Below, piece by piece: positions 1 to 34,380 of a stretch of DNA of 34,380 bases; positions within the stretch are counted from its first letter, which is position 1; the number at the start of each line of letters is the position of its first letter. Where the stretch lies: positions 1-34,380 of IMG/VR virus record IMGVR_UViG_3300027969_000256. One strand, given 5' to 3'. The notes beneath the pieces were generated by a model. It ran no database searches and had not been told where the DNA came from. It saw nothing but the letters and a program-made list of their open reading frames with translations. The stretch is from a virus. Made by a program: the position numbers and the translations under genes.

Positions 1-48
1 CGAAAGGATGTTGAAGAAAAGCTTGGCAGGTCGAATGTATTCAACTAA
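1..48 (+). CDS. C-terminal end of an upstream gene (truncated by window edge)
   Basis: The first 48 bases read in frame 1 as RKDVEEKLGRSNVFN followed by a TAA stop, and the stop lies just before the ribosome binding site of the next gene. Only 15 residues are visible, charged and probably helical. In T7-like order a scaffold or another late gene would precede the capsid region, but nothing in these residues identifies the product. Confidence 0.55.
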   Translation, partial: RKDVEEKLGRSNVFN

Positions 49-53
49 AGGAG
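48..53 (+). promoter_or_regulatory. Strong ribosome binding site of the holin-like gene
   Basis: AAGGAG lies six bases before the ATG at 60. The stretch AAGGAGATATATATG closely resembles the well-known T7 gene 10 leader. It fixes the start of the next gene and predicts high translation. Confidence 0.75.
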
Positions 54-59
54 ATATAT

Positions 60-251
60 ATGCAAAATAAAGCAGGTTACAAAACTACAGAGTTCTGGTT
101 GTCCGTAGTCGCCATGATTATTGGTGCTGTATCAGCCAGCGGTCTCATTCCCGCAGAAGGAGCTTGGCAACAGATTCTAGGGGTAGCCACTACTGCACTT
201 GTTGCACTTGGCTATACTGGGGCAAGGTTGTCCCTCAAGAACAAAGAGTAA
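60..251 (+). CDS. Holin-like small membrane protein
   Basis: A 63-residue protein with two hydrophobic segments, about residues 13-31 (from WLSVVAMIIGAV) and 39-57 (from ILGVATTALVALGY), separated by a short polar turn and ending in a lysine-rich tail (LSLKNKE). Size and topology fit a class II holin, which would make lesions in the inner membrane to start lysis. It is followed by a lipoprotein gene, so the two probably form part of a lysis cassette. The ATG has a near-ideal Shine-Dalgarno sequence. A second small membrane protein at 15161-15370 sits where T7 has its holin 17.5, so which one is the true holin cannot be settled from sequence. Confidence 0.65.
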   Translation: MQNKAGYKTTEFWLSVVAMIIGAVSASGLIPAEGAWQQILGVATTALVALGYTGARLSLKNKE

Positions 252-332
252 TAATAGTGTGGTTAGCGATATTTCAAGCACTTGCCTATTTGGTGCAAGC
301 TTGGGTATCCACGTTGGCGGGGAGGGCTGTCC

Positions 333-617
333 GTGAAGTTAAAGCTTCTGATGGCTCTCCCCCGCCTCTTTATATTCGCAGGGCTTTTAACGACAGGGTG
401 TGCGAGTTTAACCGACTCAAAAAAGGTAGTATTCGTAGATGAGTCTGGTGGGTTTGTTCGTATTGGGCCAAATGTAACTGGTCAAGTTTATGTGTGGGAT
501 GGTGAGCATTGGGCATTGAGCCAGAACAAGATAAAGATTCCCGAAGGTTGGTACGCTGGTTCTGTAGGGGCTGACGCTAAAGAAGGGCTTGACAAAGCTC
601 CTCAATCTAGTAAATAA
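333..617 (+). CDS. Small lipoprotein, possible spanin-like lysis protein
   Basis: Read from the GTG at 333, this gives a 94-residue protein starting (M)KLKLLMALPRLFIFAG, a classic signal peptide, with a lipobox LLTTGC and the lipidated Cys near residue 23. I prefer the GTG because GGGGAGG lies just upstream (about 319-325) and because the upstream ATG at 282 would add 17 residues that spoil the signal peptide. The mature part is beta-rich (VVFVDESGGFVRIGPNV, then a segment ending IPEGWY) and is not proline-rich like classical Rz1. Its place after a holin suggests an outer-membrane lysis protein, but a general phage lipoprotein is equally possible. Confidence 0.6.
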   Translation: MKLKLLMALPRLFIFAGLLTTGCASLTDSKKVVFVDESGGFVRIGPNVTGQVYVWDGEHWALSQNKIKIPEGWYAGSVGADAKEGLDKAPQSSK

Positions 618-643
618 ACACTCAAGTTTTGGAAAAGCTTTCC

Positions 644-756
644 GAAGCCCCGACCCTCTGCGGAGGACAATCGCTGGTGCAACAGATTGATATACCAGAG
701 CGAACAACCAAGAATTGTTGGAGTTCGTTTTGAATCGTGTGATTTAATCGGGCTTC
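644..756 (+). promoter_or_regulatory. Highly structured multi-branch leader upstream of the capsid gene
   Basis: An outer stem pairs GAAGCC(C)CGA (644-653) with TCGGGCTTC (748-756), with one bulged C. It encloses several local hairpins: CCTC/GAGG (655-658/663-666), CAATC/GATTG (668-672/685-689), GCGAAC-AA-CCAA/TTGG-A-GTTCGT (700-711/718-728) and AATC/GATT (733-736/741-744). This uses almost all of the 166-base gap before the capsid ATG. It could be a translational control element, an RNase III processing site or a terminator/antiterminator. No U-tract follows it. No known RNA family is recognised. Confidence 0.5.
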
Positions 757-783
757 AACACAACAAAAGAAAGGGCTACTAAT

Positions 784-1806
784 ATGGCTCTAGCTACTAA
801 TACTCTCGCTCGTCCGGGTTCTAATCTACCCGCAGGAAGCGATAAAACGGAGCTTTTTCTTAAGAAGTTCGCTGGCGAAGTGCTGACGACTTTTGAGACT
901 GAAGCTTTATTTAAAGACCTCACAACGACCCGCACTATTGAGAACGGCAAATCTGCTCAGTTCCCCGTGGTCGGAACGGCTGTGACCAAATATCATACCC
1001 CCGGTGATTCAGTCATCGAAGGGTCAAACTACCTCAACAATATGTCGCACGTTGAGAAGGTTATTACAATCGAAGGATTGCTGACCTCCTCTGTGTTGCT
1101 GGCAAACCTTGACGAGGCGATGAACCACTTTGATGTGCGTTCCATCTACTCCAGCGAAATTGGTCGTGCCTTGGCAAAAGCCTTTGATCGGGCTGTTGCA
1201 CAGACGATTGTTTCCGCTGCTAGACAGGCGAATAACTTCGGAACTAACGGCCCAGACGGAGATTCTGGAACATCCGATACTTTCGCAGCTCTCGCCAATT
1301 CAGTTGTAACCTCTAACTCTGGAACAGATGGTGCTGTTCTTGCAGGTGCGGTTCTGACTGGCTTGCGTCGCCTTGATGAACGTGATGTTCCTTCGGATAA
1401 CCGAATCATCGCTGTTCGTCCTGCTCAGTACTGGCTCCTCGTTGATGCCCTCACAAAGGGTGACTTCAAGGCTCCTTATACTGGTGTGACTGGCGTGTTC
1501 GAGCAAGGAAAGGTCGCTATGATCGGTGGTGCAACCATCGTGAAGAGCAACAACATTCCTTCTACGGACTTGTCGGCTGATACCTCGATTCCAGAGCAAG
1601 CCTCTGGTGGTTCACGCCGTCTCAACTATGCGAACACTCAAGCGATTGTGTTCCATCCTGCCTCGACTGGTTGCGTTAAGCTCCTAGACGTTGGCGTTGA
1701 GAGCGAATACCAGATTGAGCGACAGGCGACCTTGATGGTTGCTAAGTACGCTGTTGGACACGGAGTTCTCCGTCCCGAAGCTGCTTACGAAGTCAAGTCT
1801 GCCTAA
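784..1806 (+). CDS. Major capsid protein (T7 gp10-like)
   Basis: 340 residues, close to T7 gp10A (345). Recognisable family blocks are FLKKFAGEVLTTFE (25-38), KSAQFPV (56-62), EKVITIEGLLT (91-101) and DEAMNHFDVRS (110-120), which match the T7 capsid pattern with few changes. The product forms the HK97-fold icosahedral shell. The gene has a 166-base structured leader and is followed by a large terminator, an arrangement similar to T7 where Tphi follows gene 10. Scaffold and portal are not in this window. No sign of a gp10B-type frameshift product was seen, since the terminator follows closely. Confidence 0.95.
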   Translation: MALATNTLARPGSNLPAGSDKTELFLKKFAGEVLTTFETEALFKDLTTTRTIENGKSAQFPVVGTAVTKYHTPGDSVIEGSNYLNNMSHVEKVITIEGLLTSSVLLANLDEAMNHFDVRSIYSSEIGRALAKAFDRAVAQTIVSAARQANNFGTNGPDGDSGTSDTFAALANSVVTSNSGTDGAVLAGAVLTGLRRLDERDVPSDNRIIAVRPAQYWLLVDALTKGDFKAPYTGVTGVFEQGKVAMIGGATIVKSNNIPSTDLSADTSIPEQASGGSRRLNYANTQAIVFHPASTGCVKLLDVGVESEYQIERQATLMVAKYAVGHGVLRPEAAYEVKSA

Positions 1807-1820
1807 TAATTAGGTACTCT

Positions 1821-1924
1821 AGGGGCCGTCAGTCAAGCTGTTCACATCCTCGACAAACCAAAGGTTATTGTGTTTCCCTTTGGCGAGTGAAGTGAATTTA
1901 AGCTTGGCTGGCGGTCTCTTTTTT
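1821..1924 (+). terminator. Large composite intrinsic terminator after the capsid gene
   Basis: The segment AGGGGCCGTCAGTCAAGCT (1821-1839) pairs with AGCTTGGCTGGCGGTCTCT (1901-1919) over 19 consecutive positions with a few G-U pairs, and a T6 run follows at 1919-1924. The large apical region folds further: CTCG/CGAG (1849-1852/1884-1887) and CCAAAGG/CCTTTGG (1858-1864/1877-1883). Position and role match the T7 Tphi terminator, which lets only part of the transcripts continue into tail genes. Confidence 0.8.
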
Positions 1925-1939
1925 GTATAAATTAACCCT

Positions 1940-2533
1940 ATGCCAGTAATTGCCTCCACAGAGCTTGATGCAATCAACACAATGCTGACCACCATTGGTG
2001 AGTCTCCTGTCAATAGCATTAGTGCCTCTACCGCCGATACTCGGATTGCTCAACTCATCCTTCAAGAAGTAGATCGTGCAACGCAGATTAAAGGTTGGAA
2101 TTGGAATACTGAAAAAGAAGTTACCCTTACTCCGAATGTAAGTACAAAAGAAATTACTCTGGGTAACAATGTTGTAAGAATCAGTATTGATAAACGTACT
2201 TATACAAACATTGATATTGTCCAAAGAGGCACACGGCTTTACGATAAGAAAAATAAAACATTTTTGTTTGATTCAGCTATTAAAGCTGAAATTGTTTACT
2301 TGCTTCCTTTTACAGACCTTCCAGAACAAGCCAGATACTATATTGTAGTTAGGTCTGCTAGGTTGTTTCAACAGAGAATGATTGGTGATTCAACAGGTTC
2401 AGCTTTTAGTGCTGAAGAAGAGACAACGGCTCTTATGGCTTTACAAGATTCAGAAGATGAGACAGCAAATCATAATATTTTTGATCAATATGATGTAGCT
2501 AAAGTAACTGCCTACAGGCGTTATATAGTTTAA
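1940..2533 (+). CDS. Tail tubular protein A (T7 gp11-like)
   Basis: 197 residues, the same size as T7 gp11 (196). The N-terminus ELDAINTMLTTIGESPV, followed by IAQLILQEVDRATQIKGWNWNTE, is the family signature. The protein forms the dodecameric adaptor ring between portal and nozzle. It starts shortly after the composite terminator and is followed three bases later by tail tube B, so the two are probably translated from one message. From this gene onward the DNA is visibly more AT-rich than the capsid gene. Confidence 0.92.
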   Translation: MPVIASTELDAINTMLTTIGESPVNSISASTADTRIAQLILQEVDRATQIKGWNWNTEKEVTLTPNVSTKEITLGNNVVRISIDKRTYTNIDIVQRGTRLYDKKNKTFLFDSAIKAEIVYLLPFTDLPEQARYYIVVRSARLFQQRMIGDSTGSAFSAEEETTALMALQDSEDETANHNIFDQYDVAKVTAYRRYIV

Positions 2534-2536
2534 TTT

Positions 2537-5500
2537 ATGGCAATAGCAGATGTTAAGGGAGCCTCACGGAGCCTTATTAGGACAAGTGTACCTAATCTTA
2601 TTTCTGGAGTATCCCAACAAGCCGATTCTTTTAAGCTGACTACACAAGCTTATGAACAGATAAATGCTGTATCTAGCGTTGTAGACGGCTTAATTAAGCG
2701 ACCCTCTACTTCATTACTTACAGAAATAAACTTTAATCAACCTGCGGGTGTTGCTACTTATCCCTATGGGGCTAGTGGTAATGCTGTATATCCTAAATTA
2801 ACGCCATTAAAATACTTCACTATTTCTTCTGGTGAGTTTACTGATTACTTTGGAATTGTTTTTAACAACCCAGCAACAAGCGATAAAACCCTTAAAATTT
2901 TTGATCTTGCCGGTAATGAAAAAAATGTCCTGTATTACGGCAATAATCAAACAGCTATAAATTCTTATTTTTCTTCTCTTACTACCGAAACTCTTGGTAA
3001 TAACATTAAGAGCCTTTCAATAGCTGATTACACATTTTTAGTAAATAGTGCTAAAACAACAGCTTTATCTGCTGACCTGTCAACTAAAGCTACCGCTGGC
3101 TTTGGCGGTACTCAAGTAAATCAAGGTATGGTTGTTGTTAAAACTGGCTATACTGGCAATAACAGACAAAGACCAAGTGGCGAAATAAGCTGGTCTGTTC
3201 AAGTAATAGGAACTAATGATGTTCTTTATGTGCAAGCCTCTGGAACCAGTACAGAGTGGAATCCCGATTCAGCTTCTTTAGGAGGAACACCTTCAGTAAT
3301 AGCTACTGATATAGCAACTAAATTATCGAATGGTGTCCAGAATAATGCTTGGACTGCAGGAGGAAGAATAGCTTCGTTTGGCTCTAATGTATATATTCAA
3401 CATTCTTCTTTAGATTTTAAAATCATTGTTAACGACGGCTATGCAGGAACTATTTTTTATAGTGTAAAAGATGACGTACAAAGTTTTTCAGATTTACCCA
3501 TTATTGCTCCTCACGGCTTTATTGCTAAAATTACTGGTATTCCAGAATCGGATGGAGACGAGTATTATGTAAAGCATGACAGTAATTATACTGGAGCGTT
3601 TTTGGTTGGTGGGTCTGCTACCTCTCCTGTAGGCATCTTTGCGGTTAATGAGGGTACTTGGTCGGAAACTGGTGGGCCAAATATTCAATATAAATTAGAT
3701 TCGGCCACTATGCCTCATGCTATTGTTAAGTTGGACTCGAATAACTTTTTATTTACTCCTTTAAATGGAGCTACTGCAACCTATACGCTTGGCGGGGGTA
3801 GTAGCGGAACTAAGGCGTATACTGCTCCTTCTTGGGGAAGCCGAGATTCGGGAGATTTAGAAAGCAATCCGAACCCTAGTTTTATCGGTAAAACAATAAA
3901 TAATTTATTCTTCTTTAAAAATCGACTTGGGTTTCTGGCTGGAGAATCAGTAATAATGAGCGAAGCTGGGGAGTTTTTTAATTTCTTTAAAGCATCGACA
4001 GCACAAGTTTTAGATTCAGACCCTATTGATATTACTTCGTCTACAACTGAAATCGGTACTTTGTACCATGCTGTTCCATTCTATGACAGAGTAGTGCTAT
4101 TTGCTGATGGTATTCAATTCTCTTTACAATCTGATGGAGAGATGACTACCAGATCAGTTTCTTTACAGCAAAGCACTTCCTTTAATGTTGATGTTACAGC
4201 AGAACCAGTCGCTATTGGAAATAAAATTTACTTTTCTTACAGAAAAACAGATTATTCGGGCGTACAAGAGTACTTTATTAACCCTAATACAATCCTATTG
4301 GATGGCAACGATATTAGTGCTAATGTCCCTAGTTATCTTAATGGTGGAATAAGTAAATTTGCTGGTTCTGACATATCATCCGTATTGCTCTGCTTGGGGG
4401 ACACTAAACCACATGAAATAGGCGTTTACAAATTCTTTTATTCTGGGGATGAAAAAGTTCAATCGGCTTGGTCAAAATGGTCGTTTGGTCTCAACAATAA
4501 TGTAAAGCTGGCTTACATAAAAAGAGACAAAATCTATTTTATTATAGAAAGTGTTGGCTCTTCTGATACAGAGTTATCTATGGTGTCTTTAGATTTAGAC
4601 ACTACTAAAAAGGACGCTATCGGTACTCCGAATATTCAAGCTCTTGTAGATTATAAATCTTCTAATTTTACCTTGTCCTCTACTTTAAGTAACGGAGACG
4701 GGACTTTTTCACTTATTACTTTAAATAACAGAACTATTATTCCATTAACTCAAAGCCAAATAAAGATTACAAGCCCCTACAATTCTTATGTTGCTCCTTT
4801 TTCTGCCACTACTGGCTTTAATACGCCTACCATACCTAATTATTCTTTCTTATCTACTTCAGATATAACAATTAATAATTTTAAAATAGGTTCTGGATTT
4901 TCAGTTAACGGAAATGTTGAGGGTTCTGGATATGAGTATGCTTTAACTCCAATAGGGTCTTTTGCTACTAGTGCGTCTTTAGCGTTGTCTACAAACCAGT
5001 TCTTTGAATTTTCTATTACATTAGGTAAATATAAAAGTTTTTATTTAACTAGTATTTCTGACTTGTTGTTAAGCGTTATTGCAACCCCCCCATCTGCAAC
5101 AGCAACCTTATTTTTTAGTAACAATAATTCAGATTTTTCTCAAATTGGAACACAAAACCTCACTTCATCAAACCCTTCAACAACTTTCAATGCACCTACT
5201 GAATTAAAGGGCGGTGCTGAAGAAAAAACTTATTATTTTAGATTAACTTACCATACTTCTGTTAATAGAACTTTTTATGTTGAAAGGGGAGCTAATAACC
5301 CGACTATTAATGGTTATCTATTTCCCAGCTATATTAGTGCTTCATCTCTTAATTTTGGAACAACTGGACTGATGTATAACAAAAGTCCTTATCAATTTAT
5401 AAGTAGTACTGGAGTGGCTTACGATACTTACTATGCAATTTACAACACTTCTGGAGTAGCCGGAGTGCCTGTATCTGGCTCGATTGGGTATTGCTCTAAT

Positions 5501-5941
5501 ACTAGATTATTTGTAAAGGCTAATTTAACAGGAGTTACTGGAGTAATTGGTATTCCGTACCCTATGACTTATGAACTAGGCCGACCAATCCTTCGTTCTG
5601 CTTCTGGCAAGGGTCAATCGGCGGTAGCTGACGGGAGACTACAGCTTAAGAACGGGATTATGCTGTACGACAACAGCCGATTCTTCCAAGTACTAGTGAC
5701 CCCTAAATATAGGGATACCTATAATTACACTTATCTTTATAACTTTGTCCCTAATTATTTAGGGGTTGGGCCAACTAATCTTGACTATATGCACATGGAA
5801 GATGGAGCTTTTAAATTCCCTGTGTTTTGCCGTACTGATGACGTAAAGGTTAGTATATTAAATGAATCTCCTTATCCGTGTGCTTTGTTGAGTCTTGAGT
5901 GGGAGGCTCTGTATAGTGCAAGATCAAAACGTATTGGCTAG
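2537..5941 (+). CDS. Tail tubular protein B / nozzle (T7 gp12-like), with a large insert
   Basis: 1134 residues against about 794 in T7 gp12. The N-terminal block SVPNLISGVSQQ and the following segment ending in GLIKRPST are typical of the family, as are NLFFFKNRLGFLAGESVIMSE and the C-terminal block from MTYELGRPILRS onward. The product forms the hexameric nozzle of the tail, to which fibres attach. The extra length lies largely at nt 4770-5510, a Ser/Thr/Asn-rich beta-type region of about 240 residues with no counterpart that I know in T7. The ATG overlaps nothing and follows gp11 by three bases. The gp13-like gene overlaps the 3' end by 26 bases. Confidence 0.92.
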   Translation: MAIADVKGASRSLIRTSVPNLISGVSQQADSFKLTTQAYEQINAVSSVVDGLIKRPSTSLLTEINFNQPAGVATYPYGASGNAVYPKLTPLKYFTISSGEFTDYFGIVFNNPATSDKTLKIFDLAGNEKNVLYYGNNQTAINSYFSSLTTETLGNNIKSLSIADYTFLVNSAKTTALSADLSTKATAGFGGTQVNQGMVVVKTGYTGNNRQRPSGEISWSVQVIGTNDVLYVQASGTSTEWNPDSASLGGTPSVIATDIATKLSNGVQNNAWTAGGRIASFGSNVYIQHSSLDFKIIVNDGYAGTIFYSVKDDVQSFSDLPIIAPHGFIAKITGIPESDGDEYYVKHDSNYTGAFLVGGSATSPVGIFAVNEGTWSETGGPNIQYKLDSATMPHAIVKLDSNNFLFTPLNGATATYTLGGGSSGTKAYTAPSWGSRDSGDLESNPNPSFIGKTINNLFFFKNRLGFLAGESVIMSEAGEFFNFFKASTAQVLDSDPIDITSSTTEIGTLYHAVPFYDRVVLFADGIQFSLQSDGEMTTRSVSLQQSTSFNVDVTAEPVAIGNKIYFSYRKTDYSGVQEYFINPNTILLDGNDISANVPSYLNGGISKFAGSDISSVLLCLGDTKPHEIGVYKFFYSGDEKVQSAWSKWSFGLNNNVKLAYIKRDKIYFIIESVGSSDTELSMVSLDLDTTKKDAIGTPNIQALVDYKSSNFTLSSTLSNGDGTFSLITLNNRTIIPLTQSQIKITSPYNSYVAPFSATTGFNTPTIPNYSFLSTSDITINNFKIGSGFSVNGNVEGSGYEYALTPIGSFATSASLALSTNQFFEFSITLGKYKSFYLTSISDLLLSVIATPPSATATLFFSNNNSDFSQIGTQNLTSSNPSTTFNAPTELKGGAEEKTYYFRLTYHTSVNRTFYVERGANNPTINGYLFPSYISASSLNFGTTGLMYNKSPYQFISSTGVAYDTYYAIYNTSGVAGVPVSGSIGYCSNTRLFVKANLTGVTGVIGIPYPMTYELGRPILRSASGKGQSAVADGRLQLKNGIMLYDNSRFFQVLVTPKYRDTYNYTYLYNFVPNYLGVGPTNLDYMHMEDGAFKFPVFCRTDDVKVSILNESPYPCALLSLEWEALYSARSKRIG

Positions 5942-6410
5942 TTATTCTAATGGGATTGTTGTCAGAAAGACCTTGTTGCCAGACGTAAAGTATATAGCCC
6001 CAAGACTTCGCAAAGCAGACCTTAGAGAACTTAAAGCTAACTCCCCAGCCAAGCCAGATGTTGCTCTAATGACTAGTGTGTGGTTAAGTAACCCTTGTTA
6101 TACCATTTGCGTATACGGGGAACCTATTGGTTTGTTCGGTTTATGCCCCCAAAAGGATGTAGGAGTTGTGTGGATGATGGGTACTGACAAGGTGTTACAA
6201 ATAAAACATACCTTTCTAAAGGCTTCTAAAGAGTGGCTTAACTATTTGCTTGAATTAAAGCCAGTTTTATTTAACTTTATACACGAAAAGAACACCATAC
6301 ACATTAAGTGGTTGCGTTGGTTGGGCTTTTCGATTATAAGCAAAAAGGAAGGCTTTGGATTAAACGGAGAAACATTCTACGAGTTTGTAAAGATAAAAAA
6401 CAATGTGTAA
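5916..6410 (+). CDS. gp13-like protein (DUF2833-type), internal virion/assembly protein
   Basis: A 164-residue product if translation starts at GTG 5916, which has GGGAGG nine bases upstream (5901-5906). A TTG at 5895 is in frame but lacks a comparable site. The segment KYIAPRLRKADLRELKA near the N-terminus and the later YGEPIGLFGLCP and VVWMMGT blocks are typical of the T7 gp13 / acetyltransferase-like family. T7 gp13 is needed for assembly of the internal core, though its biochemical role is not clear. The gene overlaps the end of tail tube B and the start of gp14, so the three are translationally coupled. Confidence 0.75.
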   Translation: MQDQNVLASYSNGIVVRKTLLPDVKYIAPRLRKADLRELKANSPAKPDVALMTSVWLSNPCYTICVYGEPIGLFGLCPQKDVGVVWMMGTDKVLQIKHTFLKASKEWLNYLLELKPVLFNFIHEKNTIHIKWLRWLGFSIISKKEGFGLNGETFYEFVKIKNNV

Positions 6411-7038
6411 CCCAGCTTTAGCCATCGCAGGTGTAGGACTCGCAGTAGGGGTCGCCCAGAGCTATGCCCAGTATCAATCCCAAAGTGACTTTGCTAATCA
6501 ACAAGCACAAGCCCAAAGCGATGCAATTAGACAGCAACAAGAATATCAAAATAGACTTATTCAATTAGAAGGCGAAAGATTTCAAGCTGAAAGTAATGCT
6601 GTAAGGGCTAGACAACTTCAAGAACAACAGGCTCTTGCCAGACAACAGGGACAAGCTTCTAAAGAGTTTAGGTCAGCACAGGCAACCGCTTTGGTGCAGT
6701 TTGGAGAAGCAGGTGTTAGTGGTCTTTCCGTTGACGCACTATTAGCTGACTTTACCCGTCAAGAATTAGGATACCAAGAAGGCATTTTGAGGGAACAGCA
6801 GAATAAAGATGCGTTTTACAACGAACAACTTCGTCAGAATAGAATGGCTTCTGCCTTTACTATGGCTGAAATGAACAGACCTATTACCTCACAGCCTATT
6901 GCTCGTCCTAGTGGTACTGCTCTTGGTCTTGAATTGCTTGGTAAGGGTGTCGGTGCTTATGGGTCTTATCTAAACTATGGTGGTGGCATGAGGCCAGAAC
7001 GCAGTACCCCAAGGTCGGTACTAGCAATTCCTAGCTAA
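6403..7038 (+). CDS. Internal virion protein gp14-like
   Basis: 211 residues (T7 gp14 is 196). It starts MCNPALAIAGVGLAVGVAQ, a hydrophobic glycine/alanine-rich N-terminus, followed by a long Gln/Ala-rich helical region (from about residue 27 to 155) that is probably coiled coil. This composition is characteristic of gp14, which is ejected from the virion and forms the outer-membrane part of the DNA ejection channel. The start overlaps the gp13-like gene by eight bases and the gp15-like gene follows after three bases. Confidence 0.85.
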   Translation: MCNPALAIAGVGLAVGVAQSYAQYQSQSDFANQQAQAQSDAIRQQQEYQNRLIQLEGERFQAESNAVRARQLQEQQALARQQGQASKEFRSAQATALVQFGEAGVSGLSVDALLADFTRQELGYQEGILREQQNKDAFYNEQLRQNRMASAFTMAEMNRPITSQPIARPSGTALGLELLGKGVGAYGSYLNYGGGMRPERSTPRSVLAIPS

Positions 7039-7041
7039 TTT

Positions 7042-9381
7042 ATGGCTGTAGAACTAGTAAATAGGCGGGGTGTAAATGTAGGCAGGTTGCCTTCCCCTAA
7101 CATCCCTGCTCCTGCTCCAGTTGTCCAAGTAGCAACTCCGAAAGCAACAGCCCCAGCGGAAGCTGTAAGACCAATCAGACCAGAGCAGAGCGAACTAGGA
7201 CAGATTGCTAATTCTTTAGGCTTCTTTAACGAAAACCTTTTTAGCTTGGGTTCAGTATATACACGAATTTCAAATAAAGAGAATTTAGAGCAGGGTCAGC
7301 AAATGGCTATGGAGGACATGGCTAAAGCTAGACAGATCACAAAGCTAGGTTTTAAGAAGGCTTCAGAGCAGGGCTTGATTGACCCCGGAGCCAATCCTTA
7401 TATGCGTTTGGGTCTTTATGAGACCACGGGAAAGATTGCTGGGCAAGAATATCGTGAAGCCCTTCTTAATCGTAGGGATGAAGTAAACAGCCCTTATTCA
7501 AAGATTACTGAAGATCAGCTTATCGCTCAAGAGCGTCAGAAGTTTGCGGAACAGGTTGGAGAGAATTTCTATGCACAGCAGGGCTTTCTTTCTGAAGCTA
7601 ACCAAGCTGAACAAAGTTTTAAAAACGCTGTTATTGGCGAGAAAGCTAAATTCACTCAAGCCGTAACTGAAGAAAAAGATGCTTTAGCTACAACTAAGAT
7701 TGTTTCTTCATTGAGCAAAGCAACTACTCCAGAAGATAAAGCCAATGCCTTAAGTAGCTTGCTAGACCTATACAACAACAGGTCGCAATATACCCCTAAT
7801 GTAAACGCTTTGACAGCTAGGGATGTAGGTAATGCAATTAGGTCTATTGCTAAAGATGACCCAACTAAAGCCCAGCAAGTTTTAGACGAAGTTGCCACTA
7901 TGGTTATTGCTCGCAGGGATGGGAGTACTGCTTCTTTTGGTGAAATATTGACACCAGTAGTTGATGACCTTCAGAATATTATTGATTCATCCTTGGATAA
8001 GGAAGAGCGTAACTGGGAGCGTAATCAGCGTAGGGAGAACTCTAGGGCTGATGTAGCGATTGATTCTAATATCAAAAAGTTTGTGGATTCTGGGGCAAAT
8101 CTATTAGATGACGCTATTGTTCCTAGTATTGTGGCCGAGGTAATGAAAACTAATCCTAATGCTGATCTGGCTGGTGTTACACAGACAACCAGAGAAAAAA
8201 TGGCACAGGTTTCTGCTCCAGACCAACAACAAGCAGTTAATTACGCTTACGAGCTGGCAAAAACAAATCCAGAAGAAGCAATTCAGTTTGTTAGCGATGC
8301 TGAAGGTAAGACTATTTCTTGGGAGGCTAGTCAACAGCTAAAACAAGCTTTTACAAAATCTAACGACAACTTGCAGTTAATTAACAGCCCAGCTTCTAAT
8401 TCGTATTATAAGCTTTTGTCTGACGGCTTTAAAACAAATACAATGTTTGATGCTATGTCGGAAGCTGAACAGGAAGTATTTGTTCTTAACTCTAGGGCTG
8501 TTTTTGATTCTAATGTGGCTTCCTATATTGAAAGTCTTGACCCAGCGATGCCTAACACAGAAGTCAATAAATTACTACGTCAAGAGCTTCCTAAAATTAC
8601 AGAGAAAACTAAAAACGATTTGTTTAAGGTTCAGAACCAAAAAACTTTGGAAACACAGGCATATTTAAGCCCCCGCTTAAAAAATGAAATTAAAACTGGT
8701 GCTACAGACCCTAAAGTAAACCCAGTAGCCGAGTGGAAACTAGCTTCTCTTGTATTCCCTACTACCAACCCAAACCCCAATGAGATTCTTTTGTCCCGCT
8801 GGGGTCGCCTAGAACAGCTACAGAACCAGCTAGATGTAACAGCCCAAGGAACAAAGATTCCAGAGTTTAGGCCAGAACAGGCTTTAAGGGAACAAGGGGA
8901 GCTTAAGCAATTCATGGCTACTAAGTCTCAAAACTATTTGACCCAGCTTTCTAAGCTTATCAATGCTGGTGGTGTCGAGGTTGCTGATATGTTTGGAGAC
9001 GACCGCAATTCAGAATTTTACACCTTTACCCCAGAACAGACGGAAAAGTACAATTCAGACTACCTCAAGATCAAGAGTCGAATGGGCTTCTCGTCTACAG
9101 AGCTTTCTAGCGGTGTTACGTCTGATGGCATTAAGTTTGACCCAAAAACCCTGTCTACTGATGGGACGCTGTTCTTCAAGTCTAGTGCTGAAGCCAGAAA
9201 AGCCATTGATGACTATAGGAACGCAGTAAGGACTGACGCTAATGGATTCACTACTTTTGAGGGGTCAGCTCAAGGATATTATGTCCAAACTTTGATTGAC
9301 TTATATGGCTTAAAAGACGAAGCTACTTTAACAAACTTCTTTGCTAATCAAAAACTTAAGCTAGAACTACTAGGAAAATAA
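7042..9381 (+). CDS. Internal virion protein gp15-like
   Basis: 779 residues, close to T7 gp15 (747). It opens with a Pro/Ala-rich stretch, then SELGQIANSLGFFNENLFSL, and is predominantly helical and charged after that. No enzymatic motif is visible, as expected for gp15, which forms the periplasmic tunnel and part of the genome-translocation motor with gp16. Identification rests on size, composition, the N-terminal region and its place between gp14-like and gp16-like genes. Confidence 0.82.
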   Translation: MAVELVNRRGVNVGRLPSPNIPAPAPVVQVATPKATAPAEAVRPIRPEQSELGQIANSLGFFNENLFSLGSVYTRISNKENLEQGQQMAMEDMAKARQITKLGFKKASEQGLIDPGANPYMRLGLYETTGKIAGQEYREALLNRRDEVNSPYSKITEDQLIAQERQKFAEQVGENFYAQQGFLSEANQAEQSFKNAVIGEKAKFTQAVTEEKDALATTKIVSSLSKATTPEDKANALSSLLDLYNNRSQYTPNVNALTARDVGNAIRSIAKDDPTKAQQVLDEVATMVIARRDGSTASFGEILTPVVDDLQNIIDSSLDKEERNWERNQRRENSRADVAIDSNIKKFVDSGANLLDDAIVPSIVAEVMKTNPNADLAGVTQTTREKMAQVSAPDQQQAVNYAYELAKTNPEEAIQFVSDAEGKTISWEASQQLKQAFTKSNDNLQLINSPASNSYYKLLSDGFKTNTMFDAMSEAEQEVFVLNSRAVFDSNVASYIESLDPAMPNTEVNKLLRQELPKITEKTKNDLFKVQNQKTLETQAYLSPRLKNEIKTGATDPKVNPVAEWKLASLVFPTTNPNPNEILLSRWGRLEQLQNQLDVTAQGTKIPEFRPEQALREQGELKQFMATKSQNYLTQLSKLINAGGVEVADMFGDDRNSEFYTFTPEQTEKYNSDYLKIKSRMGFSSTELSSGVTSDGIKFDPKTLSTDGTLFFKSSAEARKAIDDYRNAVRTDANGFTTFEGSAQGYYVQTLIDLYGLKDEATLTNFFANQKLKLELLGK

Positions 9382-9383
9382 TC

Positions 9384-12300
9384 ATGGCTCTACCTTCATT
9401 TGATGAATTGCCTTCCCTAAACGCCCCCGTACAGCCTATGGGTGCAACAGAGCCTCAAGTACCTATGGCTCCAGCCCCAGATGCGGAAGAGGGTGTTCTA
9501 GGCACAGCTAATAGGATTGGAACGGCTTTCTTGCGGGGTGGGGCTAAAGGTATTGGTGAAATCGCTCAAGTAGCCTCTTTTGGTAAGATTGATGACAATT
9601 TCTTGAATGTGTTTGGTGAAAGCCAGACTGGAGGCGAGGAGCTTGCTGAAGGCATCGGTAACTTTGCTGTAGGCTTCCTCCCTGCTGTGGGTGTACTGGG
9701 GAAGGTGGCTACAGCGACCAAGGCTCTTAAGGGGGTTGCGATGGCTGATGCAGTTGGTTCGGTGCTTTCCAACAAGTTTGCACGGGGAACGATTGCTGGT
9801 GCTGTTACAGACTTTGCCTTCTTTGATGAGCATACCAAACGGCTCTCAAACATCGCTGAAGAAGCGGGTATTCCTTTTGCTGACCTTTTGGCCCAGAGCG
9901 ATTCAGACAGCGAGTTTGTTGCACGACTAAAATCGGCTTCAGAGGGGGTTCTTCTTGGCGGTGCAACCGAGCTATTTATGGGTTCTGCTAAAGCCCTGTT
10001 TACAGCCAACAAAATGAAGCTGGCTGGTAAGTCTGCCAAGGAGGTTGTAGAGGCTCTTAAGAAAGACCCCTCAATCCAAGGGTCGATCAACATTCTGCGT
10101 ACCTCTGAAGAAGATGCCCTAGCCCAAGCTAAAGCTGTCCCGGCCTTGGCTACCGAGATGCAACCAAACATGAAGAAAGGTACAAGACCAGACAGGGAAC
10201 TTGGTGCTAACGCTGTCCCTGTACCTGTTACTTCTGCTCCTATTAGTGAAGCCCAGCTAGGAAAGTTGTTTAATGTCTACTTGTCGGGTAATGGAGAGCT
10301 AGTGGGTGAAGATATTGCCCGTGAAGCCCCAGAGATTATCACAAGCATCAAGAACCTTAAAACTGGTAAGGATGCTGAAGAATGGTTTGGTTCTTTTGCT
10401 TCAGCTTTTGAGGGATTCCTTAAAAATCGCAAGGGCGGGGTACTCCCAGACGCAGTAAGGGCTGAAAAAGGTCTTAACTACCTCAAAGAAACCCTAGATG
10501 CCCGTGGTTTTGAGACCATTTTGGGAGGTGCTAGATCGTCTGCCCAGTTTGCAAGCCAGTTGCCCGTGCTTACAGAGGCGTACAAAGTCGCAAACACCCT
10601 ATTTCATACTGCTTCAAAGAACGCTGTTGATGAGTTTCTAGCTGAAATGCCTAAATTTAAGGGTTTTGCTGGCACAGCTAAGGCTTTAGCTGGTGAACTT
10701 CCTCCCTCTGCTCGTAGTTTCCTTCAGATTTTAGAAGCTCAGAAAGCCATGTCTGGATATATCAAACAAATTGGTGCTGGTGCATCTAGGACGTTGCGTG
10801 TGTTTAGGAAAGACAACACAGCACAAGCCGTAGAAGAGATTCTAGGTTCTGGAAGAGAGTTTATTGGTAAGGATGCCCAAGCCTTGATGGGAGCTGTCAA
10901 CTCAAAGGGAGGTTTAAGGAGACTTGAGGATTTGGCTATGAAGATCAAACTGGCCGGGGATAACGAGGTTGCATTTACAAAGCTTGTAGATGGTACTCGT
11001 ACTGGCTTGGACAGGCTGGCTACTTACACAATCAACGCCATGTTGAGCAAGGTAAGTACCTTTGCCACTATTCAGTTTGCCAGCAACAGCCTTACAAGCC
11101 TCTATTTGCCTTTAGAACGTGCAACAGGGGCTTTGTTTAGGGGTGACCTAGCTGAATCTAAAAACTCCCTCCGAGTAATTGGCTATTACAATCGTTTAGC
11201 TGGTGAAGCCCGCAACTGGTTTGTAAAGTCTCTTAAAGAAGGGCAAAGCTTTATTGGGTCTGAGAGTTCGGTTTCGGAAGCAGGTAAACAACAGGTTTTG
11301 GGTGGCGTGAAGTATCTCGAAACCAACGCCCCCATGCTTGCCAAGGCTCTGAATGGTATTGATGTGTTGCTGACAAGCCCAACTAGGTTCATGCAAGCGG
11401 TGGACGAAGGCTTTAAACAGCTTCATGTTCGTGCGTCTGCTTCTGCCTACCTTCATGGTGAAGCTCTTGAAAAGGGAATTAAAGACCCTGCCCAGATTGT
11501 TGCTTATGTTGAAGAAGGACTAGCCAAGCTGGTAACGCAAGAAGGGGCATTAAACAGCGAGCTGGCAATCCGTCAACAAGCCCAGCGTATCGGTAAGGCT
11601 AGGGGGCTGAACAAGTTTGACATCGCAGACCTAGAAAACAATATGGTTTCAGAGTATCAACCTAAACTTTCTAGGATTGAAAGCCTTGCTAAAGACTTTA
11701 GCCAAGAGGCTACATTTACACGGCAGGGAGTGTTAAGTGCTGACGGCAAGACCTATGAAAAAGGCTTTTCGCAGTTAGTGAGTAATATTGCTAGTTCTTC
11801 TCCTTTGGTTCGCCTTGTTGCACTTCCTTTTGTTAATACGCCTATGAACCTAATGAAGATGGTGGGTCAAAGGCTGTTTCCAAGCATTACGACCAATATC
11901 CCCGGCATTAAAGGGTTTCATAAGCAACTTATTAACGACATGGCTTCTGGAGACCCAGCTAGAATGGCATCGGCAGAGGGCAGAATCATTATGGGTAACC
12001 TGCTTTCTGTGGGTGCGTTGATGACCGCTGGCTCTGGTGCAATTACTGGTTCTGGCCCCAGAGACCCAGAGGAACTTAAGCTTCTTACTCAAACTGGTTG
12101 GCAAGCTAACTCTTTCCGCATCCCTACCCCGAATGGTGATAGTTACATTTCTTACGCCAAGCTTGACCCCTTTGCCAGCTTCCTTGGCCTTACGGCTGAT
12201 TTTGTGGATAAGATGAGCCAGCTAAGTGAGAACCACAGGCAAGACGGATTACAAATGTTTGCTACGGCTGTTGGTATTGCCTTTGCTAAGAATGTAACCA

Positions 12301-13028
12301 ACAAGACCTACCTAGCGTCTCTTAAACAGTTTGATGAAGCCATTACGCAACCAGACAGGTTTATGGAAAAGTATGTGCAAATAAAAGTAGGAGCGTTTGT
12401 TCCTTCTGCAATCGGTGGTTTGGCTCCCTTGTTTAATAACGAAGAGCTGGCCGAAGTCCGTAGCATCGGTGACGCTATTCTTGCTAGAATCCCCGGAGCC
12501 AACGCTGTAGAGAGCAAGCGTAATATGCTGGGCGAAAAGATCACCCGCAACTCATCCTCCATTGTCGATTACCTTGTCCCTACTGCGGTATCTAAAGACA
12601 AGAATGACGCAGTTATAAACGAGCTTTCTAGGCTCCAACACGGCTTCCGTAACCCCAGCACAAAACTTAACGGGCTTGAACTGCTAGACTATTCTATGGA
12701 GAACGGACAGACCGCTTATGACCGCTACATGGAACTTACTGGGCAAGTTAAACTAGCTGGCAAGACGCTACGCCAAAGCCTAGACAAGCTAATTAAAAGC
12801 AACCAGTACCAAAGGTTGCCAGAAGATCGCCTTTACTCTGTTGATGATTCCCCTCGTATTTCTGAAATTAAGAAAATAGTCAACAAGTACCGCCAACAGG
12901 CTAGGCTTCAGCTACAACGTGAGCTTCCCAAGGTTAGACAGCAACTTCGAGTTGTTGAACAGATTAAGGAAGGAAGAAGGTCTGGTAGAAGTGTTGAAGG
13001 CTTGATTGAGTCGTTACAAGGAGTTTAA
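9384..13028 (+). CDS. Internal virion protein gp16-like, apparently without the transglycosylase domain
   Basis: 1214 residues, slightly shorter than T7 gp16 (1318). It begins with a Pro-rich segment and then a glycine-rich, possibly membrane-active region (FLRGGAKGIGEIAQ, then GIGNFAVGFLPAVGVLGKVA). The C-terminal half has blocks seen in gp16 relatives, such as FVNTPMNLMKMVGQRLFP and an Arg/Gln-rich end. T7 gp16 starts with a lytic transglycosylase domain carrying a catalytic Glu; I see no such domain at the N-terminus here. The gene lies two bases after gp15. The product is expected to be ejected into the cell and span the inner membrane. Confidence 0.85.
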   Translation: MALPSFDELPSLNAPVQPMGATEPQVPMAPAPDAEEGVLGTANRIGTAFLRGGAKGIGEIAQVASFGKIDDNFLNVFGESQTGGEELAEGIGNFAVGFLPAVGVLGKVATATKALKGVAMADAVGSVLSNKFARGTIAGAVTDFAFFDEHTKRLSNIAEEAGIPFADLLAQSDSDSEFVARLKSASEGVLLGGATELFMGSAKALFTANKMKLAGKSAKEVVEALKKDPSIQGSINILRTSEEDALAQAKAVPALATEMQPNMKKGTRPDRELGANAVPVPVTSAPISEAQLGKLFNVYLSGNGELVGEDIAREAPEIITSIKNLKTGKDAEEWFGSFASAFEGFLKNRKGGVLPDAVRAEKGLNYLKETLDARGFETILGGARSSAQFASQLPVLTEAYKVANTLFHTASKNAVDEFLAEMPKFKGFAGTAKALAGELPPSARSFLQILEAQKAMSGYIKQIGAGASRTLRVFRKDNTAQAVEEILGSGREFIGKDAQALMGAVNSKGGLRRLEDLAMKIKLAGDNEVAFTKLVDGTRTGLDRLATYTINAMLSKVSTFATIQFASNSLTSLYLPLERATGALFRGDLAESKNSLRVIGYYNRLAGEARNWFVKSLKEGQSFIGSESSVSEAGKQQVLGGVKYLETNAPMLAKALNGIDVLLTSPTRFMQAVDEGFKQLHVRASASAYLHGEALEKGIKDPAQIVAYVEEGLAKLVTQEGALNSELAIRQQAQRIGKARGLNKFDIADLENNMVSEYQPKLSRIESLAKDFSQEATFTRQGVLSADGKTYEKGFSQLVSNIASSSPLVRLVALPFVNTPMNLMKMVGQRLFPSITTNIPGIKGFHKQLINDMASGDPARMASAEGRIIMGNLLSVGALMTAGSGAITGSGPRDPEELKLLTQTGWQANSFRIPTPNGDSYISYAKLDPFASFLGLTADFVDKMSQLSENHRQDGLQMFATAVGIAFAKNVTNKTYLASLKQFDEAITQPDRFMEKYVQIKVGAFVPSAIGGLAPLFNNEELAEVRSIGDAILARIPGANAVESKRNMLGEKITRNSSSIVDYLVPTAVSKDKNDAVINELSRLQHGFRNPSTKLNGLELLDYSMENGQTAYDRYMELTGQVKLAGKTLRQSLDKLIKSNQYQRLPEDRLYSVDDSPRISEIKKIVNKYRQQARLQLQRELPKVRQQLRVVEQIKEGRRSGRSVEGLIESLQGV

Positions 13029-13031
13029 GCC

Positions 13032-15164
13032 GTGCCTAACACCTACGTTTCTTTTACAGCAGACTCGACAAATGACGCAAATCTTACCGAGTACACAATA
13101 CCCTTTAAATTCTTAAATGCTGAAGATGTAAAAGTAAGGTCGATAAATACAGTTAGTGAAGCTGTTTTACAATGGATTTATGTACCGATAGCAACTTGGA
13201 ATACTAATTTAGTAGACGGCGAAACAAGCTACCCTTTTGGGTATTATTCTGTTGTTTTTGAAAATGGTGTAGACAAAATTAAATTTGCACCAGTTAGACC
13301 TCTAACCATAGGGACTGGGAGCAGTACTTTTCAAGAATTTAGAATTACAATTTATAGAAGAACAGCAACTACCAATAGCACTTATTTTTCTAATGGCAGT
13401 CCAATTCAAGCTTCTGATTTAAATGCTATTCTTTTACAAAGTCTATATAATTCAGAAGAAGCTCTTGAAGGAATTGATTCAGTAAATACTATTGATTTAG
13501 CTTCAAAACTTAATTTAAAAGTAGAAACAACTGGTGATATTTTAACTGGTTCTTTAAATTTCTCTAATGTAGGTTCATTAACTCAACTTCAGAGTGTTTC
13601 AGTTAATTCGGCTGGAGGCGGGGGAGTTTCCACACCTAGAGTTACTCTTACTGGAGGAACCATTTTAAATGTTCCTACACCTGTTCTTGCTTCTGATGCG
13701 GTTAATAAAGCTTATGTAGATGGATTGACATTAAATGGTGGAAGCCAACCTGTTATAGCTGATGATTCAATTACAGAAACGCTTTTAAGAAAAGTATCGG
13801 GACAAGAAGCTGTAACTACAGCCACTATTCGGTCAAATTCTGTAACAACCGACAAACTAATTACATTTGCAGTAACGGCTGAGAAATTAGGTGGTGGTTC
13901 TGTAATAAATTCAAAAATAGCAAACGGAGCAGTAACATCTGCAAAACTAGGTGCTAATTCTGTTACTTCTGTTGCTATAAATGATGGTGCAGTACTAGAA
14001 GCTAAAATAGCTACAGGAGCAGTTACAAATACTAAGCTGGGTGCTAATTCTGTTACAGCAGATAAAATTTTAAATGGAACAATTACTTCAGCTAAATTAG
14101 CCAATCAAACTTTAGACGGCAGTACAGTTATTCTTAATAATAGTATTCCAGCCTCTAAACTTCAAGATTCTGGTATTACTTATGGCCCATCTACTCTGGG
14201 TTCTACTCATTCAACAATAAATACAACCGCTGGCACAATAAACGCTTTTAATGCAACAATTAACGCTAATAATTTGTATAAAAAGCAAATTTTAACTCTT
14301 AATGAATCTAATGAAGTAAACGCAGGTACTCTAACTCTTGCTTCTGGTTCAGTAAAAAGTGACCCAAGTACAACTATTTTACCATCCACGTTAAATCAAT
14401 TTACTGGCACTATTCCAGAATTAACTTTTTTTACTACGGGTGTTACTGACGGACATTATTTTTATAAAATTCAAGCTAAAAATCCTAACTTACTTGGAAA
14501 GCAATCTGGAAGAACATTAATGAAATGGCAGGGAAGGCAAGGTGGTCAATACGGAAGTAATTTTAATACTAATAAGTTTCCTACATTTTTTTACAAACAA
14601 ATTGCTAATATACCATTTAATTATGTTGTTTATAATGAAAATCCAGAAATTAGTTTAGTCGGAACGCCTTATATTCCTTTAACTACGTCTGGAGAAATTG
14701 TATTTAATAATTCTGCGGGGAATGAAAAAAAATATCTAATAACATTAACTGGATTTGCTACTACCACTAGAAATGGTGCAACTTTGTATATTAAGCCTAT
14801 TTCAGATTCTTATATTTTTCAAGGAAGTCCTTACACGGCCCCAAAATCAGTAATATCAGTCATTTTTACAAACGTTTATACTGATACTCCAGACTATTAT
14901 TCTTATAGAACTTTTAGTGCAACAACAATTTTTACTATTCCCGGAGCTACTACTTTAAGTTTCCCTGTTCAATATTATTATTTTGACGTGGCGAACCAAG
15001 CTCCCCCAACTAACATACCTTGTGGTTTTGGATACGGAATGGAGTCGGGAGCTGGAATTTCTTCTACTCAAGTTCCTCCTGCTTGGACAGGTAATCTAGG
15101 AAGTGGACACCCTAATACATGGAATGAATCAATAGTAGACCTTTTAATAGAACGAATACAATGA
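13032..15164 (+). CDS. Tail fibre protein (T7 gp17-like N-terminus)
   Basis: 710 residues starting at GTG 13032. Residues 1-150 match the T7 tail-fibre N-terminal domain that anchors to the tail (YVSFTADSTNDANLTEYTIP at the start, RITIYRRT near 105, then ILLQSLYNSEEALEG). The middle (about residues 265-360) holds a run of near 10-residue repeats of the TSAKLGANSVT type, a trimeric shaft. The C-terminal 300 residues are aromatic, Asn/Thr-rich and unfamiliar, which fits a host-range tip. The gene is AT-rich compared with its neighbours. Its stop overlaps the ATG of the next gene. Confidence 0.88.
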   Translation: MPNTYVSFTADSTNDANLTEYTIPFKFLNAEDVKVRSINTVSEAVLQWIYVPIATWNTNLVDGETSYPFGYYSVVFENGVDKIKFAPVRPLTIGTGSSTFQEFRITIYRRTATTNSTYFSNGSPIQASDLNAILLQSLYNSEEALEGIDSVNTIDLASKLNLKVETTGDILTGSLNFSNVGSLTQLQSVSVNSAGGGGVSTPRVTLTGGTILNVPTPVLASDAVNKAYVDGLTLNGGSQPVIADDSITETLLRKVSGQEAVTTATIRSNSVTTDKLITFAVTAEKLGGGSVINSKIANGAVTSAKLGANSVTSVAINDGAVLEAKIATGAVTNTKLGANSVTADKILNGTITSAKLANQTLDGSTVILNNSIPASKLQDSGITYGPSTLGSTHSTINTTAGTINAFNATINANNLYKKQILTLNESNEVNAGTLTLASGSVKSDPSTTILPSTLNQFTGTIPELTFFTTGVTDGHYFYKIQAKNPNLLGKQSGRTLMKWQGRQGGQYGSNFNTNKFPTFFYKQIANIPFNYVVYNENPEISLVGTPYIPLTTSGEIVFNNSAGNEKKYLITLTGFATTTRNGATLYIKPISDSYIFQGSPYTAPKSVISVIFTNVYTDTPDYYSYRTFSATTIFTIPGATTLSFPVQYYYFDVANQAPPTNIPCGFGYGMESGAGISSTQVPPAWTGNLGSGHPNTWNESIVDLLIERIQ
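13828..14110 (+). repeat. Tandem shaft repeats inside the tail fibre gene
   Basis: About nine imperfect repeats of roughly 30 bases encode units ending TDKL, AEKL, NSKI, SAKL, SVAI, EAKI, NTKL, ADKI, SAKL. Two units share the exact stretch GGTGCTAATTCTGTTAC. Such repeats allow unequal recombination and shaft-length change. Confidence 0.75.
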
Positions 15165-15370
15165 GTGAAGAACTGCATCGTGATATAGGAAGAATAGAAG
15201 GCAAAATTGATGCTATTTTAGCTAATCAAGACGAGTTTAAGTACACTTTTGAAAAGCACGACACTCGTTTACATAAGCTAGAAGGCTCTCAAATGAAAGC
15301 TATGGGTGCATTTGGAGTGCTGGTATTTGGGTTGAACTGGGCATGGGATTATTTTAAAAGCAAACTATGA
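15161..15370 (+). CDS. Small membrane protein, candidate holin (position of T7 gp17.5)
   Basis: 69 residues. Residues 1-45 are charged and coiled-coil-like (from IGRIEGKIDAILANQDEF through KHDTRLHKLEG), followed by one hydrophobic helix (MGAFGVLVFGLNWAWDYF) and a short basic end. Size, topology and the place directly after the tail fibre and before the small terminase match T7 gp17.5, a class II holin, and the N-terminal part resembles phage hemolysin XhlA/DUF1515-type proteins. It overlaps both neighbours in ATGA style, so translation is coupled. The 63-residue protein at 60-251 is a competing holin candidate. Confidence 0.6.
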   Translation: MSEELHRDIGRIEGKIDAILANQDEFKYTFEKHDTRLHKLEGSQMKAMGAFGVLVFGLNWAWDYFKSKL

Positions 15371-15645
15371 GTGACGAAGTTTCAAAGATTATGGAGGAGC
15401 TTCACGTTGAGCTTGCCAACGAGTTCTTGAGGCGGGTCAAGATGGGTGATGCAACTCCAGCCGACCTTAACGGAGCTAGGCAGTTCTTACGGGATAACGG
15501 AATTGATGCAGTTGCCTTGCGAGGCTCCCCTCTTCAGAAACTAGCTATGGTATTGCCTTTTGAGGAGCAACAGCTAATAGAGGCTCCAGCCAAGACTTTC
15601 AGCTTGCCAGCACCCGACCAAGTAGATAAGGCTGTTGGATTATGA
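15367..15645 (+). CDS. Terminase small subunit (T7 gp18-like)
   Basis: 92 residues, similar to T7 gp18 (89). The block GDATPADLNGARQFLRDNGI (about residues 26-45) is typical of small terminase subunits in this phage group, and the position ahead of the large subunit is diagnostic. It would bind the DNA concatemer and regulate the large subunit. The start overlaps the preceding stop (ATGA at 15367), and its own stop overlaps the HNH gene start at 15642. Confidence 0.8.
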   Translation: MSDEVSKIMEELHVELANEFLRRVKMGDATPADLNGARQFLRDNGIDAVALRGSPLQKLAMVLPFEEQQLIEAPAKTFSLPAPDQVDKAVGL

Positions 15646-15866
15646 AAGCACGGGATTACAAGAAAGAATACAGGGAGTACCACGGAAATTCCTTGCAAAT
15701 TAAGCACCGGGCTAAACGCAACTCTGCCCGTAGGTTAATGATTCGTAAGCATGGTAAATCAAAGCTTAAGGGCAAGGATGTAGACCATAAAGACGGCAAC
15801 CCCATGAACAACTCCCACGGAAACTTACGGATTACTTCTATTAAGTACAACAGAGCCAAACACTAG
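15642..15866 (+). CDS. Small HNH-type protein between the terminase genes
   Basis: 74 residues, strongly basic. The C-terminal part DVDHKDGNPMNNSHGNLRI is an HNH nuclease core: the DH pair, the second-strand asparagine (GNPMNN) and the NLR block are in place. It could be a free-standing homing endonuclease or a packaging-associated nuclease; small HNH proteins are found next to terminase genes in many phages. It has no zinc-binding CXXC pairs. The start overlaps the small terminase stop and the large terminase begins 24 bases downstream. Confidence 0.72.
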   Translation: MKARDYKKEYREYHGNSLQIKHRAKRNSARRLMIRKHGKSKLKGKDVDHKDGNPMNNSHGNLRITSIKYNRAKH

Positions 15867-15890
15867 GCTCAATAAAACACAAGGCGGTTC

Positions 15891-17567
15891 ATGCAACTAG
15901 ACCCTAGATTAAAGGACTTTCGTAATTTTTTATACATGGCTTGGGGGCATCTAGGTCTCCCTACACCTACAAAGGTTCAGTACCAGATTGCTGAGTACCT
16001 TCAGCACGGGCCAAAGCGGTGCGTCATCCAAGCCTTCCGAGGATGCGGTAAAAGCTATGTCTCCGCTGGGTATGTGCTATGGAGGCTTCTTCTTGACCCC
16101 AAGCTGAACTTTTTGGTTATCTCAGCCAGCAAAAGTCGTTCTGACGATTTCTCAACTTTCTGCTTGCGTCTCTTAAGCGAGATGCCCCTGCTCGAACACC
16201 TTAAGCCTACCGAGGAACAGCGGTGCTCCAAGGTTGCCTTTGACATCAATGGTGCTCCAGCTTCACAAGCTCCTAGCGTCAAGAGCATCGGGATTACAGG
16301 ACAGATTACAGGTAGCCGAGCTGATGTGATTATTGCTGATGACGTAGAGGTTCTTAACAACTCTGCTACTGAGGGGATGCGTCACAAGCTATCGGAAACA
16401 ATCAAGGAGTTTGATGCGGTTATCAAGCCTCTGGAGACCAGCAAGGTGATCTACTTGGGAACCCCGCAGAGCTACAATAGTATTTACAAGATGCTTCCAG
16501 AGCGAGGCTTTAAGACTTGTGTATGGCCTAGCAGGTTCCCTTCAGAAACAGAACGCATCGCTTATGGTGACTCGTTCTCTGTCGATCTGCGTGACGAGTT
16601 GCACAATGACCCAACACTATTAGGTAAACCCACAGACCCCCAGCGGTTTAGTGAAGCCGACCTTATGGAGCGTGAGGCCAGCTATGGTCGCTCTGGGTTT
16701 GCGTTGCAGTTCCAGCTAAACACCAGCCTCTCCGACCAGAATAGGTATCCCCTCAAGCTGTCTGACTTGATTGTAATGACCCTTAACCCCGATATGGGGC
16801 CACAAAAAGCTGTATGGGCATCTAGCCCGGAGCTTGCATGGAACGAATTACCCAATGTCGGCCTTAACGGAGACAGGTTTTACAGGCCAATGAGCATTGT
16901 AGAGCCTTGGGTTAAGTACGATGGCTGTTGCATGAGCATAGACCCATCGGGTAAAGGCAGGGATGAGACAGCCTATGCGGTGGTCAAGATGCTCCACGGA
17001 CAGCTATTCTTGGCTGAAATAGGCGGTTTAATGGAGGGTTATAGCCCTAAAAGCCTAGAAACGCTGGCTGAAGTAGCCAAAAAGCATGGCGTAAACGCTG
17101 TAATCATCGAAGAAAACTTTGGTGGCGGTATGTTTACCAGCCTTATCAAACCTGTATTCGCCCGTATACACCCGTGCAACATAGAAGAAGTCCGGCACAG
17201 CAAGCAGAAAGAAGCTCGTATTATTGATGTATTGGAGCCTGTAATGAGTAGCCATAAACTGATTGTAGACTCTGACCTAGTACGAAAGGACTATGCCGAT
17301 TGCGATGTGCGGGGCTTAGACACCGCCCTCAAATACAGCCTGTTCTACCAGATGAGCCGTATCACAAGGGACAGGGGTGCTTTGTCTAATGATGATCGAC
17401 TTGATGCTTTAGCTATGGCTGTGCAGTACTGGGTAGAGCAAATGGGCAGAGATACAGACTTGGCTTTGGTCGAACAAAAAGATCGACTTTTAGATGATGA
17501 GCTTGCTAGATTTGCAGACAGCGTATTTGGAAAAAAACGAAAACAACCAACTTGGATAAATAGATAA
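15891..17567 (+). CDS. Terminase large subunit (T7 gp19-like)
   Basis: 558 residues (T7 gp19 is 586). The ATPase domain shows a Walker A AFRGCGKS with Lys54 and a Walker B VIIADD (Asp150/151) with Glu153 near. The C-terminal RNase H-like nuclease shows DPSGKGRDETAYAVVK (Asp351), EENFGGG and a final LDALAMAVQYW. The product translocates DNA into the procapsid and cuts the concatemer. The family and sequence point to T7-type packaging with direct terminal repeats, although no repeat can be located from one window. Confidence 0.95.
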   Translation: MQLDPRLKDFRNFLYMAWGHLGLPTPTKVQYQIAEYLQHGPKRCVIQAFRGCGKSYVSAGYVLWRLLLDPKLNFLVISASKSRSDDFSTFCLRLLSEMPLLEHLKPTEEQRCSKVAFDINGAPASQAPSVKSIGITGQITGSRADVIIADDVEVLNNSATEGMRHKLSETIKEFDAVIKPLETSKVIYLGTPQSYNSIYKMLPERGFKTCVWPSRFPSETERIAYGDSFSVDLRDELHNDPTLLGKPTDPQRFSEADLMEREASYGRSGFALQFQLNTSLSDQNRYPLKLSDLIVMTLNPDMGPQKAVWASSPELAWNELPNVGLNGDRFYRPMSIVEPWVKYDGCCMSIDPSGKGRDETAYAVVKMLHGQLFLAEIGGLMEGYSPKSLETLAEVAKKHGVNAVIIEENFGGGMFTSLIKPVFARIHPCNIEEVRHSKQKEARIIDVLEPVMSSHKLIVDSDLVRKDYADCDVRGLDTALKYSLFYQMSRITRDRGALSNDDRLDALAMAVQYWVEQMGRDTDLALVEQKDRLLDDELARFADSVFGKKRKQPTWINR

Positions 17568-17572
17568 CGGCT

Positions 17573-18364
17573 ATGTCAGATTGGATTCTTAACAGAGCAA
17601 CAATGAAGTGGGAACGCCCTGCTCCATCTTTTAGTGCTCCATTACCCACCCCCAAAGCCCCTCAAACTACCCCTACCCAACCACAGGTTGCAGAAAAAGC
17701 TCCCACAATGCCTCAAAATGAGCCTACAATGGCCTTCAAAATGAACTTAAATAGTGACCAAGTAGATTCCCTTACAGGCATCATTCGGGACTCAGCAAGA
17801 GCCATTATGAAAGCAGAAGGTGTTTCAGCCGTCCAATCTGGCCGTAAAGAGACCTTTGGCTTCCGAGAAGGCAACCCCGGCTACCAAGAGGTGAGCCAAG
17901 CTGTCCAGAAGTTCGGTGCGAATAGCGAACAAGCTACCAATGCTGTAGCAGGTCAGCTTTCTTCAAAGCTCAAGGTCGTAGGGTTACCCAATGTCAAAGA
18001 TGCTGGCATGATTGGGGCCATTATGTCTGTTGCACACATGAGGGGTGATTCGGGTGCTAGGGCAATCCTAAACGCTGTTGGTACAAGCTCTGACAAGATT
18101 GAGTTCAGCCGTAAGGACATCACACCAGAAGCCCTTAATGCCCTCAATGGGATGAGTGCTGGGGAGTTCCATACCAAGCTACGGCAAGCCAGAGAGCTGT
18201 ATGACAAGACCCATTACTGGAACAAGACAGACAGCATCAAGATGGCTAATGGTAACACCCAGACAGGTAGATGGGGTGACCTCTTTGGTAAAGGGCTTCT
18301 CAACCGATACAATGATGAATATAAGACTTTTAGTAAGCTATCTGGTAGCTCCCCTACGGGGTAA
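17573..18364 (+). CDS. Late protein, possible peptidoglycan hydrolase
   Basis: 263 residues. The first 60 are Pro/Gln/Met-rich and look like a flexible tether (DWILNRATMKWERP, then a proline-rich run). The rest has a helical domain with GFREGNPGYQ, SVAHMRGDSGARAIL and a C-terminal LYDKTHYWNK ... RWGDLFGKGLLNRYNDE pattern. The last pattern and acidic/basic spacing remind me of phage lysozyme-like proteins, but no catalytic set can be proven. It follows the large terminase by five bases and is the last gene before a gene-free stretch. If it is a lysin it could compensate for the missing transglycosylase in the gp16-like protein. Confidence 0.4.
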   Translation: MSDWILNRATMKWERPAPSFSAPLPTPKAPQTTPTQPQVAEKAPTMPQNEPTMAFKMNLNSDQVDSLTGIIRDSARAIMKAEGVSAVQSGRKETFGFREGNPGYQEVSQAVQKFGANSEQATNAVAGQLSSKLKVVGLPNVKDAGMIGAIMSVAHMRGDSGARAILNAVGTSSDKIEFSRKDITPEALNALNGMSAGEFHTKLRQARELYDKTHYWNKTDSIKMANGNTQTGRWGDLFGKGLLNRYNDEYKTFSKLSGSSPTG

Positions 18365-18444
18365 CACAATATAAAGAAGATTTGTTACAAGCCTAGACTT
18401 AAGTTGTTTATAGTTAATAGTTTATAGTTTTCCCTTATGGGAAT

Positions 18445-18466
18445 TGTCTGTATAGTAGAGGGAGAC
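18445..18466 (+). promoter_or_regulatory. Possible phage RNA polymerase promoter
   Basis: The stretch TGTCTGTATAGTAGAGGGAG ends like T7 promoters (TATAGGGAGA) and continues into a GGAGA/TCTCC hairpin as in T7 leader RNAs. No second copy was found in the window, so this is tentative. Confidence 0.2.
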
Positions 18467-18542
18467 GATCTGATTCTCCTTACTTAAACGAATCTTAAGG
18501 GGGTATAGTTTAAGGTCACTTTATGGGGGTAAGGGGGTATAT

Positions 18543-18579
18543 AGATTAATCATATATTAGAATAATGAGATTAATCATA
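18543..18579. repeat. Paired palindromic sites AGATTAATCATA
   Basis: Two identical 12-base copies lie 25 bases apart (18543-18554, 18568-18579). Each contains the perfect palindrome GATTAATC. The spacing of about two and a half helical turns suits a pair of operator sites, but no cognate protein is known here. Confidence 0.5.
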
Positions 18580-18704
18580 GATATACATTCTTTAAAAAAT
18601 ACTAGTAAGTAATAACCTATTCTAAACTTCTATAATAACACTTACATAACCAATGTATGATATATGTCCTTTACAAAATGAATAAAGTTACTTAGAAAAC
18701 TTAA

Positions 18705-18851
18705 ATGCCTTTAGGACTCAACATTCAAAAGAACATTAAAGAACTTATGGCTGACAATAAGAAAAAAGGTAAAGCCAAAGGTGCTTCTGGTAAGAAACGT
18801 AGCATGGCTCAAATGCTTGCTATTGCTTACTCGAAAGGTCGTAAGAAATGA
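18705..18851 (+). CDS. Small lysine-rich protein
   Basis: A 48-residue protein starting MPLGLNIQKNIKELMADNKK and then KGASGKKRS, ending AYSKGRKK. It is very basic, with a short helical middle (MAQMLAIAY). Tiny basic proteins of this kind with an MAQMLAIAYS-like block recur in T7-like marine phages, without known role. The stop overlaps the next start in ATGA style (18848), so the two are translated together. Confidence 0.6.
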   Translation: MPLGLNIQKNIKELMADNKKKGKAKGASGKKRSMAQMLAIAYSKGRKK

Positions 18852-18979
18852 AAAAAGGACTCTATTACAATATCAACAGACGCAAGAAACTAGGCATCAG
18901 CCGGAGCAAAAAGAAAACTACGATTGACCTTAAGATTTATAAGAAGATGAAGAACAAAACTGGCGGGTTTGCTGAATAA
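18848..18979 (+). CDS. Small basic conserved phage protein (LYYNINRRKK type)
   Basis: A 43-residue protein starting MKKGLYYNINRRKKLGISRS, then KKKTTIDLKIYKKMKN. I recognise the LYYNINRRKK...SRSK pattern as a recurring tiny protein in environmental T7-like phages near the terminase end; its role is unknown. It begins on the ATGA overlap with the preceding lysine-rich gene. The high Lys/Arg content suggests nucleic-acid binding, but this is inference. Confidence 0.65.
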   Translation: MKKGLYYNINRRKKLGISRSKKKTTIDLKIYKKMKNKTGGFAE

Positions 18980-18980
18980 T

Positions 18981-19235
18981 ATGTGTTCAGTATTGAATAA
19001 TGCTCCCGCTGTTCGGGAAAGGGTGTTTTCAGAAATTAGCAACCAAGCCAGAGCACGGGGTCTAGGTCAAGATCAACAATCATCAACGGCTTCTGCTCCA
19101 CAAGCTACAGCAAGCCCTTTAGCGACTGACGCAGTTTCAGCGTCCTCTCCAGCAAGACAGAAAAGAACTAGATTGCGTGGAGTTTCTGGTTTAACTATAC
19201 CTACTGAATCTTCTGGTGTAAACGTGCCTCAATGA
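18981..19235 (+). CDS. Hypothetical protein, Ser/Ala-rich
   Basis: 84 residues from the ATG at 18981, one base after the upstream stop. An in-frame TTG at 18969 lies inside the preceding gene and is less likely. It begins MCSVLNNAPAVRERVFSEIS and then has a low-complexity Ser/Ala/Gln stretch and a basic RQKRTRLRG element. No family is recognised. The stop overlaps the following start (ATGA at 19232). Confidence 0.5.
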   Translation: MCSVLNNAPAVRERVFSEISNQARARGLGQDQQSSTASAPQATASPLATDAVSASSPARQKRTRLRGVSGLTIPTESSGVNVPQ

Positions 19236-19540
19236 AGATTGGCCCGTTGGAGTTTGAGGTCGTAGAGTACGACTCCACTTCAGCCTACAAAAAACTTATG
19301 GGGAACGAAGGTTCCTCTGATATGTTCGGTATCTGCCAGACATACCCAAAGACTCAGATTCTCATTAACAGCCTTCAAGACCCACAAAGCAAGCAACTGA
19401 CTTTGCTACATGAAGTGCTTGAGGCTATTAACTTCCTTTACGAGGTTAAGCTGTCAGAACGGGACATAAAGACCCTTGAGGCAACACTAGGGCAAGTGCT
19501 TAAGGACAACCCTAGCTTTACCAAAGGCTTTATTGGATAG
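19232..19540 (+). CDS. Hypothetical protein with a zincin-like HEVLE motif
   Basis: 102 residues. The central LTLLHEVLEAINFLYEV (about residues 57-73) has HExxE in place of the usual HExxH of zinc metallopeptidases, followed by a helical C-terminal region (DIKTLEATLGQVLKDN). Small phage proteins with this LHEVLEAI pattern are common and unassigned; they look like reduced zincins. If it lacks a third ligand it may bind metal without hydrolysis. It is coupled to the upstream gene by an ATGA overlap and is the last gene before the strand switch. Confidence 0.55.
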   Translation: MKIGPLEFEVVEYDSTSAYKKLMGNEGSSDMFGICQTYPKTQILINSLQDPQSKQLTLLHEVLEAINFLYEVKLSERDIKTLEATLGQVLKDNPSFTKGFIG

Positions 19541-19602
19541 ACCGCCACACCGCATAATCCACATCTAGTTTAACAGACCAACACATAAGCTTATTGTAAA
19601 GC

Positions 19603-19661
19603 CTGTACCCGTAGCCGTATCGAAGGCTAGTACGGCTTACAAGGTCACCTAGATGGTACAG
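19603..19661. other. Structured intergenic element between convergent genes
   Basis: CTGTACC (603-609 of 19k, i.e. 19603-19609) pairs with GGTACAG (19655-19661), enclosing AGCCGTA/TACGGCT (19613-19619/19631-19637). It lies between a + strand stop at 19540 and a - strand stop at 19687. There is no T-run, so it is not a classical intrinsic terminator. Confidence 0.4.
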
Positions 19662-19686
19662 AAGCCAAGATAAAGCAGTACGCATA

Positions 19687-19959
19687 TTACCTAGTCCCGC
19701 TACTGAAGTAATCGTTGCCCACTTTGGTCGTATAAGAACGAGGGCCATAATAGCTGTCGCCCTGCTTAACTGTGATTCCACCAGCACCGAAATAGGTGTC
19801 ACGAACTTTAGTCACTACACCTGTACTGGTGAAGGCTGTATTGTTCACGATTGTAGTTGTGCCTCTGGACTGATGAGACACACCTAAGAACTCAGACCAG
19901 TTATCTTCAGCCTGTAAGGTTGCGGTTACCAAGGTTAAGGCAATTAATAGTGTTTTCAT
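19687..19959 (-). CDS. Small secreted protein, the only minus-strand gene
   Basis: 90 residues. The start MKTLLIALTLVTATLQA is a clean Sec signal peptide with cleavage expected after LQA, giving a mature protein of about 73 residues. The mature part has degenerate repeats: TKVRDTYFGAGG, VKQGDSYYGPRS, TKVGNDYFSSG. Such G(D/N)xYfg repeats are seen in small exported bacterial proteins of unknown role. Opposite orientation to every other gene, its own promoter and a secretion signal mark it as a probable moron expressed from the prophage. It faces the zincin-like gene convergently and has no partner gene. Confidence 0.7.
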   Translation of the reverse strand: MKTLLIALTLVTATLQAEDNWSEFLGVSHQSRGTTTIVNNTAFTSTGVVTKVRDTYFGAGGITVKQGDSYYGPRSYTTKVGNDYFSSGTR

Positions 19960-19965
19960 ACGGAT

Positions 19966-19994
19966 ACAATACTAGTTACAAGCGGGGTTGTAAA
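19966..19994 (-). promoter_or_regulatory. Sigma70-type promoter of the minus-strand gene
   Basis: On the minus strand TTTACA (19989-19994) and TATTGT (19966-19971) are separated by 17 bases. Six bases separate the -10 box from the ATG, so the predicted start of the RNA falls at the start codon (leaderless). Confidence 0.45.
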
Positions 19995-20588
19995 GGGGGT
20001 GTAGTACGATAGAAGGCTGGCTAATAGAGGGGTTAAGATTTTGGTGAAAAAATCTGAGAGAGTATTACATGAATTACTGGTGCGTTTTCCCCCCCTATGG
20101 GGTCAAGCCGTTTTTTTCGGCGGTCGATGCCATGTCGAGGCTCTATCAACACCAGCCGTTGCACGACTGATGCAACCAAGAAAAGATCGGGCAAGAATCG
20201 GGCAAACATGACAGGCTCTCCACTCACAGGTAAAGAGATTGAGAATGTCTGCACCACCTATGCAACGCCGTCCCAGCTTGTAGAAAGAGGAAACGGGATT
20301 GATGCAGGAAGCGAGAGAGTTTTATGGGGTTTGCCTAGGGTGCAACGGGAGCAAATGCAACGCCGAAATATCTTTTTCGTGTTTTTTTGTTATACCTTGT
20401 CAACATTAGAAAAGCATAGGCCAACCATTAGCAGAGCTACTATCATTCTCTATCATTCTTTTTCGCTTGCCAAAAACTGAAATCGATAAGGTGAGCCGTA
20501 AATGCCCCTAGAAACGCTCGACACCGCTTCCCGCTATCCTCTATCCAGAAACGCACTTAAAATCTTTTTATAAAGAGATAAATATCCC
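19995..20588. other. Gene-poor region
   Basis: About 590 bases in which I see no gene that I can support. Open frames exist on both strands (for example 20097-20480) but their products are Arg/Ser/Thr-rich without start signals or family resemblance. The stretch has several ATGCAAC or GTGCAAC heptamers (near 20172, 20259, 20339 and 20354), and T-runs near 20110 and 20383. It may hold a decayed gene, a small RNA or an attachment site. Confidence 0.4.
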
Positions 20589-20617
20589 TTGACACACTTC
20601 ACGCTCTCCAGTATCTT
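20589..20617 (+). promoter_or_regulatory. Strong sigma70 promoter of the amidoligase cassette
   Basis: TTGACA (20589-20594) is a perfect -35 box and TATCTT (20612-20617) a good -10, with a 17-base spacer. The -10 box ends six bases before the ATG at 20624, so the message is predicted to start at or next to the start codon. This is the best bacterial promoter match in the window. Confidence 0.7.
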
Positions 20618-20623
20618 CACCTT

Positions 20624-20725
20624 ATGCAAAACGAAATCTGGACGCTCCTAGCCTTTGGAATCCTCTGCGGAGTAGCAGGGTTTTTCTGGGGTGCGGTTTA
20701 TGTCCTATTAAATAGAAAGAATTAA
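20624..20725 (+). CDS. 33-residue membrane peptide at the head of the amidoligase cassette
   Basis: The peptide starts MQNEIWTLLAFGILCGVAGF and continues FWGAVYVLL before a short basic end (NRKN). It is one hydrophobic helix of about 24 residues with the charge pattern of an inner-membrane protein. It has no Shine-Dalgarno sequence because the promoter lies directly in front, so leaderless translation is likely. It sits seven bases before the amidoligase gene. No family is recognised; a membrane anchor or export-associated role for the amidoligase is inference. Confidence 0.55.
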   Translation: MQNEIWTLLAFGILCGVAGFFWGAVYVLLNRKN

Positions 20726-20732
20726 AAACACT

Positions 20733-21698
20733 ATGAAAAACACACTATATAAAAAGGCACTACGCTGGGGCGGTTTGGATATGAATAAGCACCCTCTAGA
20801 GCTTAAAATGCAGATCGGGAGAAAACTGAAATTCATCGCCCGTCAACTACGCTTCGATTCCACCGATTATCCTATCGGACTCCCTCAAAAACATATCCCT
20901 AGCTTTCAACGGGCTGGGGCGTGGCTCTGGTCTGCTATGCAGGAAAAGAGAAAGGTTCACCGCCCTGCCGTTCCCGTGATGCAACGGGATATGGGTATTC
21001 GTGACCTGCTCAACATCCAGAGCCATAGGGGGGAGTTCATAGGGGTAGAGCTGGAGTTTTTATTGCCTAGGCAGGTCAACGCTACAACCCTTCGCACAAG
21101 TAAATTCATCGCCCTTACTAGTGATGGGAGTATCTGCCCTCCTAATGGCTATATCGGCTTAGAAGCAAATCTAGTCTATGTCCGTGGAATCTCAGAGAAT
21201 CGCCTAGAAACATTCTGCGAAAAACTATCACTATCACAAGCCCAAGTGAACAAGACTTGCGGTCTGCACCTTCACCTAGATCAAAGGAATGTCAGCCGTG
21301 CAACCGCTTGGAGAAGATACCACCGCTTAGTGTCTGCTCTCCCTTGGCTTAAACTTGCCGTGCCTCCCTCCAGAATCGGAAACACCTACTGCAAATTGAA
21401 CGCCGTTGGGGAGAATCCCGAAAACTATGACCGCTATATGGCGATAAACTGGAAGGCATACACCGAACACGGGACGATAGAAATACGACTCCTAAACGGG
21501 ACGACATCAGCCGACAAGATTAAGCATTGGGTTAGCCTTTGCATTGGTGCGAGCCGTAACACACTCCCCACGATTGAAGCGATGACGAATTGCAACGAAA
21601 TCCCACGGGAGGCTAAAGAGTGGTTCATGGCAAGAAAAAGAAAGTTCTATCCCGACAACAACGCAAGCGGGATGAGTGAAGAAGGGTCAGAAGATTAA
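20733..21698 (+). CDS. Amidoligase (glutamine-synthetase-like COOH-NH2 ligase fold)
   Basis: 321 residues. The first 90 are basic and helical, without a known domain. From about 100 the amidoligase_2 pattern appears in order: GVELEF (104-109, metal-binding acids), SDGSI (130-134), GLEANLVY (142-149), CGLHLHLD (176-183), a conserved Arg and Asn in SRIGNTY and RYMAINW (213-240), and TIEIRLLNGT (248-257). This family uses ATP to form amide or peptide bonds, and phage members often sit beside a class II glutamine amidotransferase, as here. The substrate is unknown; cell-wall peptides, a protein or a small metabolite are possible. It has an AAAAACACT leader just before the ATG and a charged, disordered C-terminus (SEEGSED). 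Confidence 0.82.
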   Translation: MKNTLYKKALRWGGLDMNKHPLELKMQIGRKLKFIARQLRFDSTDYPIGLPQKHIPSFQRAGAWLWSAMQEKRKVHRPAVPVMQRDMGIRDLLNIQSHRGEFIGVELEFLLPRQVNATTLRTSKFIALTSDGSICPPNGYIGLEANLVYVRGISENRLETFCEKLSLSQAQVNKTCGLHLHLDQRNVSRATAWRRYHRLVSALPWLKLAVPPSRIGNTYCKLNAVGENPENYDRYMAINWKAYTEHGTIEIRLLNGTTSADKIKHWVSLCIGASRNTLPTIEAMTNCNEIPREAKEWFMARKRKFYPDNNASGMSEEGSED

Positions 21699-21730
21699 AC
21701 ACAACAACCAACCAAAGAAAGAAAAACACT

Positions 21731-22456
21731 ATGTGCATAGCAATACTAAAAACTAAAAACGCAAAGATTAGCAGGAAGCATCTTGAAAACTCTGCTCAAA
21801 GTAATCCAGACGGATTCGGAGTGGCTTGGACAGACGGCCAACGCCTACGCACCTTTAAGACGATGAAGGCTGGAGAGTGGATCGATAAGGTGATGAGCTT
21901 AGAGAAGTCTATCGCTATCATCCACGCCCGTATCACCACGCACGGAGCCACAGACTTAGAAAACTGCCACCCGTTCAGAGTGAGTAAGGGTTTGGCTTTC
22001 ATTCACAATGGATGCCTACCTATATCCACAGCCGACAAGCCAACCCGTTCCGATACTTGGCACTTCAATCAAAAGGTGATGCAACCACTAGTGCGAGACA
22101 CGGGAGGAATCACCGCCCCACTAGTCGAAATGCTCCATGAATATGCCAAGGGGTCTAAACTCTGCTTCCTTAGCTACACGGGAAAATTCATAATCGTAAA
22201 TGAAACGGCAGGGCATTGGGCTGGGGGTGTGTGGTATTCCAACACCTCGTATAAAACTGGAAGCGACTGGTGGAAAACTGGGGGTTATACTTGCCCACCT
22301 TCCTATTATGGCAGATCGCCCGTTCAGCTCATCCCTCCCATTGGGGGAGTAGTCCCGATAGATGATGATGATACCATCGAAAGGATGATAGAGCAGGACT
22401 CTATTAAGAAATGGGAACAGCAATCCTTCCACACCACGGAAGGAGCGTGGGAATGA
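21731..22456 (+). CDS. Class II glutamine amidotransferase (Ntn hydrolase)
   Basis: 241 residues beginning MCIAI, so removal of Met leaves Cys as the N-terminal nucleophile. The expected glutaminase residues follow: NPDGFGVAW (25-33), HAR with Arg67, NCHPF (78-82), HNG (92-94) and SDTW with Asp108. There is no fused synthase domain, so it should release ammonia from glutamine for a partner. The partner is most likely the amidoligase 32 bases upstream. The C-terminal 75 residues (Gly/Trp/Tyr/Pro-rich, then an acidic DDDDTIERM) are not part of the usual core. The leader GAAAAACACT precedes the ATG. Its stop overlaps the start of the next membrane peptide. Confidence 0.85.
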   Translation: MCIAILKTKNAKISRKHLENSAQSNPDGFGVAWTDGQRLRTFKTMKAGEWIDKVMSLEKSIAIIHARITTHGATDLENCHPFRVSKGLAFIHNGCLPISTADKPTRSDTWHFNQKVMQPLVRDTGGITAPLVEMLHEYAKGSKLCFLSYTGKFIIVNETAGHWAGGVWYSNTSYKTGSDWWKTGGYTCPPSYYGRSPVQLIPPIGGVVPIDDDDTIERMIEQDSIKKWEQQSFHTTEGAWE

Positions 22457-22560
22457 TACAGCAAAACCAAAACGACCTATGGGCAGGGGTCAAAGTTTTA
22501 ATCGTGCTGGGATGGCTCTTTCTAGGGCTGGTCAGCTACATTAAAAACCACAACAAATAA
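22453..22560 (+). CDS. 35-residue membrane peptide closing the amidoligase cassette
   Basis: The peptide starts MIQQNQNDLWAGVKVLIVLG, continues WLFLGLVSYI and ends KNHNK: a polar N-terminus, one hydrophobic helix of about 20 residues and a basic C-terminus. The ATG overlaps the stop of the amidotransferase gene (ATGA), so it is translated with it. It mirrors the 33-residue membrane peptide at the start of the cassette. No family is recognised. Confidence 0.6.
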   Translation: MIQQNQNDLWAGVKVLIVLGWLFLGLVSYIKNHNK

Positions 22561-22579
22561 AAAGGAAAAAAAAACACAA

Positions 22580-22621
22580 ATGAAAAACACAATCAAAAAG
22601 CACTACCTTTCAGTACTCTAA
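22580..22621 (+). CDS. Possible 13-residue peptide
   Basis: ATG at 22580 gives MKNTIKKHYLSVL and stops at 22621, preceded by AAAGG and an AAAACACAA leader like those of the neighbouring genes. It ends just before the terminator. It may be a real micro-ORF or the relic of a gene start; length alone cannot decide. Confidence 0.25.
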   Translation: MKNTIKKHYLSVL

Positions 22622-22636
22622 AGAATTGATGCAACA

Positions 22637-22674
22637 AGCGGGGGTGGGGTTCCAATCCCTTCCCCTGCTTTTTT
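22637..22674 (+). terminator. Intrinsic terminator of the amidoligase cassette
   Basis: AGCGGGGG (22637-22644) pairs with TCCCCTGCT-side bases (22662-22669), and after one mismatch GGGG (22646-22649) pairs with CCCT (22657-22660), with loop TTCCAAT. A run of six T follows (22669-22674). It closes the cassette that starts at the promoter at 20589. Confidence 0.8.
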
Positions 22675-22852
22675 GTGCCTAGATGCCTAATGCAACCACA
22701 ACCCCTAGTGGCCTAGCCAAACCAGCACCACCACCCCTTGTGTTGAAAATCCAGAAAAATCCATCCTTCTTACTCTGTAAGGAATATATTCTGTATATAT
22801 GATAGATATATATGATAGTGAATTATGATAGCGAGCCACATTTGGCTGGCAA

Positions 22853-22946
22853 TTACCTGTACGTTTTACCTGTGCGTTTATAAGATGTGCTTATACTTTT
22901 CAAAGAGAGTGTTTTTCCCTTTGCTTTTAATTACCCGTGCGTTTAT
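22853..22946 (+). repeat. Three direct repeats TTACCYGTRCGTTTAT upstream of the integrase genes
   Basis: Copies lie at 22853-22868 (TTACCTGTACGTTTTA), 22866-22881 (TTACCTGTGCGTTTAT) and 22931-22946 (TTACCCGTGCGTTTAT). Start-to-start distances are 13 and 65 bases. The third copy overlaps the spacer and -10 box of the candidate promoter. They resemble binding sites of a DNA-binding protein, either integrase arm sites or operators. Confidence 0.65.
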
Positions 22947-22949
22947 GTT
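22921..22949 (+). promoter_or_regulatory. Candidate sigma70 promoter for the integrase operon
   Basis: TTGCTT (22921-22926) and TATGTT (22944-22949) with a 17-base spacer, eight bases before the ATG at 22958. The match is moderate. A 16-base repeat lies across it, which would allow repression. Confidence 0.35.
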
Positions 22950-22957
22950 CTGCGGAT

Positions 22958-23128
22958 ATGAAACACATAGCCATAACCAAAGACAACTACTACAACCTTC
23001 AACTGCTATACGACAACAGCATTTGTGAGGGAAAGAAACCAACCGATGTCGTCAACTGGAATGGTAATGAGATTCTAGTTGGGTACTTAAAGTATGTCGT
23101 TGAGTACATGAAAGGAATCGTCCTTTGA
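22958..23128 (+). CDS. Small protein coupled to the integrase
   Basis: 56 residues from ATG 22958, starting MKHIAITKDNYYNLQLLYDN, then SICEGKKPTDVV, ending YLKYVVEYMKGIVL. Earlier in-frame starts add unlike residues. I have the impression that ITKDNY...LY-type small proteins precede integrases in related phages. An excisionase-like or integrase-modulating role is possible from position only. Its stop overlaps the TTG start of the integrase (TTGA at 23125-23128), so integrase translation probably depends on it. Confidence 0.6.
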   Translation: MKHIAITKDNYYNLQLLYDNSICEGKKPTDVVNWNGNEILVGYLKYVVEYMKGIVL

Positions 23129-24108
23129 ACGGCTCCATTCAATCAGCAGGGGATTCATTTAATGTATCCTTCACAACCAAAGGCAAGCGTATACGCAGAC
23201 GTTTCGGTTCGATGACGCAAGCCGAGGGTTACCTAATGGACTTACGCAGGGCTTCCATAGCTGGAAAGCCTTTGCCAGAGACCGAGAGCAACCTTACGAC
23301 TTGGCAAGAACTCAAAGACCAGACCTACACTCTTGTTTGGAAGGGAGCCAAAAGCGAGAACACAAGCAAGCTCAACAGCGACCATGTAGTGCGTTACTTC
23401 GGTGCTAGTACACCCGTAGCTCACTTCACGCAAGGAGACCTAGACAACTGGGTGGTATCCTTAAAAGCTCTAGGCAACTCAGATGCGACCATAAACCGCA
23501 AGCTCTCTTGCTTGAGCCGTATGCTTCGGTTTGCCCTTGAAAGAGGATTGGTAACCAAGAGGTTTATCTTTCCGATCAAGAAGGAAACCAAAGGCAGAAT
23601 CCGTTATATCACCGATGCAGAGGCCGAGCAGATTATGGCTAAAGCTGGAGATAAGTTACACCCATTGTTCATGTTCTTGCTTTTTACAGGGGCAAGAGTT
23701 GGTGAAGCCTTGAAGCTGACTTGGGCTGACTTTAACTGGACTAACAAGGTGGTCACATTCTGGGATACTAAGAGTGGTGAAAGCAGGACAATCCCTATGA
23801 CAACTGGCCTAGTCATTGTTATGAACGAGCTGATGGAGGTTGGAGGGGATAGCCCTTTCGGTCACATTAAGCAGTTCGAGGTGAACAGGGCTTGGACAAG
23901 CATAAGAGACCAGATGGGCTTGACGGATGACAAAGAGTTTGTCCCTCATTCCCTTCGTCATACCTGTGCAAGCAGACTTGTTCAACGAGGCGTACCGATT
24001 GTAGTTGTCAAAGAATGGCTGGGACATAAAACAATCCAGATGACTATGAGATACGCACACCTAGCTCCTACAAACCTACTGGAAGCAGTCGGGGCGTTGG
24101 AGAATTAA
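23125..24108 (+). CDS. int: Tyrosine integrase / recombinase
   Basis: 327 residues. An arm-type N-terminal domain (about 1-55) is followed by a core-binding domain (about 55-150, with HFTQGDLDNWV and INRKLSCLSRMLRFAL) and a catalytic domain with the full set: Arg191 in FTGARVGEAL, Lys216, His275 and Arg278 in HSLRHT, His301 in LGHK and Tyr310 in MRYAHL. It should catalyse insertion of the phage at an att site. The start is TTG overlapping the upstream stop. T7-like phages with an integrase ahead of the RNA polymerase gene are known from aquatic bacteria. No attP core was recognised nearby. Confidence 0.92.
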   Translation: MNGSIQSAGDSFNVSFTTKGKRIRRRFGSMTQAEGYLMDLRRASIAGKPLPETESNLTTWQELKDQTYTLVWKGAKSENTSKLNSDHVVRYFGASTPVAHFTQGDLDNWVVSLKALGNSDATINRKLSCLSRMLRFALERGLVTKRFIFPIKKETKGRIRYITDAEAEQIMAKAGDKLHPLFMFLLFTGARVGEALKLTWADFNWTNKVVTFWDTKSGESRTIPMTTGLVIVMNELMEVGGDSPFGHIKQFEVNRAWTSIRDQMGLTDDKEFVPHSLRHTCASRLVQRGVPIVVVKEWLGHKTIQMTMRYAHLAPTNLLEAVGALEN

Positions 24109-24109
24109 C

Positions 24110-24277
24110 ATGGACAACCCTAAACCAGATGAAAAAACCTATACTTTTGTGGAGCGTACCAAAGCTCAAGAAGAGTGGGACAAAGAAATCGGTGAACAAT
24201 GCAAGTGGGATGAATACATCTCTAACAAGCTTGACCGAGAAGATAGGGAAAATCGTAGCGATGATGAAGAAATATGA
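24110..24277 (+). CDS. Hypothetical small acidic protein
   Basis: 55 residues starting one base after the integrase stop: MDNPKPDEKTYTFVERTKAQ, then an EEWDKEIGEQCKWDEYI stretch, ending in an acidic DDEEI. It is highly charged and helical, with no recognised family. Its stop overlaps the next start (ATGA at 24274). The unbroken chain of overlapping starts argues that it is real even though it is short. Confidence 0.55.
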   Translation: MDNPKPDEKTYTFVERTKAQEEWDKEIGEQCKWDEYISNKLDREDRENRSDDEEI

Positions 24278-24510
24278 AACAACTAGAAGCAATAACAACG
24301 GAGGTAGATTACATGAAAATTGAAGCACACAGGAGATTGGAATGGCAGGAGGACTTGTTAAACCAAGCCTTATACAACCTAAAGAAAATGAACTCGTCTC
24401 TTCCCAACGGATTTTGGAAAGAGCTTCAAAACATTTGTACTCAAGTGGACTCTGCTAGATACATAGGCAGGGAAACTATTAACAGACTCAAAGGTGAGGC
24501 AGGTGTGTAA
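24274..24510 (+). CDS. Hypothetical early protein
   Basis: 78 residues starting MKQLEAITTEVDYMKIEAHR; an internal ATG at residue 14 could also serve. It is helical and charged (RLEWQEDLLNQALYNLKKM) without signal peptide or membrane segment. No family is recognised. It overlaps its neighbours on both sides (ATGA at 24274, TAATG at 24508-24512). Confidence 0.55.
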   Translation: MKQLEAITTEVDYMKIEAHRRLEWQEDLLNQALYNLKKMNSSLPNGFWKELQNICTQVDSARYIGRETINRLKGEAGV

Positions 24511-24749
24511 TGATTACCAATGGTGTTGAACAGAAACCTAGCACTATGGCTATGCTTGAACTTGCTGACCGGATTCATACACATCCAGCAGGAAGTACAT
24601 GGGTTGTTCCTTCGGGCTTCTCCGTGTGGAAGCCTCAGTCCAAGCGTAAAGTTGTGCAAGTAGTGGGAGACAACAGCGAAGTGAACGGAAGGCTCAAGCG
24701 AATCTTCATGGAACTTGGCTGGTCAGTTGTTGAGAGGGAGCTTTTGTAA
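24510..24749 (+). CDS. Hypothetical early protein
   Basis: 79 residues: a helical N-terminus (MAMLELADRIHTHP) and a beta-type C-terminal half (GSTWVVPSGFSVWKPQ, KVVQVVGDNSEVNGRLKRIF). No family is recognised. The start overlaps the upstream stop and the stop overlaps the next start, consistent with coupled translation in the early operon. Confidence 0.55.
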   Translation: MITNGVEQKPSTMAMLELADRIHTHPAGSTWVVPSGFSVWKPQSKRKVVQVVGDNSEVNGRLKRIFMELGWSVVERELL

Positions 24750-24922
24750 TGTGCAAAACAATAATCGATCTAACAATTTACCTACTGCTAATTCTTTTTG
24801 GCTCTATAGGGCTAGGAGTTGGCTTATTGCTTCTTTGTTTTCTCTGGTGGTTAGGAGAAAGATTCGTAGACGGAATAAAAGAAGAACTAGAAATTAGGAG
24901 ATACAATGACAAAGACTCATAA
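24749..24922 (+). CDS. Small membrane protein
   Basis: 57 residues. Residues 5-36 are almost entirely hydrophobic (IIDLTIYLLLILFGSIGLGV, then GLLLLCFLWWLG), long enough for one long or two short membrane helices, followed by a charged tail (ERFVDGIKEELEIRRYNDKD). It could be an early inner-membrane protein acting on the host or against superinfection; the function is not visible. It overlaps the next gene by 17 bases. Confidence 0.55.
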   Translation: MCKTIIDLTIYLLLILFGSIGLGVGLLLLCFLWWLGERFVDGIKEELEIRRYNDKDS

Positions 24923-25082
24923 ATTTATAAAGCAACTCACAGATTCCTATGGACGATACATTCAGAAGTGGGGAGTCTTTGAACAGATACTTGAAACAGG
25001 CATTTTTAAACCCCGTGTGTATGAACGGCTATTAAAATCATTCGACAGCTTACGAGAAGCCAGCCTACATTTAAACAAATGA
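24906..25082 (+). CDS. Hypothetical small basic protein
   Basis: 58 residues starting MTKTHKFIKQLTDSYGRYIQ, followed by KWGVFEQILETGIFKPRVYE and LLKSFDSLREASLHLNK. It is helical and basic, compatible with a small nucleic-acid or protein binding factor, but no family is recognised. The ATG has AGGAG about seven bases upstream. Its stop overlaps the next start (ATGA at 25079). Confidence 0.5.
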   Translation: MTKTHKFIKQLTDSYGRYIQKWGVFEQILETGIFKPRVYERLLKSFDSLREASLHLNK

Positions 25083-25366
25083 CTACCTTTGAAGTACCCT
25101 TTAGGGATGTTTATTACATGAGTCATGGTGATGCAGATACAGCCCAATACATTAACGGAGTGGCGACCTTTGAGGTTGTTGATGATAAGGAGTATCCCTT
25201 TCGTTACATAGATGCCAATGATGTTTGGGCAAGCTCTCCACTAGGGGCTTACCAAGTAGACACCGATACGGATGAGCATAGGAAGCTTGTTCGTATAGCC
25301 GTTGAGGATGATGAGAAGGTATGGAAGTCTGCTAAAAAGATTGCTAAAACAAAGAAGCTCATTTGA
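25079..25366 (+). CDS. Hypothetical protein coupled to the RNA polymerase
   Basis: 95 residues, acidic and beta-rich in the first two thirds (TTFEVPFRDVYYMSHGDADT, then VATFEVVDDKEYPF), with a basic end KSAKKIAKTKK. No family is recognised. The TGA stop overlaps the TTG start of the RNA polymerase, so it probably sets the polymerase translation level. Confidence 0.55.
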   Translation: MTTFEVPFRDVYYMSHGDADTAQYINGVATFEVVDDKEYPFRYIDANDVWASSPLGAYQVDTDTDEHRKLVRIAVEDDEKVWKSAKKIAKTKKLI

Positions 25367-27621
25367 GTTTAACGCAAACACAACTAGACCATAAGGCAGT
25401 ATACGAAGCACAACTAAAGCGGGACAAAGCCAAGGCTAGGAATGTCTCTTCTGGCAGGGAGAGCTTATCTGGTGGTCAAGGCTTTTTGTTACGCCATTCA
25501 GTTGCTTCCGTAGCTGAGACAATAGCCCTATGGATTGATAAGGCCCAGACTTCACCCGGCCCTAAGCACAAGTCGGTTGCTTTGATGGTGCAACTAAAGC
25601 CTCTGGAGCTTTCGGCCCTCACCTGTAGGGCGGTGCTGAATGGCATATCCACCCAAAGAGCCTTTGCCTCTGTAGCTTTTGAACTAGGTAGGCTTGTAGA
25701 GCATGAAGCAAGGCTAAAAGAAAGCCCCAGTAAAGAGTGGAACAGAATCAAAAGAAGGATGAAACTACGCAAGGGGCATAAACACAAGATGCAGACGGCT
25801 TTCCGTGGGATGAGTAACAAGACTATATCTTGGGGTACGATTGAGAAGGCTTCAATAGGTGGGGTACTCATCGAACTCTTTATTAAAAGCACAGGGCTTT
25901 GTGAGGTGGTGACTACAAGGACTAGTAAGACGAGGATGAACTACATTGTTGCAACTAAATCCTGTTCTGAGTGGATGAAGGAGTTTGAGGGTACGGAGGT
26001 GCTTCGGCCTCTTATGCTTCCAAGGGTAGAGGCTGGTTCAGACCCTAATGTATTCTGGGTTAAGTGTAGATCAAAGAAGCAGGAAGCTCTTTACAAGACC
26101 CAGCCAGAAGTTGTACGGGATTGCGTACAGGCTATGCAACAGGTGGCATGGAGGATTAATACGGATGTGCTGGAGGTGCTGGATACCTACTACAAGAATG
26201 GACTAGAGATTAATGGGGAACCCGTGAACTGCCACAAGGAGGTGATTAGGGAGAACTTGGATGCTCTTACACCAGACCAAGCCAAAGCCAGAATCAAGGG
26301 AATGTGGAGGTCGCATACTTACAATGTCTGGAACAGAGCTAGGGGTTACTTCATCACTCAACAGATTCTCATGGCTAAAGAACTCCAAGGCCAGCCCTAC
26401 TACTTACCCGTGCAACTAGACTTCAGAGGCCGGGTGTATTACCTGCCTACCCATATTGGGCCACAGCGGGATGATATCTCTAAAGCCTTGGGTGACTTTG
26501 ATGAAGCCGTTCCTTTGACTGAGGAAGGCAAGTACTGGTTCAAGGTAGCTGGTTCTGCTCACTTCGGGTGTGACAAGGTTAGCTATGAGGAGCGTGTAGC
26601 GTGGGCTGAATTGCATGATAGCGATATAAGAAAGGTTGTTGCTGACCCCTACGGGTGTAGGTGGTGGCATGAGGCTGACGAGCCTTGGCAATTCTTGAGG
26701 TGGTGCTTTGCTTGGGTTAATGGAGCTGAAAAGTATCCAGTATGCCTAGATGCTACGAGTAACGGCTTACAGATTCTTTCCCTGCTTACGGGCGATGCAG
26801 AGACAGCTCTTCTTACTAATGTACTACCCAGCGATGTACCCAAGGACATTTACGGGGCTATAGCTCTAAAGGTACAACACAACCTATTGGGTACTCCGGG
26901 GGAGCTGGCTACCTTCTGGTTGCACCACGGATGCAACAGGAAGCTGGTAAAAAGGCCCGTTATGACCATTCCGTATGGGGTATCTAGGTATGGAATGTCT
27001 CAACAGCTCATGGAACAAACCAACTGCTCTATAGTCCAAGGGCTTTACCTAGCTGATTTGATAATCAAAGCGTTGGGTGAACTGGTTCAAGCTCCACAAG
27101 AGACTATGGTTTGGTTGAAGCAACTAGCCAAAATACCAACAGACAATGGCTGTCCTATGGTATGGGTTAGTCCTTCTGGTTTTCCTGTATACCAGCCCTA
27201 TTTCGTAAGCAAGTCCAAGTCCGTCAAGTTGCGTATTGGTGACACCATTAGGTACATGAACTTAACCAACCAGATAACCAGCAAGCTAGACAGGGAAGCA
27301 CAGATCAACAGCTTTGCCCCCAACTTCATTCACAGCCTCGATGCAAGTGTTGTTCATGTCTCCGTGCAGAGAATGAATAAGGCAAACATAAAAAGCCTTT
27401 TTACAATTCACGATTGTTTTGGTTGTCATGCAAGTCGTGTTCCTGCTATGAGGAAAGTTGTGGCAGAAACTATGAGGGACATATTTAAAAATCCTTTGCT
27501 CAAGGCTCTTAAGACGGAAGTAGCTTCATCTATTAGTTTGCCTACTAACTTCATTTTAGAGCCTTTCTACGGCGGTTTTCATATTGACCAGATAATCCAT
27601 AGTCCCTACCTTATTAAATAA
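25363..27621 (+). CDS. Single-subunit DNA-directed RNA polymerase (T7-like)
   Basis: 752 residues, shorter than T7 gp1 (883), mostly at the N-terminus. The catalytic set is complete: Asp463 in CLDATSNGLQ (T7 D537), Lys530 and Tyr538 in KRPVMTIPYG (T7 K631, Y639) and Asp684 in TIHDCFG (T7 D812). It transcribes the phage middle and late genes from its own promoters, which I could not define. The TTG start overlaps the previous stop (TTGA); the first plausible ATG is far inside the protein, so TTG is the best choice. A weak start could keep polymerase low during lysogeny. Confidence 0.95.
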   Translation: MSLTQTQLDHKAVYEAQLKRDKAKARNVSSGRESLSGGQGFLLRHSVASVAETIALWIDKAQTSPGPKHKSVALMVQLKPLELSALTCRAVLNGISTQRAFASVAFELGRLVEHEARLKESPSKEWNRIKRRMKLRKGHKHKMQTAFRGMSNKTISWGTIEKASIGGVLIELFIKSTGLCEVVTTRTSKTRMNYIVATKSCSEWMKEFEGTEVLRPLMLPRVEAGSDPNVFWVKCRSKKQEALYKTQPEVVRDCVQAMQQVAWRINTDVLEVLDTYYKNGLEINGEPVNCHKEVIRENLDALTPDQAKARIKGMWRSHTYNVWNRARGYFITQQILMAKELQGQPYYLPVQLDFRGRVYYLPTHIGPQRDDISKALGDFDEAVPLTEEGKYWFKVAGSAHFGCDKVSYEERVAWAELHDSDIRKVVADPYGCRWWHEADEPWQFLRWCFAWVNGAEKYPVCLDATSNGLQILSLLTGDAETALLTNVLPSDVPKDIYGAIALKVQHNLLGTPGELATFWLHHGCNRKLVKRPVMTIPYGVSRYGMSQQLMEQTNCSIVQGLYLADLIIKALGELVQAPQETMVWLKQLAKIPTDNGCPMVWVSPSGFPVYQPYFVSKSKSVKLRIGDTIRYMNLTNQITSKLDREAQINSFAPNFIHSLDASVVHVSVQRMNKANIKSLFTIHDCFGCHASRVPAMRKVVAETMRDIFKNPLLKALKTEVASSISLPTNFILEPFYGGFHIDQIIHSPYLIK

Positions 27622-27622
27622 T

Positions 27623-27862
27623 ATGACAACAAAATACACATTCACAAGTGAGGACATTGAGACGGGGGAATCCTATGGGTTTCCAAAATCTAAAACTACT
27701 ATTGAATTTGAAGCTAAGGATATTTTTGAAGTCCTTCAAAGTTTCCAGCAATTCTTAAGAGGTAGTGGTTTTTATCCGTCTGGTCGTCTTGAATTTGTGG
27801 ACGATGAAGATACTGACCCACTTCAGCCTAACCTAACTGGTTTTGAATTAAATTCCAAGTAG
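27623..27862 (+). CDS. Hypothetical protein between RNA polymerase and ssDNA-binding protein
   Basis: 79 residues, acidic. Starts MTTKYTFTSEDIETGESYGF; residues 20-55 alternate beta and helix (KTTIEFEAKDIFEVLQSFQQ). Small proteins here in related phages are uncharacterised; T7 has gp2-like host RNA polymerase inhibitors in this part of the genome, but no similarity to gp2 is visible. It begins two bases after the polymerase stop. Confidence 0.55.
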   Translation: MTTKYTFTSEDIETGESYGFPKSKTTIEFEAKDIFEVLQSFQQFLRGSGFYPSGRLEFVDDEDTDPLQPNLTGFELNSK

Positions 27863-27912
27863 GCTAGAGCTAAAACACAACAACACAAAACACAGAAAGG
27901 TAAAAACACAAA

Positions 27913-28554
27913 ATGGATAAGAAGTATAATCGTGTACGTTTGACCAGCCCTAAAGGTGTGGCGATGTACCCAAAGCTCAACAGAGCTGATACTAAATTCA
28001 ATGAAGATGGTGTTTATTCTACGAAACTTTTAGTTTCCAAAGAAGAAGCTACTTCATTCGTTCAGTCGGTAAAACAACTCCTCAAAGAATACTACGAGGA
28101 GACTTGCAAACAGCAGAAGAAGAATAAGCTCAAGCTCGCAGACTACCCTTGGAAAGAAAACGAGGATGGTGACAAGCTAGAGATTAACTTCAAATTGCCA
28201 GCCAAGGTCAAGACCAAGAACGGGGAAATCATTGAAATGCGTCCCGCCTTGTTCGACAGCAAAGGGTCGCCGTGCGACAAGTTGATCGGTGGCGGTTCTA
28301 CAATCAAGATTGGTTGTGAAGCTAGTCCTTGGTTTGTACCAGCGTTGGGGGTTGGGGTAACCCTTCGTCTCCGTGCGGTGCAAGTGATTGACCTCAAAGA
28401 GCCTTCTTCTGGTGGCTCTAGCTTTGAAAGCTTCGGCTTCTCTTCGGAAGAAGAGGGCTTTGTAGCTCAAGGCGAAACATTCCCAGAACTAACCAAACCC
28501 AAGGAGTCCTCAAGTGTACCGAGCAAAACGCCCGAACTACCAGAGGACTTCTAA
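27913..28554 (+). CDS. Single-stranded DNA-binding protein (T7 gp2.5-like)
   Basis: 213 residues, close to T7 gp2.5 (232). The OB-fold part carries family blocks (RVRLTSPKGVAMYPKLNRAD, KLADYPWKENEDG, and WFVPALGVGVTLRLRAVQV), and the C-terminus is a long acidic/Ser-rich tail ending PELPEDF, with the terminal aromatic residue that gp2.5 uses to contact polymerase and helicase. It has a 50-base C/A-rich leader ending AAAAACACAAA before the ATG. The endonuclease gene overlaps its 3' end by 41 bases. Confidence 0.9.
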   Translation: MDKKYNRVRLTSPKGVAMYPKLNRADTKFNEDGVYSTKLLVSKEEATSFVQSVKQLLKEYYEETCKQQKKNKLKLADYPWKENEDGDKLEINFKLPAKVKTKNGEIIEMRPALFDSKGSPCDKLIGGGSTIKIGCEASPWFVPALGVGVTLRLRAVQVIDLKEPSSGGSSFESFGFSSEEEGFVAQGETFPELTKPKESSSVPSKTPELPEDF

Positions 28555-28903
28555 ATATAGAAGCGGTCTCGAAGTCCAGATTGCGTCCCAGCTTGAAAAG
28601 GCTGGGGTGCAGTTTGGCTACGAAACTATTCGACTAAAATATCAAAGAATATGTCATTACATTCCAGACTTTATACTTCCAAACGGAGTGCTGATCGAAG
28701 GAAAGGGTTGGTTCACTCCGCAGGACAGGAGCAAGTTACTCCTACTAAAGAAGCAAGACCCAAGTTTAGACATCCGATTGGTTTTTTCCAAGTCTACAGC
28801 TCGTCTAAACAAGAAGTCCCGCACCACCTACGGAGAGTGGTCAACGACAAACGGGTTCCTCTGGAGTGAAAAAGTAATTCCGCAGGAATGGCTGACTTTT
28901 TAA
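28514..28903 (+). CDS. Endonuclease I / Holliday junction resolvase (T7 gp3-like)
   Basis: 129 residues (T7 gp3 is 149). The PD-(D/E)XK site is visible: FRSGLE-type YRSGLEVQIASQLEKAG, then YIPDFILPNGVLIEGKGWF with Asp, Glu and Lys in the T7 order (PDF...E.KG). LDIRLVFSKS and TYGEW also match gp3. It resolves branched replication intermediates and digests host DNA. The GTG start at 28514 has AAGGAG seven bases upstream and lies inside the ssDNA-binding gene. The helicase start overlaps its end. Confidence 0.9.
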   Translation: MYRAKRPNYQRTSKYRSGLEVQIASQLEKAGVQFGYETIRLKYQRICHYIPDFILPNGVLIEGKGWFTPQDRSKLLLLKKQDPSLDIRLVFSKSTARLNKKSRTTYGEWSTTNGFLWSEKVIPQEWLTF

Positions 28904-30483
28904 GACATACAGAGTGTAGTAAGTGTGGCTCATCAGATGCCCGTGCGGAGTATTCTGATGGGTCAGCTTACTGCTTCTCTTGTTCCGCATATTCTAAAAG
29001 CAACGGGGAGATAAAGGAGAAACCAAATATTTATATGGCTAACTTAATTGAAGGTAATGTTACTGCTTTGACCAAACGCAATATCCACATGGAGACTTGC
29101 CAGAAGTTCGGTTACAAGCTTGGAGACTTTAACGGCAAGCCCGTCCAGATCGCAGAGTACAAAGACAAAGAAGGAAACCCAGTAGCCCAGAAGCTACGCT
29201 TCCCTAACAAGGACTTTATGATTCTTGGGGAAGCCTCCGAGATGACCTTGTTTGGACAGCATTTGTTTAGGGATGGTGGCAAGATGCTTGTCATTACTGA
29301 AGGTGAGATTGATTGCCTTTCTGTATCCCAAGCTCAAGGCAACAAGTGGCCTGTAGTATCTATTCCTACTGGTGCTCAATCTGCTACCAAGGCACTTCGT
29401 AGAAACATAGATTGGGTGGAGAAGTTTGAGAAGGTCGTGTTCATGTTCGATATGGATGAGGCAGGTAAGAAGGCTTCAAAGGAATGTGCATCTTTGTTGA
29501 GTCCGGGGAAAGCTAGGATTGCTTCGTTGCAGATGAAGGACGCTAACGAGTTACTTGTTGCTGGCAGAGGGCCAGAGATTATTGATGCTATATGGAGTGC
29601 TAAAGAGTTTAGGCCAGATGGAATTGTAGGGGGTAACGAGCTTTGGGATTACATTACCAAGGTTGACCTAGAAGAATCTGTATCTTACCCATACGCAGGT
29701 GTATCGGCCATGACCCACGGATTGCGTAAAGGAGAGCTAGTTACCATTTGTGCTGGTTCTGGTATTGGAAAGAGCCAGTTCTGTAGGGAGATTGCTCATT
29801 GGCTTCTACGCAATAACAAGAGCATTGGCTACATCGCCCTTGAGGAGTCAGTAAGGCGTACAGCATTGGGCATTCTAGCGATTGAAGCCAGTAAGCCGTT
29901 GCACCTAAAGCCAGACAGCATAACCCAAGAGGAACTAAAGAACCTTTTCAATGGTACTATTAGTCAGAAGTTCTTTACCTATGACCACTTCGGTTCCTTG
30001 GATTCGGATAACCTACTCAACAGAGTAAGGTACATGGCTAGGGGTTGTGGTTGTGAGTACATCGTACTAGACCACTTGAGTATCGTGGTATCTGGTATGG
30101 GTGACGGAGACGAGCGTAGGCTTATCGACAACACTATGACCAAGCTCCGTAGTCTTGTGGAAGAACTAAAGATCGGGATGATTCTTGTTTCCCATCTTAA
30201 GCGTCCAGAAGGCAGGGGGCATGAAGATGGTGCAACCACCAGCCTGTCACAGCTTCGAGGCTCTGCTGGTATTGCCCAGCTTTCAGACATTGTGATTGGC
30301 CTAGAGCGTGACCAGCAAGCCGAGGGTAACGACAGGAACATTACTAGTGTTCGTATTCTTAAGAATAGGTTTACTGGAGAAACTGGTATTAGTTGTCGCC
30401 TTGAGTACAGCAAGGAAACAGGTCGGCTCAAGGAGATTGCTATACCCGATTCAGAGATTGAAGTGCCAGAAGAATTAGAATAA
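28888..30483 (+). CDS. Primase-helicase (T7 gp4-like)
   Basis: 531 residues (T7 gp4A is 566). An N-terminal zinc motif, Cys10/Cys13 and Cys29/Cys32, recognises primase sites. The TOPRIM core shows ITEGEIDCLS and MFDMDEAGKK. The helicase domain has Walker A GSGIGKSQ, Walker B VLDHLSIV and a late RGSAGIAQLSD block as in gp4. The C-terminus is acidic (SEIEVPEELE), which in T7 binds polymerase. It overlaps the endonuclease gene by 16 bases. Confidence 0.93.
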   Translation: MADFLRHTECSKCGSSDARAEYSDGSAYCFSCSAYSKSNGEIKEKPNIYMANLIEGNVTALTKRNIHMETCQKFGYKLGDFNGKPVQIAEYKDKEGNPVAQKLRFPNKDFMILGEASEMTLFGQHLFRDGGKMLVITEGEIDCLSVSQAQGNKWPVVSIPTGAQSATKALRRNIDWVEKFEKVVFMFDMDEAGKKASKECASLLSPGKARIASLQMKDANELLVAGRGPEIIDAIWSAKEFRPDGIVGGNELWDYITKVDLEESVSYPYAGVSAMTHGLRKGELVTICAGSGIGKSQFCREIAHWLLRNNKSIGYIALEESVRRTALGILAIEASKPLHLKPDSITQEELKNLFNGTISQKFFTYDHFGSLDSDNLLNRVRYMARGCGCEYIVLDHLSIVVSGMGDGDERRLIDNTMTKLRSLVEELKIGMILVSHLKRPEGRGHEDGATTSLSQLRGSAGIAQLSDIVIGLERDQQAEGNDRNITSVRILKNRFTGETGISCRLEYSKETGRLKEIAIPDSEIEVPEELE

Positions 30484-30501
30484 GGAAGTTAAAAACACAA
30501 C

Positions 30502-32340
30502 ATGAAAACACTCATATTTGATTTGGAATCAGATCATCTAGTCGAAAAGACTACCAAGATTCATTGTTTGGTAATTACAGACATGGATTCTGGTGCAACC
30601 ACAAGGTACAACCAACAGCCTAACGGCAACTCTATTGAAGCTGGAATCAAAGAACTAGCTAATGCCGACAGGATTATAGGCCACAACATAATTGGGTTTG
30701 ACTTGCTTGTTCTTAAGAAGCTCTATAGCTGGTTCGTAGCTCCAAAGGTGATAGAGGATACTTTGGTATTGACTAGGCTCATTTGGCCCGACCTAAAAGA
30801 GAATGACTTCTCTAGGCTTAACGATGGGTTCCCCAAAGAGATGATTGGTTCCCATTCGCTCAAGGCTTGGGGTATCCGTATTGGATTGCAGAAGGGTGAC
30901 TTCAAGGAGAACAACAGCTTTGAAGTCTGGACTCCAGCTATGGAGGATTACTGCGTACAAGATGTAGCCGTTACCTTGAAGCTCTACAGACTTATCCAGA
31001 CCAAGAACCCATCTAAAGCTAGTGTTGATCTAGAACATGAGTTTGCAAAGATAATGCAGAATCAAGAATCCTACGGCTTTAAGTTTGACCATACCAAAGC
31101 TGAAGCTCTATGTGCTTTACTTCAGAAGAAGAGGGCAGAGATTGAGGCGAATATGCAAGCGGTGTTTCCTCCAGATGAGGAAGAGATGAAGTCTAACTTA
31201 TGGGTAACGCAAGACGGAAAAGAATGGACAACCAAGAAGTCAGCAGTACAGGCTGGTTACAAGGCAAAGGACATTGTTAAAGGTGGCAAGAAAAAGAAAA
31301 TCATCCCGTTCAACCCCGGAAGCAGAGACCAGATCGCAAACCGCTTTATCAAAAAGGGCTGGAAGCCCCAAGAGTTTACACCAGATGGCAAACCCAAAGT
31401 TGACGAACAAGTGCTTACGGCTCTTGAAAGGATGGGCTTCGCAGAGGCCAAACCCCTCTTAGAATACTTACTTGTATCAAAGCGACTAGGCCAGCTTGCA
31501 GAGGGTAACGAGGCTTGGATGAAGCTGGTTAAAGCTGATGGTCGTATGCACGGAAGGGTAATCACTAACGGAGCAGTAACAGGTCGTTGCACACATCGAG
31601 GGCCAAACATGGCTCAAGTACCCAGAGTAGGGTCAGCTTATGGTGAAGAGTGCCGTAGCCTCTTTGTAGCTACAAACGGCTTTAAACTGATTGGAGCAGA
31701 TGCCAGCGGGATTGAGTTGCGTTGCTTGGCTCACTTCATGGCTCCTTATGACGGAGGTAGCTACGCCAAGGTGCTTCTTGAAGGAGACATCCACACAGCT
31801 AATCAACAAGCGTCTGGGTTGCCCACTAGAAACGATGCCAAGACCTTTATCTACGCCTTCTTGTACGGAGCAGGGCCAGCCAAGATTGGTAGCATCATCA
31901 ACAAAGGCGAGAGGGAAGGCCGTAAGATTATTGACCAGTTCCAGACCAAGCTCCCAGCAATCAAGAGGCTTAAGGATGCCGTTGAGTTGGCAGTAAACCA
32001 GAGGGGTTACTTGATCGGTCTGGATGGCAGACACCTTCCTGTTCGCTCTGCTCACGCCTCTTTAAATGTCCTTCTTCAGTCAGCAGGGGCTTTAATTATG
32101 AAAAGGGCAACCATTAATTTAGTTAGGTCGCTGAAGGAGCAAGGTTACGAGTTTGCTAAGGACTATGGCATTGTCGCCCACATCCACGATGAACTACAGA
32201 TTGAGGCTAAATGTGGCATTGAGGAGCTAGTCGGTAATACAGCAGTAGCCTCTATACGCCAAGCAGGTAGCGATTTTAAGTTCCGATGCCCCCTTGACGG
32301 AGAGTTTAAAATCGGCTTTAATTGGGCAGAGACACATTGA
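30502..32340 (+). CDS. DNA polymerase A family with 3'-5' exonuclease (T7 gp5-like)
   Basis: 612 residues, shorter than T7 gp5 (704). The exonuclease is intact: Asp7 and Glu9 in IFDLESD, and the GHNIIGFDLLVLKK motif. The polymerase palm has motif A IGADASGIELRCLAHF, motif B RNDAKTFIYAFLYGAG and motif C HIHDELQIEA. The last residues FRCPLDGEFKIGFNWAE match the end of T7 gp5. The thioredoxin-binding loop appears shorter than in T7. The leader is AAAAACACAAC. A LAGLIDADG gene follows the stop directly. Confidence 0.95.
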   Translation: MKTLIFDLESDHLVEKTTKIHCLVITDMDSGATTRYNQQPNGNSIEAGIKELANADRIIGHNIIGFDLLVLKKLYSWFVAPKVIEDTLVLTRLIWPDLKENDFSRLNDGFPKEMIGSHSLKAWGIRIGLQKGDFKENNSFEVWTPAMEDYCVQDVAVTLKLYRLIQTKNPSKASVDLEHEFAKIMQNQESYGFKFDHTKAEALCALLQKKRAEIEANMQAVFPPDEEEMKSNLWVTQDGKEWTTKKSAVQAGYKAKDIVKGGKKKKIIPFNPGSRDQIANRFIKKGWKPQEFTPDGKPKVDEQVLTALERMGFAEAKPLLEYLLVSKRLGQLAEGNEAWMKLVKADGRMHGRVITNGAVTGRCTHRGPNMAQVPRVGSAYGEECRSLFVATNGFKLIGADASGIELRCLAHFMAPYDGGSYAKVLLEGDIHTANQQASGLPTRNDAKTFIYAFLYGAGPAKIGSIINKGEREGRKIIDQFQTKLPAIKRLKDAVELAVNQRGYLIGLDGRHLPVRSAHASLNVLLQSAGALIMKRATINLVRSLKEQGYEFAKDYGIVAHIHDELQIEAKCGIEELVGNTAVASIRQAGSDFKFRCPLDGEFKIGFNWAETH

Positions 32341-32721
32341 GTGAGACAACCTAATGAAATTGAACTTTCGTATCTTGCTGGGTACTTTGACGGAGAAGGC
32401 TGTATTCATATCTCAAAAATTGGAGCTAGGGTTGTTGCTATTAAATCGTGTTACCCGAAAGTTGTTCAGAGATTTTATAAAATATATGGGGGCTGGTTTA
32501 AAAAATTTCCTAATAAGGGCAAAACAAAAGTATGGAGGCATTTTTATTATTTTCGGATATACGGCGACGAAGCACTCTATGTTATCCATAGCTTATTCCC
32601 ATTTCTGCGTGAGAAAAAGGAGCAAGCTAGATTGTTTATTAAATATAGCTCCTCAAAGGATGCTCATACTAAAGCCCAATATGCTATGCAAATTAAAAGT
32701 TTAAAAAAGGTAAAATACTAG
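32341..32721 (+). CDS. LAGLIDADG homing endonuclease, free-standing
   Basis: 126 residues starting GTG directly after the polymerase stop codon (zero-base spacing). The motif YLAGYFDGEGCI (residues 11-22) is a LAGLIDADG helix with the acidic residue in place; only one motif is present, so the enzyme should act as a dimer. The C-terminus is Lys-rich. The gene is AT-rich and differs in style from the polymerase and exonuclease on each side, indicating insertion. No intron is needed, since the polymerase reading frame is intact. Its target may be the equivalent junction in related phages. Confidence 0.75.
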   Translation: MRQPNEIELSYLAGYFDGEGCIHISKIGARVVAIKSCYPKVVQRFYKIYGGWFKKFPNKGKTKVWRHFYYFRIYGDEALYVIHSLFPFLREKKEQARLFIKYSSSKDAHTKAQYAMQIKSLKKVKY

Positions 32722-32725
32722 ATTT

Positions 32726-33469
32726 ATGAAAAACACAAAAAACACACTACTAATAGACGGCGATTGGCTTGCCTTCTGGCATACAATTACCAATGAATAC
32801 CCCTGTGATTGGGGTAACGATATGTGGACTCTCCACGGAGATGTCAAAACAGCTACGCAGACCATTACTGCGTTTCTTGTAGAGCTAAAGGAGGAGCTGA
32901 AGGCCGATAGTATCAAAGTAGCTTTGTCCGACAGCACCAACTGGAGAAAGAGGATTCTGCCTACCTACAAAGAAAGCCGTAAGAAGCTTAGAAAGCCCCT
33001 TCTTTACCCAAGGGTTAGGGAATGGCTTGTTGCTGAGTATAAGGCCGAGATGCAACCGACCCTAGAAGCAGACGATTTGTTGGGTATCTGGGCTACTGAA
33101 CTAGATGGTAAAGCTATTGTAGTTGGCGAGGACAAAGACTTTAAACAACTCCCAGCAAAGCATTACAACCCTCACAAGGCTGAAGAAGGAGTGATTGAGG
33201 TATCCAAGGAGCAAGCCGATTGGTGGCATTTATTCCAAGCCCTTACGGGTGACCAGACAGACGGCTACACAGGTCTGGTAGGCTGTGGCCCAAAGACCGC
33301 TGAGAAGATACTTGGGCCTGTTGGCTCTAAAGGGCTATGGGACAAGGTTCTCAAGGCTTACGCTAAAGAAGGTGTTCCAGAATCAGAAGCCTTAGTACAA
33401 GCTAGGGTTTCTCGTATCTTGAGAAAAGGTGAATACAAAAACAATGAGGTAATACTATGGCAACCTTGA
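32726..33469 (+). CDS. 5'-3' exonuclease (T7 gp6-like)
   Basis: 247 residues (T7 gp6 is 300). The N-terminal LLIDGDWLAFWH, the RKRILPTYKESRK helix, LEADDLLG and VVGEDKDFKQLPAKH, and the helix-hairpin-helix GLVGCGPKTAEKIL are the flap-endonuclease/5'-exonuclease hallmarks with the metal-binding acids present. It removes primers and digests host DNA. It follows the inserted homing endonuclease gene by four bases. Right after the ATG come the repeated AAAAACACA units seen elsewhere. Confidence 0.9.
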   Translation: MKNTKNTLLIDGDWLAFWHTITNEYPCDWGNDMWTLHGDVKTATQTITAFLVELKEELKADSIKVALSDSTNWRKRILPTYKESRKKLRKPLLYPRVREWLVAEYKAEMQPTLEADDLLGIWATELDGKAIVVGEDKDFKQLPAKHYNPHKAEEGVIEVSKEQADWWHLFQALTGDQTDGYTGLVGCGPKTAEKILGPVGSKGLWDKVLKAYAKEGVPESEALVQARVSRILRKGEYKNNEVILWQP

Positions 33470-33759
33470 GTGTATACATAAGCGGAGCGATGACGGGGCT
33501 ACCAGAATGTAACTACCCCGCCTTTCACGCTAAAGCTACTGAATTGCGAGCCAAAGGTTATGTAGTTCGCAACCCAGCAGAAAACTTTGATGGGGATACT
33601 ACCCTGCCGAGGTGGATGTATCTAAAGGAGGATATTAAGAATCTCTTAAGCTCTGATCGTATTGTATTTCTTCCGGGGTTTGAGAAGAGTGCCGGGGCTT
33701 TACTAGAAGCTTTGGTTGCACGGGAATGTAATATCTTGACATTGGGGGAACACGAATGA
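33457..33759 (+). CDS. DUF4406-type nucleoside deoxyribosyltransferase-like protein
   Basis: 100 residues. YISGAMTGLPECNYPAFHA at the start, GYVVRNPAEN in the middle and IVFLPGFEKSAGALLEALVA in the C-terminal part are the DUF4406 pattern, a Rossmann-like fold related to nucleoside 2-deoxyribosyltransferases. It may act in nucleotide salvage or hydrolysis during replication, but no reaction is shown. It overlaps the exonuclease gene by 13 bases and the next gene by four. Confidence 0.8.
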   Translation: MATLSVYISGAMTGLPECNYPAFHAKATELRAKGYVVRNPAENFDGDTTLPRWMYLKEDIKNLLSSDRIVFLPGFEKSAGALLEALVARECNILTLGEHE

Positions 33760-34130
33760 GTGATGTAGTTGTTAAAGACTCTGGTAAAAGACAGAACTTT
33801 GATACTGGTTCTGTTAGGGATACCAACGAGAACAAGGGTCGGTTTGACCTGCTTCCTCCTTACGCTTTGTTTATGTGGGCTAGGCAACTTGAAGAAGGAG
33901 CCAAGAAATACGCATCACGCAACTGGGAAAAAGGCCAGCCATTGAGTCGTTACGCTAACTCTGCGTTGCGTCATTTAACTAAACATCTTGCTGGAATGAA
34001 GGATGAAAGGCATGACGTGGCTACTCTGTGGAATATTGGAGCGATGATAGAGACAAAACATAGGATTGACAAAGGCTTGCTACCAAAGGAGTTGGATGAC
34101 TTGCCAAAGGAGGATTATGGCTGGCTATAA
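33756..34130 (+). CDS. DUF5664-type protein (predicted dATP/dGTP diphosphohydrolase)
   Basis: 124 residues. KGRFDLLPPYALFMWARQLE, GAKKYASRNWEKGQPLSRY and SALRHLTKHLAGMKDERHDVATLWNI follow the DUF5664 / MazG-like helical pyrophosphohydrolase pattern with clustered acidic and His residues. Members are predicted to hydrolyse purine dNTPs. It lies next to the DUF4406 gene (four-base overlap), suggesting a shared role in shaping the nucleotide pool. No modified-base synthetase is visible in the window. Confidence 0.75.
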   Translation: MSDVVVKDSGKRQNFDTGSVRDTNENKGRFDLLPPYALFMWARQLEEGAKKYASRNWEKGQPLSRYANSALRHLTKHLAGMKDERHDVATLWNIGAMIETKHRIDKGLLPKELDDLPKEDYGWL

Positions 34131-34332
34131 AATTATCAGTAAAAGTGAAAAAAATGTTGACGAATTTCCAAAAGTCTCTAAAGCTTTACTAGATGTATTG
34201 CAACAAATGGTTCCAGAACGATGTCCAGATTCTAGTGAGTCTGATCGGGATATTTGGATTTATAGTGGTCAGCGTCAACTTGTAAGATTCTTACAAAGTA
34301 AATTTGACGAACAACAGGAAATAGGGAGATAA
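34117..34332 (+). CDS. Hypothetical protein
   Basis: 71 residues from ATG 34117, which has AAAGGAGG directly upstream (34106-34113) inside the end of the DUF5664 gene. A longer in-frame start at 34066 is less likely. It starts MAGYKIISKSEKNVDEFPKV, then a helical LLDVLQQMVPERCPD and IYSGQRQLVRFL. No family is recognised. It overlaps the preceding gene by 14 bases. Confidence 0.55.
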   Translation: MAGYKIISKSEKNVDEFPKVSKALLDVLQQMVPERCPDSSESDRDIWIYSGQRQLVRFLQSKFDEQQEIGR

Positions 34333-34336
34333 ATTT

Positions 34337-34380
34337 ATGTGTATGGGAGGAGGAGGAGGAAGTTATAAAGCACCAGTTAT
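34337..34380 (+). CDS. Start of a glycine-rich gene (truncated by window edge)
   Basis: ATG 34337 with AGGGAG about ten bases upstream begins MCMGGGGGSYKAPV and runs off the window. Short proteins with MC(x)GGGGG starts sit just before the portal gene in many T7-like environmental phages, so portal and scaffold genes probably lie just beyond this edge. Confidence 0.55.
   Translation, partial: MCMGGGGGSYKAPV

Follow-up and report, generated by a model that had tools for sequence, protein, structure and literature searches.

The amidoligase and class II glutamine amidotransferase (GATase) genes described here are very probably the exchangeable cargo of an accessory-gene slot, carried by a T7-like phage with an integrase. 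The slot is framed on the left by a predicted promoter and the gene of a short membrane peptide (ORF1), and on the right by the gene of a second membrane peptide (ORF4), followed by a hairpin terminator; the enzyme genes lying between the two sides are exchangeable. We count the membrane peptides as parts of the slot, not of the enzyme system. Taken as a whole, the best explanation for the locus is a slot that holds amide-making enzymes together with peptides which are independent of them, and to this reading we assign a probability of roughly 0.7.

The window, that is, the whole stretch of DNA that was analysed, is the complete 34,380-base IMG/VR record IMGVR_UViG_3300027969_000256. The features of the slot and its surroundings are the following:

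20589..20617, + strand, predicted sigma-70-type promoter TTGACA-N17-TATCTT (TTGACA at 20589-20594, TATCTT at 20612-20617)
20624..20725, + strand, ORF1, single-TM peptide of 33 aa, constant left-hand part of the slot (dN/dS 0.14, 10 genomes)
20733..21698, + strand, Amidoligase_2 (COOH-NH2 ligase), 321 aa (PF12224, E 1.5e-15; phrog_2443)
20743..22470, + strand, exchangeable segment, the whole of it replaced in the sister phage G010 (blastn, boundary alignments)
21731..22456, + strand, stand-alone class II glutamine amidotransferase, 241 aa, Cys2 as nucleophile (PF13230, E 1e-7)
22453..22560, + strand, ORF4, 35-aa single-TM peptide, right constant part of the slot (dN/dS 0.18, 10 genomes)
22580..22621, + strand, stub MKNTIKKHYLSVL left over after deletion within a small gene, uniting the two ends of an ORF of about 90 aa
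22636..22672, + strand, GC-rich hairpin with T run, which can serve as terminator (-23.5 kcal/mol, z -3.9)
22853..22946, + strand, direct repeats TTACCTGTGCGTTTAT, candidate arm sites for the integrase encoded downstream of them
23125..24108, + strand, tyrosine integrase, downstream of the slot (PF00589, E 4.8e-30)

Phage type and position of the slot

The assignment to the T7-like phages made in the original prediction was borne out by profile searches, in which a single-subunit RNA polymerase (PF00940, E 8e-80), a Gp10A-like capsid protein (E 8e-60) and a T7-type terminase (NF033889, E 4e-203) were matched, as expected of an Autographiviridae-like phage. The slot is located between the terminase-side genes and the region of the integrase and RNA polymerase.

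Several other observations were made on this genome. A Shine-Dalgarno sequence is not evident before most genes of the window, and AAAAACAC is found immediately 5' of an ATG five times versus 0.18 expected (window 20724, 21722, 22570, 27902 and 30491), with three of the five sites falling inside the slot; this sequence may be a start element of the phage or its host different from Shine-Dalgarno. An ORF on the minus strand (19687-19959) with a signal-peptide-like start, MKTLLIALTLVTATLQAEDNWSEF, is also present beside the slot in relatives, and two small ORFs (15642-15866 and 32341-32721) look, by eye only, like homing endonucleases of the HNH and LAGLIDADG types. Tandem TATATATGATAG repeats occur at window positions 22790-22820, and contigs of several relatives start or stop nearby. 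That these contig ends near 22790 are physical genome ends was considered and rejected, since one of the genomes (G001, of about 39.2 kb) closes on itself via a 123-bp overlap and the breaks adjoin short tandem repeats, so that assembly is the simpler cause.

Replacement of the cargo in a sister phage

The slot reading is built on a clean replacement of the cargo, known from one genome only, together with mosaic divergence among the relatives. The genome with the replacement, contig IMGVR_UViG_3300032281_000336 (G010, 38.6 kb), is collinear with the window in blastn from 1 to 20742 at 92.6% and from 22796 to 34380 at 97.3%, and window positions 22471-22788 are matched by two pieces (22471-22563 and 22628-22788) at 85% and 94%. 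Boundary alignments place the left junction of the replacement at the start codon of the amidoligase and the right one within the opening codons of ORF4. No amidoligase match was obtained in G010, which is without either enzyme; instead, its cargo consists of a 45-aa ORF, a DUF932 protein (E 4e-24) and a GP88 protein (E 6e-25). Around this cargo, G010 retains the promoter, ORF1 (MQNETWTLLTFGILCLVAGFFWGAVYVLLNRKK), ORF4 (MEPTKDLWAGVKILIVLGWLFLGLVSYIKNHSK) and the hairpin, in which one outer pair has gone from G-C to T-A with both sides changed.

Conservation and mosaic divergence among relatives

Both enzymes and both peptides are also encoded on seven further IMG/VR contigs (L002-L008), while one fragment (L009) contains ORF1 and the amidoligase start and another (L028) the GATase and ORF4. 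In the survey of the four ORFs that had been proposed as a check, all close relatives with the enzymes were found to keep both peptides, which are present in 8/8 genomes having the complete enzyme pair and slot.

In L003/G002, the backbone is about 70% identical to the window and the slot DNA 83% (blastn), and the synonymous difference, 0.71 for the flanking gene, falls to 0.50 for the amidoligase and 0.22 for ORF1. In six close genomes, the cargo is more diverged, with a pS of about 0.5 versus 0.22 for the flanking gene. Both patterns of divergence are expected from recombination of the slot between phages, and they suggest that slot contents move between diverged phages.

The cassette had been described as self-contained, and this part did not hold, since relatives contain extra genes after ORF4 and the window itself keeps the stub of one. 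In most relatives, further small genes are found between ORF4 and the hairpin, namely one of two CxxC ORFs (52 aa and about 97 aa, respectively) or a third ORF that measures about 90 aa. The last of these is intact in L004 and L005 (MKNTIEKHYL...KKYLSVL), and the window copy is the relic of an internal deletion. As the CxxC ORFs after ORF4 vary among relatives, they represent a second variable part of the slot; such small ORFs (L003 7836-8197, and after ORF4 in L002, L004 and L008) are zinc-ribbon-like and have no assigned family. When more slot contents were sought via the slot-flanking protein, the new close contigs were without the slot in the stretch covered and the distant loci inspected belonged to other phages. 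The slot was also absent from the distant integrase relatives inspected (L031, L033, L035, L036 and L041).

Predicted expression of the slot and a candidate attachment site

The promoter TTGACA-N17-TATCTT was found at its predicted place. There are 12 promoter-like sites in the window versus 12.2 expected, a single site thus not being above chance, and conservation is the one basis on which we predict a promoter here: the TTGACA -35 box is retained in 9/10 genomes, G010 included. The -10 box ends 7 nt before the ATG of ORF1, and, given this short gap, the ORF1 transcript is probably leaderless. At the other end, the terminator that had been expected after ORF4 was recovered as the hairpin with its T run. 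Promoter and terminator are both conserved across relatives, their activity being predicted only.

With these elements, host RNA polymerase would transcribe the slot, either at an early stage of infection or once the phage genome has integrated. If the former is true, the slot would be a class I early region, and its cargo would be host-takeover or counter-defence genes that host promoters switch on within minutes of the onset of lytic infection; T7 genes 0.3-0.7 are an example of such host-promoter early genes. We give this possibility a little less than even odds. It agrees with the host-type promoter, with the start of the slot 4.8 kb before the RNA polymerase gene and with the early genes of the Pelagibacter phage (pelagiphage) HTVC019P, which occupy the equivalent place. 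In HTVC019P, small accessory or early genes, the integrase and the RNA polymerase follow each other in that order, although the gene content is another and no amidoligase pair is annotated there. Similarly, the T7-like Roseobacter phages CRP-171 and CRP-125 have GP88, part of the alternative cargo of G010, at the right end after the terminase, although neither an integrase beside GP88 nor framing peptides are annotated in them. Therefore, GP88 in the Roseobacter phages and the gene order of HTVC019P identify the location as a known kind of accessory region. However, a strong terminator parts the slot from the integrase and polymerase genes, and neither the amidoligase/GATase nor the DUF932/GP88 cargo gave a match to known defence systems in PADLOC.

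Transcription from an integrated copy would imply that the slot forms one end of a prophage and acts in lysogenic conversion. A tRNA-like attachment site would then have the hairpin as its 3' end, and the cassette would come to lie beside the host junction, its own promoter being active in lysogens. We regard this as plausible but more doubtful than an early region. The hairpin consists of a 7-bp outer stem, a 4-5-bp inner stem and a 7-nt loop, mostly TTCnAnT, and in this form it resembles the acceptor and T arm of a tRNA; the loop is T-loop-like in most of ten genomes, although L004 breaks the consensus. The integrase gene is located 0.45 kb downstream, with the direct repeats near it. The tRNA-like shape of the hairpin, together with the integrase and the repeats just downstream, makes an attachment site plausible, and the hairpin is a possible, though unproven, candidate for the core of such a site. 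No tRNA genes were detected in the window by ARAGORN. T7-like cyanophages possess tRNA-Leu attachment sites, but they integrate without stable lysogeny (PMC8776855). Moreover, the hairpin is also an ordinary terminator, and when the genomes of 84,980 bacterial and archaeal species were scanned for the amidoligase and the integrase, neither a prophage nor an amidoligase relative came up, and all integrases recovered were distant or partial. Prophage morons and lysogenic conversion loci are comparable in that they, too, place additional genes close to an integrase, with a promoter and a terminator of their own, the counterparts of which are predicted in the window.

The enzyme pair

The genes for the amidoligase and the GATase are adjacent and co-directional, and in the profile search that had been suggested for both enzymes they exceeded the cut-offs of the Amidoligase_2 family (PF12224, 58.2 bits, cut-off 22) and of the class II GATase family (PF13230, 32 bits, cut-off 23). 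The GVELEF, CGLHLHLD and TIEIRL motifs are all in the amidoligase, which is related to other phage amidoligases (hhalign 99.3%); the residues E106 and E108 (acidic pair), H179 and H181 (HxH), and E250 and R252 (ExR) are invariant in 11 phage amidoligases. At its N-terminus, the protein has an additional helical segment of about 90 aa. Its AF2 model, built with only 8 close sequences, has a pLDDT of 46 and is too poor to test a glutamine-synthetase-like fold, and a sequence search of the PDB gave no convincing relative for it. The GATase starts with MC and has the Arg67, HNG and Asp108 that were originally noted, Cys2, Arg67, His92-Asn93-Gly94 and Asp108 being invariant in 13 GATases. In a Foldseek search, its AF2 model matched GlmS, EgtC and PurF with a probability of 1.0 and E-values as low as 9.7e-7, at moderate TM-scores of about 0.5, which indicates an N-terminal-nucleophile hydrolase fold. 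Membrane or secretion features were found in neither enzyme, and no ORF for a third enzyme (ATP-grasp or AIG2) is present between the promoter and the hairpin.

Class II GATases free ammonia from glutamine, and GCS/GS-like ligases use ATP for carboxylate activation. Judging from family membership, it is likely that the pair carries out glutamine-dependent amide synthesis. In this reaction, the GATase would liberate ammonia from glutamine and the amidoligase would activate a carboxylate with ATP and form the amide in the cytoplasm, the carboxylate possibly being some host or phage metabolite or peptide.

The enzyme pair itself is not new. That an amidoligase and a class II GATase occur together in phages, as the original prediction stated, has already been described (PMC10580990, citing Iyer et al. 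2009 for the phiEco32 pair, and the Marvin paper), and the pair is also described in PMC3890496. The two enzyme families are found adjoining or near each other, and in the same order as in the window, in phiEco32, the LUZ24-like UFV-P2, Marvin (gp105/106), Ottawa (gp65/66) and Shrooms (gp97/98) (Arthrobacter phages), and Methylophilales MEP401/402, and they share catalytic residues with the window pair where aligned. UFV-P2 differs in having an ATP-grasp or AIG2 (GGCT-like) partner, which the window pair does not have; Marvin and Ottawa are likewise simple pairs, so the third enzyme is optional. Three traits distinguish the window from the known phage pairs: the two framing TM peptides with promoter and terminator, the distinct N-terminal segment of the amidoligase, and the replacement of the pair as a block in a sister phage.

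The two membrane peptides

The 33-aa and 35-aa membrane peptides are present as placed in the original prediction. Among the short ORFs of the window, 6/52 are TM-like, so that short ORFs alone are not above chance, and it is their conservation across relatives and the dN/dS values given above which show that ORF1 and ORF4 are genuine genes. ORF1 is kept in 10/10 genomes covering it, and so is ORF4 (10/10). The TM segments and the mostly basic C-ends of both are preserved across relatives.

While G010 has the peptides without the enzymes, the reverse is seen at eight distant amidoligase-GATase loci (Ottawa, Shrooms, Marvin, MEP401, MEP402 and L016-L018), at none of which a flanking pair of TM peptides was found; the only TM-like ORF near any of them is located 357 nt upstream in MEP401. 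Peptides and enzymes are therefore separable both ways, and we consider it quite probable that ORF1 and ORF4 are functionally independent of the amidoligase and GATase. They would be membrane proteins whose own role does not depend on the amidoligase pair. Peptides of the ORF1/ORF4 type were absent from the other phage groups that could be searched, and this leaves room for a role serving both cargos. ORF1 and ORF4 could then form a constant membrane chassis for whichever cytosolic enzyme pair sits between them, with the effector being changed by a swap in the middle of the operon while promoter and terminator are kept, but we hold this to be unlikely.

The original prediction went further and saw in the locus a moron with four parts. 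The accessory, moron-like unit, the enzyme families and the frame of promoter and terminator stand, whereas the assignment of the two peptides to an amidoligase/GATase system is not supported. In a dedicated system of this kind, the peptides would tether the enzymes to the membrane or control them there, and peptidoglycan or surface peptides would be modified at that site in order to exclude other phages. Such a system would be in line with the constant presence of both peptides beside the complete enzyme pair, with the purifying selection on them and with the overlap of the ORF4 start and the GATase stop, by which translation could be coupled. Nevertheless, it is very unlikely, since the peptides of G010 enclose unrelated cargo, the eight distant enzyme pairs are without such a peptide pair and neither enzyme has a feature of secreted or membrane proteins. 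The suggested role at the envelope, in superinfection exclusion or in host conversion, rested mainly on the peptides and loses its main support when these are separated from the enzymes; once they are set aside, there is no evidence that would single out peptidoglycan or surface peptides. Least credible of all is that ORF1 and ORF4 serve chiefly for recombination or as leaders for translation and that their protein sequence is irrelevant. In favour of it, the cargo replacement stops within a few codons of both, ORF1 is apparently leaderless and ORF4 overlaps the GATase stop; against it, the constraint at the protein level is strong (dN/dS 0.14 and 0.18) and TM segments and mostly basic C-ends are maintained.

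Significance of the slot

In the reading that we prefer, a slot with amide-making enzymes and independent peptides, phages would exchange both different cargos and alleles of one cargo by homologous recombination at the conserved frame. The limited literature searched gave no description of interchangeable cargo enclosed by a fixed pair of membrane peptides. What is read from one genome as a four-gene system can prove to be a fixed frame with replaceable cargo, and the frame sequences offer a handle for collecting further cargo of this phage group. If the peptides were general partners of the cargo, the locus would be a modular phage effector platform. Failing that, it would be an accessory hotspot with enzyme pairs, amidoligase/GATase and DUF932/GP88, useful for working out the functions of those families.
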